Source of the DNA: Nioella sediminis | GTDB taxonomy: Bacteria; Pseudomonadota; Alphaproteobacteria; Rhodobacterales; Rhodobacteraceae | DNA: 64,000 nt | NCBI RefSeq assembly: GCF_001879695.1 | Contig: NZ_MNBL01000041.1 | Coordinates: forward strand, 1 to 64,000 | Direction: 5' to 3' | Shown here: positions 1 through 64,000 of the stretch, in pieces | Numbering within the stretch: position 1 is the stretch's first letter | How the letters are laid out: each line of letters starts with the position of its first letter | Notes under the pieces: model-generated | What the model was told of the DNA's origin: nothing | The model's input: only the letters and a program-made list of their open reading frames with translations | The model's database searches: none | Program-made: the position numbers and the translations under genes

Positions 1-69
1 GAGGAGACAGCCCCCGACCCCGAGGCCACCGCCGAAACCGCCCCCCCGGACGAGGCCACCGATGGGTGA
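1..69 (+). CDS. mreC: C-terminal tail of MreC (partial, 5' end outside window)
   Basis: An open frame runs in from the left edge and ends at a TGA at 67-69. It encodes 22 residues rich in Ala, Pro, Glu, Asp and Thr. MreC proteins of Rhodobacteraceae commonly end in such a disordered acidic tail, and mreC normally lies just upstream of mreD. The frame overlaps the mreD start by 8 bp, as expected for translational coupling. No folded part is visible, so the call rests on position and composition. Confidence 0.6.
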   Translation, partial: EETAPDPEATAETAPPDEATDG

Positions 70-595
70 GGACGCGCAAAGCCGGATCTGGGGCTATCGG
101 GCCATCTATGTCCTGTTTGGCCTCGCCATCATCTTCTACCGCCTGTTGCCGCTGGAAACCGGCACGCCGGGCCTGCCCGGCCCCGACTTCATCCTCTGCC
201 TCACGCTGGCCTGGGTGCTGCGCCAGCCCATGGCGGTTCCGGTCGGTTTGATCCTGCTTCTGATGCTGCTCGGCGATTTCCTGCTGCAACGTCCGCCGGG
301 CCTGTGGACCGCGCTCGCCATCGGGGCCAGCGAATACCTGCGCAACCGCCGCGCGGGGATCGCGGAAACCCCGTTTCTCTTTGAATGGGGCATGGTTGCA
401 GGCTGTATTCTGGCCATGGTTCTCGGGCAGCGGCTGATCCTTTGGGTGCTGCTGGCCGATCAGCCAAGCCTTGGCCTATCGCTGATGGAAGGGCTTGCCA
501 CGATCGTGATCTACCCGTTGGTTGTCTTGGTCTCGAAATTCGCCTTGGGACTGGATAAGTTGCCGGTAGTGGAATCAGAGCCCGGGCGGCCATGA
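62..595 (+). CDS. mreD: Rod shape-determining protein MreD
   Basis: This 177-residue, strongly hydrophobic protein has about five membrane segments, beginning at roughly residues 14-30. MreD is the integral membrane subunit of the elongasome that works with MreB, MreC, PBP2 and RodA in lateral wall synthesis. Sequence identity across the family is low, so the call relies on size, hydrophobicity and its place between the mreC tail and the PBP2 gene. The start overlaps mreC by 8 bp and the stop overlaps mrdA by 4 bp (ATGA), indicating one operon. Confidence 0.85.
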   Translation: MGEDAQSRIWGYRAIYVLFGLAIIFYRLLPLETGTPGLPGPDFILCLTLAWVLRQPMAVPVGLILLLMLLGDFLLQRPPGLWTALAIGASEYLRNRRAGIAETPFLFEWGMVAGCILAMVLGQRLILWVLLADQPSLGLSLMEGLATIVIYPLVVLVSKFALGLDKLPVVESEPGRP

Positions 596-2538
596 AACGA
601 TCCCAGAAAGAAGCCGAGGACAGCGCCCGCAAGATCACGCGGCGGTCCATGATCATGGGCGGCTTCATGCTGCTGACAGGTGGTATCCTCGCCGCCCGGA
701 TGCGCTATCTTCAGGTGGAACGCGCCGATGATTTCCGCCTGCTGGCCGAGGAAAACCGCATCCGCATCGACCTGCTGCCACCCGCGCGCGGTCTGATCTA
801 TGACCGCTACGGGCAGCTTCTGGCCGACAATGAACAGAATTACACCGTGGTGATGGTGCGCGAGAATGTCGAGGATGTGGACGCGGTGCTGGACCGGCTG
901 TCGCATATCATCAATATCGACATGGCCTCGCTGAACCGCGCCCGCGAAGACATGATGGCCCGCGCGCCGCATGTGCGCGTGACACTGGCCGACCGGCTCA
1001 GTTGGGACGAATTCGCCTCGGTCGCCGTCAATGCGCCGGCCCTGCCCGGCATCACGCCCGAGGTGGGCCTGTCGCGGATCTACCCGTTCGGCGCCGATTT
1101 CGCCCATGTCGTGGGCTATGTGGGCCCGGTTTCGGATTACTATCTGGAAAGTACCGGCGACACCGACCCGATCCTGCAAACCCCCGATTTCCAGGTGGGT
1201 CGCTACGCGGTCGAGGCGCGGATGGAACAGGATCTGCGCGGCGAGGCGGGCAATCTCTGGGTCGAGGTGAACTCCGCCGGGCGCGTCATGCGCGAATTGG
1301 ACCGCGAAGCGCCCGTTCCCGGCGGTGACCTGCAACTGACCATCGACACCGGCTTGCAGAACTATGCACAGGCCCGGCTTGGCAATGAAAGCGCCTCTGC
1401 CGTGGTGATGGAGGTCGAGACCGGCGAGGTGCTGGCGCTGGCCTCCTCGCCGTCCTACGACCCCAATCTCTTCGTGCGCGGCATCTCGGTCGCCGAATAC
1501 AGCAGCCTGACGGAAAACCCCTATCGCCCGCTGGCCAGCAAGACCGTGCAGGGCCTCTATCCGCCGGGCTCCACCTTCAAGATGGTCACCGCGCTGGCCG
1601 GGCTGGAGGCGGGGGTGATCGAGCCAGAGGAAACCATCACCTGCAACGGCTTCGTGGAACTGGGCACCCGCCGCTTCCACTGCTGGCGCCGGGGCGGTCA
1701 CGGGCGCATGAACATGGTCGACGGGCTGTCCCAGTCCTGTGACGTTTATTATTATGATCTGGCGCAACGGGTCGGGATCGAGGCGATTGCCGCCATGGCC
1801 CGCCGTCTCGGGCTTGGGATGCGCCACGACCTGCCCCTGTCCGGTGTCGCGTCGGGGCTGATCCCGTCTCGGGAATGGAAACTGGCCAACCGGGGCAGCG
1901 AATGGGTGGTAGGCGACACGCTCAACGCCTCGATCGGGCAGGGGCTGGTGCTCAGCTCGCCCCTGGAACTTGCGGTCATGACCAGCCGCCTGGCCACCGG
2001 GCGGCAGATCCTGCCGCAACTGGTCCGCACCCTGAACGGCGTCAATCGACGGATGGATTCCTTCGCCGAGATGGATATTCCCGCCGCGCATCTTGACGTC
2101 ATCCGCCAGGGCATGTGGTCGGTGACCAATTTCCGCCGGGGGACGGCCTTTGGCGCGCGCGTCACCGAAGAGGGTTACGAGATCGCCGGCAAGACCGGTA
2201 CCAGTCAGGTCCGCAACATCACCGCCGCCGAACGGGAGGCCGGGGTCACCGCCAACGAGGATCTCCCGTGGGAGCGCCGCGACCACGCGCTCTTCGTGGG
2301 CTACGCCCCCGTCGAAAACCCGCGCTACGCGGTCAGCGTCGTGGTGGAACATGGCGGCGGCGGATCGGCCGTGGCCGCCCCCATTGCCCGCGATCTGCTG
2401 CTGCGCGCCATGTATGGCGAACTGCCGCCCCTCTCGGCTTACCCGGTGGGTCTGCGACGCGAGATCGAAGAGATGCATGACAACATGGACCTGCTGCCGC
2501 TGGAGATCCTGCGCAGCACGGGCCGGGTCCGGGCATGA
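592..2538 (+). CDS. mrdA: Penicillin-binding protein 2 (elongasome transpeptidase)
   Basis: This 648-residue class B PBP cross-links peptidoglycan during cell elongation in partnership with RodA. One N-terminal membrane anchor lies at about residues 20-37, followed by the dimerisation domain and the transpeptidase domain. The three penicillin-binding motifs are visible: STFK with the nucleophile Ser near 327, SCD near 382 and KTGTS near 534. Length and motif spacing are normal for the family. It overlaps mreD and rodA by 4 bp each, so the genes are co-transcribed and probably translationally coupled. Confidence 0.96.
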   Translation: MKRSQKEAEDSARKITRRSMIMGGFMLLTGGILAARMRYLQVERADDFRLLAEENRIRIDLLPPARGLIYDRYGQLLADNEQNYTVVMVRENVEDVDAVLDRLSHIINIDMASLNRAREDMMARAPHVRVTLADRLSWDEFASVAVNAPALPGITPEVGLSRIYPFGADFAHVVGYVGPVSDYYLESTGDTDPILQTPDFQVGRYAVEARMEQDLRGEAGNLWVEVNSAGRVMRELDREAPVPGGDLQLTIDTGLQNYAQARLGNESASAVVMEVETGEVLALASSPSYDPNLFVRGISVAEYSSLTENPYRPLASKTVQGLYPPGSTFKMVTALAGLEAGVIEPEETITCNGFVELGTRRFHCWRRGGHGRMNMVDGLSQSCDVYYYDLAQRVGIEAIAAMARRLGLGMRHDLPLSGVASGLIPSREWKLANRGSEWVVGDTLNASIGQGLVLSSPLELAVMTSRLATGRQILPQLVRTLNGVNRRMDSFAEMDIPAAHLDVIRQGMWSVTNFRRGTAFGARVTEEGYEIAGKTGTSQVRNITAAEREAGVTANEDLPWERRDHALFVGYAPVENPRYAVSVVVEHGGGGSAVAAPIARDLLLRAMYGELPPLSAYPVGLRREIEEMHDNMDLLPLEILRSTGRVRA

Positions 2539-3674
2539 GCTATCTTGAATACACCCAGAAGGCCACGCCGACGGGGCTGCGCAAGGTGCTGTACCTGAAC
2601 TGGGCGCTGATCCTCCTGCTGACGGCGGTGGCCTGCGTGGGCTTCCTGATGCTCTATTCTGTCGCGGGCGGGTCCATGCGCCCCTGGGCGGGGCCGCAGA
2701 TGCAGCGCTTTACGCTCGGCCTCACCGCCATGATGATCGTCGCCTTCACCCCTATCTGGTTCTGGCGCAATGTCTCGGCGCTGGCCTATGGCCTGTCGCT
2801 GATCCTGCTTCTGATGGTGGAGTTCTTCGGCACCGTCGGCATGGGCGCACAGCGCTGGATCGACCTGGGCTTCATGCGCCTGCAACCGTCGGAACTGACC
2901 AAGATCACCGTGGTGATGCTGCTGGCCGCCTATTACGACTGGCTCGATATCCGCAAGGTCTCGCGTCCGCTTTACGTGCTGATCCCGGTCGCGATCATCC
3001 TCTTGCCGACCTTCCTGACCTTCATTCAGCCTGACCTCGGCACCGCCTTGCTGATCCTTGTGGGCGGCGCGGCGGTGATGTTCTGCGCGGGCGTCCACTG
3101 GGCCTATTTCGCAGCCGTCATCGCCTCGGCAGGTGGCATCGTCACCGCCGTCTTTGCCTCTCGCGGCACCGCCTGGCAGCTTTTGCAGGACTACCAGTAT
3201 CGCCGCATCGACACATTCCTCGACCCGTCCTCGGACCCGCTCGGCGCGGGCTACCACATTACCCAGAGCCAGATCGCCCTCGGCTCCGGCGGCTGGACGG
3301 GCCGGGGTTTCATGCAGGGCACCCAGATCCGGGGCGATTTCCTGCCAGAGGCGCAGACCGATTTCATCTTCCCCACGCTGGCCGAAGAATTCGGCTTCGT
3401 CGGCGCGGCCTCGCTTCTGGGGCTTTATCTGCTGATCCTGCTCTTCTGCATCGTCACCGCGATCCAGACGAAGGACCGTTTTAGCTCGCTGGTGACGCTT
3501 GGGGTGACGGCCACGTTCTTCCTCTACTTCGCCATCAACATGTCGATGGTGATGGGGCTGGTGCCCGTCGTGGGGGTGCCGCTGCCGCTGGTCAGTTATG
3601 GTGGCTCGGCGATGCTTGTGCTCATGGCCGCTTTCGGGTTGGTTCAGTCAGCACATGTGCACCGCCCCCGCTGA
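2535..3674 (+). CDS. rodA: SEDS-family peptidoglycan polymerase RodA
   Basis: This 379-residue polytopic membrane protein of the SEDS family (FtsW/RodA/SpoVE) is the glycosyltransferase partner of PBP2 in the elongasome. About ten hydrophobic segments are seen, together with family hallmarks such as GAQRWIDLG near residue 100, FIQPDLGTA in the middle and the C-terminal PLVSYGGSAM. The start codon overlaps the mrdA stop (ATGA). It is the last gene of the mre operon; the next gene starts 10 bp later and may be read through. Confidence 0.96.
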   Translation: MSYLEYTQKATPTGLRKVLYLNWALILLLTAVACVGFLMLYSVAGGSMRPWAGPQMQRFTLGLTAMMIVAFTPIWFWRNVSALAYGLSLILLLMVEFFGTVGMGAQRWIDLGFMRLQPSELTKITVVMLLAAYYDWLDIRKVSRPLYVLIPVAIILLPTFLTFIQPDLGTALLILVGGAAVMFCAGVHWAYFAAVIASAGGIVTAVFASRGTAWQLLQDYQYRRIDTFLDPSSDPLGAGYHITQSQIALGSGGWTGRGFMQGTQIRGDFLPEAQTDFIFPTLAEEFGFVGAASLLGLYLLILLFCIVTAIQTKDRFSSLVTLGVTATFFLYFAINMSMVMGLVPVVGVPLPLVSYGGSAMLVLMAAFGLVQSAHVHRPR

Positions 3675-3684
3675 AGGATCTGAC

Positions 3685-4617
3685 ATGCTGACCATTCTCT
3701 TCGCCGCCCGCCCGGACAGTTGGGGCGAGTACGAGGCCCCGCTCAACCGCGCCATTGCCGCTGCCGGTTTCACGGAGTTCCGCGTGGTGACCGACGCCCC
3801 CCCGGACGAGGTCGATTACATCGTGTATGCCCCCAACAGCGACCTTCAGAATTTCTCGGGCTTCCCCCGGCTAAAGGCGATCCTCAGCCTCTGGGCCGGG
3901 GTGGAAAAGATTATCGGCAATCCCACGATCACCGTGCCGCTCTGCCGGATGGTCGATACCGGCCTGCGCGAGGGGATGCGCGAATGGGTGACCGGCCATG
4001 TGCTGCGCTATCATCTGGGGATGGATGCCCATATCACCGGCGCACCGGGCCTGTGGGATCCGGTGGCGCCGCCGCTCGCCCGCAACCGGACGGTGGCGAT
4101 CCTGGGTCTGGGAGAGCTTGGCACAGCCTGCGCCGAGACGATTCTGGCGCTTGGGTTCAACGTGACCGGGTGGAGCCGCAGTCCCAAGTCCATTCCCGGC
4201 GTGACCTGCTTTCACGGGGAAGATGGGTTGATGGACTGCCTGTCCAGTGCCGAGATCGTGGTGCTCCTCCTGCCTGATACGCCCGCCACCCAGAACACGC
4301 TGAATGCCCGCACCCTGGCCGCGATGCCGCGCGGGGCCTTCGTGATCAATCCCGGACGCGGCCCATTGATCGACGATGACGCGCTGCTGGCGGCGCTCGA
4401 CAATGGCCAGATCGCCCATGCGACGCTCGATGTCTTCCGGGTGGAACCCTTACCCGCGGCTCACCCCTACTGGCATCATCCACAGGTCACCGTCACCCCG
4501 CATATCGCGTCGGAAACCCGGCCCGAAACGGCCGCCGAGGTCATCGCCGAGAACATCCGGCGGTCCCAATCCGGCGCGCCCCTTCTGCATCTCGTGGACA
4601 GGTCCGCGGGTTACTGA
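3685..4617 (+). CDS. ghrA: Glyoxylate/hydroxypyruvate reductase A-type D-2-hydroxyacid dehydrogenase
   Basis: This 310-residue NAD(P)H-dependent reductase is of the GhrA subgroup, which converts glyoxylate to glycolate and hydroxypyruvate to glycerate in the cytoplasm. A Rossmann motif ILGLGELG is present. The catalytic triad of the family is visible as Arg about 225 (PGRGPLID), Glu about 254 (VEPLP) and His about 273 (TPHIAS). An ATG at 3685 is preferred over an upstream in-frame ATG at 3598, because homology begins with MLTILFAARPD and the longer form would lie inside rodA. Substrate preference cannot be read from sequence. Confidence 0.88.
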   Translation: MLTILFAARPDSWGEYEAPLNRAIAAAGFTEFRVVTDAPPDEVDYIVYAPNSDLQNFSGFPRLKAILSLWAGVEKIIGNPTITVPLCRMVDTGLREGMREWVTGHVLRYHLGMDAHITGAPGLWDPVAPPLARNRTVAILGLGELGTACAETILALGFNVTGWSRSPKSIPGVTCFHGEDGLMDCLSSAEIVVLLLPDTPATQNTLNARTLAAMPRGAFVINPGRGPLIDDDALLAALDNGQIAHATLDVFRVEPLPAAHPYWHHPQVTVTPHIASETRPETAAEVIAENIRRSQSGAPLLHLVDRSAGY

Positions 4618-4645
4618 GCACGGAAAAACCGCGTTTTGTCTGCAC

Positions 4646-4689
4646 GGGGGGTGTACGGGGGGTGTACAGGGGGTGCACGCGGGGTGACC
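4646..4689. repeat. Four tandem 11-bp G-rich units
   Basis: Between the convergent ghrA-type and sseB-type genes lie four head-to-tail 11-mers: GGGGGGTGTAC twice without change (4646-4656, 4657-4667), then AGGGGGTGCAC and GCGGGGTGACC. The unit equals about one helical turn. No protein is encoded and there is no hairpin. It could be a minisatellite produced by slippage or a protein-binding array; its function is unknown. Confidence 0.7.
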
Positions 4690-4705
4690 GGCCAAATCCC
4701 CGGTA

Positions 4706-5494
4706 TCAGCGCAGTTTCGGTGGCTTCCCCGGATCCATCCCCGGCGCGGCGCCCGGCACATGTTCCGCCCTTTCCGGCTCTGGCAGATCAAAGCGAAGCC
4801 CTGTTTTCGCCAGCGATGCGCAGACCGGATCGGACGCCCGAAAGAAGCCCACATCCATCACCCCGGCCTCGATTCCCGAGAACGTCAAAGCCTCTCCCGC
4901 CGCCCGCGCCAAAGCCGGCTCCGCCCCCGGAACCGGATCGACAAAAGCCAACAAATGCGATTTCCGACCGCCCGAATAGGTCACGCCACACAGGTACGCC
5001 AACCGCGCAAGTCCCTGAGCCGTAACAAGTTTTGCGTCCAACGCCGTGATCAGCGCCTCCGGCAATCCGACAGGCGCGCTGATTTCCTCGGGCGTTTCCT
5101 CGATTTCGTCCGGAGCTTCGGCAAGGGTCGCGGCAAGCCAGTCCACCGCCTCGGACGGCACGAGGATCGAAGCCTCGGCACCGGGGTTCACCGCCAATCC
5201 AATGCCCTGCCCCGCCACCATCGCCGCCAAGCCCCGGCCCGATAGGACCGCATAGGGGGCGCTGCCCTCGGCAAACTCGGCAAGACGTTCTTCGCGATCG
5301 AAAACAAGCACATAGCTGGCATCCTCAACAGGAAAGACCTGCGGGGTAATCTCATCGCCCCCCGCGTCCTCCGCAAGGGCGAGGAACAGTTCGCTATCTG
5401 CCAACCGCTCGTAGAAGCGCAGCCTTGCTGCATCATCCTCGGGCGCGGCATTCATCGCGGCAAGCGCGGTGTCAATCGGGGTTGTCTCGGTCAT
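4706..5494 (-). CDS. SseB-family protein
   Basis: This 262-residue cytoplasmic protein has an N-terminal SseB domain (residues about 15-130, with the pattern of a short helix, RFYERLADSELFLAL and a following beta meander) and a C-terminal enhanced-serine-sensitivity-type domain. The family's biochemical role is not established; E. coli SseB was named from a serine-sensitivity phenotype. The start at MTETTPID was chosen because the upstream in-frame extension is Arg/Pro-rich and lies inside the neighbouring gene. The start overlaps the stop of the upstream glycosylase-like gene by 4 bp, so the two form an operon. Confidence 0.8.
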   Translation of the reverse strand: MTETTPIDTALAAMNAAPEDDAARLRFYERLADSELFLALAEDAGGDEITPQVFPVEDASYVLVFDREERLAEFAEGSAPYAVLSGRGLAAMVAGQGIGLAVNPGAEASILVPSEAVDWLAATLAEAPDEIEETPEEISAPVGLPEALITALDAKLVTAQGLARLAYLCGVTYSGGRKSHLLAFVDPVPGAEPALARAAGEALTFSGIEAGVMDVGFFRASDPVCASLAKTGLRFDLPEPERAEHVPGAAPGMDPGKPPKLR

Positions 5495-6084
5495 GGCTTC
5501 AGCACCTCCAGGACGCGGGCGCGCAGGGCGGGCAGAAGCTCTGCCTCGAACCACGGGTTCCGCTTCATCCACGCGGTATTGCGCCAGGACGGGTGGGGCA
5601 AGGGGATCACGCGGGGCGCATGGTCGCGCCAGGCTGCTACGCGGGCGGTGACAGTGGCCTTGCCCGGCAGGTGCCAGCCGTGGGCATACCCCCCGATCAG
5701 CAGCGTCAGCTCTATCTTTGGCAGCATCTCCAGCACCCGACCGCGCCATGTCCTTGCGCAGATCGGCGGCGGTGGAAGATCAGTGCCTTTCGCGTCATAT
5801 CCCGGGAAGCAGAAGGCCATGGGAACAATCGCGACCCGCTCGCGGTCGTAGAAGACGTGCTCATCCACCCCCATCCACTGGCGCAACCGATTCCCTGACG
5901 GATCGGTGAAGGGTTTGCCTGACCGATGCACCCGCATCCCCGGTGCCTGCCCGGCAATCAAAAGCCGCGCGCTAGGCCCTGCCCAAAGCACCGGGCGGGG
6001 CGAATGGGCCGTCTGAGTTGCCGCAAAGCGGTCGGAGCAAAGGCGGCAGCGGGTGATCTCTTGTGTCAGTTGATCAAAGCTCAT
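5491..6084 (-). CDS. Uracil-DNA glycosylase family protein
   Basis: A 197-residue protein of the uracil-DNA glycosylase superfamily (the UDG fold also used by families 4 and 5). The first active-site motif is seen as GQAPGMRVHRSG followed by PFTDPSGNRLR, and the second as PHPSWRN near the C-terminus. Two CxxC-spaced cysteines near the N-terminus (CRLCSDR) resemble those of iron-sulfur UDGs, but the full four-cysteine set is not obvious. The start at MSFDQLTQEI was chosen because the upstream extension is low-complexity and covers the divergent regulator's promoter. True uracil-excision activity is inferred only from the family. Confidence 0.82.
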   Translation of the reverse strand: MSFDQLTQEITRCRLCSDRFAATQTAHSPRPVLWAGPSARLLIAGQAPGMRVHRSGKPFTDPSGNRLRQWMGVDEHVFYDRERVAIVPMAFCFPGYDAKGTDLPPPPICARTWRGRVLEMLPKIELTLLIGGYAHGWHLPGKATVTARVAAWRDHAPRVIPLPHPSWRNTAWMKRNPWFEAELLPALRARVLEVLKP

Positions 6085-6225
6085 ACCGGCAGGAAAGCGC
6101 GATGCGACCGGAAAGGAAAGGGCCGGCCTGCTGTACCGACCCGACGGCGCCCATGGCTGGAATCGTGCAGGGAGCACCGACGCCGAAAAACCTTGCGCGC
6201 TTGGGGGTGGACAAAATTTCGTTAT

Positions 6226-6241
6226 TTCTATAATTATAGAA
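6226..6241. promoter_or_regulatory. Perfect 16-bp palindrome, probable ArsR-type operator
   Basis: TTCTATAATTATAGAA reads identically on both strands and ends 2 bp before the ATG of the ArsR-type gene. It sits in an AT-rich island (6211-6243) inside otherwise GC-rich DNA. ArsR/SmtB repressors are homodimers that bind AT-rich inverted repeats overlapping their own promoters. Autorepression of the regulator-permease operon is therefore the likely role. Confidence 0.75.
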
Positions 6242-6243
6242 TT

Positions 6244-6582
6244 ATGAAACAGAGCAATCCTCCCCCCGCCCTCATATTCGCGGCCTCTGCCTTTGCGGCG
6301 CTTGGGTCGGAGCAACGGCTATCCATCTTGCGGCGGCTTGTTCGCGCGGGGCCGGAGGGGCTGCCGATCGGGGAACTGGGTGAGGCCGTGGGGATCACCG
6401 GATCGGTGTTGACCCACCATCTCAAACAAATGGTGTCCGCCGGTCTGCTACAGCAGCGGCGCGACGGACGCCGGATCATCTGCGCGGTGGATTATGACGA
6501 GATCCGCCGCCTCTCGGACTACCTGTTGCAGGAATGCTGCGCCGATCAGGGCGGCCATAGTCAAGGAGCCCATCATGGCTGA
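6244..6582 (+). CDS. ArsR/SmtB-family metalloregulatory repressor
   Basis: A 112-residue winged-helix protein. The helix-turn-helix spans about residues 40-68 (IGELGEAVGITGSVLTHHLK), followed by the wing RRDGRRIICAVD. It lacks the classical ELCVCDL metal site in the recognition helix. It carries Cys80, an adjacent Cys98-Cys99 pair and a His-rich end (GHSQGAHHG), a possible C-terminal sensing site. Such proteins repress metal, arsenical or persulfide-response genes. The ATG at 6244 directly follows the palindromic operator. It overlaps the permease gene by 8 bp. The inducer is not predictable with certainty. Confidence 0.88.
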   Translation: MKQSNPPPALIFAASAFAALGSEQRLSILRRLVRAGPEGLPIGELGEAVGITGSVLTHHLKQMVSAGLLQQRRDGRRIICAVDYDEIRRLSDYLLQECCADQGGHSQGAHHG

Positions 6583-7606
6583 TCTCACGCAATCCCCTGC
6601 CCCGCTGCGCGGTCTTTGGTCCCGCTTCGACAAGGTGCTGCTGACCTGCGTTGCTATCGCCCTGGCCATTTTCCTGCTGGATCGGGCGGCCTTCGTCCCC
6701 TCGATGGCCGAAGCTTTCTCCAGCCTTGCCCATACCGGCCCGTTCATCCTGTTCGCCGTTGCCGCCATTGGCGTGATGCGTGCAACCGGGTCAGAGCGGC
6801 TGCTGGAAGGCGCGTTCGAGGGGCGCGAGGTCCGGATGATCGTTCTGGGGGCACTCGCAGGCGGGTTGTCGCCCTTCTGTTCCTGCGAGGTCATCCCGTT
6901 TGTCGCCGCCCTGCTGGCAGCCGGTGCGCCCCTGTCTGCGGTCATGGCCTTCTGGCTGGCCTCCCCCCTGATGGATCCGGCCATGTTCGCGATCACGGCG
7001 GGGGCGATCAGCTTTGACTTCGCCCTGGCCAAGACCGTGGCGGCCATTGCCATCGGCCTGTTTGGTGGCTTCAGCCTGATGCTGCTGTCTGGTACCGCGC
7101 TGCTCGCGGACCCGCTGAAGGCACAGACGCCGACGGGCTGCGGATCCTGCTGCGGCACGAAGAAACTGAGCCTCAACTGGCGCTTCTGGCAGGAGGCAGA
7201 CCGCAGGGCCCTGTTTGCCCGCGCTGCATGGGACAACCTGCTGTTCCTCGGCAAGTGGTTGCTGCTGGCCTACCTGTTGCAGGCGCTGCTGATCCGCTAC
7301 GTGCCCGCCGAGTGGATCGGCACCGCACTTGGCGGCAACGGCATCGGCCCGATCCTGCTTGGCGCAATCCTTGGCGCACCGGCCTATCTGAACGGCTATG
7401 CCGCGGTTCCGCTGATCGCGGGCCTGCTGGACCAGGGGATGAGCCCCGGCGCGGCCATGGCCTTCGTGATCGCGGGTGGTGTCAGTTGCGTCCCTGCGGC
7501 GGTGGCGGTTTGGGCGCTGGTCAAACCCAAGATCTTCGCGGCCTACCTTGGTTTTGCCGTGGTCGGCGCCATTCTTGCCGGTCTGAGCTGGGGATTCATC
7601 GCTTGA
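6575..7606 (+). CDS. Permease of the ArsP/YraQ (DUF318) family, probable metal or arsenical efflux
   Basis: A 343-residue integral membrane protein with about eight to nine membrane segments in two halves. The family signature SPFCSCEVIPF is at about residues 99-109 (Cys102, Cys104). The loop between the halves carries GCGSCCGTKK (Cys189, Cys192, Cys193). These permeases include ArsP, which exports trivalent organoarsenicals, and SO_0444-type Cu/Zn exporters. The cysteine motifs and coupling to an ArsR-type repressor support export of a thiophilic ion or compound. MADLTQS was chosen as the start because it overlaps the repressor stop and follows the sequence aaggagcc. Confidence 0.85.
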   Translation: MADLTQSPAPLRGLWSRFDKVLLTCVAIALAIFLLDRAAFVPSMAEAFSSLAHTGPFILFAVAAIGVMRATGSERLLEGAFEGREVRMIVLGALAGGLSPFCSCEVIPFVAALLAAGAPLSAVMAFWLASPLMDPAMFAITAGAISFDFALAKTVAAIAIGLFGGFSLMLLSGTALLADPLKAQTPTGCGSCCGTKKLSLNWRFWQEADRRALFARAAWDNLLFLGKWLLLAYLLQALLIRYVPAEWIGTALGGNGIGPILLGAILGAPAYLNGYAAVPLIAGLLDQGMSPGAAMAFVIAGGVSCVPAAVAVWALVKPKIFAAYLGFAVVGAILAGLSWGFIA

Positions 7607-7884
7607 AGCCTCTGAAACGGTCCCTTCCGTGATCCGTTGCAACCCTTCGCGCAGCGTTTGGAAGGGGCCATCCAGCCCGCAAACATTAAGAACACGCCCC
7701 CATTGCCCCGGCCTTGGGGGTGATTTGTTAGGAGAAATGACGCAATCCTGTCATATTTCACCCGAAGAGCTTTGAAATCGTTGCCCCAACGGACATAATA
7801 GCGCCCAAATGGATAGATAGGTTATCCGATAGAAGCCCTGAACTCCTGAATCGGGGCCGTACATGGCAGCAATACAGGGCGAAC

Positions 7885-8544
7885 ATGCTCGAGTTTTCGA
7901 ATGTCTCAAAGTCCTTCTGGACGGGCACACAGCGCAAGGTCATCCTGGACCGGGCGTCTTTCCGTGTCGAGATGGGGCAATCGCTTGGCATTCTGGCCCC
8001 GAACGGCACCGGCAAGACGACACTGATCAACATGATGGCCGGGCTGGAAAAGCCCGATGAGGGCGAGATCACCCGCGCTTGCCGCATCTCCTTCCCGCTT
8101 GGCTTCATGGGTGGGGTCATTCCCAACCTGTCCGCCACGGAAAACAGCCGCTACATCGCACAGCTCTATGGGCTTGACCCGGACTATGTAGAAGCGTTCT
8201 GCCGGTGGGTCTGCGATCTGGAGGAATATTTCGACCGTCCGCTCGGCACTTATTCCGCAGGCATGAAGGCCCGGTTCCAGTTTTCGCTGCTTCTGGCGCT
8301 GGAATTCGATATATACCTGATCGACGAAGGCATGCCGCGCACGACGGACGCCAATTTCAACCGCAAGGCGGGCACGATCCTTGCGGAACGCCTGAAATCG
8401 GCAACCGTCATCATCGTGTCCCACCAGGCGGAAACGCTGGAAAAATTCGCAAGACGCGCCGCCGTGTTGAAGGATGGCCAGTTTTACCAGTTCGACTCTC
8501 TCGAAGAGGCTAAGAGACTTTATGACTATGAAACCCAGGGGTAA
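7885..8544 (+). CDS. kpsT: Capsule polysaccharide export ABC transporter, ATP-binding protein (KpsT-like)
   Basis: A 219-residue ATPase of the KpsT/CtrD/BexA group that powers export of Kdo-linked capsular polysaccharide across the inner membrane. Walker A is APNGTGKTT (Lys44), with Ala in place of the usual first Gly. The signature is YSAGMKAR, close to the YSSGM of E. coli KpsT, Walker B ends in IDE, and the H-loop is SHQ. The 278-bp spacer upstream (7607-7884) is relatively AT-rich after about 7730 and probably holds the promoter; I see no terminator there. No kpsM permease gene is adjacent. The gene overlaps the kpsE-like gene by 23 bp. Confidence 0.88.
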   Translation: MLEFSNVSKSFWTGTQRKVILDRASFRVEMGQSLGILAPNGTGKTTLINMMAGLEKPDEGEITRACRISFPLGFMGGVIPNLSATENSRYIAQLYGLDPDYVEAFCRWVCDLEEYFDRPLGTYSAGMKARFQFSLLLALEFDIYLIDEGMPRTTDANFNRKAGTILAERLKSATVIIVSHQAETLEKFARRAAVLKDGQFYQFDSLEEAKRLYDYETQG

Positions 8545-10186
8545 GAAATTCCGCATCCGGCGCACCGGTCCGACGGCCCCCGCGGGGGAAACGCGCCGCG
8601 TGGCCGACGACTCGCTCGACGCACCGACGGATGACGGGTTTGGCAACATGCGGTTCCCGACGGCGGGCGCACCGGCCGGGCAGTCCGCATCCCCGCAACA
8701 ACCCGCTCAGCGACAGACGCAGGGCATGTCCATCGAGGAAGAGCTTGCCGCGATCCGATCCGAGGGGCTGACGGGCCGCCAGTTGCGCATGGCCCGGCGG
8801 ACCGCGCAGAAACACGGGCTGCAACCGGCGTCGGATTTCGACGCGGTGCGGCTGTTGCGCCGGCAGGGGATCGACCCGTTCGAACGGTCCAACATGCTGG
8901 AACTTGTGGTCAATGACGGCCAGCAGCGCGCCGAGGCACAGCCGCGCCTGCCCGCAACCGTCCGCCAACCGAACGTTCCCGCCGCCGCCCCGCAGACCGC
9001 CCCGGCCATGGCCCCGCCGACGCTGGACGACGCCGCCCGCGCGCAGGAAATCCTGCGCATGCAGCGCGATATCGCCGCCCGTCGCCGCAAGCGGCTGCTC
9101 TTGCTGTTCGCGCGGCTGATGGCCTTCGTGATGCTGCCGACGATGCTGGTGGGCTATTACTACTACAACGTCGCGACGCCGATGTACGCGACCACCACCC
9201 TGTTCCAGATCCAGAAAGCCGAAAGTGCCAGCCCGGCAGGCGGCCTTGGGGGGCTGCTTGGCGGCACCACCTTTGCCACGGTCCAGGATTCCATTGCGGT
9301 GCAAAGCTTCCTCGAAAGCCGCGAGGCGATGCTGCTGCTGGACGAGGAACTGGGCCTGCGAGAGCACTTCTCGGCCCCTGATATCGACCCGCTGAACCGA
9401 CTGGCTCCCGATGCCTCGACCGAAGACCTCTACGCGCTCTATTCACGCAACCTGACCATCGGATACGACCCGACCGAGGGCATGGTCCGGATGGAGGTTC
9501 TGGCCGCTGACCCGCAGCTTTCGGCAGCCTTCTCTCAGGCGCTTCTGCGCTATGCCGAGGAACGCGTCGACCAGATGTCGCACCGCCTGCGCGATGACCA
9601 GATGGCCGGGGCACGCGAAAGCTATGACGCCGCCGAGGACGCGCTGGCCTCTGCACAGTTGCGCGTGGTGAACCTGCAAGAACAGACAGGTATCCTGAGC
9701 TCGGAAGCGGAAGTGGGGGCCCTGTTCAACCAGATCTCCACCTTCGAGATCCAGTTGCAGAACGAACGTTTGCGCCTGGATGAACTGCTGTCGGTCGACC
9801 GCCCGAACCAGACCCGCGTGGAAGTGGCCGAACGCAATATTGCCCGGCTGGAGGCCCTGATCGAGGAGCTACGGTCCTCGATGACCGAGGATGCCAGCAG
9901 CCAGGTTTCGCTGGCGCGCATCAGCTCGGAACTTGCCGTGGCACAGGCCGATCTGCAAACCCGCCAACTGATGCTGAGCCAGGCGTTGCAGGCCCTTGAA
10001 GGGGCCCGGCTGGAAGCCGAGCGGCAGTCGCTCTACCTGACCATCAGCGTGAACCCGGTGGCCCCGGACGAGGCTGCCTTCCCGCGCAAGCTGGAAAACA
10101 CGCTGCTTGCCTTCCTGATCTTTTCTGGCATTTACCTGATGCTGTCGATGACGGCCTCCATCCTAAGAGAACAGGTATCCGCCTAA
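8522..10186 (+). CDS. kpsE: Capsule polysaccharide export inner-membrane protein (KpsE/CtrB family)
   Basis: A 554-residue polysaccharide co-polymerase-like protein that links the ABC exporter to the outer-membrane channel. The first ~190 residues are cytoplasmic, basic and Pro/Gln-rich, longer than in E. coli KpsE (~380 aa in total). TM1 lies near residues 195-222 and ends in GYYYYN. A long periplasmic helical region (about 240-500, predicted coiled coils) follows, and TM2 is near the C-terminus (LLAFLIFSGIYLMLSMT). Starts at 8522 or 8528 are both possible; 8522 is used. It is followed 3 bp later by kdsA. Confidence 0.85.
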   Translation: MTMKPRGKKFRIRRTGPTAPAGETRRVADDSLDAPTDDGFGNMRFPTAGAPAGQSASPQQPAQRQTQGMSIEEELAAIRSEGLTGRQLRMARRTAQKHGLQPASDFDAVRLLRRQGIDPFERSNMLELVVNDGQQRAEAQPRLPATVRQPNVPAAAPQTAPAMAPPTLDDAARAQEILRMQRDIAARRRKRLLLLFARLMAFVMLPTMLVGYYYYNVATPMYATTTLFQIQKAESASPAGGLGGLLGGTTFATVQDSIAVQSFLESREAMLLLDEELGLREHFSAPDIDPLNRLAPDASTEDLYALYSRNLTIGYDPTEGMVRMEVLAADPQLSAAFSQALLRYAEERVDQMSHRLRDDQMAGARESYDAAEDALASAQLRVVNLQEQTGILSSEAEVGALFNQISTFEIQLQNERLRLDELLSVDRPNQTRVEVAERNIARLEALIEELRSSMTEDASSQVSLARISSELAVAQADLQTRQLMLSQALQALEGARLEAERQSLYLTISVNPVAPDEAAFPRKLENTLLAFLIFSGIYLMLSMTASILREQVSA

Positions 10187-10189
10187 CCC

Positions 10190-11023
10190 ATGAAACATGT
10201 TTCGATCGGAAAGATCACCACCGGCAATGACCTTCCCCTGACGGTCATTGCCGGTCCATGCCAACTGGAAACGCTGGACCACGCCCGGATGATTGCCGAG
10301 CAGATGGTCGCCGCCTGCGAAAAAGCCGGTGCGCAATACGTGTTCAAGGCAAGCTATGACAAGGCCAACCGCACCAGCCTTGGCGGCAAGCGCGGGGTCG
10401 GCATGGACGAGGGTCTGACCATCCTGTCCAAGATCGGCGCCGAATTCGGCTGCCCGGTGCTGACCGACATCCATTCCGAGGCGCAATGCGCGCCAGTGGC
10501 CCAGGCCGTCGACATCCTTCAGATCCCAGCCTTCCTGTGCCGTCAGACCGATCTGCTCTTGGCCGCAGGTGAAACCGGGGCGGTGATCAACGTCAAGAAA
10601 GGTCAGTTCCTGGCCCCATGGGACATGGCCAATGTGGTCAGCAAGCTGGAAAGCACCGGCAATACCCGCCTGCTGCTGACCGAGCGCGGCACCAGCTTTG
10701 GCTACAACACCCTGGTCGCCGATATGCGCGGACTGCCGATCATGGCGCAGTCCGGCTATCCGGTGGTGATGGACGCGACCCATTCCGTGCAGCAGCCCGG
10801 CGGACAGGGCGGATCCTCCGGCGGTCAGCGGGAATTCGCACCGGTGATGGCGCGCGCGGCCGTGTCGCTTGGCATTGCGGCGGTCTTCATCGAAACCCAC
10901 GAAGACCCGGACAATGCCCCCTCTGACGGTCCGAACATGATCCCTTTGACCCAGATGCAGACCCTTGTGAACAGTCTGATGCAGTTCGATCGGCTGGCAA
11001 AAGCCGATCCGATTCGACTCTAA
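10190..11023 (+). CDS. kdsA: 3-deoxy-8-phosphooctulonate synthase
   Basis: This 277-residue cytoplasmic enzyme condenses phosphoenolpyruvate with D-arabinose 5-phosphate to give Kdo-8-phosphate. Kdo is the inner sugar of LPS and of the lipid linker of ABC-exported capsules. The family motifs VIAGPCQLE near the N-terminus, FKASYDKANR, LTDIH and DATHSVQ are all visible. Length is typical (E. coli 284). Its position directly behind kpsT-kpsE suggests a copy dedicated to, or co-regulated with, capsule formation. Confidence 0.97.
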   Translation: MKHVSIGKITTGNDLPLTVIAGPCQLETLDHARMIAEQMVAACEKAGAQYVFKASYDKANRTSLGGKRGVGMDEGLTILSKIGAEFGCPVLTDIHSEAQCAPVAQAVDILQIPAFLCRQTDLLLAAGETGAVINVKKGQFLAPWDMANVVSKLESTGNTRLLLTERGTSFGYNTLVADMRGLPIMAQSGYPVVMDATHSVQQPGGQGGSSGGQREFAPVMARAAVSLGIAAVFIETHEDPDNAPSDGPNMIPLTQMQTLVNSLMQFDRLAKADPIRL

Positions 11024-11041
11024 GATCTTACGGAGCCTTTC

Positions 11042-12538
11042 ATGACCAAACCCCATTCCGACGTCACCCAGAACACCTGGGCCTTTCTGCGTGACCCGAT
11101 GATCGCGCCAACGGGCTTCCGCGAGTATGATGCCCGCTGGAAGTTCCCCGATGAGATCAACCTGCCGGGCATCACCGCGCTCGGTCTCGGCCTTGGCACC
11201 CAGATGCATGAGGCCGGGATTGATCCGGTGATCGCCGTGGGCAACGATTACCGCGACTATTCCCTGTCGGTGAAAAACGCGCTGATTCTGGGGCTGATGC
11301 AGGCAGGCATCCAGGTAAAGGATATCGGTCCTGCCCTGTCCCCCATGGCCTATTTCGCGCAGTTTCATCTGGATGCGCCCGCCGTGGCCATGGTCACGGC
11401 CAGCCACAACCCCAATGGCTGGACCGGGGTCAAGATGGGCTTTCAGCGCCCGCTGACACATGGCCCGGTGGAAATGGCCCGGCTGCGCGACATCGTTCTG
11501 GGTGGCGAAGGGGTGGCGCGGCCCGGTGGCGGCTATGAGTTCGTTGAAGGGGTGCGCGAAGCCTATCTCGATGACCTGGTGGGTGACTTCAAGATGACCC
11601 GCAAACTGCGCGTGGTCTGCGCGACCGGGAACGGCACCGCTTCGGCCTTTGCGCCGGAACTGTTCGAACGGATGGGCGTTGAGGTCGTCCCTTCCCACAA
11701 CGCGCTCGACTACACGTTCCCCAACTACAACCCCAACCCCGAAGCGATGGAGATGCTGCACGACATGTCCGCCACGGTGACGGAAAGCGGCGCGGACCTT
11801 GCGCTCGGCTTCGACGGGGATGGCGACCGCTGTGGTGTGGTGGACAATGAGGGCGAGGAGATTTTTGCCGACAAGGTGGGCGTTATCATGGCCCGTGATC
11901 TGGCCAAGCTTTACCCCGGATCGACCTTCGTGGCCGATGTGAAATCGACAGGGCTCTATGCCTCGGACCCGGAGCTGAAAGCCAAGGGCGCGAAGGCCGA
12001 CTACTGGAAAACCGGTCATAGCCACATGAAGCGCCGGGTTCATGAACTGGGCGCGCTGGCGGGATTCGAGAAGTCGGGCCACTACTTCCTCGCCGAACCC
12101 ATTGGCCGCGGTTACGACTGCGGCATGCGCGTCGCGGTGGAGATCTGCAAACTGCTGGATCGCAACCCGGACATGTCCATGGCCGACCTGCGCCGCGCGC
12201 TGCCGGTCACCTATTCCTCGCCCACCATGTCGCCCTGGTGCGCGGATACCGAGAAATACGATGTGCTGGATCGGCTGGTCGAGAAGCTGGTCGCGCGCCA
12301 TTCAGAGGGTGGGTCGCTTGGCGGTCAGAAGATCGTCGATGTGGTCACGGTGAACGGCGCGCGGGTGATGCTGGAAAATGGCGGTTGGGGTCTTGTGCGG
12401 GCTTCGTCCAACACACCCAACCTCGTGGTCGTCTGTGAAAGCCCCGAAAGCGAGGATGAATTGCGCGCGATCTTCCACGACCTCGATGCGGTGATCCGCA
12501 CGGAACCCGGCGTCGGCGATTACGACCAAACCATCTGA
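11042..12538 (+). CDS. Phosphomannomutase/phosphoglucomutase (alpha-D-phosphohexomutase)
   Basis: A 498-residue alpha-D-phosphohexomutase. The phosphoserine loop is TASHNPNGWTGVK with the catalytic Ser in TASHN near residue 121. The Mg-binding loop is GFDGDGDRCG near 258. A sugar-binding EKSGH-type loop and a C-terminal phosphate-binding region (RASSNTPN) are present. Such enzymes interconvert hexose 1- and 6-phosphates, feeding GDP-mannose or UDP-glucose into polysaccharide synthesis. It follows kdsA by 18 bp in the capsule operon. Mannose versus glucose preference cannot be decided here. A palindrome cluster after its stop probably ends transcription. Confidence 0.92.
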   Translation: MTKPHSDVTQNTWAFLRDPMIAPTGFREYDARWKFPDEINLPGITALGLGLGTQMHEAGIDPVIAVGNDYRDYSLSVKNALILGLMQAGIQVKDIGPALSPMAYFAQFHLDAPAVAMVTASHNPNGWTGVKMGFQRPLTHGPVEMARLRDIVLGGEGVARPGGGYEFVEGVREAYLDDLVGDFKMTRKLRVVCATGNGTASAFAPELFERMGVEVVPSHNALDYTFPNYNPNPEAMEMLHDMSATVTESGADLALGFDGDGDRCGVVDNEGEEIFADKVGVIMARDLAKLYPGSTFVADVKSTGLYASDPELKAKGAKADYWKTGHSHMKRRVHELGALAGFEKSGHYFLAEPIGRGYDCGMRVAVEICKLLDRNPDMSMADLRRALPVTYSSPTMSPWCADTEKYDVLDRLVEKLVARHSEGGSLGGQKIVDVVTVNGARVMLENGGWGLVRASSNTPNLVVVCESPESEDELRAIFHDLDAVIRTEPGVGDYDQTI

Positions 12539-12541
12539 CAC

Positions 12542-12594
12542 GGGCGCGGGGAAGGATCTTGCAAGATCCTTGGAAAATCCTTGCAAGGATTTTC
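12542..12594. repeat. Intergenic palindrome cluster, element 1 (GCGCGGGGAAGG family)
   Basis: The block opens with GGGCGCGGGGAAGG (12542-12555). It then has a perfect 20-bp palindrome AAGGATCTTGCAAGATCCTT (12552-12571) and, one base later, a perfect 22-bp palindrome (12573-12594) with the same TTGCAA centre and arms GAAAATCC/GGATTTTC. Either would fold into a strong hairpin, so it likely terminates the capsule operon. The same GCGCGGGGAAGG flank occurs beside palindromes at 38.8 and 51.1 kb. Confidence 0.85.
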
Positions 12595-12677
12595 GCCCGC
12601 CCCGCCGCAATGTCACGCTTTCTTGGGCTGCCGAAGCACATTACGCTTTCGGCAGCCCTTTCCATTCGAGATATGCC

Positions 12678-14000
12678 ATGCGCCTTTTCCTGATCCTGCT
12701 GTTCCTCGCCATACCCCTGATCACCCAAGCGCAGGAGGCCACGCAACCGGACACCACCATTTCCGTCGAAAACTCCGTGCAGCAAGATGCCGCCATCGCT
12801 GTGCGCATCCGTGAAATCATTCACCAGCTCGACGGGTATGAAAATGTCGCTGTCTATGTCTCGGACGGCATCGTCACGCTGCGCGGCACCACGCTGGACG
12901 CGGCCACCGCAGAGGCGCTGACCGGCCTGGTTGCGCGGGTCGAGGGCGTCGTTGCGATCGAAAACGAGGTGAGCGAGACCACGGATGTGGTCGAGCGCCT
13001 GACCCCCGCCGTCGAGCGGCTTTGGAACAGGCTGGAACAGACAATCGCCTTCCTGCCGCTTCTGTTGGTTGCGGTCTTCGCCGGCCTTCTGGTTGTCTGG
13101 GCCGGCTACCTGATCGCCCGCCTTAAAAACCCGTGGGACCGGATGGCCCCAAATGCCTTCATCGCCGATATCTACCGCCAGATCGTGCGCCTGTTCTTCG
13201 TCGTCCTGGGCGTTGTCCTTGCGCTCGACCTACTGAACCTGACAGCGCTTCTCTCCACCATTCTCGGGGCCGCCGGGATCGTGGGCCTTGCCATCGGCTT
13301 CGCCGTCCGGGACACCGTGGAAAACTTCATCGCCTCCATCATGCTGTCCATGCGTCAACCCTTTCGGCCCAAGGATCTGGTGGAAATCGAAGGCGACACC
13401 GGCCACGTCATCCGCCTGACGAGCCGCGCCACGATTCTGCTGTCACCCGATGGCAACCACATCCGCATCCCCAATTCCAAGGTCTTCAGTTCCCGGATCG
13501 TGAACTATACCCGCAACGATGAACGCCGCTTCACCTTCACCCTCGGGGTCGACGCGAATGCCGATATCGCCGAAGCGCAGGAAATCATCCTTGGCGCACT
13601 GAACGAACTGCCCTACCTGCTGCAAACTCCCGGCCCCTCGACCTGGGTTGAGGAGGTGGGCGACAGCAACATCACCATCACCGCCGCCGGTTGGGTCAAG
13701 CAGCACGAAACCGGCCTGTTCATGGCACGAGGCGAGGCGATCCGGCTGGCAAAGGCTCGCCTCGAAGAGGCGGGTATCACCCTGCCGGAACCGACCTATC
13801 GCCTGATCACCGATTCAACGATTCGCCCCGCCCCGGCCCAAAGCGCCCAAGCCCCCGGAGACGCGCGGGACGAGGTCGCACCGGTTGTTGCCATGCCGGT
13901 TCACGCCGAGGATATGCAGGAATTGCAACGGATTGTAGACGCCGAACGGGCCGAAACGGCGCATGACGATCTTCTGACCCGAGAGGCCCCGCAGGAATAG
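12678..14000 (+). CDS. Mechanosensitive ion channel of the MscS family with an N-terminal BON domain
   Basis: A 440-residue protein with a cleavable signal peptide (residues 1-18, ending AQA). A periplasmic BON domain follows at about residues 38-105, then TM segments near 120-150, 170-190 and 195-220. The MscS pore helix and beta domain are recognisable (GAAGIVGLAIGFAVRDTVEN, then DLVEIEGDTGHV and RIPNSKVFSSRIVNYTRND). MscS channels release solutes on hypo-osmotic shock. The C-terminal ~60 residues are disordered. The start at MRLFLILL is chosen because it gives the signal peptide; a longer in-frame start would run into the upstream palindromes. Confidence 0.9.
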   Translation: MRLFLILLFLAIPLITQAQEATQPDTTISVENSVQQDAAIAVRIREIIHQLDGYENVAVYVSDGIVTLRGTTLDAATAEALTGLVARVEGVVAIENEVSETTDVVERLTPAVERLWNRLEQTIAFLPLLLVAVFAGLLVVWAGYLIARLKNPWDRMAPNAFIADIYRQIVRLFFVVLGVVLALDLLNLTALLSTILGAAGIVGLAIGFAVRDTVENFIASIMLSMRQPFRPKDLVEIEGDTGHVIRLTSRATILLSPDGNHIRIPNSKVFSSRIVNYTRNDERRFTFTLGVDANADIAEAQEIILGALNELPYLLQTPGPSTWVEEVGDSNITITAAGWVKQHETGLFMARGEAIRLAKARLEEAGITLPEPTYRLITDSTIRPAPAQSAQAPGDARDEVAPVVAMPVHAEDMQELQRIVDAERAETAHDDLLTREAPQE

Positions 14001-14074
14001 TCGAACGGGACCGGATTTTTTGACCGAAAGGTCTTGATCCCGCGCGGCGGGCGGCGTAACTAGCGCGTCACGGT

Positions 14075-14149
14075 TGGGGTGTAGCCAAGCGGTAAGGCAG
14101 CGGTTTTTGGTACCGTGTACCGTAGGTTCGAATCCTACCACCCCAGCCA
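14075..14149 (+). tRNA. tRNA-Gln (anticodon TTG)
   Basis: The cloverleaf can be drawn by eye: acceptor strand TGGGGTG pairs with CACCCCA, the D arm contains AGCCAAGCGGTAAGGC, the anticodon loop is TTTTGGT giving anticodon TTG, and the T arm is GTAGGTTCGAATCCTAC. Discriminator base G and an encoded CCA end follow. A short hairpin precedes it at about 14021-14033. The 177 bp behind it (14150-14326) hold no gene or att-like duplication that I can see. Confidence 0.97.
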
Positions 14150-14326
14150 ATCACTTACCGAAATCGAGACAATGTGCGCCACGATGAATGGCGTGCGCAC
14201 CTGAAAGGGCTGCTGCGAAAGCAGATAGGCTTTTTGTGCCGAATGCCCGCATGTCCTGTCGATCGCGCGCGAAACGGTTCAGAAGGGCACGCTAGACACC
14301 CAAGCGCCGGTTCAGTCCCGGCCCGC

Positions 14327-15415
14327 CTATGTCGACAACCCGTTTGCCACGGCCTTGCCGTCTGCATCGAAGATATGCATCCGGGCACGGTCGAAGCTCA
14401 GCGACAGGGCCTGGCCCCGCTGGAAGGGCAACTGGCCGCCCTGGTGGACCGTGATCTGCGGCAACCCCGGCGCGTCGCAATACAGATAGGTCTCGCCGCC
14501 CAGTTGCTCTGTCACGCTGACAGACGCGGACAGCTCGCCGCTGTGATCCGCATGCACCGCGATATGTTCGGGTCTGACTCCTAGCGTGACCTTGTCGCCG
14601 TCCTGAAGGGCCGGAACATCCGGTATGGCCACAAGCGCACCACCGACATTCAATGCCAGCCCGTTTTCGTCTCGCACGGCAATTCCCTGGAACATGTTCA
14701 TGCGGGGCGATCCGATGAAACCGGCCACAAATGCATTGCAGGGCTTGTTGTAGAGCTCGAGCGGCGGGCCAACCTGTTCCACCACGCCCTTTTGCAGGAC
14801 CACGATCTTGTCGGCCAGCGTCATCGCTTCGACCTGATCGTGAGTCACGTAGATCATGGTCCCGCCGATATTCGCGTGCAGCGCCGACAGTTCCTTGCGC
14901 ATCGTCACGCGCAGTTCCGCATCCAGATTGGACAGGGGTTCGTCAAACAGGAACGCCTTTGGGTCCCGCACGATGGCGCGACCGATGGCAACCCGCTGAC
15001 GCTGGCCACCTGACAGGGCCTTGGGTCTGCGATTGAGGTAGTCGGTGATCTGCAGAAGCTCCGCCGCCTTGCGCACGCGATCGTCGATCTCCGCCTTCGG
15101 CATCTTGGAGTTTTCCAGACCGAACGCCATGTTCTTGTAGACCGTCATATGCGGGTAAAGCGCATAGGACTGGAACACCATGGCCAGTCCACGATCCGCG
15201 GCGCCTTTGTGGTTCACGACGGTGCCATCAATCTCGATATCGCCAGAGGTGATGTCCTCCAGCCCCGCGATGATCCGCAACAGGGTGGACTTGCCGCAGC
15301 CGGAGGGGCCGACAAAGACGCAGAACTCCCCGGAATGAACCTGAAGGTCGATACCGTGGATCACCTCCACGTCGCCGTAGGATTTCCGCACGTTCTTGAG
15401 ATGGATTTCGGTCAT
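14327..15415 (-). CDS. Carbohydrate ABC transporter, ATP-binding protein (UgpC/MalK type)
   Basis: A 362-residue ATPase of the MalK/UgpC subfamily that drives carbohydrate import. Walker A is GPSGCGKST, the signature LSGGQRQR, Walker B FLFDEP and the switch His lies in VTHDQ. A C-terminal TOBE/MalK regulatory region (from about residue 240) contains the typical LGVRPEHI. It is the last gene of the minus-strand operon that starts at uxuA and would pair with the two permeases at 16442-18530. MalK-type ATPases can serve several transporters. Confidence 0.95.
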   Translation of the reverse strand: MTEIHLKNVRKSYGDVEVIHGIDLQVHSGEFCVFVGPSGCGKSTLLRIIAGLEDITSGDIEIDGTVVNHKGAADRGLAMVFQSYALYPHMTVYKNMAFGLENSKMPKAEIDDRVRKAAELLQITDYLNRRPKALSGGQRQRVAIGRAIVRDPKAFLFDEPLSNLDAELRVTMRKELSALHANIGGTMIYVTHDQVEAMTLADKIVVLQKGVVEQVGPPLELYNKPCNAFVAGFIGSPRMNMFQGIAVRDENGLALNVGGALVAIPDVPALQDGDKVTLGVRPEHIAVHADHSGELSASVSVTEQLGGETYLYCDAPGLPQITVHQGGQLPFQRGQALSLSFDRARMHIFDADGKAVANGLST

Positions 15416-15428
15416 GGCGTGTCTTTCG

Positions 15429-16445
15429 TTACCGGCTGCGCATCTTGGCGGCGAATTGCGGATCGGCCTTCTGCATCCGCAGGGGAGGCAGGCCTTTGAG
15501 GATCTGACCGATATCGTCCAGCATCATCTCGCGGATGCGGGCATAAGAGGCGCGCAGCCCCCCGGCCAGATGGGCGGAAAAGAGAACATTGGGCGTGTCG
15601 CGCCAGACATGTCCGGCGGGGACGGGTTCTTCCGGGAAAACATCGACGGCGGCGCGGAAGGCCCCCTCGCCCGCCATGGCGAGGAAATCGTCGAAATCCA
15701 CGATCTCGGCGCGCGAGGCGAGGACAACGCAGGCATCGCGTCGGATCAGCGACAATTTCCTGCGGTCGAGAAATCCTTCGTTGTCCGAGGTCACGCCCGC
15801 CAGCAGGAAGATCACGTCCGACTTGGCCAGGGCGTCGTCCAGCGATACGGGCTGCAAACCTTCGCTTGCCAGGTAGCCGTCAGAGAGCCATGGGTCGTGC
15901 ACCAGCAACTGCACTCCAAATGGACGCAGCAGCGGGGCCAGCGCCCGACCGAGATTACCGTAGCCGATTAACGCAACGGTCGCACCGTAGAGGCTCTCCG
16001 CCGCGCCATTGCCGCCAATCCCATAGGCTTCCTGCCCTGCACGGAACAGCCCGTCGGCCCGGTGCAGACCGCGCAGCAGGCTGATGGACTGGCAGATGCA
16101 GAACTCGGCCACGGCGGGGGCCATGGCGGGTGCGGCGCTCAGCACGTGGATGCCGCGTGCGTGACACTCGGCGTAGTCGATATTCGGCTCCCAATTGGCC
16201 TTCACGTTCAGGATGGCGCGCAGGTTCGGGGCGCGGTCCAGTCGTTCCTTGGGCATCGCGGTCTGACCAATCAGAACGGTCATGTCCGACAGATGCTCCT
16301 CCACCAGATCATCCGGCGCGCGGCTGCCCCAATGGGCGACAACCCGGCCCATCCCGGCCAGCGCATCAGCGCAGTCGGGGGTGTAGACCATGGCCTCATT
16401 CCGCGGGAACGGATCCATGAAGATCAGCGGTGTGTCACTCATCAT
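15429..16445 (-). CDS. D-isomer specific 2-hydroxyacid dehydrogenase family protein
   Basis: A 338-residue NAD-dependent dehydrogenase of the 2-hydroxyacid family. The Rossmann motif IGYGNLG lies at about residue 170. The catalytic Arg (SRAEIVD), Glu (DVFPEEPVP) and His (SAHLAGG) are in canonical order. The ATG at 16445 makes an ATGA overlap with the preceding permease stop, which fixes the start. Within a uxuA-ABC transporter operon it probably oxidises or reduces a sugar-derived 2-hydroxy or 2-keto acid. The exact substrate is unknown. Confidence 0.85.
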   Translation of the reverse strand: MMSDTPLIFMDPFPRNEAMVYTPDCADALAGMGRVVAHWGSRAPDDLVEEHLSDMTVLIGQTAMPKERLDRAPNLRAILNVKANWEPNIDYAECHARGIHVLSAAPAMAPAVAEFCICQSISLLRGLHRADGLFRAGQEAYGIGGNGAAESLYGATVALIGYGNLGRALAPLLRPFGVQLLVHDPWLSDGYLASEGLQPVSLDDALAKSDVIFLLAGVTSDNEGFLDRRKLSLIRRDACVVLASRAEIVDFDDFLAMAGEGAFRAAVDVFPEEPVPAGHVWRDTPNVLFSAHLAGGLRASYARIREMMLDDIGQILKGLPPLRMQKADPQFAAKMRSR

Positions 16446-17515
16446 TTCATCCCTGAAGAGGCAATGCCGGTGGTGATGAAGCGTTGCAGGAAGGCGAAGA
16501 CAATCACGACCGGGATCAGGGTGACGACGGTCATGGCAAGGATGTAGTGCCACTGCACGTCCAACTCGCCCTGGAAGGCGTTCAGCCCGACTTGCAGCGT
16601 ATAGACCTCGGACCGGTTCAGCACGATCAGCGGCCAGAGGAATTCGTTCCAGCGCCACATGATCGAGAAGATCGCCAGCACCGCCACCGCAGGCATCGCC
16701 AAGGGCATCACCACGCGCCAATAGATCTGCCATTCCGACGCCTTGTCCATCCGAGCCGCCTCGATCAGATCGCGCGGGATCGTCAGCATGTACTGGCGCA
16801 GCAGGAAGACCCCCGTGGGTGTCGCCGCACCGGGCAGGATCACCGCCCAAAGCGAGTTGATCATGCCAAGGTTCGTAACCACGAGGTAAACCGGGACGAG
16901 GATCACCGTGATCGGGATCATCAGCGTACCGATCACGAACAACATGATCGCGTTACGCCCCCGGAATTCGTAGATCGACAGGCCGTAAGCCGCCATGGAG
17001 TTGATCAGCAGCGTGACCATCGTGGCCGCCGCAGTCACGATCACGGAATTCCACAGGTAGCGCATGAAATTGAAACGCTCCAGCGGATCGCGGTAGTTCT
17101 CCCACGCCATGCGCATCTCGCGCACGGGTTCGCGCGTCGCGATCGGGATTTGCAGGCGTTCACCGGGATTTTCAGGGTCCACCATCTGCGCCATGATGCC
17201 GATCCGCCGGACCTGGGCCAGTTGCTGGACGCTGCCATCTTCCATCGTCACGTCGAACAGCAACAGCGGCTCTTCATAGCCCTCAACCTCGACCGATATC
17301 TGCCCAAGCGGCAGGAAGGTCGGCGGAAATTCCTGCAAGCCCGCCGGGGTCTTGAACGAGGACAGAACCAGCCACACCACCGGCGCGAACATCAGGAACA
17401 GCCCGAAGCCGAGGTAGCAATAGGTAAACACGTCGGTCCAATGCATTTTGCCGCGGCCGCGACGGGCTCCAAGGAGGGTCTTGACCGAGCGGGGGGATTG
17501 CGTCGCATCAGTCAT
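16442..17515 (-). CDS. Carbohydrate ABC transporter permease, MalG type, with an enlarged first extracytoplasmic loop
   Basis: A 357-residue inner-membrane permease. The MalG-type EAA loop is seen as EAARMDKASEWQIYWRVVMPLAMPA. Family members are usually ~275-300 residues. The extra length lies between TM1 (about residues 30-55) and the next TM (about 155), a ~95-residue polar segment with short beta-like stretches (e.g. ISVEVEGYEEPLLLFDVTME). This loop would face the periplasm and the binding protein. It overlaps the upstream permease by 8 bp and the downstream dehydrogenase by 4 bp. Confidence 0.93.
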   Translation of the reverse strand: MTDATQSPRSVKTLLGARRGRGKMHWTDVFTYCYLGFGLFLMFAPVVWLVLSSFKTPAGLQEFPPTFLPLGQISVEVEGYEEPLLLFDVTMEDGSVQQLAQVRRIGIMAQMVDPENPGERLQIPIATREPVREMRMAWENYRDPLERFNFMRYLWNSVIVTAAATMVTLLINSMAAYGLSIYEFRGRNAIMLFVIGTLMIPITVILVPVYLVVTNLGMINSLWAVILPGAATPTGVFLLRQYMLTIPRDLIEAARMDKASEWQIYWRVVMPLAMPAVAVLAIFSIMWRWNEFLWPLIVLNRSEVYTLQVGLNAFQGELDVQWHYILAMTVVTLIPVVIVFAFLQRFITTGIASSGMK

Positions 17516-18530
17516 TGTCGCGTCTCCGGGTTGCGGCCAGTTGTGTCAGCGTCAGGACGAACAGCACCACGCCGAGCACCATGGAGGCGGCAGAGGCAAG
17601 GCCGAAATTCTGCACCTGGTTGGTGAAGGCGGTGTTGTAGATGTATTGCACGATGAACTGCGTCGCGGTGCCGGGACCGCCGCCGGTCAGAACGTAGACC
17701 TCATCGAAGACCTGCACGCCCTTGATCAGCGCCAGCACGATGACAACCAGCATATTGGGCCACAGAAGCGGCAGGGTGATGCGGAAGAAGACGCGCTCCT
17801 TGCTGGTGCCGTCCATCTCGGCGGCCTCGTAGAGATCGGGCTGGATCGCCTGAAGGCCAGCCAGCAGGATCAGCGTGTAGAAGCCCATATGCGCCCAGAT
17901 CGAAACGAACACCGCCCAGAACATCGCCCATTCGGGACTGACGAAGAACAGGATGCGGTCCAGCCCTATCGAGATCAGGAATGCGTTCAGGATGCCATCG
18001 CGCAGCAGGATCCATTTCCAGATCAGCGCAACGACCACCGGCGACAGCAGCACCGGGAAGAAGAACACCGCGCGCCAGAAGCCCCGCCCGCGGATCTCTC
18101 GGTTCAGGACCAGTGCCGTGATCAGTGAGAACAGCACCATGAACGAGACCTGGAAGAAGATGAACACTGCAGTGTTGAAGATTCCTTTCCAGAATCTGTC
18201 CTCTCGGCAACTGATCGGATCGGCATAGTTGTCGCAATCGAAGAGGAAGCCGTATTGCTCGCCCCCGGTATAGGGACGCTCGCTGATGAACAGCTCGGTC
18301 CCGCCGGTCAGCGAATAGGCGAAATTCATGAACAGCGGAATGATCACGAACATGCCGAAAAAGGCGAGGTTCGGCAGCAGGAAGAGCCACGGCATGCGCC
18401 GGATGCCAATCACGTTCTGAATTGCCGTGACGGGATAGTCGATCAGCTTGAACAGGATGCGGATGGGCCATGCCACCACGTTTTGCAGCACATCGCCGAT
18501 CCCGGTCGCCTTGTCATCCGCATGGGCCAT
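17508..18530 (-). CDS. Carbohydrate ABC transporter permease, MalF type
   Basis: A 340-residue inner-membrane permease with six or more TM segments. Its EAA loop is EAAEMDGTSKERVFFRITLPLLWPN. It pairs with the MalG-type permease encoded just downstream to form the translocation path. The N-terminal ~35 residues are cytoplasmic and the first periplasmic loop contains two Cys (FDCDNY and ISCRED), which could form a disulfide. The gene follows the binding-protein gene after a 77-bp spacer containing an RNA hairpin. Confidence 0.93.
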   Translation of the reverse strand: MAHADDKATGIGDVLQNVVAWPIRILFKLIDYPVTAIQNVIGIRRMPWLFLLPNLAFFGMFVIIPLFMNFAYSLTGGTELFISERPYTGGEQYGFLFDCDNYADPISCREDRFWKGIFNTAVFIFFQVSFMVLFSLITALVLNREIRGRGFWRAVFFFPVLLSPVVVALIWKWILLRDGILNAFLISIGLDRILFFVSPEWAMFWAVFVSIWAHMGFYTLILLAGLQAIQPDLYEAAEMDGTSKERVFFRITLPLLWPNMLVVIVLALIKGVQVFDEVYVLTGGGPGTATQFIVQYIYNTAFTNQVQNFGLASAASMVLGVVLFVLTLTQLAATRRRDND

Positions 18531-18561
18531 GGGAAGCTTCCATTCTCTTCAGGGGGTGACC

Positions 18562-18584
18562 GGCCCCGCCAGTCAGGCAGGGCC
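18562..18584 (-). promoter_or_regulatory. Intercistronic RNA hairpin between binding-protein and permease genes
   Basis: In the minus-strand transcript, GGCCCUGCC and GGCGGGGCC form a nine-pair stem (one G-U pair) around a 5-nt UGACU loop. No U-run follows. Such stems after the solute-binding-protein gene in ABC operons are known to protect the upstream mRNA from 3' decay or cause partial termination, raising the binding protein above the permeases. That role is inferred here. Confidence 0.55.
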
Positions 18585-18607
18585 AGCCGATCATCGGATC
18601 AGACGCT

Positions 18608-19876
18608 TCAGCGGTCGCTTTCGGCCAGCTGGTTTGCGATGTCTTCTTCCATCCGCGCATAGGCTTCATCGAGGGTCAGTTCACCTACGATGGCCTCGTT
18701 CAGACGAGAGATCAGAGCGTTGAACATCACGCGGTTGGACGGGTAACCCTGAAGGGCGAACGCCACCGGAGAGATGCTCGGAACTGCCCCGGCGAAGGTT
18801 GCCAGCGCATGGGCTGCGCGCGGATCATCCGTGTCGAAGTCGATCCCGCTCGAGGCAAGGCCGAGGTGACCCGGAATGAACAGCGTCCGGCCATAGAACT
18901 CGGCCAGAACTTCCTCTTGCGCGAGGTAATCCATCAGGATGCCGACCTCTTCCGGGTGTTCGGTATCGCCGATCGCTGCCAGCGCGGCACCACCGGGCAT
19001 CCCGGTACAGGCTGCCGGGCCACAAGGCGCGGGCACGGCCCACCAGTCGAACGCATCACCGATGGTGGATGCGAACTGCGGGATCTGCCAGGAACCGGAC
19101 ATGTACATCACGACGTTGGCGTTGGCGAAATCCTCGTTCGCGCCAAGGTAGGACGACCCGGAAACCGAGCCCCAAAGCTCCAGCGACATGGTGCCGTCCT
19201 GGTGCCAATCGTAGAGAAGCTGCGCCATGCGCTGGAGACCCTCATCGACCAGCGCCGGGTTGCCATCCGCGTCGAACATCTGGGCGCCCTGCGCGATGGC
19301 AGGCCCCGCAACACGGTGCCCGGACCGGTCCCACGCCATCGGGATCGGAATGTCGAGCGCACTGGCCACTTCGTTGACGGCAGCGGCCCAGTCTTCCCAG
19401 GTCGCGCCTTCACCCGGCAGGTCGACACCGGCCTGTTCGAACAGGGTCCGGTTCACGTAAGGCCCGGTCACGGTCAGCTGCGTCATGAAGCCGTTGATCG
19501 CATCGCCATCGGGATCAAGCCAGTCAAGGAACGGGCCGAAATTGGTTTCCCAGTATTCCGGGTCCTGAACGTAGGGCCGCAAGTCGAGGTAGTACTCTGA
19601 CAGCCCGCCAAGATCGGTCACGCGGGCGATGTCGGGGCCGTTGCCCGCCGCCAGCTGGATCGGCAGCGATTCCAGAACCGCCTGATAGGGCACCACGTCA
19701 AGCGTGACGCTGATTTCGGGATGGGCTTCCTCGAACCGGTCGAGGATCGACTGCATGACCTCGCCCTCGATGCCGTCGTTATACCACATCATGCGCAGTT
19801 CGGTCTGTGCCGACGCCGCCCCCGCAACAAGCGCAAAGAGCGAGCTTGCCGCCATAAGTTTCAGTGATCTTCTCAT
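18608..19876 (-). CDS. Extracellular carbohydrate-binding protein of the ABC transporter
   Basis: A 422-residue solute-binding protein (SBP_bac_1 type, cluster B). The signal peptide covers residues 1-23 (basic MRRSLK, hydrophobic core, cleavage after ASA). The mature part begins TELRMMWYNDG and keeps the periplasmic-binding fold pattern. The start was set at MRRSLK because it follows a strong Shine-Dalgarno sequence (ggaggaaac in the transcript). A longer in-frame start lacks one. It captures the imported sugar in the periplasm. Neighbouring uxuA suggests a hexuronate-, aldonate- or glycoside-type ligand, which is inference. Confidence 0.93.
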   Translation of the reverse strand: MRRSLKLMAASSLFALVAGAASAQTELRMMWYNDGIEGEVMQSILDRFEEAHPEISVTLDVVPYQAVLESLPIQLAAGNGPDIARVTDLGGLSEYYLDLRPYVQDPEYWETNFGPFLDWLDPDGDAINGFMTQLTVTGPYVNRTLFEQAGVDLPGEGATWEDWAAAVNEVASALDIPIPMAWDRSGHRVAGPAIAQGAQMFDADGNPALVDEGLQRMAQLLYDWHQDGTMSLELWGSVSGSSYLGANEDFANANVVMYMSGSWQIPQFASTIGDAFDWWAVPAPCGPAACTGMPGGAALAAIGDTEHPEEVGILMDYLAQEEVLAEFYGRTLFIPGHLGLASSGIDFDTDDPRAAHALATFAGAVPSISPVAFALQGYPSNRVMFNALISRLNEAIVGELTLDEAYARMEEDIANQLAESDR

Positions 19877-19938
19877 TGTTTCCTCCCTAGGATGGTTGAT
19901 CGTACTTTCGTTTTGTCCTGCTCTTCGTGTTCCGCATC

Positions 19939-21135
19939 TCACGCCGGTTGTCGTGAAAGGGCCGCCATCACACCGCGTAACTCTGCCATGCCTTTCAGGC
20001 GTCCAACGGCCGGATAACCCGGCTGTGCGCCCGCCCCGATATCGGTCAGTATGTCCTGACCGTGATCCGGTCTCATCGGTATCTCTGCATCCGCGCGCCC
20101 CTCCGCGCGCCGCCGCGCTTCCTCGGTCAGGATCACGTCGATCACACCGACCATGTCGACATCACCGCACAGATGCTCTGATTCCATGAAGCTGCACGGT
20201 GCTCCCTCCGAATCACGGGTGACGTTGCGCAGGTGAACGAAGTGTATTCTGGGCGCGAGCGCCCGGGCCATCGCCACGCAATCATTGTCAGAACGCGCGC
20301 CAAGAGATCCGGTACAGAACGTCGCCCCGAAGGCAGGGCTGTCAACAGCGCCAAGAACGGCCTCGTAATCCTCCAGCGTGGACATGGTGCGCGGCAGCCC
20401 CAACAGGGAAAAGGGCGGATCATCGGGGTGACAGCACAGGCGCACCCCGAGCCGTTCGGCCAATGGCACGACCTCGGACAGGAAATCGATATGGGTCTGG
20501 CGCAGAACGTCGGGCGACAACGCGGCGTAGGTCTGAACCGCGGCACGCACGTCTTCCAGCGTCCAGTGCTCGGCCGCCCCTGGAAGGCCCGAGACGACCG
20601 CCTGGCTGAGCGCAGCCTTGGTTCCGTCGTCCATTCCGGCCATGACGTCGGCTGCCGCCTGAACGATCTCGGGGGCATAGGCCTCCTTGGCACCGGGGCG
20701 GGCCAGAATGTGAATGTCAAACGCCGCGAAGGTGGCCAGATCGAACCGCATCGCGGTGCCACCTGACGGCAACGGCGCGCGAAGCTCCGTGCGGGTCCAG
20801 TCCAGGACTGGCATGAAATTGTAGCAGATCGTCTCGATTCCGCTGGCCGCCAGCGCTTCGATCGACGCGCGATAGGCGGCAATGTGGGCACCCCAATCCG
20901 GCGATCTGGTCTTTATGGCCTCGGAAACCGGGAGGCTCTCGACAACATCCCACGCCATTGCGCCGTTGGACCCCAGCTCGATCTGGCTTTGCCTTTCTCG
21001 GATATCCTCAACTGTCCACGGCAAACCGGGCGGGACATGATGCAAGGCCGAAACGATACCCTCGGCACCCGCTTGCATCGCATCGGCCAAGGAAACCTTG
21101 TCGTGTGGGCCAAACCATCTCCAAGTTCGCCGCAT
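19939..21135 (-). CDS. uxuA: Mannonate dehydratase
   Basis: This 398-residue enzyme dehydrates D-mannonate to 2-keto-3-deoxy-D-gluconate in hexuronate catabolism. The N-terminus RRTWRWFGPHDKVSL and the segment SALHHVPPGLPW match the UxuA family closely (E. coli 394 aa). Metal-binding candidates are visible in LCCHPDD and HFVHLRNV. It is the first gene of the transcript running to the ATPase gene. Its ATG is 23 bp from a palindromic operator shared with the promoter at 24.5 kb. The matching uxuB-type mannonate oxidoreductase and uxaC are not in the window. Confidence 0.95.
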   Translation of the reverse strand: MRRTWRWFGPHDKVSLADAMQAGAEGIVSALHHVPPGLPWTVEDIRERQSQIELGSNGAMAWDVVESLPVSEAIKTRSPDWGAHIAAYRASIEALAASGIETICYNFMPVLDWTRTELRAPLPSGGTAMRFDLATFAAFDIHILARPGAKEAYAPEIVQAAADVMAGMDDGTKAALSQAVVSGLPGAAEHWTLEDVRAAVQTYAALSPDVLRQTHIDFLSEVVPLAERLGVRLCCHPDDPPFSLLGLPRTMSTLEDYEAVLGAVDSPAFGATFCTGSLGARSDNDCVAMARALAPRIHFVHLRNVTRDSEGAPCSFMESEHLCGDVDMVGVIDVILTEEARRRAEGRADAEIPMRPDHGQDILTDIGAGAQPGYPAVGRLKGMAELRGVMAALSRQPA

Positions 21136-21157
21136 CTAGTCCTTCTCCCAAGCCCTC

Positions 21158-21173
21158 ATACCGGTATACTAGT
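21158..21173. promoter_or_regulatory. GntR-type operator upstream of uxuA
   Basis: ATACCGGTATACTAGT, centred on GTATAC, shares the 13-mer ATACCGGTATACT with a site at 24496-24508 next to the gntR gene. It lies just upstream of uxuA in the AT-rich part of a 175-bp spacer (21136-21310). FadR-subfamily regulators of hexuronate genes (UxuR/ExuR) bind palindromes of the TTGGTATACCAA type, so this is very probably the operator of the uxuA-ABC transcript. Confidence 0.75.
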
Positions 21174-21310
21174 ATTATTACTCATCCCCACGCAAACCTT
21201 TTTTACAAGGCTCCAATTAAGGTCAGAGGACAGTGCCGGTCGCGCTTATTGCCCCGATCACGCCTTCTGGCGCGGGCTTTCCCCGATTGCTCGCCCTGCC
21301 CGTCGGGACA

Positions 21311-22375
21311 TCAGCGACTGCCCGGCATCCATCCAGTGTAACAAGGGGAACCGCTTGAAAGCGGCAGCTTGATCGGCCCGCCCTCTCTTGCTGAGCGATA
21401 GATGGCGGTGACCAGTTCAATTGACCTCCGCCCATCTTCGAGGGTGACTTCCATGCCGCCCTGGCCCGTCAACGCATCTGCGACCGCGTCAAGATATCTG
21501 GCAAACCCCGCATGGCCATGCGGAACCTGTTGCACGACAGAATCAACCTCTGCCTGTGCGACGGGCGCGCGCGCGATGAACCGCCATTCGTCCTGTGCCG
21601 GGCTGTAGGGGGCTGAACCGCTTTCGGCGGTGACGCCCTCGAAACAGAAACGGAGGCGGGTGGTGTCGTTCCCGGCACCAAGCGTGACCGAACTGGTCGC
21701 CAGCGCCCCATTCTGCATCCGAAACGCCAGAGCGGCGCAGTCTTCCGTCTCGATCTGGTTCACGCGGGTATCCGTCAGCGCCGTGACCTCGGCAACCGGC
21801 CCGAACACCTTGCACAGCAGGTCATGAGCATGGATCGCGTGGCCCAACAGCGCGCCACCGGATTCCCCGGCCCATGTCCCGCGCCAGGGAACGGCATAAT
21901 ACGCGGCATCGCGGTTCCAATGCGTCTCAAGGCTAGCCACGAATGGCTTGCCCGTCAGACCAGCAGCGACTAGCGCCTGTAGCTGCGCCATGGCGCGGCC
22001 ATAGCGATACTGGAACACCGGGAACACCGACTTGCCGCAGGTCTTCGCCATCGCCGTCAGCCGGTCGGCCTCATCCAGAGACCGGACAATCGGCTTTTCG
22101 CAGATCACATGCTTGCCTGCCTCAAGGCACTGAACGGCAATCGGGAAATGAAGGTGCGGCGGCAGACAGATGTCGATCAGGTCAATCGACGGATCGGCCA
22201 GGACGGCCTCCAGATCTCCGGTGACCGAAATCGCCGGATCGCCCCCGGTTGCCGCCATTGCCCGCGCAGTGTCCAGATCGCACATGACAGCCGCCTGAAA
22301 CTGGTCTGGCAACGCGCGGTAGCCTGAGAGATGTTCGGCCCCGATGCCCGCGCCGATGATTGCGGTGCGGATCAT
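21311..22375 (-). CDS. Gfo/Idh/MocA-family oxidoreductase
   Basis: A 354-residue NAD(P)-dependent sugar oxidoreductase. The N-terminal Rossmann motif is AIIGAGIGAEH, the family signature EKPI is near residue 97, and a C-terminal alpha/beta domain follows with a possible catalytic His in GHAIHAHDL. Third of three consecutive paralogous-type genes on this strand, joined by 4-bp overlaps. Members oxidise inositols, sugars or glycosides, or act as redox glycosidases. The specific substrate is unknown, but the context points to the sugar imported by the neighbouring transporter. Confidence 0.88.
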   Translation of the reverse strand: MIRTAIIGAGIGAEHLSGYRALPDQFQAAVMCDLDTARAMAATGGDPAISVTGDLEAVLADPSIDLIDICLPPHLHFPIAVQCLEAGKHVICEKPIVRSLDEADRLTAMAKTCGKSVFPVFQYRYGRAMAQLQALVAAGLTGKPFVASLETHWNRDAAYYAVPWRGTWAGESGGALLGHAIHAHDLLCKVFGPVAEVTALTDTRVNQIETEDCAALAFRMQNGALATSSVTLGAGNDTTRLRFCFEGVTAESGSAPYSPAQDEWRFIARAPVAQAEVDSVVQQVPHGHAGFARYLDAVADALTGQGGMEVTLEDGRRSIELVTAIYRSAREGGPIKLPLSSGSPCYTGWMPGSR

Positions 22376-23379
22376 GGGTTGGCTTCGGCCATGGCCTGCG
22401 CCCTGAGTGCCAGTTCACAAACCTTGAAGGCATGGGCCTGCGTCATCGCCGTTTCCGTCCGGTCGCGCAGATCGGCCACGAAGCGCGAAAAGAAGGGCAG
22501 GTCCGCCCCGGATGCATCAATCTTTTCGCACCGGTCTCCGTTCACGATGATCAGATGATCCGTCCCTTCGCTGCCGACATCCACGTATTTGCGAAGCTCG
22601 ATATAGCCCTCTGTCCCGAGAATGGTCAGCCGTCCATCGCCCCATGTGGGCAGGGCGTCGGGCGTGTACCAATCCACGCGGATATAGCCATGGCCCTGAT
22701 CGCTGCGCAGGGCGAGTTCAGCGAAATCCTGAAGGCCCGGATCGTTCGGGTTGGCATAGTTGGCAACGCTGGCCAGTGTGACCTCGGCGTCAGTCGACCC
22801 GGTGAAATACAGGAACTGGTCGATCTGGTGGCTGGCGATATCGGTGATGATCCCGCCATAGGCCTCTCGGTCGAAAAACCAGTCCGGCCGCGTGTCCCGG
22901 TTCAGCCGATGCGGCCCGATCCCTAGGGTCTGGATGACACGCCCGATGGCGCCCTCAGCCACAAGTTCAGCCGCGCGGGTCACGGCTGGCACCTCGAAAC
23001 GCTCAGAAAAATCGATGGACCAGATGCGGCCCGTCGCGGCCACCGTTGCCTTTATCGCGTCGAGCTGCTCCATCGTCGTACAACCGGGCTTGTCGGTCAG
23101 CACGTCCTTGCCCGCCTGCATCGCGCGAATGGCCATTTCCGCGCGGTCACGCGGAATGCCGGACAGCAGGATCAGGTTGATGGAGGGATCGTCCAGCAGG
23201 GCCTGAACATTGTCTGCGCGGGGAACATCGGCAAAACGCTCAACAAAGCCCGCCTCGGTGCCCGGGTGACCCTCGGTCCACCACCCGGCAAACTCGGCCC
23301 CTGCGGCGATCATGTTCGCGGCCATTCCGTAGATATGGCGGTGGTCGATGCCAATGGCGGCAAAGCGTAGGGCGGTCAT
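22372..23379 (-). CDS. Gfo/Idh/MocA-family oxidoreductase
   Basis: A 335-residue member of the Gfo/Idh/MocA family. The N-terminus is atypical for the family (AAIGIDHRHIYGMA in place of a clear GxGxxG), and the signature is DKPG near residue 95 instead of EKP. The second half keeps the predicted active-site region GGIITDIASHQIDQF with a candidate catalytic His. It overlaps both neighbouring oxidoreductase genes by 4 bp. The weakened dinucleotide motif suggests a divergent subgroup; the cofactor is uncertain. Confidence 0.85.
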   Translation of the reverse strand: MTALRFAAIGIDHRHIYGMAANMIAAGAEFAGWWTEGHPGTEAGFVERFADVPRADNVQALLDDPSINLILLSGIPRDRAEMAIRAMQAGKDVLTDKPGCTTMEQLDAIKATVAATGRIWSIDFSERFEVPAVTRAAELVAEGAIGRVIQTLGIGPHRLNRDTRPDWFFDREAYGGIITDIASHQIDQFLYFTGSTDAEVTLASVANYANPNDPGLQDFAELALRSDQGHGYIRVDWYTPDALPTWGDGRLTILGTEGYIELRKYVDVGSEGTDHLIIVNGDRCEKIDASGADLPFFSRFVADLRDRTETAMTQAHAFKVCELALRAQAMAEANP

Positions 23380-24425
23380 GTGGTCAACTCCGTTACTCCG
23401 CCGGTTCTCGCGGATGTGGTGATTGCATCGATAAGATCATGGGCAGCGAGCGCGTCCTTGCCGGTGATGGCAGGAGGCCGGCCCGAGATCAGGGCAGCGG
23501 CGAAATCCTCGATCACGCCCTGATGCCATTCGTGGGTAAAGGCCATGGGATCGGCCCCACCCCCTGTGCCGCCTGCCGCGCCGAACACAACGGAACGACC
23601 GTCTCTCCAGCTCACGCGCAGTTCCCCGGATTCAAGGTGCAGGCTGGCCCGGTCGAAATGCAGCGTGATGGATTCGGCGCCGCCGGGGAAACTGGCCGTG
23701 CTGGCAACGAGCGACCCGACAGCCCCGCTTGCGAATTCCAGCCCGGCAATAACGAAATCCTCGGACTCCATCCGATGGAATCTGGTCGTGGCGGCCATCG
23801 CACGCACGGATGCAACCGGACCGGCCAGCCACAAAGCCAAGTCGATCGTGTGAATCGCCTGGCTGATCAAGACGCCGCCGCCATCGCGGGCATAGCTGCC
23901 CCGACCGGGTTCGTCATAATAGCTTTGCTCCCGCCACCAAGGCACCGAAACCTCGACCAGACCGAGCGCACCCAGATCGTTCGCGGCGATCATCTGCGCG
24001 GCCTTGCGCGACGCCTCTCTCATGCGGTGTTGGAACACCACGCCAAGCGTCACACCCGCGTCACGGCAGATCGTCACGACCTCCCGTGCTTCGTCCGCAT
24101 TTCGGCCCATGGGCTTTTCAAGCAGGATATGTTTGCCCGCCTCGGCCAGCGGGCGAATGATGTCTGCACGGGCATTGGGTGGCGTCAGGACGATTGCGAA
24201 ATCGACGTCCGGATCCGCTGCAACCGTGCCAAGATCATGGAACACCCGGACGGGGTGGCCGACCCGTGATTGCGCCATTTCTGCCAGATTGCGGGCCTTT
24301 TCCGCGGTCCGGGATTGTACGCCATAGAGGGACACGCCAACGGCATCGGCGCAGGCTGCAACATGGGTTCGCGCCACCATTCCCGCACCGATCAGAACCA
24401 CGCGTTTCGGCGATGCACTCAGCAT
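23376..24425 (-). CDS. Gfo/Idh/MocA-family oxidoreductase
   Basis: A 349-residue oxidoreductase with a clear N-terminal dinucleotide-binding motif (VVLIGAGMVARTH), the signature EKPMGRN near residue 103, and a C-terminal domain with GGGVLISQAIHTIDLAL containing the candidate catalytic His. It is the first gene of the three-gene oxidoreductase operon, transcribed away from gntR. The promoter region (24426-24540) holds an operator at 24496-24511. Three different Gfo/Idh proteins in a row suggest successive oxidation and reduction of a modified sugar, as in known 3-keto-glycoside routes. That is inference. Confidence 0.88.
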   Translation of the reverse strand: MLSASPKRVVLIGAGMVARTHVAACADAVGVSLYGVQSRTAEKARNLAEMAQSRVGHPVRVFHDLGTVAADPDVDFAIVLTPPNARADIIRPLAEAGKHILLEKPMGRNADEAREVVTICRDAGVTLGVVFQHRMREASRKAAQMIAANDLGALGLVEVSVPWWREQSYYDEPGRGSYARDGGGVLISQAIHTIDLALWLAGPVASVRAMAATTRFHRMESEDFVIAGLEFASGAVGSLVASTASFPGGAESITLHFDRASLHLESGELRVSWRDGRSVVFGAAGGTGGGADPMAFTHEWHQGVIEDFAAALISGRPPAITGKDALAAHDLIDAITTSARTGGVTELTT

Positions 24426-24495
24426 TGAAGTGACCCTTTCGATACACAGCCCGGGCAGATAGTCATAGGTGGAACCCGGTTGTCAATGACTTTAC

Positions 24496-24511
24496 ATACC
24501 GGTATACTGGT
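24496..24511. promoter_or_regulatory. GntR-type operator between gntR and the oxidoreductase operon
   Basis: ATACCGGTATACTGGT contains the imperfect palindrome ACC-G-GTATAC-T-GGT. Its first 13 bases are identical to the site in front of uxuA, 3.3 kb away. It lies in the divergent promoter region, 30 bp before the TTG start of gntR and 71 bp from the oxidoreductase ATG, so one site could control both directions. Confidence 0.78.
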
Positions 24512-24540
24512 CCAAAGCCCCCACGAATGGAGAGCGAGTA

Positions 24541-25269
24541 TTGAAACGGAAATCGGCCGCCATAGATGCGTCTTCCCTGCCTGTGGCGTCCCTTGACCTG
24601 TCACGCCCGGCGGCCGAGCAGATCGCTTCTGCCCTGAAATCTGCTGTTCTGAACATGCAGATCGCGCCGGGGGCGATGATCTCGGAAAACGAGGTTGGTC
24701 AGTTGTTTGGGGCCAGCCGCACACCTGTGCGAGAAGCCTTTGCGCAACTGCGTGACGACGGGCTTGTCGTCACCTGGCCAAGCCGTGGCACCTATGTGTC
24801 CAAGCTGTCCGAACATCAGATCCGGGGCGCCCAGTTCCTGCGCGAAGCCCTGGAAGTGGCGGTGGTCGACCGTTTGTGTTCCGAAGGCATCTCGGACAGG
24901 GCCCTTGCTGCGCTGGACGACAACCTTGCCCAACAACGCGCGGCGGTGCGGGCCGATGACAAGCTGACCTTTCAGGCATTGGATGACCGGTTTCACGCCA
25001 TGCTGGCCGAGGCCACGGGCTTTGAGCGCATAAGCGGGCTGCTGATCCGGGAGAAAGCTGCGCTTGACCGGCTTCGTGTGCTGGCACTTAACGACGCCGC
25101 GCATATGTCGCGCCTGCTATCCGAACATGAGGGCATTCTCGACGCGGTGCGAAACGCCTATTCCGGCCAGGCACTTGACCGTATGCGGCGCCACCTTCGC
25201 AATGTGTTGTCCACGCTTTCCGGGATGATCGAGGCCAACCGGGATTTTTTCGACCTGTCCGACGACTAG
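24541..25269 (+). CDS. GntR-family transcriptional regulator, FadR subfamily (FCD domain)
   Basis: A 242-residue regulator. The N-terminal winged helix-turn-helix spans about residues 20-90 (ENEVGQLFGASRTPVREAFAQL). A C-terminal all-helical FCD ligand-binding domain follows, with Asp/His residues typical of its metal site (DDRFHAML, LSEHEGIL). The frame begins with TTG at 24541 preceded by ggagagcg. FCD proteins usually sense a carboxylate such as a sugar acid. Its position divergent from the oxidoreductase operon and the shared operator with uxuA make it the likely repressor of both transcripts. Its stop overlaps the convergent hydrolase stop by 4 bp (CTAG). Confidence 0.92.
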   Translation: MKRKSAAIDASSLPVASLDLSRPAAEQIASALKSAVLNMQIAPGAMISENEVGQLFGASRTPVREAFAQLRDDGLVVTWPSRGTYVSKLSEHQIRGAQFLREALEVAVVDRLCSEGISDRALAALDDNLAQQRAAVRADDKLTFQALDDRFHAMLAEATGFERISGLLIREKAALDRLRVLALNDAAHMSRLLSEHEGILDAVRNAYSGQALDRMRRHLRNVLSTLSGMIEANRDFFDLSDD

Positions 25270-26186
25270 CTGTCTCGGCCTCGCCCGTCGACAAGCTGCC
25301 GCTTCAGAAACCGCAACACAGCCGCGCGCATCGCCGGGGTTTCTTCATGCGCTGCATCCGGCTCGATGTGAAACTCCAGCCCCTGCCTGCCGCCATAGGC
25401 CGCTTCCAGATCCTGCCGTCCCCGGTTGAAGGCTCCCTCCGGCGTCGACCAGTCGTTCAAGCCCACGCAGATCTGCAAGGCACGCGGCGCGGTCAGGCCT
25501 GCAATCTGCCCGCTGCGCGCAACGGGCAGCAAGCCCGGCACGGTCATGTAGGTGCCATGGCCGTCATGCTCCCCCAGATCCACCAGCTTTTCCAGATCGG
25601 CGAAGGAACACAGCGCCGAGGCCGCGCGCACCCGTTCATCCATCGCCGCCAGCCACCAGGCCAGCGTGCTGCCCATGGAAAAACCCAGTGCCCCGAGCCT
25701 GTTGCGATCCACCACAGGATGATCCGCAAGAAAGCTCAGCCCTGCCATCTGCTCCGCCAGCATCTGCCCGAACAGCGTTTCCCCCCGCCACAGCGCCGCC
25801 TTGGCACGGGCAGATTCCCCAGGCAGCTGCCGCGTCCCGAAACAGGGCATGTCCATGCACAGCGCCGCCACCCCAAGCGCCTCCAGGTCGGCGGCGTAGG
25901 GGCCTTGCAGCGACGGTCTACCCTCGATCAGTTCCTCCCGCCCCATGGTGTAGCGATTGCCATGGGCATGACAGTAGACCAGGGCCGGGACCGGCGTCTG
26001 CCCGTCAGGCGGGCGCAGGAACAGGGCGGGAACCGGCACGCCCCCCGCCGTCTCAAACAGCAGGTCGTCCAGCACCCAGTCCCCGAACTGCCTGCGGCCC
26101 TGCACCGTGACCTTGCGGAAATTCGGCCCGGGAAACCCCGCCCCGAGCAGCCCTGCCAGCCGATCCCGCAGGGCCGCGCCTGTCAT
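25266..26186 (-). CDS. Alpha/beta hydrolase (dienelactone-hydrolase/acetyl-esterase-like)
   Basis: A 306-residue alpha/beta hydrolase. The nucleophile elbow GFSMGS is near residue 160, the oxyanion-side motif CHAHGNRY lies upstream, and the probable catalytic His near residue 290 is in DAAHEET. The family includes esterases and lactonases. It is the last gene of the minus-strand operon containing flavin reductase, aldo/keto reductase and SsuD-type monooxygenase, with ATGA overlaps throughout. If the operon degrades sulfolipid head groups, deacylation or lactone opening would be plausible, but nothing in the sequence proves it. Confidence 0.85.
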   Translation of the reverse strand: MTGAALRDRLAGLLGAGFPGPNFRKVTVQGRRQFGDWVLDDLLFETAGGVPVPALFLRPPDGQTPVPALVYCHAHGNRYTMGREELIEGRPSLQGPYAADLEALGVAALCMDMPCFGTRQLPGESARAKAALWRGETLFGQMLAEQMAGLSFLADHPVVDRNRLGALGFSMGSTLAWWLAAMDERVRAASALCSFADLEKLVDLGEHDGHGTYMTVPGLLPVARSGQIAGLTAPRALQICVGLNDWSTPEGAFNRGRQDLEAAYGGRQGLEFHIEPDAAHEETPAMRAAVLRFLKRQLVDGRGRDS

Positions 26187-26695
26187 GCGCCAACCGCGAA
26201 CTGGCCGAACTGCCCGCCATAAAACAGAAGCGGCAGACCCTGACGGACCGAGGCTTTCAGCACCCGACCCACAAGGATCGCATGGTCGCCGCCATCATAT
26301 TCGGCGTAGCGCTCGCATTCGAACCGCGCGAGGCAACCCTGCAACAGGGGCACCCCGCGTTCGCTTTCACGCCAATCCACCTGATCGAACGCATGTGCCG
26401 AGGCCGAAAAGGCCCGGCACAGATCCATCTGGTTTTCCGCCAGAACGTGAATCGCCATGTGTTCGGCTTCCCGAAAAGCCGGATAGCGCCGCGACGCGCG
26501 GGAGGCCGACCACAACACCAGTGGCGGATCGAGCGACACGGACGAGAAGCTGTTGGCCGTGATCCCCACCGGACCCGCATCCGTGGACGTCGTAACAATC
26601 GTCACGCCGGTTCCGAACCGCGAAAGGGCGCTGCGCAGCTCGCGTCCCATATCGGGGCCGGGGCTGAAATGGCTCATGCCGTCCTGCATGGTCAT
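26183..26695 (-). CDS. Flavin reductase family protein, probable partner of the adjacent monooxygenase (SmoA-like)
   Basis: A 170-residue protein of the flavin-reductase-like FMN-binding family. The motif GITANSFSSVSLDPPLVLWS is typical, with further conserved positions in VGRVLKA. Such enzymes supply free reduced FMN to two-component monooxygenases. The ATG at 26695 makes an ATGA overlap with the aldo/keto reductase stop, which fixes the start over a longer frame. Its place two genes behind an SsuD-type monooxygenase matches the smoA-smoB-smoC set of the sulfoquinovose monooxygenase pathway. NADH versus NADPH use is not predictable. Confidence 0.85.
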   Translation of the reverse strand: MTMQDGMSHFSPGPDMGRELRSALSRFGTGVTIVTTSTDAGPVGITANSFSSVSLDPPLVLWSASRASRRYPAFREAEHMAIHVLAENQMDLCRAFSASAHAFDQVDWRESERGVPLLQGCLARFECERYAEYDGGDHAILVGRVLKASVRQGLPLLFYGGQFGQFAVGA

Positions 26696-27588
26696 GGCAC
26701 CTCGCTCCCCCAGGCTGCGGTCAGGATCTCGAACCAGGTTTCGCGGTCCATCTCGACCCGCGCCGCGTCGGAAATCGCACGGATCCGGTCCAGATTGTTG
26801 GTGCCCATGACCGGGGCAAGCTTGGCCGGATGCGCCAGCAGCCATGCCACGGCCACCGCAGTCGCATCAACGCCCTGTTCTGCGGCGATCCGGTCCAGCA
26901 CCGCGCGCACGGCAGCGCCGTCTTCGCCAAAAAGACGCCCGCCGCCAAGCGGCGACCATGCCATCGGGCGAATGCTGCGTTCCTGCATCCAGGCGATATC
27001 GCCGTCTATGAAGGGGGCGAAATGCAGCACGCTCGCCTCCACCTGATTGGTGCAGAGCGGTGTTGTCATCGCCGATTGCAGCAACGTCCAGTCATTGAGC
27101 TTGAAGTTCGACACACCGACCGCGCGGACCTTGCCGGAGGCGACAAGAGCATCCAGCGCCGCACCGGTTTCATGGTGGTCCATCAGAGGATCGGGCCGGT
27201 GGATCAACAGAAGGTCGATCCGGTCCGTGGCCATGTTAGCCAGCGACGCCTCGACCGACGCGGTGATATGGGCGGCGGAGGTGTCGTAGTATTTCACCCG
27301 CTTGTCCGAGTACTTCCCGATCGGGGCGACGATATCGCATTTGGTGACGATCTCGATCCGGTCGCGCAGTGCGGGTGCGGCCCGCAGGGCCGCCCCCATC
27401 ACCTCTTCAGCGCCGTAGTCGCCGTAGATATCGGCTTGATCCATGGTTGTGATGCCCTGATCGAGACAGGCTTCGATCTTGGCCTGCACATGGGCGGGCG
27501 AAGTATCGGCATCATCAGCGACGCGCCACATGCCATAGACAAGGCGGCTGATGTCCAACTGGCCGGACAGGCTTAGTCGTTCGGTCAT
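26692..27588 (-). CDS. Aldo/keto reductase, candidate 6-oxo-glucose reductase (SmoB-like)
   Basis: A 298-residue (beta/alpha)8 NADPH-dependent aldo/keto reductase. The catalytic tetrad is visible: Asp and Tyr in DQADIYGDYG (about residues 50-55), Lys in IVTKCDI and His in LLLIHRPD. In the sulfo-SMO pathway an aldo/keto reductase turns the 6-oxo-glucose left by desulfonation into glucose. The fixed neighbours (flavin reductase behind, SsuD-type monooxygenase ahead, both with 4-bp overlaps) make that role attractive. General YdhF-type reductases look similar, so the substrate is inferred from context. Confidence 0.85.
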   Translation of the reverse strand: MTERLSLSGQLDISRLVYGMWRVADDADTSPAHVQAKIEACLDQGITTMDQADIYGDYGAEEVMGAALRAAPALRDRIEIVTKCDIVAPIGKYSDKRVKYYDTSAAHITASVEASLANMATDRIDLLLIHRPDPLMDHHETGAALDALVASGKVRAVGVSNFKLNDWTLLQSAMTTPLCTNQVEASVLHFAPFIDGDIAWMQERSIRPMAWSPLGGGRLFGEDGAAVRAVLDRIAAEQGVDATAVAVAWLLAHPAKLAPVMGTNNLDRIRAISDAARVEMDRETWFEILTAAWGSEVP

Positions 27589-28739
27589 TTGCGCTCTCCC
27601 GCGCCAAGCGGCGTCATCGGTGTTTCACTGGGTACGCGGCCATATTCCTGCGGCAGCGAGCATGTCGTCAGATGCGGCATGACCTTTTCGCCGAAGATCC
27701 TGCACTCCTCCAGATGCGGATAGCCCGAGAAGATGAAGGCGCGCATGCCCATCTTCTTGTACTCTTCGATCTTGGTCAGGACCTGATCGACCGACCCGAC
27801 CAAGGCCGCCCCGCAGCCCGACCGCGCCCGGCCCACGCCGGTCCAGAGATTGGGCTCCACATAACCGAACTTGTCGGCAAGCTCCCGCGCCTTGGCCTGG
27901 TGTGCCACGCCGAGCGAGATGGAATCATGCGCCCGGTCGCGGATCAGTTTGCCATATTCGTCATCGAGCTTGGACACGATGTAATCGGCATATTCCCGCG
28001 CCTCGGCCTCGGTATCGCGCACGATCATGTGCACCCGCAGGCCATAGTCCAGTGTCCGGCCATAGCGCTCCGCCACCGCGTTCACGGCCTTCATCCGTTC
28101 TGCGAGGTTGTCCTTGGGTTCGGGCCACATCAGGTAGACATCGCAATGCTGGCCGCACAGCTCCAGCGCGTCGGGAGAATAGCCGCCGAAGTAGAGCAGC
28201 GGGCCGCCGGTCTGGTAGGGCTTCGAAGGGTCTGTGGTGAGCCCCTTGAAGCTGTAGACCTCGCCCTCGTGGTTGATCTCGTCCTGCGTCCAGGCCTGTT
28301 TCAGGATCTCGACCACCTCGCGCGACCGCTGATAGCGCAGCTTGCTGTCGGCCACCTCGCCAGGGAAGTCGGAGCTGATGATGTTGACTGTCAACCGCCC
28401 CTTCAGCATGTGGTCGAGCGTGGCGATAGTGCGCGCCAGCATGATCGGCTGCATCTCGCCGCAACGCACGGCGGCCAGCATGTTGATCCGGTCCGTAATC
28501 GGCGCGCAGCCCGCCACGAATGACAGCGTGTCCTGACCCACCTGGTAGGAGGACGGACAGAGGATGTTACGGAAGCCCTGGCGTTCGGCTTCCTTCAAGA
28601 TCCCGGAACAATGCTCCCAGCTCGACCGCAGGTCGCCGTCGGGCACGCCCAGGAACTGGTAATCGTCGGAACAGAGCGCCGCGAACCACGATACCTCGGC
28701 GGCATCGAGATCGGCTGACGTGACGGGGACCACGGTCAT
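27585..28739 (-). CDS. SsuD-type FMNH2-dependent monooxygenase, candidate sulfoquinovose monooxygenase (SmoC-like)
   Basis: A 384-residue bacterial-luciferase-fold enzyme. It aligns by eye with E. coli alkanesulfonate monooxygenase SsuD along most of its length (YFGGYSPDA, DVYLMWPEP, PNLWTGVG, FSGYPHLEE). Counterparts of SsuD active-site Arg226, His228, Arg297 and Tyr331 are seen as Arg235, His237, Arg306 and Tyr340. SsuD Cys54 appears not to be conserved. Such enzymes cleave C-SO3 bonds, releasing sulfite and an aldehyde. The start at MTVVPV follows gggagga in the transcript. No ssuABC transporter is nearby, so a sugar sulfonate substrate fits better than alkanesulfonates. Confidence 0.88.
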   Translation of the reverse strand: MTVVPVTSADLDAAEVSWFAALCSDDYQFLGVPDGDLRSSWEHCSGILKEAERQGFRNILCPSSYQVGQDTLSFVAGCAPITDRINMLAAVRCGEMQPIMLARTIATLDHMLKGRLTVNIISSDFPGEVADSKLRYQRSREVVEILKQAWTQDEINHEGEVYSFKGLTTDPSKPYQTGGPLLYFGGYSPDALELCGQHCDVYLMWPEPKDNLAERMKAVNAVAERYGRTLDYGLRVHMIVRDTEAEAREYADYIVSKLDDEYGKLIRDRAHDSISLGVAHQAKARELADKFGYVEPNLWTGVGRARSGCGAALVGSVDQVLTKIEEYKKMGMRAFIFSGYPHLEECRIFGEKVMPHLTTCSLPQEYGRVPSETPMTPLGAGERK

Positions 28740-28755
28740 GAAAACATTCCTCCCG

Positions 28756-28811
28756 GATACATCATTTTCCTCTTGCGTAGCATTCGCCAATGAGTAGATC
28801 AATAATGTATC
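28756..28811. promoter_or_regulatory. Widely spaced inverted repeat in the divergent promoter region
   Basis: GATACATCATT (28756-28766) and AATAATGTATC (28801-28811) are inverted copies with one mismatch, 34 bp apart, in the AT-rich spacer between the monooxygenase gene and the UTRA-type gntR gene. One copy lies near each start. They are candidate binding sites for the GntR regulator encoded immediately to the right. Confidence 0.45.
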
Positions 28812-28833
28812 AATTCTTCTACAGGAGGCGGCT

Positions 28834-29544
28834 TTGCCCCCCAATAAACCCGGCGGTGCCCTGCCGATCTACCTGCAAATCAGCGAGATGCTAATCCGCG
28901 ACATCGCAGCAGGGCGGCTGTTGGATGGCAGTCGTCTGCCGCCCGAGCGAGAGATGGCAAAGTCGCTCGACACCTCGGTCGGAACCCTCAGGAAAGCTTT
29001 ATCGGAGCTGGAAAATCGGGGCTTGCTGGAGCGGCGGCAAGGGTCTGGTAATTATATAAGATCGAAGACGACGCCTGAGGGCATCTATGCCCTTTTCCGA
29101 CTGGAACTGGTCGGCGGCGGCGGGCTGCCCACGGCGACGGTGCTGGATGTGACGCGGATGGACAAGCCCGCCGATCTGCCCGCTTTCGGTGCATCAATCG
29201 CGGCGCACAGGATTCGGAGGATGCGATTCCTCGGTGGCAAACCGGCAGCGGTCGAGGAAATCTGGCTCGATGCCAGCTATGCGGACCAGCTCGCGCCCGA
29301 TGACCTGCTGCACTCGCTTTACATGTACTACCGCGAAACACTCGACCTGTGGATCACCGGCTACGAGGACCAGGTCGGCGTCGCCCCCTGCCCCGATTGG
29401 GCCCCCGACGCGTTCGGCCAGCGCCCCGGCGCGCCCTGCGGGCTGGTGGAACGCCAAAGCCGCGCGCGCGACGGCAGCATCGCCGAGGTCTCTCGCAACT
29501 GGTTCGACAGCAACGTGGCGCGTTACGTCGCCCGCATGAGGTAA
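28834..29544 (+). CDS. GntR-family transcriptional regulator, HutC subfamily (UTRA domain)
   Basis: A 236-residue regulator with an N-terminal GntR helix-turn-helix (about residues 5-72; LPPEREMAKSLDTSVGTLRK) and a C-terminal UTRA effector domain of chorismate-lyase fold (about 90-230; RRMRFLGGKPAAVEEIWLD). UTRA regulators commonly sense sugars or sugar phosphates. The frame starts with TTG at 28834 after a strong aggagg. It is divergent from the monooxygenase operon and 3 bp upstream of a Gfo/Idh gene, and is the natural candidate regulator of both. Confidence 0.92.
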   Translation: MPPNKPGGALPIYLQISEMLIRDIAAGRLLDGSRLPPEREMAKSLDTSVGTLRKALSELENRGLLERRQGSGNYIRSKTTPEGIYALFRLELVGGGGLPTATVLDVTRMDKPADLPAFGASIAAHRIRRMRFLGGKPAAVEEIWLDASYADQLAPDDLLHSLYMYYRETLDLWITGYEDQVGVAPCPDWAPDAFGQRPGAPCGLVERQSRARDGSIAEVSRNWFDSNVARYVARMR

Positions 29545-29547
29545 TCC

Positions 29548-30639
29548 ATGAACTCTCCCCTGCGTTACGGCATCATCGGCTGCGGCATGATGGGCCAGGA
29601 ACATATCCGCAATATTGCGCTCATTGACGGGGCCGAGGTGGTGGCGATCTACGAGCCCGATCCCGGCATGCGGGCAGAGGCCGCGAAACTGGTGCCCGGC
29701 CTGCGCTTCGCGGACAGCATCGCCGATCTTCTGGCCATGGAAGAGGTGAACGCGCTGCTCATCGCTTCGCCCAACTTCCGGCACGTGGAACAGCTGGAGG
29801 AAATCGCCCGCCTGCGTGCCCTGCCGATCCTCGTGGAAAAGCCGCTTTACACCGACCCCGCCGATGCAGCGCGGATTGCGCGATTGCAGGCCACTTACCC
29901 GCAGCTCCTCTGGGTCGCGATGGAATATCGCTACATGCCCCCCATTGCCGCCCTGCTGGAACAGGCAGATGAGGCCACCGGCGGCATCCGCATGCTGACC
30001 ATCCGCGAACATCGCTTTCCGTTTCTTGAAAAGGTGGGCGACTGGAACCGATTCAACCATCAGACCGGCGGCACACTGGTCGAAAAGTGCTGCCACTTCT
30101 TCGATCTGATGCGCTTGCTGCTGAAATCGGACCCTGTGCGCGTGATGGCCTCGGGCGGGCAGGCGGTGAACCATCTGGACGAACGCTACAACGGGAAGAC
30201 GCCCGATATCTGGGACAATGCCTATGTCATCGTCGATTTCGCCAATGGCGCACGGGCGATGCTGGAACTGTGCATGTTCGCCGAGGGCAGCCGCTATCAG
30301 GAGGAGATTTCCGCCGTCGGCCCCACCGGCAAGATCGAGGCCCTCGTGCCTGGTCCGGGCCGCTTCTGGCCCGAGCATCTGGGCGCCCCGCCGGTGCCCA
30401 AGCTGATCGTCAGCCCACGTGACCCGAAAGGCCCGCGAGAGCTGGATATTCCCGTCGACCCCGAGTTGCTGGAGGCTGGCGACCACAACGGGTCCACCTA
30501 CTACCAGCACAAGTATTTCGCGGATGCCGCCCGCACGGGCGGCCGCCCGCATGTGTCCCTGTCCGATGGGGCCTGGGCGGTGCGCATGGGCCTTGCCGCA
30601 CAGCAATCGGCGGCGACGGGGCAGGCCGTTCTGCTATAA
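29548..30639 (+). CDS. Gfo/Idh/MocA-family protein, candidate NAD-dependent sulfoquinovosidase
   Basis: A 363-residue Gfo/Idh/MocA protein with dinucleotide motif IIGCGMMGQEH, family signature VEKPLY near residue 108 and a distinctive second-domain stretch containing WNRFNHQTGGTLVEKCCHFF. It starts 3 bp behind the UTRA-type gntR and faces away from the monooxygenase operon. NAD-dependent sulfoquinovosidases (GH188, SqgA), which I recall as Gfo/Idh-related, release sulfoquinovose from its glycosides. No GH31 sulfoquinovosidase is in the window, so this protein could fill that role. The specific assignment is hypothesis; the family assignment is firm. Confidence 0.85.
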   Translation: MNSPLRYGIIGCGMMGQEHIRNIALIDGAEVVAIYEPDPGMRAEAAKLVPGLRFADSIADLLAMEEVNALLIASPNFRHVEQLEEIARLRALPILVEKPLYTDPADAARIARLQATYPQLLWVAMEYRYMPPIAALLEQADEATGGIRMLTIREHRFPFLEKVGDWNRFNHQTGGTLVEKCCHFFDLMRLLLKSDPVRVMASGGQAVNHLDERYNGKTPDIWDNAYVIVDFANGARAMLELCMFAEGSRYQEEISAVGPTGKIEALVPGPGRFWPEHLGAPPVPKLIVSPRDPKGPRELDIPVDPELLEAGDHNGSTYYQHKYFADAARTGGRPHVSLSDGAWAVRMGLAAQQSAATGQAVLL

Positions 30640-30641
30640 GA

Positions 30642-31364
30642 TCAGGAGGCGGGGAACCCGGCCTCAGCCATCAGCCGGTCGGAATGGGTTTCCACCACCT
30701 CCTTCAATTCGGCCATGAACGCGTCTTTTTCCATGCCCGGGTTTATCACCGGCAGGAACTCCACCACCGCGAGGCCGGGCTTGCGCAGAATGCCGTGGCG
30801 CGGCCAGAAGACGCCCACATTGGTGGCGGCGGGAACGCAGGGCTGGCCCGTCTGTTCGTAGAGCACTCCGGTCCCGATCTTATAGGGCCGATCCGCGCCC
30901 GGCGCGACGCGGGTGCCTTGCGGATAGATGATCAGCTGGCCCGGTTCCTGCGCACCCGATTTCACGCCCTCGACCATCTGCTGAATTGCCTGCGCACGCT
31001 TGCCCCGATCCACCGGAACGCACCCGATGCGCTTGGCGTACCACCCGAGAATCGGCGCAAAGCGCAGGACGGATTTCATGATGAACTTGGGGCGCGGCAC
31101 GGCGGACACGATCAGGATGATGTCGAAAAAGCTCTGATGCTTGGCGGCGATCAGCACCTCGCCCGTCGGGGGCGTGCCCCGGATTTCGGATTTCAGCCCG
31201 ACCATCCAGCTCGCCGTCCAGCGCACCCACCGGCAATAGGTGTGCACCGCCGTGAAGGCCGCGCTCCGCTGAACGATCGCCCAAGGGGTGAAGAAGATCG
31301 CCATCAGGAACATCATCAGATACATCTGGCCGATGAAGATCAGCGAGCGGGTCCACTGGATCAT
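30642..31364 (-). CDS. plsC: 1-acyl-sn-glycerol-3-phosphate acyltransferase
   Basis: A 240-residue membrane-bound acyltransferase that makes phosphatidic acid from lysophosphatidic acid. The catalytic HX4D motif is AKHQSFFDI near residues 94-101, and a conserved YPQGTRVAPG block follows near residue 150. An N-terminal hydrophobic segment (residues 7-30) anchors it. It overlaps the ftsX gene by 4 bp, an order seen in many alphaproteobacteria. The convergent Gfo/Idh gene stops 2 bp away, leaving no room for a separate terminator. Confidence 0.94.
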   Translation of the reverse strand: MIQWTRSLIFIGQMYLMMFLMAIFFTPWAIVQRSAAFTAVHTYCRWVRWTASWMVGLKSEIRGTPPTGEVLIAAKHQSFFDIILIVSAVPRPKFIMKSVLRFAPILGWYAKRIGCVPVDRGKRAQAIQQMVEGVKSGAQEPGQLIIYPQGTRVAPGADRPYKIGTGVLYEQTGQPCVPAATNVGVFWPRHGILRKPGLAVVEFLPVINPGMEKDAFMAELKEVVETHSDRLMAEAGFPAS

Positions 31365-32263
31365 GGCAGGCTCCTTAGGGTTTTGAAGGCGGCGGCGCGG
31401 GTGGCCCAGAAGGCGGTGATCGCGGACAGGATCGGCACGGTCAGCGGCCAGAGCCAGTGCAGCCCGGCAAAGCCGAGCCCGGTCAGGAATCCGCCCTCCT
31501 CCTGCGCGCTTGGCAAGAGGGCGATGGCAATCATGCCAAGGGCAGTGCCCACGGTGGCCCCGGTCAGGGCACGCAACGTGAAACGTCGCACGAAGGCCCG
31601 CGCGATGTAATGGTCCCGCGCGCCCACCAGCCGCAGCACCCGGATCACCTTGACGTTGGCGGCCAGCGCCGATTGCGCGGCCAGCGTGACCATGGCCGCG
31701 ACCGACCCGAGGATCAGCGCCATGGATATCCAGCCAAGTGACCGCAACCGTTCCGCCGCCCGCACCAGCGGTCTGCGCCAGCGGGTGTGGTCGTCCAGCA
31801 CCGCGCCGGGGGCTTCCGCGGCAAGTCGCAGACGCAACCCGTCGGGGTCATAGCCCTCTGCCGTTTCGATCACCTCGACCAGCCGGGGAACCGGCAGATC
31901 CTCCAGCGGCAGGTCCGGGCCGAACCAGGGTTCCAGCAAGTCACGCTGTTCCTGTTCGGTCAGCGCCCGGGCAGAAGCAACGCCGGGGGTCTGTTCCAGC
32001 ACCTCCAGCACCGCCCAGATCTGCGCCTCCATCTGCGCGGCGGGGGCCGATATGCGGATGGTGGAACTGCGTGCCAGCGCCTCCGACCAGCGATCGGCCA
32101 GACGACCCGAGGCCAGCGACAAGGCCAGCGCGAAGACCGCAAGGAAGGCCATCGCGCCCGAGGTGAACAGCGTCAGCCGCACCGAATGGCCGCGCCGGGG
32201 CACCACGCGGTCGGCCTGCGCATCGCCCTTGAGAATATCCAGCAGACCTGACAGCGCGCTCAT
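31361..32263 (-). CDS. ftsX: Cell division protein FtsX
   Basis: A 300-residue integral membrane protein of the FtsX/MacB permease fold. One N-terminal TM lies near residues 33-52, a periplasmic domain of ~110 residues follows, and three C-terminal TMs start near 165, 225 and 270. FtsEX links septal wall hydrolase activation to the divisome. The fit to the family is by topology, the RRGH N-terminal basic segment and linkage to ftsE (4-bp overlap). Its sequence is divergent, as is usual in alphaproteobacteria. Confidence 0.88.
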   Translation of the reverse strand: MSALSGLLDILKGDAQADRVVPRRGHSVRLTLFTSGAMAFLAVFALALSLASGRLADRWSEALARSSTIRISAPAAQMEAQIWAVLEVLEQTPGVASARALTEQEQRDLLEPWFGPDLPLEDLPVPRLVEVIETAEGYDPDGLRLRLAAEAPGAVLDDHTRWRRPLVRAAERLRSLGWISMALILGSVAAMVTLAAQSALAANVKVIRVLRLVGARDHYIARAFVRRFTLRALTGATVGTALGMIAIALLPSAQEEGGFLTGLGFAGLHWLWPLTVPILSAITAFWATRAAAFKTLRSLP

Positions 32264-32937
32264 AGATCCGCACCCGCCAATTGCAGCCGCCCGCTGGCAA
32301 TGCGCAGCACACGGGCAGAGACCTGCGCCTTGGCCGCGCGGATCAGGGCAAGGTCATGGGTGGCGATCAGCACCGTCTTGCCCATGCGATTGAGTTCCAC
32401 CAGCAATTGCAGCAGGCGCAGCGACATCTCCCAGTCGATATTGCCCGTGGGTTCATCCGCCAGGATCACGTCAGGGTCGGTAATGACCGCTCGCGCCAGC
32501 GCCGCGCGCTGCCTTTCCCCGCCCGACAGTTCCGGCGGCAGGGCATTGGCGCGGGCCGACAGACCCACCCAGCCCATCAGTTCCGACAGGTTTCCGTCCT
32601 GCTCCACCCCGCCGCGCCCCGCCACGGTCAGGGGCAGCGCGATGTTTTCAGACAGCGGCAGATGATCGAGAAACTCGCAATCCTGATGCACGACGCCCAT
32701 CCGTTGCCGAGCATGCGCGATCTCATCCCGGCTCATCTCACTGGTGTCCTGATCAAACAGCGTCACGCGGCCAGAGGTGGCTTGCAGATCGGCATAGCAG
32801 AGTTTCAGGAATGTCGTCTTGCCCGCCCCCGAAGGTCCGGTCAGAAAATGGAAAGACCCCGGCGCAAGCCGCAGGTTGATATCCGACAATAGCGACCCGC
32901 CCCCGTAGCCATAGGCGGCGTCCTGCAACTCGATCAC
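32260..32937 (-). CDS. ftsE: Cell division ATP-binding protein FtsE
   Basis: An ABC-type ATPase of ~225 residues with Walker A GPSGAGKTT, signature LSGGERQRAAL, Walker B VILADEP and H-loop ATHD. It pairs with FtsX in the same operon. A GTG at 32937 (VIELQDAAYGYG) is preferred because FtsE proteins usually begin at this point and ggag lies 7 nt upstream. An ATG at 32979 would add 14 residues and cannot be excluded. Confidence 0.9.
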   Translation of the reverse strand: MIELQDAAYGYGGGSLLSDINLRLAPGSFHFLTGPSGAGKTTFLKLCYADLQATSGRVTLFDQDTSEMSRDEIAHARQRMGVVHQDCEFLDHLPLSENIALPLTVAGRGGVEQDGNLSELMGWVGLSARANALPPELSGGERQRAALARAVITDPDVILADEPTGNIDWEMSLRLLQLLVELNRMGKTVLIATHDLALIRAAKAQVSARVLRIASGRLQLAGADL

Positions 32938-33086
32938 TGGTCTGCTCCGTCCCTCAGTGCTGAGACCGTCATGCCTCACCCGGGGCTTTCATGCAATCGT
33001 AACCCCATGCAATGGCTTGGAATGGCGGATGCCCGTTGCTAGAGTCGGGCGGATGCCGCCTGCCGGGCGACGGAACGAGGAACACC

Positions 33087-33833
33087 ATGCGTCTCACATG
33101 CCCCAATTGCAGCGCCCGATATGAGGTGGACGACTCTCTGGTCCCGCCAGAGGGGCGCGATGTGCAATGTTCCAACTGTGCGACCACCTGGTTTCAGCCC
33201 GGCAATCGGGCACGGGTCGAAGAACCCGAGAGCGCCCCTGCCGCTGCCGCCGTTGCCCCCCGGCGCGATCTGGACCCGGCCCTGCGCGACATCCTGCGCG
33301 AAGAGCGCGAGCGCGAGGAACAGTTGCGCCGCGCCGCCGCGCCGGTGGAAGAACAGGAGGAAATGGCGCTCGACAGCCCGCCCCCGGCCACACGCGCGAT
33401 CGAGGCAGACCTGCCGCACCCGGATGACGAGGATGACGAGGACGCCGCCGCGATCCGAGAGATGGTCGCCGAAGAGAGCGGGCGGGCCGAACGCCAGGGC
33501 AGGCGTGACCTGTTGCCGGATATCGAAGAGATCAACTCCACCCTGCGCGCCACCTCCGACCGCAGCAGCAGCGACCGCGACACAACCGATATCGACTCGA
33601 TGGATGTCCGCCCGCGTCGCCGCCGGGGCTTCCGTACCGGGTTCATGCTGGTGTTGATTCTGGCCGCTGTTGCCATCGGGGCCTATGCCTTCGCGCCTGA
33701 GATCACCGCCGCGCTTCCGCAGGCAGAACCGGTCCTGACCCCCTATGTGGAACAGGTCGATCAACTGCGCTTCCAGTTGGATGATCTTGTGCAGTCGCTG
33801 GCCAGCCAATTGGCCGACTCGGCAGGCAACTAG
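33087..33833 (+). CDS. Zinc-ribbon membrane protein (MJ0042-type N-terminal motif)
   Basis: A 248-residue protein that begins with an MJ0042-type zinc ribbon (CPNC near residue 5 and CSNC near 30, followed by TTWF). A long acidic, disordered middle part with Glu/Asp/Arg-rich stretches spans about residues 50-180. One TM helix lies near residues 195-215 (FMLVLILAAVAIGAYAFA) and a short periplasmic tail ends the protein. Genes of this type sit beside ftsE and DUF4175 genes in many alphaproteobacteria. The function is unknown; the layout suggests a membrane-anchored zinc-binding regulator. Confidence 0.8.
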   Translation: MRLTCPNCSARYEVDDSLVPPEGRDVQCSNCATTWFQPGNRARVEEPESAPAAAAVAPRRDLDPALRDILREEREREEQLRRAAAPVEEQEEMALDSPPPATRAIEADLPHPDDEDDEDAAAIREMVAEESGRAERQGRRDLLPDIEEINSTLRATSDRSSSDRDTTDIDSMDVRPRRRRGFRTGFMLVLILAAVAIGAYAFAPEITAALPQAEPVLTPYVEQVDQLRFQLDDLVQSLASQLADSAGN

Positions 33834-33839
33834 GCCGGG

Positions 33840-36371
33840 CTACTGGGCCGCGAACCGGTCCAGAAGACGGCGCAGATAGTCCAGCTCCACATCCGGGCGA
33901 TCCTGTTCCGCCGAGCGGCGGCGGATCTCATCGAGCAATTCGCGGGCGCGGCGGAAGGCCTCCTCCCGCTGTTCAAAGCTTTCATCCGACCCAAACGCGC
34001 CGGAATTTCCGGCCTGACGCCCGAGCGGATCTTCCAGCGGGCGGTTGGCCTGCATATTGCCATCGGCCTGACCCTGACCGGGATCGTCGCCTTCATCCCC
34101 CGCCAGTGCCTCGCTGAGCGACTCCATGCCTTCGCGCAGCGCCTCCATCGCCTCTGACTGGCTATCCAGCGCCTCGGCAAGATCACCGCGCTCCAGTTCC
34201 TCGATGGCATCGCGCATGGCGCGGCCCGCCTCTTCCAGCTGCTGGAGCGATTCCTCGCCGTCCTCGGTGCCGCGTCCGGGCAGGTTCTGGGCCTGTTCGC
34301 GCAACTGCTCCAGCAATTGGCGCTGACGTTCTGCAAGGCTGCCTTCGTCATTCTCGCCGCCCTGCTGGCCGCCTTGCTGGTTGCCGTCCTGTCCTTCTTC
34401 GCCCGGATCGGGGCGCGGGCTGTTGGGGTTGAAGCTTTCCTGCAGATCGCGGAACGCCTCATCGGCCAGCCCCTGCTGACCGCGCAGGGTATCCTGCAAG
34501 CCCTCCATCGCCTGCTGTCCGGGACTGCGCGGGCCGTTGGGATCATCACCACCCTCGGCCATCTGCATGTTTTCCATCATCTGGCGCAGGGCATCCAGCA
34601 TCTCTTGCGCTTCGGCCATACGGCCCTGCTGCATCAGCTCTTCGATGCGGCGCATCATCTCTTCAAGATCGCCCATGGACATTTCCATGGTCTCGCCAGA
34701 CTGGTCGGGCTGGTCGGTGCCATCGCCCGGTTCCATGTTATCGGCAAGCTCCTGCATGTAGTCCTGCATTGCCTCGCGCAGTTCCTGCATGAGCTGCGAA
34801 ATCTCTTCGTCGCTGGCCCCCTGGCGCATGGCCTCCGCCAGCCGGTCCTGTGCGCGGCGCAGCCGTTCAAGAGCGTCCGACAGATCACCCTCTTCCAGCG
34901 CTATCGCCGCATCCCAGAGGATCTGGGCCACCTCGTCGCGGGTCTCGGTGGAGATCCCGTCGACAGCCGCTTCCAGCCGCTGAATGACCGAGCGCACCTG
35001 CCGATAGACCTCTTCATCATCGAAGAACTCGTCAGGCCGGTGTGTGATCGCCCGTAAAAGCTGCGCCACCCTCGGCGCATTTTCCCGCGACCACAGCAGA
35101 TCGCGACGCATTTCGATCAGCGCATTGGCAATCGGGTCGAAGAAGCGGCGCCCGGGCAGCCGGTCCAGTTCCACCATGCTTTGCCCGGTCTGGCCCGCGT
35201 CATCCTCGACTGTCAGTTCCAGCCGCACGGGCAGATTGGCGAAAGGGTGCTGCGAGAGGTCTTCGATCAGCGCCTCGGAAAACTCCTCGCGCCCGCCCCG
35301 GAAGGGCAAGGGCAGGTCGAGCACCAGGGCCTCGCGCGGCTCATGATCGACGGTCAGCCCGTAGCGGCGGTCGGCGGCCTCGGGCCAAAGTGTCAGGATC
35401 GCCTGCCCGCCGCGGACGCCATAGTCATCCTCGGCCGAATAGGTCATCTGGAAGGCCCCTGGCGGCACCCCCGAAACAGGCTCTGCCAACTGTACAGTCG
35501 GCGCGCGGTCGGCCAGCATGACGATCTGCCAGCTGCGCGGGTTGGGGCCGCCGACGGAAAGCTCACCGCTCTGTTCGACAATGATCTGCCGGGACAGGCT
35601 GGCCGGATCGGGTGGCGAAATCTCGGCCTGCAAAGTCTGGTTGATGCCGATCTGTTCCGCCTCGCCATAGAGCCGCAGCGTGATGCGCGATCCGACGGGG
35701 GTTTCGAACGTTTCGGCCACGATGTCGTTTAGGTAGAGCGACGGCAGCCCGGTATAGAGCGGCGGTTCGACCCAGCCTTCCCAGCTTGGGCCTCCGTCCG
35801 CGGGCAGTTGCGGCGCGCCGGCCATGGCGTCGCCCACATCGGCCACCCGCCAGAGCGTGCCAAAAAGCAGCGCCATCGCAAACGCCGTGGCCGCCATGAA
35901 GCGCAGCCCATAAGGGTCGCGGTCGTTCAGATGCAGGTCCGGCTCCGGCGCACGGGCATTGGCGGCGCGTTCGGCCATGCGGGCTTGATGCGCCTGCCAG
36001 ACCACCATGGATTGGGCGTCGCCCGCCCCGATCGCTGCGTGGTCGGCAAGCGCCGTCAGCGGACGCCCCGGCATGGTCTGATCCAGCCGGTCCATCGCCT
36101 CGGCACGAGAGGGCAACCGGAACGTGCGCAGGCCCCTGACAAGCATCCACAGCAACGCCAGACCGCTCAGCGACAAGCCGCCGATCAGCGCGGCGGGCGG
36201 CAGGGCATCGGCAGCACCAAAGGCAAGCGCCGCCACAACGGCCAGCAGAATCGTCCAGACCGGCCAGAAGGCCCGCACGAAGCGTTCTGCCCCGATGCCA
36301 AGCCGGGTCAGCCTGAGGGGCCAGGCCAGACGGGCCTTTACCGCCTGCGTGATGGGGGTCTGTTCGGTCAT
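33840..36371 (-). CDS. TIGR02302/DUF4175 family membrane protein
   Basis: An 843-residue protein with two N-terminal TM helices (about residues 33-55 and 60-80) and another near 150. A predicted periplasmic beta-rich part comes next, then a very long helical, Gln/Glu/Met-rich region from about residue 460 onward (for example LMQELREAMQDYMQELADN, with NQQGGQQGGEN later). This architecture is typical of the alphaproteobacterial TIGR02302 family, whose function is not established. It lies 43 bp behind lysA on the same strand, as in relatives. The low-complexity region could form extended coiled coils in the envelope. Confidence 0.88.
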   Translation of the reverse strand: MTEQTPITQAVKARLAWPLRLTRLGIGAERFVRAFWPVWTILLAVVAALAFGAADALPPAALIGGLSLSGLALLWMLVRGLRTFRLPSRAEAMDRLDQTMPGRPLTALADHAAIGAGDAQSMVVWQAHQARMAERAANARAPEPDLHLNDRDPYGLRFMAATAFAMALLFGTLWRVADVGDAMAGAPQLPADGGPSWEGWVEPPLYTGLPSLYLNDIVAETFETPVGSRITLRLYGEAEQIGINQTLQAEISPPDPASLSRQIIVEQSGELSVGGPNPRSWQIVMLADRAPTVQLAEPVSGVPPGAFQMTYSAEDDYGVRGGQAILTLWPEAADRRYGLTVDHEPREALVLDLPLPFRGGREEFSEALIEDLSQHPFANLPVRLELTVEDDAGQTGQSMVELDRLPGRRFFDPIANALIEMRRDLLWSRENAPRVAQLLRAITHRPDEFFDDEEVYRQVRSVIQRLEAAVDGISTETRDEVAQILWDAAIALEEGDLSDALERLRRAQDRLAEAMRQGASDEEISQLMQELREAMQDYMQELADNMEPGDGTDQPDQSGETMEMSMGDLEEMMRRIEELMQQGRMAEAQEMLDALRQMMENMQMAEGGDDPNGPRSPGQQAMEGLQDTLRGQQGLADEAFRDLQESFNPNSPRPDPGEEGQDGNQQGGQQGGENDEGSLAERQRQLLEQLREQAQNLPGRGTEDGEESLQQLEEAGRAMRDAIEELERGDLAEALDSQSEAMEALREGMESLSEALAGDEGDDPGQGQADGNMQANRPLEDPLGRQAGNSGAFGSDESFEQREEAFRRARELLDEIRRRSAEQDRPDVELDYLRRLLDRFAAQ

Positions 36372-36414
36372 GCGACCTTTCGCGGGTTACGCCCCTTGCA
36401 GGGGCCAGAGCAGC

Positions 36415-37680
36415 CTAGAGCCACTCTGGAACGATATCGCGATTTATCATCTCGTCAAATGTCGGACGGGCCCGGATGACGGCGAATTGATCATCCTTCA
36501 CCAAAACCTCTGGGATCAGCGCCCGCGTGTTGTATTCCGACGACATGACCGCGCCATAGGCCCCGGCGGACCGGAAAGCCATCAGATCGCCCGCCACCAT
36601 CGGCGTCATCTCGCGCCCCTTGGCGAAGGTATCGCCGCTTTCGCAGACCGGACCGACGATGTCGAAGGGCTGGCGTTCCGTGCCCGGTGCGGGTTCAACC
36701 ACCGGGTCGATATCGTGATAGGCCGCGTACATCGACGGGCGGATCAGGTCGTTCATCGCCGCATCGACGATGAGGAAATTCCGCCCCTCGCCTTCCTTAA
36801 GATAGATGACCGAGGTCACCAGCAGCCCGGCATTCCCGGCAATCAAGCGGCCCGGTTCAATCTCGACCTCGACATCCAGACCTTCCACGCTGCGCTTGAT
36901 CAGCGCGCCGTAGTCCAGCGGCAAGGGAGGGGCCTCGTTCGAGCGGGTATAGGGAATGCCAAGCCCGCCGCCGAGATCCAGCCGCCGGATGTCATGGCCA
37001 TCCGCGCGCAACACGCGGGTCAGCTCGGCCACTTTCCGATAGGCCATCTCAAACGGCTCCAGCTCCACCAGTTGGCTGCCGATATGCACGTCGATGCCAA
37101 TCACCTCCAACCCCGGCAGGCTGGCGGCCAGGGCATAGACCTCGCGGGCGCGGGCAATGGGAATGCCGAACTTGTTCTCGGATTTGCCGGTGGCGATCTT
37201 TTCGTGGGTCCGCGCATCCACGTCCGGGTTCACGCGGATGGTGACAGGGGTCGTGACACCCATGGAACTGGCGATCTCCGAGATCACCAGCATCTCGGGT
37301 TCGCTCTCGATATTGAACTGGCGAATGCCGCCCTCCAGCGCCGCGCGGATTTCCTCACGCGTCTTGCCGACCCCAGAAAACACGATCCGATCCCCCGGTA
37401 CGCCTGCGGCCTTCGCCCGCGCGTATTCGCCGCCCGAAACCACGTCCATCCCGGCCCCCAGGTCTGCCAGCACCTTTAGCACCGCCTGATTCGAATTGGC
37501 CTTCATCGCATAGCAGACCATGTTCGGCACACCGTCCAGCGCATCCTTGAACAGCTGGTAGTGCCGCGTCAGCGTGGCCGTGGAATAGACATAGAAGGGC
37601 GTGCCAACCTCTGCCGCAATCTCGGGCAGGGGCACATCTTCGGCATGAAGGATGCCGTTGCGGTAGAGGAAATGGTCCAT
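36415..37680 (-). CDS. lysA: Diaminopimelate decarboxylase
   Basis: This 421-residue PLP enzyme decarboxylates meso-diaminopimelate to L-lysine, the last step of lysine synthesis. The PLP-binding Lys is in VCYAMKANSN near residue 59. HIGSQ, GGGLGIPY and the C-terminal CESGDTFAKGR and SAGAYGAVM motifs are typical of fold-III decarboxylases. Length is normal. In many alphaproteobacteria lysA directly follows argH and a small lipoprotein gene; here those lie ~14 kb away. Confidence 0.97.
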   Translation of the reverse strand: MDHFLYRNGILHAEDVPLPEIAAEVGTPFYVYSTATLTRHYQLFKDALDGVPNMVCYAMKANSNQAVLKVLADLGAGMDVVSGGEYARAKAAGVPGDRIVFSGVGKTREEIRAALEGGIRQFNIESEPEMLVISEIASSMGVTTPVTIRVNPDVDARTHEKIATGKSENKFGIPIARAREVYALAASLPGLEVIGIDVHIGSQLVELEPFEMAYRKVAELTRVLRADGHDIRRLDLGGGLGIPYTRSNEAPPLPLDYGALIKRSVEGLDVEVEIEPGRLIAGNAGLLVTSVIYLKEGEGRNFLIVDAAMNDLIRPSMYAAYHDIDPVVEPAPGTERQPFDIVGPVCESGDTFAKGREMTPMVAGDLMAFRSAGAYGAVMSSEYNTRALIPEVLVKDDQFAVIRARPTFDEMINRDIVPEWL

Positions 37681-37814
37681 TGGGTCCGGCCTTGCTGCGA
37701 TCTGCGCCCGCGCCCTAGCATTGTGCAGCGATAATTCAAAGAGCTACTCGACTTGTGCCGGGGACGCGCCTAGCTCTTGTCGCAACGATGTCTCATACGC
37801 GGGAGGGAAAAGCG

Positions 37815-38792
37815 ATGACCGTCAGGGCAATGGTGATCGAGGAACATGGCGGACCCGGGCAATTCGGACTTGTCGAGCAGGAGCCTGGCCAGCCCGGATC
37901 GGGCGAGGTGCTGATCCGCCACAAGGCCGTGGGGCTGAACTTCATCGACGTCTACCAGCGGACCGGGCTTTACCCGATGACCCTGCCCCATGTGCTTGGC
38001 ATGGAAGCGGCGGGCGTAATCGAGGCCGTGGGCGAGGGCGTGACGCATCTGAAGCCGGGCGACCGCGCCGCCTATGCCGCCACACCGCCGGGGGCCTATT
38101 GCGAGGCGCGGGTGATGCCCGCCGCGCAGGTTTGCCCCCTGCCCGATGAGATCTCCTTCGAGGAAGGCGCGGCCATGATGCTGAAGGGGATGACGGTGAA
38201 CTATCTCTTCCGGCGCACGACGCCCATCCTGCCGGGCGACACGGTTCTGTTCCATGCCGCGGCCGGGGGCGTGGGCCTGATCGCCTGCCAATGGGCACGG
38301 TCCGAGGGCATTCGCCTGATCGGCACCGCCGGAACGGATGAGAAATGTCAGCTGGCGCTGGATCATGGCGCATCGGACTGTATCAACTACCGCACCGAGG
38401 ACTGGGTCGCCCGCGTGAAAGAGCTGACCGGCGGGGCGGGCGTCGATGTGGTGATGGACGCCGTGGGGGCGGATACGTTCGAGGGCTCTCTCGACAGCTT
38501 GCGCCCGCTCGGGATGATGATCTCGTTCGGCAATGCATCTGGTCCGGTGCCGCCCTTTTCGGTGGGCATCCTCGGGCAAAAAGGATCGCTCAAGATCACC
38601 CGACCGACCCTGTTCACCCATATCGCCGATGGACCGACCTGCCAGCAGATGGCCAGCGAACTGTTCGAGAAGGTCGTCGCGGGCGATGTGACGATCCGCA
38701 TCGACCAACGCTTCCCGCTGGAAGATGTGGGCGAGGCGCATCGCACATTGGAGGCGCGCAAGACCACCGGATCGACGATCCTGACGCTTTGA
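37815..38792 (+). CDS. NADPH:quinone oxidoreductase family protein
   Basis: A 325-residue zinc-independent medium-chain dehydrogenase/reductase of the quinone-oxidoreductase (QOR) group. Signature features are GLNFIDVYQRTGLYP near residue 45, LGMEAAGV, and the cofactor loop HAAAGGVGLIACQWA. No structural-zinc cysteines are present. Such enzymes reduce quinones or alpha,beta-unsaturated carbonyls with NADPH. MTVRAMVIEEHG was chosen as start since the upstream in-frame ATG would add a 20-residue basic extension not expected in the family. A strong palindrome follows the stop. Confidence 0.9.
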   Translation: MTVRAMVIEEHGGPGQFGLVEQEPGQPGSGEVLIRHKAVGLNFIDVYQRTGLYPMTLPHVLGMEAAGVIEAVGEGVTHLKPGDRAAYAATPPGAYCEARVMPAAQVCPLPDEISFEEGAAMMLKGMTVNYLFRRTTPILPGDTVLFHAAAGGVGLIACQWARSEGIRLIGTAGTDEKCQLALDHGASDCINYRTEDWVARVKELTGGAGVDVVMDAVGADTFEGSLDSLRPLGMMISFGNASGPVPPFSVGILGQKGSLKITRPTLFTHIADGPTCQQMASELFEKVVAGDVTIRIDQRFPLEDVGEAHRTLEARKTTGSTILTL

Positions 38793-38797
38793 ACAAC

Positions 38798-38825
38798 GCG
38801 CGGGGAAGGCGCTTCGAAGCGCCTT
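38798..38825. repeat. Intergenic palindrome element 2 (GCGCGGGGAAGG family), probable bidirectional terminator
   Basis: GCGCGGGGAAGG (38798-38809) runs into the perfect 20-bp palindrome AAGGCGCTTCGAAGCGCCTT (38806-38825), followed by TTCCC, which can pair with the GGGGAA flank. It lies between the convergent quinone-oxidoreductase and DUF2834 genes. Its inner 16-mer GGCGCTTCGAAGCGCC recurs exactly at 51035-51050, and its flank at 12544-12555 and, inverted, at 51094-51105. Confidence 0.85.
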
Positions 38826-38928
38826 TTCCCGGCTCGCATGTGATGGGCCGGACGCGCAATCCGATCGGGGTATCTTGCGTACTGCGACCCCGAAGACGCC
38901 GACAGCGCCCGGCAACCCTGATCCGGAA

Positions 38929-39234
38929 TCAGCGCCGCAGCGCCAGGTAGAGCGGCAAGCCACAGCTGACCCCGATGCAGAAGGTGGCGGGGACTGCTAT
39001 CAGTGCCCACCAGTTGCGCTGCTGCACCGTCTCGATCAGCACCCAGAGTGTCAGCGCCAGCGCGGCGATGGTCAGATCCCAGACCAGACCAGAGGTGGCG
39101 GCATTGACATGCCATGCCTCGACCATCGCCATGATCGACCAGCTGTTTTCCTGAAACCAGGCAAGGAAGTAGCGCATCGGTAGGATCGTTCCGAGAATCG
39201 CGAGGGCGAGAAACAGCAAGCGGGTCGGCGTCAT
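38929..39234 (-). CDS. DUF2834 family small membrane protein
   Basis: A 101-residue protein with three predicted TM helices (about residues 5-22, 42-62 and 75-95). The pattern of a first helix ending FLAWFQEN, a central VWDLTIAALAL helix and a conserved GLPLYLALR end matches DUF2834 proteins. The function of the family is unknown. An ATG at 39234 is preceded by aaggagt in the transcript. An upstream in-frame ATG (39279) has no ribosome site. Confidence 0.8.
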   Translation of the reverse strand: MTPTRLLFLALAILGTILPMRYFLAWFQENSWSIMAMVEAWHVNAATSGLVWDLTIAALALTLWVLIETVQQRNWWALIAVPATFCIGVSCGLPLYLALRR

Positions 39235-39407
39235 GTTGGACTCCTTTTTGCGAGACATGGCCAAGGGGCGACGAAACATAGTTAGCCTGCGACGCCGAAA
39301 GGCAAAGTGATGTTGCGTCGCAATTGACGCGGAACGCGGGCCGCGTTACCCCATCGCGAACCGAAATTCTTGGCGCTTGGGGGCGTCGAACCAGAGGGAA
39401 TTCAGGA

Positions 39408-41057
39408 ATGTCCGAGATCGAACGGGAGTCGATGGAATATGACGTCGTCATCGTGGGGGCGGGGCCGGCTGGCCTGTCGGCTGCGATCCGTCTGAAGCAG
39501 CTCGATGCCGACCTCAGCGTGGTGGTGCTGGAAAAGGGCTCCGAGGTTGGGGCGCATATCCTGTCTGGCGCTGTGCTGGACCCCTGCGGTCTGGACGCTC
39601 TGATCCCTGACTGGAAGGAAAAGGGCGCGCCGCTGAACACCCCGGTCACGTCGGACAACTTTTACGTCCTTGGCCCGGCAGGCCAGCTGCGGGTGCCGAA
39701 CTTCCCGATGCCGCCGCTGATGAACAACCACGGCAATTACATCGTCTCCATGGGCAATGTCTGCCGCTGGATGGCCGAGCAGGCGGAGGAGATGGGCGTC
39801 GAGATCTTCCCGGGCATGGCCTGTTCCGAACTGGTTTATGGCGACAATGGCGAGGTGAAGGGCGTCGTTGCCGGTGTCTTCGGGCTGGAGGCTGACGGCA
39901 GCATCGGTGAGAACACCGAGCCGGGGATGGAACTGCACGGCAAATACGTCTTCCTGTCCGAAGGGGTTCGCGGATCGCTCGCCAAGGAAGTCATCGCGAA
40001 ATACGACCTTTCCCACGGGCACGAGCCGCAGAAATTCGGCATCGGCATGAAAGAGATCTGGGAGATCGACCCGGCGAAGCACCGCGAGGGCACGGTCACC
40101 CACACCATGGGCTGGCCGCTCGGGTCCAATGCAGGCGGCGGATCGTTCATCTACCACCTCGAAAACAACCAGGTCTATGTGGGCTTCGTGGTGCACCTGA
40201 ATTACAAGAATCCGCACCTCTTCCCTTACATGGAATTCCAGCGTTTCAAGCATCATCCGATGGTTGCGGACCTGCTGGAAGGCGGCAAGCGCATCGCCTA
40301 TGGCGCGCGGGCAATCTCGGAAGGCGGCTATCAGTCGATGCCGAAGATGGTCTTCCCCGGCGGCGCGCTGCTTGGCTGTTCCGTGGGCATGGTCAACGTG
40401 CCGCGCATCAAGGGCAACCACAACGCCATGCTGTCGGGCAAGGCTGCGGCGGAGGCGGCCTATGAGGCGATCAGCGCGGGCCGCAGCAGCGACGAACTGA
40501 CCAGCTATGAGACCGAGGTTCGGACCGGCCCGATCGGCAAGGACCTCAAGAAGGTGCGCAACGTCAAGCCGATGTGGTCGAAATGGGGGCTCACCGCCTC
40601 GCTCGTCTTTGGCGGGCTGGATATGTGGACGAATAACCTCTTCGGCTTCTCCTTCTTCGGGACGCTCAAGCACGGCAAGACAGATGCCGAGGCCACCGAG
40701 GAGGCCAGCAAGCACAAGGTCATCGAATACCCGCGCCCCGACGGCAAGATCAGCTTTGACCGGCTGACCAATGTCAGCTTCTCGATGACCAATCACGAGG
40801 AAAGCCAGCCCGCGCACCTGCATCTGAAGGATGCGGGCGTGCCGATCTCGGTCAACCTGCCGAAATACGCGGAACCGGCGCAGCGCTATTGCCCGGCGGG
40901 CGTCTACGAGGTGGTCGAGAAGGACGGCAAGCCGGAGTTTGTGATCAACTTCCAGAACTGCGTGCATTGCAAAACCTGCGACATCAAGGACCCCAGCCAG
41001 AACATCACCTGGGTCACCCCGCAGGGCGGCGACGGGCCGAATTACCCCAACATGTGA
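39408..41057 (+). CDS. Electron transfer flavoprotein-ubiquinone oxidoreductase
   Basis: This 549-residue inner-membrane-associated FAD/4Fe-4S enzyme passes electrons from ETF (fatty-acid and amino-acid oxidation) to ubiquinone. An FAD-binding GAGPAGLSAAIRL lies near residue 16, with membrane/ubiquinone-binding helices in the middle. The C-terminal 4Fe-4S cysteines are in YCPAGVYEV and NCVHCKTCDIKDP. Length matches the family. MSEIERES was chosen as start, behind tcaggaatg-like spacing. A hairpin terminator follows the stop. Confidence 0.96.
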   Translation: MSEIERESMEYDVVIVGAGPAGLSAAIRLKQLDADLSVVVLEKGSEVGAHILSGAVLDPCGLDALIPDWKEKGAPLNTPVTSDNFYVLGPAGQLRVPNFPMPPLMNNHGNYIVSMGNVCRWMAEQAEEMGVEIFPGMACSELVYGDNGEVKGVVAGVFGLEADGSIGENTEPGMELHGKYVFLSEGVRGSLAKEVIAKYDLSHGHEPQKFGIGMKEIWEIDPAKHREGTVTHTMGWPLGSNAGGGSFIYHLENNQVYVGFVVHLNYKNPHLFPYMEFQRFKHHPMVADLLEGGKRIAYGARAISEGGYQSMPKMVFPGGALLGCSVGMVNVPRIKGNHNAMLSGKAAAEAAYEAISAGRSSDELTSYETEVRTGPIGKDLKKVRNVKPMWSKWGLTASLVFGGLDMWTNNLFGFSFFGTLKHGKTDAEATEEASKHKVIEYPRPDGKISFDRLTNVSFSMTNHEESQPAHLHLKDAGVPISVNLPKYAEPAQRYCPAGVYEVVEKDGKPEFVINFQNCVHCKTCDIKDPSQNITWVTPQGGDGPNYPNM

Positions 41058-41084
41058 TCACTTCCCTGACAGGAACCGAAAAAA

Positions 41085-41108
41085 CGGGGCGTCCAACAGG
41101 GCGCCCCG
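41085..41108 (+). terminator. Hairpin terminator after the ETF-QO gene
   Basis: CGGGGCG (41085-41091) and CGCCCCG (41102-41108) form a 7-bp GC-only stem with a 10-nt loop, 28 bp behind the stop codon. No long T-run follows (only CATTGCTTCC), so efficiency is uncertain. Confidence 0.6.
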
Positions 41109-41166
41109 CATTGCTTCCCGGGCATGGCGCACCTAATCTCTGTTCCAGATTGAGCAGGAGCATTCG

Positions 41167-42861
41167 ATGCAAACCCTTTCCCGTCTGGCGCTGATCCTTG
41201 GTCTCGGCCTGTCTGCCCCCGCAATGGCCCAGAACACGGTCGCCCTGGAACCCGGACTGGCCGGTGCCTACCTTGCCGCCCGCAGCGCGGCCCTGTCGGG
41301 CGACCACCGGGAAGCCGCCATCCAGTTTCAGCGCGTGTTGCGCGCCGACCCGGACAACCAGGCAATTCTGGCCGATGCCATGCTGGCGCTTGCCGCGATC
41401 GGTGTCTGGGACCAGGCCGCATCTTACGCGAACAGGGTTGACGAGGGCTCGTTCGACCGGGATTTCGCGAACCTCATCGAACAGGTGGCGCGAATCCGTG
41501 CAGGGGATCTGGCCGGGGCCAGCGCCGCCGCCGTCGAGATGACAGGGGCCGGTCCCCTGGTCGATCCGCTTCTCGAAGCATGGCTCTATCTTGCAGAGGG
41601 CGACATGAGCCGCGCGAGCGCGACCTTTGAAGCCATCATCGACAGCAACAGCCCCGTGGCAGGGCTGGTTCCCTATCAATACGCGCTTGCACGGGCCTCT
41701 GTCGGGGATTTCGAGGGGGCGGATGCGATCCTGTCCGGCGAGGTCTACGGGCCACTGCAGTTCAGCACCCGAAGCGTTCAGGCCCATGCGCAGATCCTCG
41801 TGCAGCTGGACCGGACCGAGGACGCGCTACAACTGCTGAACCTTGCGCTCAGCCAGAATGCCGACGAGACCCTGTTCGTTCTGCGCGACGAGATCGAAGC
41901 CGACCCAACCCGTCCTTATGATTTCATCATCACACCCGAGGAAGGTATGGCAGAGGTCTTTTTCTCTCTTGCCCGCGCCCTTGGCACCGAGGCCGGGACC
42001 ACCCTGCCGCTGATCTATGCCCGCGCCGCGCATGCGGTCGATCCCGGCCATATCCATTCGGCAATTCTGGCTGCCGACATTTTGTCGGAAGCAGAGCAAT
42101 ATGAAATGGCCGAAGACAGCTATGAAATGGTGCCGCGCGAAAGCCCGCTCTTCGTGCAGGCCGAAATGGGCCGGTCCGAAGCGCTGTTCCAGCAGGGCCG
42201 CGAGGATGCCGCCATCGAGGTTCTGCACGCCCTGGCGCGCGACTATGACAACCTGGCCGCCGTCCACACCGCGCTTGGCGACGCGCTGCGGCGTGAGGAA
42301 AGGTTCGAGGAAGCGATCGAGGCCTATAGCGACGCCGTCAATCTGGTGGAGCTTGACCAGCAGCGCTATTGGTTCCTGCTTTATGCCCGTGCGATCAGCT
42401 ATGAACGCAGCGACATGTGGGACGAGGCGGAGGCCGATTTCCGTGCCGCGCTGGAACTGTCGCCGGAACAGCCGAATGTGCTGAATTATCTGGGCTACTC
42501 CCTGGTCGAACAGAACCGCAATCTCGATGAAGCGCTCAACATGATCGAGCGGGCCGTCGCGGCGCGACCCGACAGCGGCTATATCGTCGACTCGCTTGGC
42601 TGGGTCTTCTACCGGCTAGGCCGTTTCGAGGAGGCGGTGGCCCCCATGGAACGCGCCGTGGAGCTGCTGCCGAACGATCCGATCGTCAACGACCACCTGG
42701 GGGATGTCTACTGGATGGTTGGACGCTTCCGCGAGGCGGAGTTCCAGTGGAGCCGCGCCCTGTCCTTCGACCCGGAACCGGAAGAAGCCGACCGCATTCG
42801 GCTGAAACTGGACCTGGGGCTGGATGCCGTCCTGGCCCAAGAGGCCGAGACCAACCCGTGA
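41167..42861 (+). CDS. Tetratricopeptide-repeat protein, exported
   Basis: A 564-residue protein with a signal peptide (residues 1-22, ending AMAQ) and at least eight TPR-like helical hairpins through most of its length. The clearest are at the C-terminus, e.g. [21 protein letters not shown] and [17 protein letters not shown] near residues 435-500. TPR arrays mediate protein-protein contacts; in the periplasm they often serve envelope assembly. No enzymatic domain is seen. The stop overlaps the GTG start of ispE by 3 bp, so the genes are co-expressed, a common pairing in Rhodobacteraceae. Confidence 0.88.
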
Positions 42862-43688
42862 TCTGCGAAGACGCCTCGGCGAAGATCAACCTTGCGCTGC
42901 ATGTGACCGGGCAGAGGCCGGATGGCTATCACCTGCTCGACTCGCTCGTCGTCTTCGCGGGGGTCGGAGACCGGCTGCGGTTTGCCCCCGGCCCGGATCT
43001 GTCCCTGTCCGTGACGGGGCCGATGGCGGAGGGTGTGCCGACAGGGCCAGACAACCTGATCCTGCGTGCGGCGGCCTTGTTCGGGGCCGGGCGCGGGGCG
43101 GCGATCGCTCTGGAAAAACACCTGCCCCACGCGGCCGGGATCGGCGGGGGGTCGGCAGATGCCGCCGCCACCCTGCGGGGTCTGGCGCGGCTATGGAACT
43201 GCCCGCGACCCGACAAGGCGTCAGTGCTGACACTCGGGGCCGATGTTCCGGTCTGCCTGTCGCTGGCACCGCAGCGCATGGCAGGGATCGGCGAGATCCT
43301 TTCACCGGTTCCGCCGATACCCTGCCTGCACGCCGTTCTGGTCAACCCGCGGGTTGCTGTCCCGACAGGCGCGGTTTTTCGGGGCCTGACCAGCAAGCAG
43401 AATGCGCCAATGGACCCACCCGATTGGGACGGGGTCGACAGTTTCACGGAATGGCTGTCTCGGCAGAGAAACGATCTGGAGCCGCCTGCGCGCGCCCTGG
43501 CACCAGAGATCGGCGAAGCCCTGACCCTGTTGCGAAATACCGGCACTGCACTTGCCCGGATGAGCGGGTCCGGCGCGACCTGTTTCGGACTGTTTGAAAC
43601 AGAAGGTCAGGCCGCAGACGCCGCGCGTGTCATCAGCAGCGCACAGCCCGGCTGGTGGGTTCAGGACACCGCAATTCAGACGGGCTGA
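42858..43688 (+). CDS. ispE: 4-diphosphocytidyl-2-C-methyl-D-erythritol kinase
   Basis: This 276-residue GHMP kinase phosphorylates CDP-methylerythritol in the MEP route to isopentenyl diphosphate. The N-terminal [18 protein letters not shown] and the ATP-binding loop [15 protein letters not shown] are diagnostic, and the C-terminal motif is [13 protein letters not shown] at 42858, overlapping the TPR stop (GTGA), is taken as start because the family begins at this point; longer ATG-initiated frames would overlap the TPR gene by >100 bp. The next gene, a polyprenyl synthase, uses the product of this pathway and is convergent. Confidence 0.95.
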
Positions 43689-43694
43689 ACGGGC

Positions 43695-44696
43695 TCAGCT
43701 GACCCGCTCCACCACGAAATCCGCCAGATCGGCCAGCATGTCGCGCAGCGGATGCGGGGGCAGCTCTGCGATGGCGGCTTTCGCCTCATCCCGGTAGCGC
43801 AGCGCCTCGACGCGCGTCTCTTCCAGAGTGCCATGTTTGCGCAGCAGGGTCAGGGCGGTGTCGAGGTCGCCCTCTTCCTGACGCCCCTTTTCGATGGTCC
43901 GCTGCCAGAAAGCGCGTTCTTCCGTGTCGGCTTTGGCAATCGCCTTGATCATCGGCAGCGTCAGTTTCCGTTCGCGGAAATCGTCCCCGATATTCTTGCC
44001 AAGCGCGCCGGATGTGCCGCCGAAGTCGAGCAGGTCATCGACGATCTGAAAGCTCATCCCGAGCGCATCGCCATAGCGCGCCAGAGCCGACACCTGCGCG
44101 TCAGATGCCCCCGCCACGACGCCGCCCACCTCGGTCGCCGCCTCGAACAGAGCCGCCGTTTTGCCCCGGATGACCAGCCGGTAGGTGTCCTCGCGCGTGG
44201 ACAGGTTCTGCGCGGCGGTCATTTGCAGCACTTCGCCCTCGGCAATCGTGGCAGACGCATTGGCGAGGATATCCAGCACTCGCAGCGACCCGCATTCCAC
44301 CATCAACTGGAAGGAACGGGAAAACAGGTAATCGCCCACCAGCACCGAGGATTTGTTGTCCCACAGCAGGTTCGCCGTGGGCCGTCCGCGCCGCTGTTCG
44401 CTTTCATCAACCACGTCGTCATGCAGAAGCGTCGCGGTGTGGATGAATTCCACCGTTGCCGCCAGCTTCTGGTGGTCGGTGCCATCGTACCCGCAGAGCC
44501 GCGCCGCCGCGAGCGTCATCAGCGGCCGGATGCGCTTGCCGCCCGCCTCGACCAGATGTTGCGTCACCTCGGGAATTCGGGGCGCATGATCGGACGCCAT
44601 CCGCGTGCGGATCAGGGCATTCACCGCCTCCATATCCTCGGCCAGATGCTCGCGCAAACGGTCATGCGGTTTTGTGGCGGCGTCAGCGAGGGTCAT
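43695..44696 (-). CDS. Polyprenyl diphosphate synthase (octa-/decaprenyl type, ubiquinone side chain)
   Basis: A 333-residue all-trans prenyltransferase that extends farnesyl or geranyl diphosphate to the long side chain of ubiquinone. The first aspartate-rich motif is LLHDDVVDE and the second DDLLDFGG; GGKRIRP is also present. Length fits IspB/DdsA. Rhodobacteraceae make Q-10, so decaprenyl synthase is likely, but chain length cannot be read reliably. MTLADAATK was chosen as start; the upstream in-frame extension overlaps the divergent DUF2007 gene. Confidence 0.93.
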   Translation of the reverse strand: MTLADAATKPHDRLREHLAEDMEAVNALIRTRMASDHAPRIPEVTQHLVEAGGKRIRPLMTLAAARLCGYDGTDHQKLAATVEFIHTATLLHDDVVDESEQRRGRPTANLLWDNKSSVLVGDYLFSRSFQLMVECGSLRVLDILANASATIAEGEVLQMTAAQNLSTREDTYRLVIRGKTAALFEAATEVGGVVAGASDAQVSALARYGDALGMSFQIVDDLLDFGGTSGALGKNIGDDFRERKLTLPMIKAIAKADTEERAFWQRTIEKGRQEEGDLDTALTLLRKHGTLEETRVEALRYRDEAKAAIAELPPHPLRDMLADLADFVVERVS

Positions 44697-44750
44697 CCGG
44701 AGGTCTTCCTTCTCTCGACATTGGGGCGTCGTAGGCTTATTTGCCCTACC

Positions 44751-44969
44751 ATGAAAGAACTTCTTCGCAGCACCGATCCGACCATCATCGCCTTTGCCTC
44801 GGCACTTCTGTCGGGCGAGGATATAGAGGTGTTCGTTATGGACGTCCATATGAGCGTGCTGGAAGGCTCCATCGGCGTATTGCCGCGCCGGATGATGGTG
44901 CGCGACGAGGATCTGATTGCCGCCGAGCGTGTGATCCGCGACAACGGCATCCCGACCGGACGTGACTGA
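44751..44969 (+). CDS. DUF2007 domain protein
   Basis: A 72-residue protein fitting the DUF2007 (putative signal-transducing) family: MKELLRSTDPTIIAFASALL followed by VFVMDVHMS and RRMMVRDEDLIAA. The fold resembles a small ferredoxin-like domain. Its function is unknown. The start is 54 bp from the divergent polyprenyl synthase start. The TGA is followed immediately by the ATG of the methyltransferase gene, so the two are co-translated, an arrangement conserved in related genomes. Confidence 0.8.
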   Translation: MKELLRSTDPTIIAFASALLSGEDIEVFVMDVHMSVLEGSIGVLPRRMMVRDEDLIAAERVIRDNGIPTGRD

Positions 44970-45722
44970 ATGGGGTTCGCCGAGGCGGAGCTGACCCATG
45001 ACGCCTTTCTGGGCGGGCGCGTGCATGCTTGGCAGCCGCGCCATGGCTACCGCGCCGCGACCGACCCCGTGTTGCTGGCCGCGGCCGTCGAGGCCACGCC
45101 GGGGCAGTCGGTGCTGGAGCTTGGGTGCGGGGCCGGTGTGGCCTCCCTTTGCCTTGCGGCCCGCGTTCACGGCCTGACCCTGACCGGCGTGGAACGGCAA
45201 TCGGAATACGCTGAACTCGCCCGACGCAATCTGGGGCCCGAGGCGCGCATCCTCACCGCTGACCTGACCGACTTGCCCGCCAATCTTCGGCAGGAAAACT
45301 TTGACCACGTCATCGCCAACCCGCCCTACTACCCCGCCGGGGGTGGCACCTCGGCCCGCGACAGGGGACGCGAGGCGGCGCTGCGCGAGGAAACCCCGTT
45401 GGAGAAGTGGGTCGATGTCGCGGCCCGCAGGCTGACCCCCAAGGGCTGGTTGACGATGATCCAGGCCGCTGACCGGCTGCCGGACATGCTGGCTGCCATG
45501 GCCCCGCGCCTAGGCTCCATCATCCTTCGCCCTCTTGCTGGCCGCGAAGGCCGTGCCGCCAGCCGGGTGCTGGTGAAAGCCCGCAAAGGCGGCCGCGCGC
45601 CCTTTACCCTGCTGCCGCCGCTGGTCCTGCATTCGGGGCCGGATCACCGGGAAGATGGCGACGATTTCACGCCCTTCGCCCGGTCCATCCTCCGCGACGC
45701 CGCGCCACTGCCCTGGGTCTGA
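44970..45722 (+). CDS. tRNA1(Val) (adenine(37)-N6)-methyltransferase-type protein (TrmN6 family)
   Basis: A 250-residue class I SAM-dependent methyltransferase. The SAM motif is VLELGCGAGVASLCLAAR and the N6-adenine catalytic motif is NPPYYP near residue 115. An upstream region GYRAATDPVLLAA is typical of the TrmN6/YfiC group, which methylates A37 of tRNA-Val. Direct tRNA specificity is inferred from the family. It is co-transcribed with the DUF2007 gene. Confidence 0.88.
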   Translation: MGFAEAELTHDAFLGGRVHAWQPRHGYRAATDPVLLAAAVEATPGQSVLELGCGAGVASLCLAARVHGLTLTGVERQSEYAELARRNLGPEARILTADLTDLPANLRQENFDHVIANPPYYPAGGGTSARDRGREAALREETPLEKWVDVAARRLTPKGWLTMIQAADRLPDMLAAMAPRLGSIILRPLAGREGRAASRVLVKARKGGRAPFTLLPPLVLHSGPDHREDGDDFTPFARSILRDAAPLPWV

Positions 45723-45835
45723 TCGGCGGGTGTCCGCAGGTTTCCGACAATTTCATGCAGGCTTTGCGTGACATGAATCGCGACCTGTGCTTGGCTTGTC
45801 ATACGGACGTTACACATCAGAGAGGAGGACATTGA

Positions 45836-46000
45836 ATGTCGGTAGGCGCTCATCTTCAGGAACTCAGGAAGAAACACGAGACCCTCTCGCGCAAAGTCGA
45901 AGAATACCAACGAAGCCCCGGCACAAGTGACATCGACATCCAGGAGCTGAAAAAGCAGAAGCTCCGCATCAAGGAAGAGATCGCGCGCCTCGACGCCTGA
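45836..46000 (+). CDS. YdcH/DUF465 family small protein
   Basis: A short 54-residue gene with a strong ribosome site (gaggaggac, 5 nt before ATG). The product is a charged helical hairpin: HLQELRKKHETLSRKVEEYQ, a turn near residues 28-33, then DIQELKKQKLRIKEEIARLD. This matches the DUF465 (YdcH) family of small coiled-coil proteins of unknown function. The 113-bp spacer before it presumably contains its promoter. Confidence 0.85.
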   Translation: MSVGAHLQELRKKHETLSRKVEEYQRSPGTSDIDIQELKKQKLRIKEEIARLDA

Positions 46001-46027
46001 TCCCATGACCAAAGCGGATGTGCGGCG

Positions 46028-46972
46028 TCAGCCCGGCACATCCGCCGCCCTGACCAGAACCCGGCCCTCCGAAAACCGGTCCATATCCTTGGCCTGATCC
46101 AGAACCCACGTCAGGAATGATTTGATCTGCGGTCTTTCCTCTGATCCTTTCGGACACAGGAACCGGAAATGAGAATCCGTGGTCAAGGCAATTGGAAACG
46201 GGGCGACCAGCCGCCCCTCTCGCAAATCACGCTCCGAAAGACAGATCCGCCCAAGCACGACACCCGCCCCGGTGGCGGCGGCGTCAATGGCGTGATCCGG
46301 ATGGCTGAACCGAAGCCCCCGTTTTGTCGGCACCCCCAATCCTGCGGCGCGAAACCAGACCGACCAATTCGCGTCGGACGACAGGTCCGTCACATCGTCC
46401 ATGTGAAGCAAGGTCGCGTTCGCCAGATCCTCGGATGTGCGTATGCGCTTGGCCATTTCAGGTGACATCATCGGAGTCACCCAATCCTGCAGGATCGGCG
46501 TGGAGAAAAGCCCGTCATCCCTGCCCTTTCCGAACCGTATGGCGACATCTACCTCATCGCGGTCAAAATCCATCAGCTTGAGGGAGGCAGTGAAGCGTAG
46601 CTCGATATCTGGATGTGCCTCGGCAAACTGGAACATGCGCGGTGCCAGCCACTTGGCTGTAAAGGCTGGCCCCGCCGTGATTGTGACGCTGGATTGGTCG
46701 GTCAGCCGTTGCGTGACCCGCCATGCGGCCCTCAGTGTTGCGAACCCCTCCGTCGCGCCTGGGGCAAGGTGTCGGCCCGCTTCCGTGAGGTCTACCGCAC
46801 GATTCAGACGGTGAAACAGGGGGGCACCCAGATGCTCTTCCAGCGATTTGATCTGAAAACTGAGCGCGGCGGGGGTGACGTTCAACTCCTCCGCGGCCTT
46901 GGCAAAGCTCAGATGGCGCGCGGCGGATTCAAAGGCACGCAGGGCAGTCAGCGGGGGAAGGCGATCAGGCAT
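46028..46972 (-). CDS. LysR-family transcriptional regulator (GcvA-like)
   Basis: A 314-residue LysR regulator. The N-terminal helix-turn-helix (residues about 4-62) reads LPPLTALRAFESAARHLSFA, the GcvA-type opening. The C-terminal substrate-binding domain spans about 95-300. MPDRLPPL was chosen as start; the longer frame adds 22 residues covering the promoter. It is divergent from a small ORF, and an inverted repeat TAAGT-AAA-ACTTA (46979-46991) lies directly in front of its start, a possible autoregulatory site. The effector is unknown. Confidence 0.92.
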   Translation of the reverse strand: MPDRLPPLTALRAFESAARHLSFAKAAEELNVTPAALSFQIKSLEEHLGAPLFHRLNRAVDLTEAGRHLAPGATEGFATLRAAWRVTQRLTDQSSVTITAGPAFTAKWLAPRMFQFAEAHPDIELRFTASLKLMDFDRDEVDVAIRFGKGRDDGLFSTPILQDWVTPMMSPEMAKRIRTSEDLANATLLHMDDVTDLSSDANWSVWFRAAGLGVPTKRGLRFSHPDHAIDAAATGAGVVLGRICLSERDLREGRLVAPFPIALTTDSHFRFLCPKGSEERPQIKSFLTWVLDQAKDMDRFSEGRVLVRAADVPG

Positions 46973-47081
46973 GTCGGTTAAGTAAAACTTATCTGAAGGT
47001 CCGTAAAGTCTCGTTTGTATGGAAAATAACTCGTCCATAGATTGATTTTAGTTAAAAATTTCTTCCAAGAGGAACCGCAAG

Positions 47082-47249
47082 ATGTACGAAGCGACCACAC
47101 AAAAAGCCATCCGCGATGGCATCGACGCAGCCCATGAAGCGCGCGGGGTTGCCTTTCGCGACCTCCTATCGGCCCTCTTTGGGCGGCGGCATGAAAAAGG
47201 CCCCTGCCCGGAAGGGCAAGGGCCTGTGTTGCGGGGTTACAGCGCTTAG
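47082..47249 (+). CDS. Possible small protein of 55 residues
   Basis: An ATG at 47082 follows aagaggaaccgcaag in the AT-rich region divergent from the LysR gene. The first ~36 residues (MYEATTQKAIRDGIDAAHEA, then RGVAFRDLLSALFGRR) form a plausible amphipathic helical small protein ending in a basic GRR. The rest is encoded by the terminator of the convergent phaB-type gene, and the stop overlaps that gene's stop by 4 bp. Such short proteins with a basic end occur in Rhodobacteraceae, but I cannot name a family. Start and reality are uncertain. Confidence 0.45.
   Translation: MYEATTQKAIRDGIDAAHEARGVAFRDLLSALFGRRHEKGPCPEGQGPVLRGYSA
47192..47225 (-). terminator. Rho-independent terminator of the acetoacetyl-CoA reductase gene
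   Basis: Read on the minus strand, AGGCCCTTGCCC and GGGCAGGGGCCT form a 12-position stem with one mismatch and a 4-nt loop, followed directly by TTTTTC. It sits 21 bp behind the phaB-type stop codon. Confidence 0.88.
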
Positions 47250-47971
47250 CTGAAGAACTGTGCACCGTTGGCCGAGATGGTCGAGCCATTGATGAAGCTC
47301 GCGTCATCGGAGGCCAGGAACACAACGCAGCGCGCGATCTCTTCCGGCTCACCCAGACGGCCGGCGGGAATCTGTGGGATGATGTTCTTGTTCAGCACTT
47401 CCTCGGGGATCGCGCGGACCATTTCGGTGCCGATATAGCCGGGGCAGACGGCATTGGCGGTGATGCCAGCGCGCGCGCCTTCCTGTGCCAGCGAGCGGAC
47501 GATGCCGATGTCACCGGCCTTGGTCGCGGCGTAGTTGACCTGACCGGCCTGACCCTTCTGCCCGTTGACCGAGCTGATCACGATCACGCGGCCAAATTTG
47601 CGTTCCCGCATGCCGGGCCACACCGGGCGCACGGTGTTGAACACACCGGTGAGGTTGGTGGCAACGACCTTGTTCCACTGTTCAGGGGTCATCTTGTGGA
47701 AGAAGCCGTCCCAGGTGATGCCCGCATTGGCGACAACGACATCGACGGGGCCAAGATCGGCCTCGACCTGGGCGATGCCAGCGGCGGACGAATCGTAGTC
47801 GGCCACGTCCCATTTGTAGGTTTTGATGCCGGTTTCGGCGGTGAAGGCGGCGGCCTTTTCGTCATTGCCGGCATAGGTGGCGGCGACCTCGTAGCCTTCG
47901 GCCTTGAGCGCCTTGGAAATGGCTTCACCGATGCCGCGGGTGCCGCCGGTGACGAGTGCAACTTTTGCCAT
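47246..47971 (-). CDS. phaB: Acetoacetyl-CoA reductase
   Basis: This 241-residue short-chain dehydrogenase reduces acetoacetyl-CoA to (R)-3-hydroxybutyryl-CoA for polyhydroxybutyrate synthesis. The cofactor motif is TGGTRGIGEA. The catalytic Ser and Tyr-Lys are in ISSVNGQKGQAGQVNYAATK, and the QAGQVNYAA context and IPxGRLGEPEEIA end are typical of PhaB. The start at MAKVALVTGG follows tggaga. It lies 162 bp behind phaA, which encodes the preceding step. A FabG-type role cannot be fully excluded but the pairing favours PhaB. Confidence 0.95.
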   Translation of the reverse strand: MAKVALVTGGTRGIGEAISKALKAEGYEVAATYAGNDEKAAAFTAETGIKTYKWDVADYDSSAAGIAQVEADLGPVDVVVANAGITWDGFFHKMTPEQWNKVVATNLTGVFNTVRPVWPGMRERKFGRVIVISSVNGQKGQAGQVNYAATKAGDIGIVRSLAQEGARAGITANAVCPGYIGTEMVRAIPEEVLNKNIIPQIPAGRLGEPEEIARCVVFLASDDASFINGSTISANGAQFFS

Positions 47972-48083
47972 GGTCTTCTCCAATCTGGTGTGTTCGGTTG
48001 GTAACTCTGTTATTCATTTGCTGCGGTGTGCGCAATATTGTTTCGCGGTTGTTTTGCCGCAGCTGCGAAGATCCCTGAAGAAG

Positions 48084-48107
48084 AAGGGCGCCTCTGCGGG
48101 CGCCCTT
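48084..48107 (-). terminator. Hairpin between phaA and phaB
   Basis: AAGGGCGCC (48084-48092) and GGCGCCCTT (48099-48107) form a 9-bp stem with a 6-nt loop. On the minus strand, in the direction of phaA transcription, it is followed by CTTCTTC. It may terminate phaA transcripts partially or fully, giving phaB its own promoter in 47972-48083. Confidence 0.65.
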
Positions 48108-48133
48108 GTTATGTTTTCACTGGCCCCTGACGA

Positions 48134-49309
48134 TTACGGACGCTCGACGCAAAGCGCCACGCCCATGCCGCCACCGATGCAGAGTGTTGCAAGGCCCTTC
48201 TTGGCATTGCGGCGCTGCATCTCGAAGAGCAGCGTGTTCAGGACGCGCGCACCGGAGGCGCCGATCGGGTGGCCGATGGCAATGGCGCCACCGTTCACGT
48301 TCACGATGGCCGGATCCCAGCCCATATCCTTGTTCACGGCACAGGCCTGTGCGGCAAAGGCTTCGTTGGCTTCCACAAGATCGAGGTCCTCAACCTTCCA
48401 GCCCGCCTTGTCCAGCGCCTTGCGGGACGCGTAGATCGGGCCGACGCCCATGATCCGCGGGTCGAGACCGGCGGTGGCGTAGGAGGCGATGCGCGCCAGC
48501 GGTTCGATGCCGCGTTTCTCGGCCTCGTCAGCGGACATCAGCAGGGCACCGGCTGCGCCGTCATTGAGACCGGAGGCGTTGGCAGCGGTGACGGACCCGT
48601 CCTTGGTGAAGGCCGGGCGCAGCTTCTGCATGGCCTCCATGGTGGCGCCGTGGCGGATGTACTCGTCGCTGTCGACGATGATGTCACCCTTACGGGTCTT
48701 GATCGTCACGGGCGTGATTTCATCCGCGAACTTGCCGGCCTTCTGGGCGGCTTCGGCCTTGTTCTGGCTGGAAACTGCGAATTCGTCCTGCATGTCGCGG
48801 CTGATCTGCCACTGTTCAGCAACGTTTTCAGCGGTCTGCCCCATGTGGTAGCCGTTGAACGCGTCCCACAACCCGTCGCGGATCATGGTGTCGATATACT
48901 TCATATCGCCCATTTTCTGGCCCTGCCGCAGCGCAGCGCAATGGGGCGAAAGCGACATGTTTTCCTGACCGCCAGCGGCCACGATGGACGCGTCGCCCAA
49001 CATGATATGCTGCGCGGCCAGTGCCACGGCCCGCAGGCCCGAGCCACAGACCTGGTTGATGCCCCAGGCCGCACTTTCCTGCGGGAAGCCCGCATTGATA
49101 TGAGCCTGACGAGCGGGGTTCTGGCCCTGACCTGCAGTCAGAACCTGACCGAGAATGGTCTCCGAGACCTCGGATTTGTCTACGCCCGCGCGCTCGACCA
49201 AAGCGTTGAGAACAACGGTTCCGAGGTCATGGGCGGGGGTGTTGGCGTAGGAGCCGAGGAAGCTGCCGACGGCAGTCCGGGCAGCGGAGGCGATGACAAC
49301 ATTGGTCAT
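48134..49309 (-). CDS. phaA: Acetyl-CoA acetyltransferase (beta-ketothiolase)
   Basis: This 391-residue thiolase condenses two acetyl-CoA to acetoacetyl-CoA, the first step of polyhydroxybutyrate synthesis. The acylated Cys is in [15 protein letters not shown] near residue 88, the catalytic His in [17 protein letters not shown] near residue 348, and the second Cys in [11 protein letters not shown] near 378. Length is exactly that of PhaA. The upstream region (49310-49477) contains a TGC-rich stretch (TGCTGCAGTGCTG, 49437-49449). That resembles DNA reported for PhaR regulators, but it is only suggestive. Confidence 0.97.
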
Positions 49310-49477
49310 GTCAGATCCCTTTTCGATTTCTTCGAGTCATCCGGACGGGCGGGCCCGACTCGGCGCGACGGAAAGGTTGCGGTTACGCAGGGTCATAGTG
49401 TCCCTTTGTATACGTCACAACTGACACGGTGTCTCATGCTGCAGTGCTGATCAATCGGTGATTGTGCTGACGGAAGG

Positions 49478-50311
49478 TCAGGTGCCGGTGGCCGCCTTGT
49501 CCGCCAGCCAGGGCGGGGTCAGGCTCGGCGCCCCGAAGAAATACCCCTGAAGACAGTCGATTCCCGATTGGGCGAGCCACCCGGCCTCGGCCCCGTTTTC
49601 CACGGTTTCCGCCACGGTGAACATGTCGAAATGGGTGGCGATGGAAATCAGCGCCTCCATCAGAACCTGATTGTTGGGATCGGAATGGACGTTGCGCACG
49701 AACTGGCCGTCGATCTTGACGATGTCGAAATAGAATTCCCGCAGATATCGAAAGGCGGTGTAGCCTGCGCCGAAATCGTCCAGCGCGAAGGCAATGCCCT
49801 TGTCCTGCAGGTCCGACATGAAGGTGGTCACCAGTTCCGGCATCTGCATGGCAGAGCTTTCCGTGATCTCCAGGATAAGGCGTTCAGCGATCTTGGGATC
49901 GGAGGACAACCCGCGATTGAGGATCTGCTTCCACTTCGGATAGCCGATCGACCGGGCGGACATGTTGATCGACAGGCGCAGCGACGGCGTCTGGCGCAAC
50001 GCACGCAGCCCGGCGCGCAGCGCGGCGCAGTCGATTTCCCGCCCCAGTTCCTGTGTTTCGACAGCCCCCATGAACTCCTTGGCGGGAATGACCCGGCCGG
50101 TTTCATCTAAGATTCGAATCAACCCCTCGTAGAAGGCCACGGTCTGCGGGTTCGCGGCCTGCACGACCGGCTGATAGGCCAGCACCGCATCGCCCCGGTC
50201 CAGCGCCTCGCGCACCATGGTCATGGTGTTCCGGTCCCGGCTTTGCACCGCGAAATCCAATGGGCTTTCCTGACCCGCATCAACGAGTTTCCTACGCTTG
50301 CGCCCCCGCAT
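49478..50311 (-). CDS. EAL-domain cyclic-di-GMP phosphodiesterase
   Basis: A 277-residue stand-alone EAL protein that would hydrolyse c-di-GMP. Catalytic features are present: EGLIR (the ExLxR motif), NMSA with the metal-binding Asn, EITES, DDFGAGY, KIDGQF, AETVENGAE and QGYFFG. Nothing in the chain suggests loss of activity. No TM or sensor domain is visible; the first ~45 residues are basic (MRGRKRRK). That start follows gaaggagg in the transcript. A longer in-frame start exists at 50410. Low c-di-GMP would favour motility over surface growth. Confidence 0.9.
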   Translation of the reverse strand: MRGRKRRKLVDAGQESPLDFAVQSRDRNTMTMVREALDRGDAVLAYQPVVQAANPQTVAFYEGLIRILDETGRVIPAKEFMGAVETQELGREIDCAALRAGLRALRQTPSLRLSINMSARSIGYPKWKQILNRGLSSDPKIAERLILEITESSAMQMPELVTTFMSDLQDKGIAFALDDFGAGYTAFRYLREFYFDIVKIDGQFVRNVHSDPNNQVLMEALISIATHFDMFTVAETVENGAEAGWLAQSGIDCLQGYFFGAPSLTPPWLADKAATGT

Positions 50312-50437
50312 GGCAGCCTCCTTCAACAGACCGCGCCACCATGCAGCCGCAACAGTTAAGCCATGGTGAATTTTCTCATTTTGTTCTAATTTGGAGAAAA
50401 GCCGACTCATCGCATTTTCCCCATGGAGGACAAGAGG

Positions 50438-51025
50438 ATGGCAGATACTCGCTGCACCTGGCCCGGAACCGACCCTCTATACGTTGCCTATCACGACGAG
50501 GAATGGGGTGTGCCGGAATGGGACAGCCGGGCGCTGTTCGAGAAGCTGATTCTCGACGGGTTTCAGGCCGGGCTGGCCTGGATCACGATCCTGCGAAAGC
50601 GGGAGAATTTCCGCGCGGCTTTCGCCGGGTTTGATCCGAACGTGATCGCGGAGTGGGGTGAACCGGAGGTTGAGCGGCTGTTGCAGGACACGGGCATCAT
50701 CCGCCATCGCGGCAAGATCGAGGCGACCATCGGGAACGCGCGGGCGTGGCAGCGGATCGAAGCCGAGCAGGGATTTTCGGACTACCTGTGGAGCTATGTG
50801 GGCGGATCGCCCATTCAGAACCGCTGGATGGCGATGAACCAGGTCCCGGCCTCGACCCCGACTTCCGAGCGGCTGTCGAAGGACCTGAAGAAGGCCGGGT
50901 TCAAGTTCTGCGGGCCGACCATCGTCTATGCCTTCATGCAGGCGGTTGGGATGGTGAATGACCACATGGTGACCTGCCCGTGCCATGCGCGCGTGGCGGA
51001 CCTGGCACGCAACGCGGACATCTAG
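50438..51025 (+). CDS. tag: DNA-3-methyladenine glycosylase I
   Basis: This 195-residue helix-hairpin-helix glycosylase excises 3-methyladenine from alkylated DNA. Tag hallmarks are CTWPGTDPLYVAYHDEEWG at the N-terminus, a central FQAGLAWITILRKRENFRAAF and the C-terminal zinc-binding CPCHARV. The ATG at 50438 has ggagg 8 nt upstream; an ATG five codons earlier overlaps that site and is less likely. The gene is divergent from the EAL gene and ends just before a palindrome cluster. Confidence 0.96.
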   Translation: MADTRCTWPGTDPLYVAYHDEEWGVPEWDSRALFEKLILDGFQAGLAWITILRKRENFRAAFAGFDPNVIAEWGEPEVERLLQDTGIIRHRGKIEATIGNARAWQRIEAEQGFSDYLWSYVGGSPIQNRWMAMNQVPASTPTSERLSKDLKKAGFKFCGPTIVYAFMQAVGMVNDHMVTCPCHARVADLARNADI

Positions 51026-51032
51026 CGCAACA

Positions 51033-51107
51033 ACGGCGCTTCGAAGCGCCGTGCCAAGCGCCTTCGAAGGCGCTTTCAAGGGCTTTCCAAAGCCCTTCCC
51101 CGCGCCC
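51033..51107. repeat. Intergenic palindrome cluster, element 3 (inverted orientation), probable bidirectional terminator
   Basis: Three hairpins lie in tandem between the convergent tag and tlpA-type genes: a perfect 20-bp palindrome at 51033-51052 with inner GGCGCTTCGAAGCGCC, a second perfect 20-bp palindrome AAGCGCCTTCGAAGGCGCTT (51056-51075), and AAGGGCTTT-CC-AAAGCCCTT (51078-51097). The block closes with CCTTCCCCGCGCCC (51094-51107), the exact complement of the 14-mer that opens element 1. Confidence 0.87.
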
Positions 51108-51110
51108 CGA

Positions 51111-51671
51111 TCACCCGTCTTCGCCAGACATCAAGGCCGTGAGCAGCGCAATCGCCTCGTCGCTGGCCCAATCCGCGTCACCGCGCAGGCGCCCGATCTC
51201 CTGCCCCTCGGGGTTCAGCACCACCGTGATCGGCAGACCAAGCACCCCCATCTGGCGCGACATGGTCTGGCGCGGGTCGAGATAGACGGGCAGGTCTGTT
51301 ACGCCCTCTTCTTCGAAGAACCGATTGATCGCAGGGATCGGATTGCGCCCGGAGGCAATCGTCACAACGGCAAACTCATCACCGCCCAACTGCTGCTGCA
51401 GCGCATTCAGCGACGGCATCTCCTCCCGACACGGCGCACACCACGTCGCCCAGAAGTTCAACACCACGAAGCGGCCTTCGAAACTCGCCAGCGTCATTTC
51501 GGTGCCTTCCACATCCGTAAAGCTGACCCCGGGCACCGCTTGCGGCTCGTCATGCAGCACCATGGCACGCATGTCTCCGGCCAGAAGATCCTCAACCCCG
51601 TCGGCAGCAACGGCATTTGCACCCAGGCACAAGGCCATGTAGAGCGGGGCAAGTCGGACAAGACGGAACAT
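51111..51671 (-). CDS. tlpA: TlpA-family thiol:disulfide reductase, exported
   Basis: A 186-residue protein with a signal peptide (about residues 1-22) and a thioredoxin-like domain. The active site is [13 protein letters not shown], and the cis-Pro loop is [12 protein letters not shown]. TlpA proteins keep cysteines reduced in the periplasm, notably for cytochrome oxidase or cytochrome c maturation. The gene is divergent from argH with a 28-bp gap, an arrangement conserved in many alphaproteobacteria. Confidence 0.93.
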
Positions 51672-51699
51672 TCACTTTCCTCCGGGGTTATACGGATCC

Positions 51700-53091
51700 A
51701 TGTCGAACAAGAGCTCGAACGCAATGTGGGGCGGCCGCTTTGCCGCTGGACCGGACGCGATCATGGAGGCGATCAACGCCTCGATCGGGTTTGACAAGCG
51801 ATTGGCAAAACAGGACATCGACGGGTCTCGTGCTCATGCGGCCATGTTGGCCGCTCAGGGTATCCTCACTGATAGTGATGCGGAAGCGATCCGGGAAGGG
51901 CTGCTCACGGTCTTGTCAGAGATCGAGGGTGGCACCTTCCAGTTTTCCACGGCCTTGGAAGACATCCACATGAACGTGGAATCGCGGCTGAAAGAAATCG
52001 TGGGCGAACCTGCTGGCCGTTTGCACACCGCGCGCAGCCGGAATGACCAGGTGGCGACGGATTTCAAGCTATGGGTGCGCGACCAGATGGATGCGGCCAT
52101 GGCGGGGCTGACGGCGCTGATGCAGGCGCTGATCGGGCAGGCCGAGGCCGGGGCGGATTGGGTCATGCCCGGCTTTACCCATTTGCAGACGGCGCAGCCT
52201 GTCACCTGGGGCCACCATATGATGGCCTATGTGGAGATGTTTGCGCGTGATCGCTCGCGCTTCGCAGACGCCCGCAAGCGGATGAACGAATGTCCCCTGG
52301 GCGCGGCGGCTCTGGCGGGCACGTCTTTCCCCATCGACCGGGAGGCGACGGCGGCGGCGCTTGGCTTTGACCGGCCTGCGGCGAACTCGCTCGACGCCGT
52401 GTCCGACCGCGACTTCGCTCTGGAGTACCTGTCATCCGCCACGATCTGCGCCATGCACCTTTCCCGCATGGCGGAAGAGCTGGTGATCTGGTCCTCCGCG
52501 CAATTCCGCTTCGTGACGCTAAGCGACCGGTTTTCCACCGGCTCCTCGATCATGCCGCAGAAGAAGAACCCTGACGCGGCGGAACTGATCCGCGCAAAGA
52601 TCGGGCGCATCCTCGGGGCCAACGTGGCGCTGCTGACTGTCATGAAGGGCCTGCCGCTGGCCTACTCGAAGGACATGCAGGAGGACAAGGAACAGGTCTT
52701 TGACGCCGCCGACAACCTCGCCCTCGCGCTTGCCGCGATGGAGGGCATGGTGCGCGACATGACCGCGAACGTGGCTAACTTGGAAGCGGCGGCAGGCTCC
52801 GGCTTCTCCACCGCGACTGACCTTGCCGACTGGCTTGTCCGCGTGCTCGACATGCCGTTCCGCGATGCCCATCACGTGACCGGCGCGCTCGTGAAGCTGG
52901 CCGAGGACAAGGGTTGCGACCTGCCGGACCTGAGCCTTGCCGACATGCAGTCCGTCAATGGGCAGATCACCGCCGATGTGTTCGACGTATTGGGCGTGCA
53001 CAATTCCGTTGCGTCAAGAATGTCCTATGGTGGCACGGCACCCGCTCAGGTGCGCGCGCAAATCACCCGCTGGAAGGAAGCCCTCGCATGA
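51700..53091 (+). CDS. argH: Argininosuccinate lyase
   Basis: This 463-residue enzyme of the fumarase/aspartase superfamily splits argininosuccinate into arginine and fumarate. The signature [12 protein letters not shown] lies near residue 283. [13 protein letters not shown] and [11 protein letters not shown] (conserved regions 1 and 2) are present. Length is normal. The stop overlaps the start of the small lipoprotein gene by 4 bp. In relatives lysA would follow; here greA does. Confidence 0.97.
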
Positions 53092-53234
53092 CCCGCCTGA
53101 TCCCCGCCCTGATGATCACGGCCCTTCTGACCGCCTGCGGCGTCGATGGCAGCCCCACCCACCCGGAACCGCGCCCGGAGCCCGGCATTTCGATCAGTGG
53201 GACCGTCGAGATCGGGGTTGCGGGGGGCAACTGA
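53088..53234 (+). CDS. Small lipoprotein (LptM-like, argH-associated)
   Basis: A 48-residue protein with a lipoprotein signal ending LLTAC (lipidated Cys17) and a short Pro/Glu-rich tail. It begins with an ATGA overlap at the argH stop. Tiny lipoproteins between argH and lysA are widespread in alphaproteobacteria. By analogy with LptM they may help LPS-transport assembly, but that function is inferred from the position of similar genes, not from sequence. Confidence 0.8.
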
Positions 53235-53351
53235 CGCCGCCCGAGTTTTCGCAGCCATTATTATCACCTTTGCCGTTGAACTGCGGGCTGAGGCCCCATA
53301 TCGTCCAAGCCTTGAGACGCCGCATAACACAGGGACAGTAGCGTACATCCT

Positions 53352-53822
53352 ATGGACAAGATTCCGATGACCCCCACGGGCTATTCAGCCCTCGACGCCG
53401 AACTCAAGACGCTCAAGACCGTCGAACGCCCGGCCATCATCGCCGCCATTGCAGAGGCGCGCGAGCACGGGGATCTGTCGGAGAATGCGGAATATCACTC
53501 GGCCCGTGAAAAGCAGTCCTTCATCGAGGGCCGCATCAAGGAGCTGGAGGGGCTGATCAGCCTCGCGCAGGTCATCGACCCCAAAACCTTGTCCGGGGCG
53601 ATCAAGTTCGGCGCGACCGTGGAACTGGTCGACGAGGACACCGAGCAGGAGAAAACCTTCCAGATCGTGGGCGAGGCTGAGGCGAATATCGAAAAAGGTC
53701 TGCTCAACATCAACTCCCCCCTCGCCCGCGCCTTGATCGGGAAAGAGGAAGGTGACAGTGTCGAGGTGAAGACGCCGGGCGGCAGCAAGGATTACGAGAT
53801 CGTCAAGATCTCCTACATCTAG
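53352..53822 (+). CDS. greA: Transcription elongation factor GreA
   Basis: A 156-residue factor that rescues backtracked RNA polymerase by stimulating transcript cleavage. The N-terminal coiled coil contains the tip acidic residues in [19 protein letters not shown] near residues 38-56. The C-terminal FKBP-like domain includes [15 protein letters not shown]. Length is typical (158 in E. coli). The 117-bp region before it has AT-rich stretches suitable for a promoter. Confidence 0.97.
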
Positions 53823-53858
53823 TATCATCGCGCTGCCTCTACGCGGAACTTGGTGGTT

Positions 53859-54887
53859 ATGGCAGACGAAAAGCACCCGACCTCATTGGACCTGGGCATC
53901 TACTCTCAGGAACGCATGACCCCGCGGATCACGACGGTCGAGGTCATGGCACTGGTGCTTTCGGCGCTTTGGCTTGCTGGCGTGGCGTGGTTCTTCTACG
54001 GCACCGACCTGTCGGCCTTCGCGGGGCTTGGCGGCACGCCCCTGGAAGTCACCATGCTGATGATGGCGATCTTCATGCCCATTGCGCTGATCTGGGTCGC
54101 GGCCTCTGCCGCCAAGACCGCCAAGATCATGAGAGAGGAAGCCGCCCGCCTGCAAAGCGCCATAGATGCCATGCGTGCCGCCTATGTGGCGCAGCAGCAG
54201 CGGCATGCGGTCGAGATCAAGCCCGCCCTTGTCGCCAAGCTGACCGAGATCGTCGAGGCGCAGCGCAGTGCAGAACCGGCCCAGGCCACCTTCACCAGCC
54301 TGCGTAAACCGGTGGAACCCGCCGAAGACCGCGCTGCCGTGGCTCACCCGGCGCCGCAGCCCGAGACACCACAGCCAAGCTTCGGCTTTGGCACTCCGGC
54401 AGAGGCTCTGGACGATCCGATCTCCATCGCTGATTTCATCAAGGCGCTGAATTTCCCGGAAAACGAGCACGACAAGGAAGGCTTCCGCACCCTGCGCCGG
54501 GCGCTTCAGGATCCCTCCACCAAGAAGCTCATCCGCGCCAGCCAGGACGCGCTGACACTTCTGTCACAGGACGGCATCTACATGGATGACCTGCGCCCCG
54601 ACCGCGCCAAGCCGGAAATGTGGCGGCGCTTCGCCAAGGGCGATCGCGGCAAGGCGGTGGCGGCGCTTGGCGGTATCCGCGACCGGTCTTCGCTGGCCCT
54701 GTCAGCGGGCCGGATGAAGCAAGACCCGGTCTTCCGCGACGCGGTCCACCATTTCCTGCGCCAGTTCGACCGCACATTGGTGGACTTCGAGCAGAACGCC
54801 ACGGACGAAGAGATCGCCCAGATGTCCGAAACCCGCACCGCCCGCGCCTTCATGCTGCTCGGCCGGGTGACCGGGACGTTTGATTGA
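53859..54887 (+). CDS. Hypothetical membrane protein with two N-terminal TM helices
   Basis: A 342-residue protein I do not recognise. Two TM helices lie at about residues 28-50 and 63-85, followed by a helical segment (about 85-135), a Pro/Ala-rich linker and a conserved-looking cytoplasmic domain from about 180 to the end (ADFIKALNFPENEHDKEGFR, LRRALQDPSTKKLIRASQDA). The acidic/aromatic composition and the FRDAVHHFLRQFDR stretch suggest a folded helical domain. The start could be the ATG at 53859 or a TTG three codons upstream. It is 36 bp behind greA and could share its transcript. Confidence 0.75.
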   Translation: MADEKHPTSLDLGIYSQERMTPRITTVEVMALVLSALWLAGVAWFFYGTDLSAFAGLGGTPLEVTMLMMAIFMPIALIWVAASAAKTAKIMREEAARLQSAIDAMRAAYVAQQQRHAVEIKPALVAKLTEIVEAQRSAEPAQATFTSLRKPVEPAEDRAAVAHPAPQPETPQPSFGFGTPAEALDDPISIADFIKALNFPENEHDKEGFRTLRRALQDPSTKKLIRASQDALTLLSQDGIYMDDLRPDRAKPEMWRRFAKGDRGKAVAALGGIRDRSSLALSAGRMKQDPVFRDAVHHFLRQFDRTLVDFEQNATDEEIAQMSETRTARAFMLLGRVTGTFD

Positions 54888-55056
54888 TTTGGGGTGTTGG
54901 GTGGTTCTGATAGCCAGATCATTACTGGTAGGGGGAACGGCAAAAACGGTGGTTTCCGCCAGTGACAGCAATGGTTGAGTTCTGTCCAAATCAGCGCGCC
55001 GCGTGACAAGTGCGCGGTAATTCAGCAAACTCGTCTGAAAATCGTAGGAGAGCTGG

Positions 55057-55686
55057 ATGCCGCTTGAATTGTCCGACCCCGTAACGAGCCAGAGAAGGCT
55101 CCGAGAGATCATCCCGGAGTGGAAGGGCAATGCAAGCAAGAAAGACCTCGACCGCGTCAACGACGTGGCGCGGGAGTTCATTGCTCGATCGCCTTACGTA
55201 ATCATTTCCTCGGCTGGTGTTGAAGACCGTCACGACGTCTCCCCGAAAGGTGACGCGCCAGGTTTTGTGCATGTGTACGATGACAAGACTCTCCTCGTGC
55301 CTGACCGGCTAGGAAATCATCGCGCGGATACCTTCGAGAACCTCTTGATTGATGACCGGGTTGGGGTGTTGTTCCTCGTTCCCGGCCACAAGGAAACGCT
55401 ACGGATCGCCGGGCGCGGACGCATTGCCGCTGACGAAGCACTGCGCGAACGCTTCGAAATCAACGGGCGGCTGCCCGACCTCGTTCTGGTGGTCGATGTG
55501 GAACAGGTCTTCATGCACTGCTCGAAGTCGTTGGTTCGCTCGAAGCTCTGGTCACCTGACACATGGGAACATGCACAGGATGCACCCAGCTTGGCTCAGT
55601 GGGTCAAATCAACCGTCGATACTGAAGAATCCCTCGAACAAGTGCAGGGCAACCATGATCGAGATCGGGAAACACGACTGTACTGA
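55057..55686 (+). CDS. Pyridoxamine 5'-phosphate oxidase (PPOX)-family FMN-binding protein
   Basis: A 209-residue protein of the PPOX split-barrel class, resembling the DR2398/MSMEG_1061-type subgroup. Recognisable are RSPYVIISSAGVEDRHDVSP, DRLGNHRADTFENLL and VGVLFLVPGHKETLRIAGRG. Such proteins bind FMN or F420 and reduce small molecules; the substrate is unknown. It starts with ATG behind taggag. It is flanked by gene-free spacers of 169 and 170 bp, and its base composition is less GC-rich than its neighbours, a weak hint of separate acquisition. Confidence 0.82.
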   Translation: MPLELSDPVTSQRRLREIIPEWKGNASKKDLDRVNDVAREFIARSPYVIISSAGVEDRHDVSPKGDAPGFVHVYDDKTLLVPDRLGNHRADTFENLLIDDRVGVLFLVPGHKETLRIAGRGRIAADEALRERFEINGRLPDLVLVVDVEQVFMHCSKSLVRSKLWSPDTWEHAQDAPSLAQWVKSTVDTEESLEQVQGNHDRDRETRLY

Positions 55687-55856
55687 TCTTGGTATCAAAG
55701 GTTTGCCAAAAACCCCTTGCCACGACCTGCGTGTCAAAAATGGTCGTTTTTGGCACGACCATCTGCCCGACCTGACATCAAGCTGTTGGCAGAGACATAA
55801 CCCCCCGGCAGAACCGAGGTAGATTTGTCAGGGTTCTGTCACCCTTGAGCACTCAC

Positions 55857-56465
55857 TCACCGCTCCCCCCATTCCTCCGCCCGCTCCAAATCCTCCGGCG
55901 TGTTGATGTTGAAGAACGGGTCCACGGGGCCGGATGGGAACCGTGCCAGCACCGCACCCTGCTGTTCGGCCCACAGCCCGACCTTGCGTTCGCCTCTGTC
56001 TAACGCCTCCCGCAAGGCGTCTCGCAAAGAAACCGACCACAGGCCGAAGGTGGGGTGGCGCATCTCTCGCCCCTCGACAACGCTGCTTGCGAGCACGACG
56101 GGTGCCCCTCCTTCAGCCGCCAACAGCAGGCGCGGGACGAGGTCTTCGGGCAGGAAGGGGGTGTCGGCGGCCACGCTCACCACATGATCGGCACCCTGAG
56201 CCGCCGCCCACTCCATCCCCGCCAGCACTCCAGCGAGGGGGCCGGGGTAGCCCGCGACCGGATCGGGCAACACGGGCAGGCCAAGGTCGGCGAAGCGTGT
56301 CAGATCCCCATTCGCGTTCAGCGCAAGGGCCGCAACCTGGGGCGCGGTCCGCTCGATCACGCGGGACAGGAGCGACCGTCCCCCAAGCAGCAAGCGGCCC
56401 TTGTCGCCGCCGCCCATGCGGGTCGCCTGCCCCCCGGCCAGGATCACACCGACGGGTTGTTTCAT
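55857..56465 (-). CDS. mobA: Molybdenum cofactor guanylyltransferase
   Basis: This 202-residue enzyme attaches GMP to molybdopterin to give the bis-MGD cofactor of DMSO-reductase-family enzymes. The nucleotide-binding N-terminus GVILAGGQATRMGGGDKGRL and the motif AADTPFLPEDLV (metal-binding Asp) are diagnostic. Length fits MobA. No mobB or molybdoenzyme gene is next to it; a CTAG-like spacer and azlC follow on the other strand. Confidence 0.95.
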   Translation of the reverse strand: MKQPVGVILAGGQATRMGGGDKGRLLLGGRSLLSRVIERTAPQVAALALNANGDLTRFADLGLPVLPDPVAGYPGPLAGVLAGMEWAAAQGADHVVSVAADTPFLPEDLVPRLLLAAEGGAPVVLASSVVEGREMRHPTFGLWSVSLRDALREALDRGERKVGLWAEQQGAVLARFPSGPVDPFFNINTPEDLERAEEWGER

Positions 56466-56577
56466 GACGGCCCCGCGGAAATCACGTGACGGAATAGGTC
56501 AGGATCACAGACCATCATTTGCTTCTTCGCCTCAGCCCCGGTAATGGCGGTATCAGGCTCTATCCTAAGGCTCTCTC

Positions 56578-57273
56578 ATGGCAAGCTCCACCACTGCTTA
56601 TTGGCGCGGCATCCGCGCGGCCCTGCCCTTCCTTCTGGTCGTGGCCCCGTTCGGGATGCTGTTCGGCGTCGTCGGGACCGAGGCCGGGCTGAACCTGGCG
56701 CAAGTCATGGGCTTTTCCGTGGTCATCATCGCGGGCGCGGCCCAGTTCACCGCCGTGCAGCTGATGCAGGAACAGGCGCCGACGCTCATTGTACTGGCCT
56801 CGGCCCTGGCCGTGAACCTGCGCATGGCCATGTATGCGGCCAGCCTTGCCCCGCATCTGGGGCCTGCGCCGGGCTGGCAGCGCATCCTCATTGCCTATTT
56901 CAACGTCGATGGCACCTATGCGCTGTCGCATATGGAATACGAGGCGAAGCCTGCCCTGACGCTGTCCGAGAAGGTCGGCTTCTACATGGGCACCGCCACC
57001 GTAATCTGCTTTCCGTGGTACCTGGCCACCTGGATCGGTGCGGTGCTTGGGGCCTCGATCCCGGCAGGACTGTCCATCGACTTTGCCGTGCCGGTGGCCT
57101 TCATGTCCTTCTTCGCCCCGGCGCTGCGCACCTTGCCGCATGTGGCCGCTGCCGTCACCGCGATTATCCTGGCGATCCTGCTGCAAGGGGTGCCCTACAG
57201 CCTGTGGATCCTGTTGGCGGGCGCGGGCGGCATGATCGTGGGGGCCGAGCTGGAACGGAGGATGGCGAAATGA
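56578..57273 (+). CDS. azlC: AzlC-family branched-chain amino acid exporter, large subunit
   Basis: A 231-residue polytopic protein with five or more TM segments and the AzlC signature region PFGMLFGVVGTEAGLN near residue 25 and NLRMAMYAASLAPHLG near 82. AzlCD (YgaZH, BrnFE) pairs export valine, leucine, isoleucine or methionine. The stop overlaps the azlD start by 4 bp. The start at 56578 follows a moderately spaced aaggctctc; an overlapping longer frame in another phase is a shadow. Confidence 0.92.
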   Translation: MASSTTAYWRGIRAALPFLLVVAPFGMLFGVVGTEAGLNLAQVMGFSVVIIAGAAQFTAVQLMQEQAPTLIVLASALAVNLRMAMYAASLAPHLGPAPGWQRILIAYFNVDGTYALSHMEYEAKPALTLSEKVGFYMGTATVICFPWYLATWIGAVLGASIPAGLSIDFAVPVAFMSFFAPALRTLPHVAAAVTAIILAILLQGVPYSLWILLAGAGGMIVGAELERRMAK

Positions 57274-57602
57274 CGGGGTGGAGCGACGCCACCATCTGGA
57301 CCATCATCGTGGCGCTCGGCGTGGGCACCTTCACGATCCGCTTTTCCTTTCTCGGCCTCCTTGGCGACCGGGACTTGCCCGACTGGCTGCTGCGCCACCT
57401 GCGCTATACCGCCGTGGCGATCCTGCCCGCGCTTGTCACACCCATGGTACTGTGGCCAAACGCAACCGGCGGCCAAACGGACCCTGCCCGCCTGACCGCC
57501 GCCATTCTTGCCCTTGCCGTGGGCTATTGGACCAAGAACGCCATCGCCACGATTGCAACCGGGCTTGCGGCGCTCTTCGCCCTGCAGGCTCTTGGGGTTT
57601 AA
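57270..57602 (+). CDS. azlD: AzlD-family branched-chain amino acid exporter, small subunit
   Basis: A 110-residue membrane protein with about four TM segments, the small partner of AzlC. Typical features are [12 protein letters not shown] near the N-terminus and [14 protein letters not shown] in the middle. It begins inside the azlC stop (ATGA). Its TAA overlaps the convergent mscL stop by 4 bp. Confidence 0.9.
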
Positions 57603-58039
57603 CCTTCGCGCGCTTTCAGCGAGTCGCGGATCTCGATCAGGATATCCAGCTCGCTCGGGCCGGGATCGGCAGCGGGCTCCGGCGCGGCTTCTTCTTCCTT
57701 CTTCTCGGCGGCTTCCTTGATCTTGTTGATCGAGCGCACCAGCATGAACACCACGAAGGCGATGATCAGGAAATTGATGATCGCCATGATGAAGGCCCCA
57801 TAGGCAAAGGTCGCGGCCCCGGCCTCTCGCGCGGCTTCCAGCGTGGCATAGTCGCCGCCGCCCATGGTGTAGAACAGGTTGGAAAAGTCGATCCCGCCGG
57901 TGAACAGCCCGATAAATGGCTGGATCAGGTCATCGACCAGTGACTTCACGATCGCGGTGAACGCCGCGCCGACGATGATCCCGACAGCCATGTCCATGAC
58001 GTTGCCGCGCGCAATGAAATCCTTGAACTCTTTCAGCAT
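57599..58039 (-). CDS. mscL: Large-conductance mechanosensitive channel
   Basis: A 146-residue protein that forms a pentameric emergency-release channel in the inner membrane. The N-terminal amphipathic helix [20 protein letters not shown] and TM1 [19 protein letters not shown] are characteristic. TM2 lies near residues 78-105 and a charged C-terminal helix ([13 protein letters not shown]) follows. MLKEF was chosen as start, giving the normal family length. With the MscS-type channel at 12.7 kb the window holds two classes of osmotic valve. Confidence 0.97.
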
Positions 58040-58160
58040 TGTCCTGCTTCCCTTTGTACAATTGCGGGCGCTCTGCCCGATGGTGAAGAATAATTGACAC
58101 AATCTTCAGTTGTTTGTCTTGAGAAATCCGACAGACTTCAAGCGACAAACAGGATACCCG

Positions 58161-58859
58161 ATGGCCGATCTGTCCCGTTTCCCGATCACCGCCCGCTGGC
58201 CCGCCACCAACCCCGATGCGATCCAGCTTTACGCCTTTCCCACGCCCAATGGCGTCAAGATCTCCATCGCGTTGGAGGAGCTGGCCCTGCCCTACGAGGC
58301 GCACAAGGTCACGCTGAAACCAGAGGACGTGAAGAGCCCTGAATTCCTGACGCTCAACCCCAATGGCAAGATCCCCGCGATCATCGACCCCGATGGCCCC
58401 GACGGACAGCCCGTTGGCGTGTTCGAAAGCGGGGCGATCCTGATCTATCTGGCGGAAAAGACGGGCAAGCTGATCGGAAGCAGCACCCCGGAGCGGCTTG
58501 ATATCCTGCAATGGCTGATGTTCCAGATGGGGGGCATCGGGCCGATGTTCGGGCAGCTTGGGTATTTCTACCGCGGGGACGGTAAGGCAATCGACGACAA
58601 GCGCCCCAAGGATCGCTACATCGCCGAAACCCGGCGGCTGCTGTCCGTGGTTGAACAGCGTCTGGACGGCCGCGAGTGGCTGTGTGGGGACTATTCCATC
58701 GCCGATATCGCCACCGGCCCCTGGCTGCGTATCCTCGATATGTATGGCGCGAGAGAGGCCGTGGGATGGTGGGATTTCCCCAATTGTATCGCCTATCTGG
58801 ACCGGTTCCTGGCCCGACCCGCCGTGCAGATCGGGCTGGTCACGCCGCCGCGCGACTGA
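58161..58859 (+). CDS. Glutathione S-transferase family protein (YghU/YfcG-like)
   Basis: A 232-residue cytoplasmic protein with an N-terminal thioredoxin-like GST domain (about residues 18-100; YAFPTPNGVKISIALEELAL, NPNGKIPAI, FESGAILIYLAE) and a C-terminal helical domain (about 110-225; WLCGDYSIADIATGPWL). The opening PNGVK matches the Nu-class/YghU group, whose members act as disulfide-bond reductases using Asn/Thr in place of the classical Ser/Tyr. MADLSRFP was chosen as start; a longer frame begins at 58110. Confidence 0.88.
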   Translation: MADLSRFPITARWPATNPDAIQLYAFPTPNGVKISIALEELALPYEAHKVTLKPEDVKSPEFLTLNPNGKIPAIIDPDGPDGQPVGVFESGAILIYLAEKTGKLIGSSTPERLDILQWLMFQMGGIGPMFGQLGYFYRGDGKAIDDKRPKDRYIAETRRLLSVVEQRLDGREWLCGDYSIADIATGPWLRILDMYGAREAVGWWDFPNCIAYLDRFLARPAVQIGLVTPPRD

Positions 58860-59507
58860 TCACGCCTTCCAGCGGTAATCGGTCAGGTGCGCGGGCGGCT
58901 CCACCCCCGGCAGGTTCTGCGGGTCGGGCTGAAGGGGACCGGCCCGCGTTTCCATCGGGATCACCCCGGCCCAGATCGGCAAGGCATAGTCCTCGTCATC
59001 ATCGACCGGCATGCCGGTACGAATCTTGGCGCTGCCCTCGGCGATCTCCATCCCCAGAACCGTCGTTGCTTTCAGTTCCTGCGCCGTGTTCGGCCTGAGC
59101 TGCGCCGCCCGCCCCGGCCAGAGCCCGTCGATGAAGGCCGACAGCCGCGCCTCCTTGTCGTCATCCGGCACCACGAAGGCCGCGCCGAATAGCATCACCG
59201 ACCGCGTATTGGCCGAGTGGTGCATACCCGACCGCGCCATCACGAACCCATCGAGAATCGAGACCGTCAGGCAAACCTCCGCCCCCTTGCTGGCCCGGAT
59301 CGCCCGGCTGGCGCTGGAGCCGTGCCAATAGACGTGATTGCCCTCGCGCCACTGAAAGGTGGGCGTCACATAGGGCAGCCCGTCGATCACATAGCCGACG
59401 CTGCACATGGGCTGCGCGTCGAGGATGGCATTGATGGTGTTCCGGTCGAAATGCCCGCGTTCGTGGGACCGGCGCAGGCGGGTGCGCGGGGTGATCTCCA
59501 GTGTCAT
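58860..59507 (-). CDS. Pyridoxamine 5'-phosphate oxidase-related flavin-binding protein
   Basis: A 215-residue split-barrel flavoprotein. Diagnostic stretches are RGHFDRNTINAILDAQP near the N-terminus, YVTPTFQWREGNHVYWHGS, and SVMLFGAAFVV near the middle. The subgroup resembles nitroimidazole-reductase-like (NimA-type) and related PPOX proteins. It is divergent from the PdxR/MocR regulator (84 bp apart) with an inverted/direct-repeat operator between. A link to B6 metabolism is therefore plausible, although true pyridoxamine-phosphate oxidase activity is not shown. Confidence 0.85.
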   Translation of the reverse strand: MTLEITPRTRLRRSHERGHFDRNTINAILDAQPMCSVGYVIDGLPYVTPTFQWREGNHVYWHGSSASRAIRASKGAEVCLTVSILDGFVMARSGMHHSANTRSVMLFGAAFVVPDDDKEARLSAFIDGLWPGRAAQLRPNTAQELKATTVLGMEIAEGSAKIRTGMPVDDDEDYALPIWAGVIPMETRAGPLQPDPQNLPGVEPPAHLTDYRWKA

Positions 59508-59555
59508 GGTGCGTCTTTCCTGAAAACTGACTTGTCAGGGGGGATGTGCCATGCA

Positions 59556-59603
59556 ATTGGTCTGCACTGAATATCCAATTATACTGAATAGATGCAGACC
59601 AAT
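59556..59603. promoter_or_regulatory. Operator region of the PdxR/MocR regulator: inverted plus direct repeats
   Basis: ATTGGTCTGCA (59556-59566) and TGCAGACCAAT (59593-59603) are a perfect 11-bp inverted repeat with 26 bp between. Inside lie two direct copies of ACTGAATA (59566-59573 and 59583-59590), 17 bp apart. The right arm overlaps codons 1-4 of the regulator gene. MocR-type regulators such as GabR and PdxR bind repeated half-sites near their own promoters, so this is very likely the autoregulatory and divergent-promoter site. Confidence 0.75.
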
Positions 59604-61016
59604 CTGGATGCAGCCCTGCTGGCCATCAGCCTCGACCGAACCACGACAGAGCCGCTGCATATCCAGCTGACCGAGGCCCTGCGCCGCCTGATCCTGTCAG
59701 GCCAGGCCCCGCCCGGTGCGCGCCTGCCCGCAAGCCGCCAATTGGCAAAGGATCTGTCCGTGTCCCGCCAGACCACCCTCACCGCAGTGGATCAGCTGGT
59801 GGCAGAGGGCTATCTGGAAACCAAACAGGGCGCCGGATGCTTCGTGGCAAAGGACCTGCCACATCTGGCACCACCCGATCCGACCCCGCTGCCCAGACCC
59901 GACCCGCCGCAGCCCTACCGGCCCTTTCACCCCGGCATCCCCGACATGACGCTGCTGCCCCACGCAACCTGGGCGCGCCATCTCGACCGGGCGTGGCGGC
60001 ACCCGCATCCCGATCTGCTCTCTGCCCCGAACCCGCTTGGCTGGCCCGCCCTGCGCGCAGCTATCGCCGCCCACCTCAAGGCATGGCGCGGGATCGACTG
60101 TGATCCGGGGCAGGTGGTGATCACCTCGGGCGCGACCGAAACCTTCGAACTCCTCGCCCGCAGCCTGATGACGCGCGGTGACCGGGTCCTGGTCGAGCAA
60201 CCCGGCTTCGCCCCGATGCGGGCCGCCCTGTCAGGGGCTGGCCTTTCCCTGGTGCCCATGGCGGTCGATGAGGGCGGCGCCCTACTGCCAGAGACGACAG
60301 CGGCCCGTGCCGCCATCATCACCCCCTCGCGTCACTACCCATTGGGCCACACGATGCCCCTGCCCCGCCGTCTGGCCTTTCTATCTTGGGCCACCCGCAA
60401 CACCGCCTGGATCATCGAAGACGATTACGACAGCGAGTTTCGCTACACCGGCACCCCCCTGCCCGCGCTCATGTCGCTCGGGGCAGGGCAGACGATCTAT
60501 GTGGGCAGTTTCTCCAAGCTGATCTCTCCGGCCCTGCGATTGGCCTACATGGTGCTGCCGCCGCCGCTGGTCGACCCCGTTCGAAGGGCGCTCGCGCAAA
60601 CCGGCCCGCGCGCCTCGCTGGTACCGCAACCGGCACTGGCGGAGTTCATGGAGAGCGGCGCCTTCGCCACCCATCTGCGCCGGATGCGCCGGGTCTATGC
60701 GGACCGGCAGCAGGTGCTGCTTTCGGCCCTGTCCCAGCACCTGCCCGACCACCTGCGCGCGGATCCGGACCCGTCCGGCATGCACCTCGTCTGCCGCCTC
60801 GGGCCCGCGCTTTCAGGCATCAGCGACGCCGAGATTGCACGGCGCGCTACGAATGCCGGCCTGACCCTCCGCGCCCTTTCCGCCTATTGGCCGGGGGACG
60901 ACGGCCCGCAGGGGCTGGTATTGGGATATGCAGGCTTTTCAACAGACCAGCTGGAAGACGCCGTTCAGCGCCTCGCCTGCGTGCTTCAGGATGGCAAAGC
61001 GCCCGTCAGAACGTAG
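59592..61016 (+). CDS. pdxR: PLP-dependent MocR/PdxR-family transcriptional regulator
   Basis: A 474-residue regulator. The N-terminal GntR-type winged helix spans about residues 15-80 (ARLPASRQLAKDLSVSRQTT). The C-terminal fold-I aminotransferase domain spans about 105-470, with the PLP-binding Lys in VGSFSKLISPALR near residue 312 and the ring-stacking region ITSGATETFEL. The family senses PLP or amino-group ligands and controls B6 or amino-acid genes. The symbol is given for the closest well-known type; a GabR-like role is possible. The 3' end overlaps the convergent ytoQ gene by 31 bp. Confidence 0.9.
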   Translation: MQTNLDAALLAISLDRTTTEPLHIQLTEALRRLILSGQAPPGARLPASRQLAKDLSVSRQTTLTAVDQLVAEGYLETKQGAGCFVAKDLPHLAPPDPTPLPRPDPPQPYRPFHPGIPDMTLLPHATWARHLDRAWRHPHPDLLSAPNPLGWPALRAAIAAHLKAWRGIDCDPGQVVITSGATETFELLARSLMTRGDRVLVEQPGFAPMRAALSGAGLSLVPMAVDEGGALLPETTAARAAIITPSRHYPLGHTMPLPRRLAFLSWATRNTAWIIEDDYDSEFRYTGTPLPALMSLGAGQTIYVGSFSKLISPALRLAYMVLPPPLVDPVRRALAQTGPRASLVPQPALAEFMESGAFATHLRRMRRVYADRQQVLLSALSQHLPDHLRADPDPSGMHLVCRLGPALSGISDAEIARRATNAGLTLRALSAYWPGDDGPQGLVLGYAGFSTDQLEDAVQRLACVLQDGKAPVRT

Positions 61017-61432
61017 CGCAAGATCTCGACCACCTGCCGTGGCTCGGACGTCACCGCCAGCGCTGCCGCATGCACCTCTTTCAGCGCATGCTGATGCTCG
61101 GGCATCGACAGCACGATCACCGATTTGCCAAGCGCCGCCGCATAGCCCGCGTCGAAGGCTGCGTTCCACTGCTTGTATTTCTCACCGAAGCGCACAACGA
61201 CCACATCCGCCTGCTCGATCCCTCGCCGGGTGCGGATGGCATTCAGCTTGGCGCCCTTGTTGTCATGCCAGAACTTGTCCGCTTCCGCGCCCAGGATCGC
61301 CACACCGCAATCGTCACTGGCCTCATGGTCCGTAACAGGCGCAGAGAACACCACGTCCAACCCCTCGGCCCCCGCAACAATCTGCTCGCGCCAATCGGTG
61401 TGGATCTCTCCGGACAGGTAGACTTTCAGCAT
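60986..61432 (-). CDS. ytoQ: YtoQ family protein
   Basis: A 148-residue cytoplasmic protein fitting the YtoQ family: LKVYLSGEIHTDWREQI at the N-terminus, NAIRTRRGIEQADVVVVRFG and GKSVIVLSMPEHQHALKEV. The fold appears related to nucleoside 2-deoxyribosyltransferases, but no function is established. The start at MLKVYLSG follows gggagatcg in the transcript. It lies downstream of pheT on the same strand, separated by a 92-bp spacer with a repeated hairpin element. Confidence 0.85.
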   Translation of the reverse strand: MLKVYLSGEIHTDWREQIVAGAEGLDVVFSAPVTDHEASDDCGVAILGAEADKFWHDNKGAKLNAIRTRRGIEQADVVVVRFGEKYKQWNAAFDAGYAAALGKSVIVLSMPEHQHALKEVHAAALAVTSEPRQVVEILRYVLTGALPS

Positions 61433-61460
61433 TGCGATCTCCCTTTCATCTTGGCCCAAA

Positions 61461-61492
61461 TACCTCGGGGGGTCCGGGGGGCAGCGCCCCCC
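61461..61492. repeat. G/C-block hairpin element between pheT and ytoQ
   Basis: GGGGGG-CAGCG-CCCCCC (61476-61492) forms a strong hairpin, preceded by TACCTCGGGGGGTCC (61461-61475). On the minus strand the order after the hairpin is GGACCCCCCGAGGTATTTGG. From memory, this layout matches a very common intergenic element of Rhodobacteraceae. It probably terminates pheT transcription at least partly. Confidence 0.7.
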
Positions 61493-61524
61493 GCGGATCG
61501 ACGCGCGACGCGCGGCGAAACCTG

Positions 61525-63945
61525 TCAGCCCCGCAGCACCCCGCCCGTGGCTTTCGCGACCTTCTCGACGATCTTCGCACCCACGGCCTCGATTTCTTCT
61601 TCGGTCAGCGTCTTGTCACGCGGCTGCATCCGGACGCTCAGCGCGACGGATTTCTTGCCCGCCCCCATCTGCGCCTCGGCCCTCTCGCCGGTGAACTCGT
61701 CGAAGATGCGCACATCCTCGATCAGCTTTTTGTCAGCCCCTGCAGCCGCATTGGCAAGGTTCACCGCCTCAACGCCCGCATCGACCACGAACGCGAAATC
61801 GCGTTCAACCGCCTGCAGATCAGCCATGTCCAGCGCGCCCCGGCTCGCGCCAGCGCTGCGCGGCATGGGGATTTCCTCAGGGAACAGGGTGAAGGCCATC
61901 GCCGGCCCCTTCACATCCATCTCCGCCAGCACCTTGGGGTGCAGTTCGCCGAACACACCAAGGGTCTTCTTCGGGCCAAGGCAAATGCGCCCGTGACGGC
62001 CCGGATGCCACCAGCCATCGCCATCGCGCAGGATCTGCACCTTGGCAGGCGCGCCCATGGCGGCCAGCACTGCCTCTACATCTGCCTTCACGTCGAAGAG
62101 ATCGACAGCGCGGCGGGACCCGTGCGGATCGCGCGGGCCGCTCTGGCCGATCAGCAGGCCCGCGACCTGCAGATGCTGTTCCGTGGGTTCGCCACCATGG
62201 AAGGCCGCGCCGACCTCGAACAGCGCCAGGTCCATGAACCCGCGCGCCTGGTTGCGGGCGGCGGCTTGCAACAGGCCCGGCAGCAACGCAGGGCGCATAT
62301 GGCTCATCTCGCTGGAAATCGGGTTCTCCAGCATCACGTCATCCGTGCCGCCGCCAAACAGTGCCGCCGAGGCCTTGTCGATGAAACTGTAGGTCACGCA
62401 TTCGTTGTAGCCAAGCGCCGCCACGGTTCGCCGCGCCGCACGTTCCCGCTGCTGCATCGGCGTCAGCACGGCCTTCGGTACGCCGGGCTTGGGGCGGCGC
62501 AGCGGCTGCGGTTCCAGCTTGGTCAGCGAGGCTATCCGCGCGACCTCTTCCACAAGGTCCGCCTCGCCCTGCACATCCCGCCGCCAGGACGGCACCCAGA
62601 CCTCCAGCACATCGCCCGCGCCGGTGGCCGAAAAGCCGAGCGCAGTCAGGATGCGCGCCTGTTCCTCTTTCGGGATCTCCATGCCCACAAGGCTGATCAC
62701 CCGCGCGGTGTCCAGGGAATAGGCTCTTGCGGTCCGGAGGGCCGCCCCCGCCTCCACGACCTCGGAGGCTTCGCCGCCGCACAGATCGAGGATCATCTTG
62801 GTCGCCGCTTCCAGCCCCGGCAGGGTGTAGTCCGGGTCCACGCCGCGTTCGAAACGGTAGCGCGCGTCGGAATGGATCTTCAGGTCGCGGCCCGTATAGG
62901 CGGTGCGGATCGGGTCCCAATATGCGCTTTCGAGGAAGACATTGACCGTTTCTTCGGTACAGCCGGTCGGATCGCCGCCCATGATGCCCGCGATACTTTC
63001 CACAGCTTCATCATCGGAAATGGCAATCTGGCCAGCGGCGAAGGTGTATTCCTTGTCGTCCAGAGCGACCAGCGTCTCACCGCCCGCAGCCTTGTGCACC
63101 CGCAGGTTGCCCTTGACCTTGTCTGCATCGAAGACATGCAGCGGGCGGTTCTGATCGTAGGTGAAGAAGTTCGTCACATCGACCAGGGCCGAGATCGGGC
63201 GCAGCCCGATGGCGCGCAACCGGTCCTGCAACCATTGGGGCGAGGGGCCGTTCTTGACGCCCTTGATCAGGCGGCCGGTGAAATGCGGGCAGTCGTCCAG
63301 CGTATCGGTGTCGATGCTGACCCCAATCGGGCAAGGAAACTGGCCCGGTACGGTCACGTCATCAAGCGGCTTCAGCGTGCCAAGGCCGCGCGCGGCCAGG
63401 TCGCGGGCCACGCCGCGCACGCCAAGCGCGTCCTGCCGGTTGGGGGTGATGGCGATCTCGATCACCGGGTCGACCTTGGCCGGGTCATTGGCGGCCAGCC
63501 AGTCGACGAAACGGTCACCCACCTCGCCCGAGGGCAGCTCGATGATGCCGTCATGCTCGTCCGACAGTTCCAGCTCGCGCTCTGACGCCATCATGCCGTA
63601 GCTCTCGATCCCACGGATCTTGCCAACGCCGATGGTGATGTCGAGACCGGGGATATAGCTGCCCGGCTTGGCCAGAACCACGGTGATCCCGGCGCGCGCA
63701 TTGGGGGCGCCGCAGATGATCTGCATCTCGCCTTCGTCGGTCTCCACCTTGCACACGCGCAGCCGGTCGGCCTCCGGGTGTTTTTCCGCATGGGTGACCT
63801 TGGCGAGGGTAAATTCCTTGAGACGCGAGGCGCGATCCTCGACCCCTTCGACCTCCAGCCCGATATCGTTCAGCACCTCGCAGATCTCATCGAGCGAGGC
63901 GGTGGTGTCCAGGTGGTCCTTCAACCAGGAGAGGGTGAATTTCAT
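61525..63945 (-). CDS. pheT: Phenylalanine--tRNA ligase beta subunit
   Basis: An 806-residue subunit of the alpha2-beta2 synthetase that charges tRNA-Phe. Domains in order: N-terminal MKFTLSWLKDHLDT, an EMAP/OB-type tRNA-binding domain (about residues 39-150, with MQIICGAPNARAG), B3/B4 editing domain (about 210-380), B5 domain (about 400-475), the catalytic-like core (about 490-700) and a C-terminal ferredoxin-fold anticodon-binding domain (about 710-805, FPEEIPMPR to the end). Length is normal. pheS is not in the window and would lie to the right. Confidence 0.97.
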   Translation of the reverse strand: MKFTLSWLKDHLDTTASLDEICEVLNDIGLEVEGVEDRASRLKEFTLAKVTHAEKHPEADRLRVCKVETDEGEMQIICGAPNARAGITVVLAKPGSYIPGLDITIGVGKIRGIESYGMMASERELELSDEHDGIIELPSGEVGDRFVDWLAANDPAKVDPVIEIAITPNRQDALGVRGVARDLAARGLGTLKPLDDVTVPGQFPCPIGVSIDTDTLDDCPHFTGRLIKGVKNGPSPQWLQDRLRAIGLRPISALVDVTNFFTYDQNRPLHVFDADKVKGNLRVHKAAGGETLVALDDKEYTFAAGQIAISDDEAVESIAGIMGGDPTGCTEETVNVFLESAYWDPIRTAYTGRDLKIHSDARYRFERGVDPDYTLPGLEAATKMILDLCGGEASEVVEAGAALRTARAYSLDTARVISLVGMEIPKEEQARILTALGFSATGAGDVLEVWVPSWRRDVQGEADLVEEVARIASLTKLEPQPLRRPKPGVPKAVLTPMQQRERAARRTVAALGYNECVTYSFIDKASAALFGGGTDDVMLENPISSEMSHMRPALLPGLLQAAARNQARGFMDLALFEVGAAFHGGEPTEQHLQVAGLLIGQSGPRDPHGSRRAVDLFDVKADVEAVLAAMGAPAKVQILRDGDGWWHPGRHGRICLGPKKTLGVFGELHPKVLAEMDVKGPAMAFTLFPEEIPMPRSAGASRGALDMADLQAVERDFAFVVDAGVEAVNLANAAAGADKKLIEDVRIFDEFTGERAEAQMGAGKKSVALSVRMQPRDKTLTEEEIEAVGAKIVEKVAKATGGVLRG

Positions 63946-63968
63946 CGTTTTCGTCCCTTGCGTCTGTC

Positions 63969-63997
63969 CCGCCCGCGCTTAGCGCAGTTGCGGGCGG
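63969..63997. terminator. Possible hairpin upstream of pheT
   Basis: CCGCCCGC (63969-63976) and GCGGGCGG (63990-63997) form an 8-bp stem with a 13-nt loop just before the pheT start region. No U-run follows on either strand within the window. It may end the preceding gene or act in the pheT leader; evidence is limited by the window edge. Confidence 0.4.
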
Positions 63998-64000
63998 AAT

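Follow-up and report, generated by a model that had tools for sequence, protein, structure and literature searches.

A predicted GH188 sulfoquinovosidase gene beside the sulfo-SMO genes of Nioella sediminis

The analysed stretch of DNA (64,000 nucleotides, hereafter the window) carries an open reading frame on the forward strand, at positions 29548 to 30639, which starts with ATG and encodes a product of 363 amino acids. This product belongs to the Pfam family GFO_IDH_MocA, as expected from an earlier note on this sequence, which had described a Gfo/Idh/MocA gene. On the basis of homology, residues and a fold model, it is predicted to be a GH188 NAD-dependent sulfoquinovosidase and the gene is referred to as sqgA. 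It is preceded on the same strand by a regulator gene (28834 to 29544, TTG start as listed) whose product displays the Pfam domains GntR and UTRA. The reverse strand carries a smoC-like gene for an FMNH2-dependent, luciferase-like sulfoquinovose monooxygenase (27585 to 28739, Pfam Bac_luciferase), a smoB-like aldo/keto reductase gene (26692 to 27588, Pfam Aldo_ket_red), a smoA-like flavin reductase gene (26183 to 26695, Pfam Flavin_Reduct) and an alpha/beta hydrolase gene (25266 to 26186), a sub-lineage accessory gene whose product has a carbohydrate-esterase-like fold. Overlaps of 4 bp link smoC to smoB (27585-27588), smoB to smoA (26692-26695) and smoA to the hydrolase gene (26183-26186). 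Both the 3 bp separating the regulator stop (29544) from the sqgA start (29548) and the divergence of sqgA from the monooxygenase operon, with smoC, smoB and smoA all on the reverse strand, had been pointed out in the earlier note and were found as described. An operator-like motif, ATCAATAATGTATCAAT, occupies positions 28798 to 28814 in the intergenic region between smoC and the UTRA regulator gene.

Over residues 1-383, the window SmoC matched the PDB sequences 7olf (E 3.6e-217) and 7oh2 (E 8.7e-214); the smoC start was selected for its alignment with residue 1 of 7oh2. SmoB matched 7bby (E 5.4e-131) and SmoA, queried minus its first residue, matched 4xhy (E 4.1e-44), while a FerA-like model gave 210.8 bits for SmoA, under its cut-off of 260. 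Since the PDB labels are generic, 7olf and 7oh2 are taken here to be SmoC proteins and 7bby a SmoB protein. The sulfoquinovosidase of Agrobacterium, a class GH31 enzyme, is named SmoI. The window has the same adjacent set of genes as the sulfo-SMO (sulfo-ASMO) pathway SmoA/SmoB/SmoC of Agrobacterium tumefaciens, as presented in the available part of PMC12890257. Its cluster holds a predicted GH188 sulfoquinovosidase gene in place of that for the GH31 enzyme SmoI.

The three best PDB matches of the window SqgA were 8zn9 (E 8.8e-164), 8qc2 (E 1.5e-110) and 8qc3 (E 3.5e-108), followed among Gfo/Idh proteins by 6jw6 at E 6.7e-19 only. Membership of GH188, which the earlier note had proposed, thus agrees with the matches to the solved enzymes of this family. 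No GH188 row for the window SqgA was returned by Pfam or NCBIfam. Identity amounted to 67% with 8zn9 over the whole protein and to 48-51% with FlSqgA and ArSqgA, the founding GH188 enzymes deposited as the 8qc entries (Kaur et al. 2023, PMC10755693, available part). An AlphaFold model reached a pLDDT of 90.9; its input comprised 18 sequences, namely that of the window protein together with those of 17 homologues out of the 80 described below. In a Foldseek search with this model, ranks 1-12 went exclusively to 8zn9 and 8qc entries (TMq 0.87-0.96, 48-67% identity) and other Gfo/Idh proteins appeared from rank 13 onward, starting at TMq 0.75. The predicted structure combines an N-terminal Rossmann domain with a C-terminal alpha/beta domain, which are arranged as in SqgA. 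FlSqgA and ArSqgA (8qc2, 8qc3, 8qc5, 8qc6, 8qc8) resemble the window SqgA in fold, substrate-contact residues and sulfonate residues; their structures are from Flavobacterium and Arthrobacter, whereas the gene in the window belongs to a sulfo-SMO cluster of a Rhodobacteraceae genome. The closer relative 8zn9 is a distinct protein despite 67% identity and a TM-score of up to 0.96. Its PDB title reads 'A vast marine sulfonate-based carbon cycle fueled by novel sulfoquinovosidases' and, judging by the similar titles, it is presumably the structure from Ma et al. 2025 (Nat Commun); a literature search on the code 8ZN9 returned no paper.

Residue numbering for the comparison with ArSqgA was anchored on its Arg166. 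All eight positions reported to contact sulfoquinovose in ArSqgA were matched in the window SqgA: the contact or catalytic residues Lys107, Tyr136, Glu189, His193 and His321 correspond to K98, Y127, E179, H183 and H313, and the sulfonate site formed by Arg166, Leu170 (backbone) and Lys172 corresponds to R156, L160 and K162. For Glu163, which stands in the place of GH109 Tyr226, the anchor puts ArSqgA position 163 on a Val and the adjoining Glu aligns with E154; this mismatch was tentatively taken as a one-residue difference in numbering. None of the 80 homologues compared (the best 80 of 585) differed from the window SqgA at the eight contact positions or at E154, an identity which partly reflects plain relatedness, since these were best-scoring relatives, 66-87% identical, found with patterns from the window SqgA itself. 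The block WNRFNHQTGGTLVEKCCHFF (residues 166-185), suspected beforehand to be a specialised active site, contains E179 and H183, the counterparts of ArSqgA Glu189 and His193, and lies just behind the sulfonate site, whose R156, L160 and K162 answer the check on sulfonate-binding residues suggested at the same time. A Tyr-variant GH188 group is described in the available part of PMC11465081; owing to the Leu at position 160, the window SqgA falls outside it and assignment to that group was ruled out.

These residues also bear on the possibility that the gene encodes a conventional Gfo/Idh dehydrogenase of sugars or inositol, lying beside the smo genes by chance and acting, for instance, on sulfoquinovose or 6-dehydroglucose. 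The fold family is common to both kinds of enzyme, and the best NCBIfam row was inositol 2-dehydrogenase (TIGR04380, E 1.8e-27). However, this row reached 96.1 bits where the cut-off is 355, so that the clear inositol dehydrogenase match which the earlier note would have held against its proposal was not found. Moreover, the GH188 structures score some 89 orders of magnitude above the next Gfo/Idh protein, and the sulfonate triad and both catalytic histidines are retained. An identity as inositol or glucose-fructose dehydrogenase was ruled out by these scores and residues, and the broader reading as a dehydrogenase placed there by chance is extremely improbable. The product of 29548-30639 is, in our analysis, almost certainly a cytosolic GH188 sulfoquinovosidase standing at the start of sulfo-SMO catabolism. 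This reading is based on homology, conserved ligand residues, gene order and the absence of GH31; activity, substrate and location, as well as the mechanism transferred from FlSqgA and ArSqgA, are to be understood as predictions.

In the GH188 mechanism set out in the available part of PMC10755693, NAD+ is a catalytic cofactor and C3 of the sugar is transiently oxidised, then re-reduced. In the window protein, a sulfoquinovoside (for example, sulfoquinovosyl glycerol) would lose a hydride from its C3 to NAD+ bound in the Rossmann domain, the aglycone of the resulting 3-keto sugar would be lost by elimination across C1-C2, and after addition of water NADH would reduce C3 back to yield free sulfoquinovose. 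The cycle would proceed with no net use of NAD. The lack of an obvious redox partner, remarked upon in the earlier note, is expected under this published mechanism, a partner not being needed because the same NADH re-reduces C3. Downstream, SmoC and SmoA would cleave the C-S bond of sulfoquinovose to give sulfite and 6-dehydroglucose, which SmoB would reduce to glucose.

The organisation of the locus was compared among 80 homologous loci, the best 80 of at least 585 confirmed candidates, obtained by a scan with patterns drawn from the window SqgA and encoding proteins 66-87% identical to it. Identity thresholds were set at 50% or more for the UTRA regulator, 75% for SmoC, 55% for SmoB and 45% for SmoA. 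Among these best 80 of 585, a UTRA gene was found directly upstream of sqgA on the same strand in 79 loci (missing in L061) and SmoC in 79 (missing in L053), with SmoC divergent and within 1.5 kb of sqgA in 75; SmoB was present in 73 and SmoA in 67. One locus (L022:10001-11071) holds a sqgA homologue with one stop inside the aligned range.

To define the intergenic motif, 74 divergent intergenic regions were used together with the window. With up to two mismatches, ATCAATNNTGTATCAAT (window 28798-28814) occurs in 75 of the 80 loci (best 80 of 585) at a distance of 600-1100 bp upstream from sqgA and was missing there in L028, L043, L053, L061 and L079. Only four more sites were present in the 1,515,920 bp of these 80 loci, in L028, L043, L049 and L079. 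Each precedes a relocated smoC by 74-96 bp, the distance being counted between the starts of motif and smoC match, and none of the four contributed to the motif. The motif stays with smoC when the cluster is rearranged, and no site at two mismatches was seen in the sqgA arm of L028 or L043. In the genome from which the window derives, a single exact site was found. Allowing up to three mismatches gave 10 sites (nine of them at two or three mismatches) against four for a reversed control pattern, so that nothing usable can be said of further operator sites in this genome; the open reading frames around its one two-mismatch site offered no lead. None of the papers listed in a literature search for a SmoD operator names SmoD. 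The motif may act as a promoter, as a regulator site or in both roles, and both arms are probably under the control of the UTRA-GntR regulator, acting from the common intergenic region.

Distribution was also evaluated in 296 genomes drawn from the same family, with thresholds of E 1e-60 for SqgA, 1e-150 for SmoC and 1e-40 for YihQ-like GH31 proteins. SqgA was found in 151 genomes, SmoC in 126 and both in 124, a co-occurrence for which the Fisher test ignores the relatedness of genomes. At the thresholds used, 27 genomes had SqgA without SmoC, their homologues being 46-57% identical in 23 and 65-70% in four; GH188 enzymes also occur in other sulfoquinovose pathways (Kaur et al., PMC10755693, available part). 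Distances were compared in 24 genomes with both genes, comprising 20 with high SqgA scores and four picked for separated genes, and thus not a sample: the two starts were about 2 kb apart in 19, 7.3 kb in one and 96 kb in one, and on different contigs in three. At least four genomes with both genes (G083, G103, G135, G239) have sqgA and smoC 96 kb apart or on different contigs.

A GH31 sulfoquinovosidase had been presumed absent, and the searches agree: PF01055 gave no match in the window genome (the same search was positive in six of 14 control genomes) and no YihQ-like GH31 was found there at E 1e-40. The window genome thus combines smoA, smoB and smoC with a nearby GH188 gene and no GH31 sulfoquinovosidase. 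Among the 296 family genomes, a YihQ-like GH31 was detected in one (G139), which is in neither the SqgA nor the SmoC list. The GH31 sulfoquinovosidase YihQ of E. coli has the same net reaction as GH188, whereas the two differ in family and mechanism (PMC10755693, available part). The two genomes with SmoC but without SqgA, G087 and G248, had neither GH188 nor YihQ-like GH31 at the thresholds used; they may either use free sulfoquinovose or possess another sulfoquinovosidase.

According to the available part of Kaur et al. 2023 (PMC10755693), GH188 is near-universal in sulfo-SMO clusters of marine Roseobacter-clade bacteria, in which GH31 is reported to be lacking. A GH188 enzyme is described as widespread in marine Roseobacteraceae by a 2026 review (PMC12890257, available part), which refers to Ma et al. 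2025 on this point. As GH188 in sulfo-SMO clusters has already been described, the arrangement in the window is correct and ordinary for this bacterial group. Our counts (SqgA in 124 of 126 smoC genomes, a YihQ-like GH31 in one of 296) add numbers to the published claim of GH188 standing in for GH31. It is worth noting that a generic 'Gfo/Idh oxidoreductase' label conceals a likely glycosidase which opens sulfosugar catabolism in this family. Less familiar by-products are the esterase-like gene overlapping smoA and the sharply conserved operator-like motif, which can serve to locate such clusters and to test the regulator.

The hydrolase gene is relevant to the natural substrate. Its product gave a model of moderate quality (pLDDT 81.5), whose nearest folds, among the 50 matches listed, belong for the most part to acetyl xylan and glucuronoyl esterases (14-22% identity). 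Another sulfoquinovoside, beta-linked or O-acylated, might be the main natural substrate of the GH188 enzyme instead of sulfoquinovosyl glycerol, the O-acylated one after being rendered accessible by this esterase. FlSqgA is active on both alpha and beta glycosides (PMC10755693, available part) and the hydrolase gene overlaps smoA by 4 bp. Relatives at 45% identity or more occurred in eight of the 80 loci (best 80 of 585), adjoining smoA in six (L009-L012, L069, L079). Among the 296 family genomes, the eight best-scoring relatives (E 1e-100 or better) included six within 5 kb of smoC (G000, G165, G073, G077, G184, G212), distances being compared by eye. In contrast, 72 of the 80 loci (best 80 of 585) showed no hydrolase at 45% identity in the fetched flanks, some shortened by contig ends, so that the core pathway does not require the gene, and 24 of the 30 family genome relatives at E 1e-30 were not near smoC. 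Such a main substrate is rated as unlikely. Among the matches listed by a loose-term literature search, no paper relevant to a sulfoquinovose-linked sulfolipase or esterase appeared. A wider proposal, also improbable, is that of an extended sub-lineage sulfo-SMO operon in which the esterase-like hydrolase would deacylate an acylated sulfoquinovoside ahead of SqgA, while the operator of the smoC and sqgA arms, read by UTRA-GntR, would define a very small ancient regulon.

Beyond the hydrolase gene lie an FCD-GntR gene (24541-25269) and, beside it, a cluster (14327-24425) with a sugar ABC transporter, a 2-hydroxyacid dehydrogenase, a UxuA-like mannonate dehydratase and three different Gfo/Idh genes. 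The latter, starting at 21311, 22372 and 23376 (region 21311-24425), were ruled out as further GH188 copies, the sulfonate triad not being kept in their products; that of 23376-24425 shares 21% of residues with the window SqgA over 199 residues (pairwise). The matching region of L011 also holds UxaC and a mannitol-dehydrogenase-type gene, which suggests hexuronate catabolism adjoining the smo cluster. The ABC transporter (14327-19942) is a candidate sulfoquinovose importer with no labelled relative in PDB: at a threshold of E 0.01, its solute-binding protein (18608-19942) had 26 matching PDB chains, and no label among them mentions sulfoquinovose binding. Relatives of this protein at 40% identity or more occurred in 15 of the 80 loci (best 80 of 585). 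In L079, labelled Marinovum algicola, the order is regulator, sqgA, smoC, smoB, smoA, hydrolase, Gfo/Idh, binding protein, two permeases and ATPase, the Gfo/Idh protein being 68% identical to the product of 23376-24425 and the binding protein 50% identical to that of the window. The ABC transporter of L079 is a candidate sulfoquinovoside importer for this lineage. From sqgA to the full sugar ABC transporter, all genes of this locus (L079:9989-20419) run in one direction.
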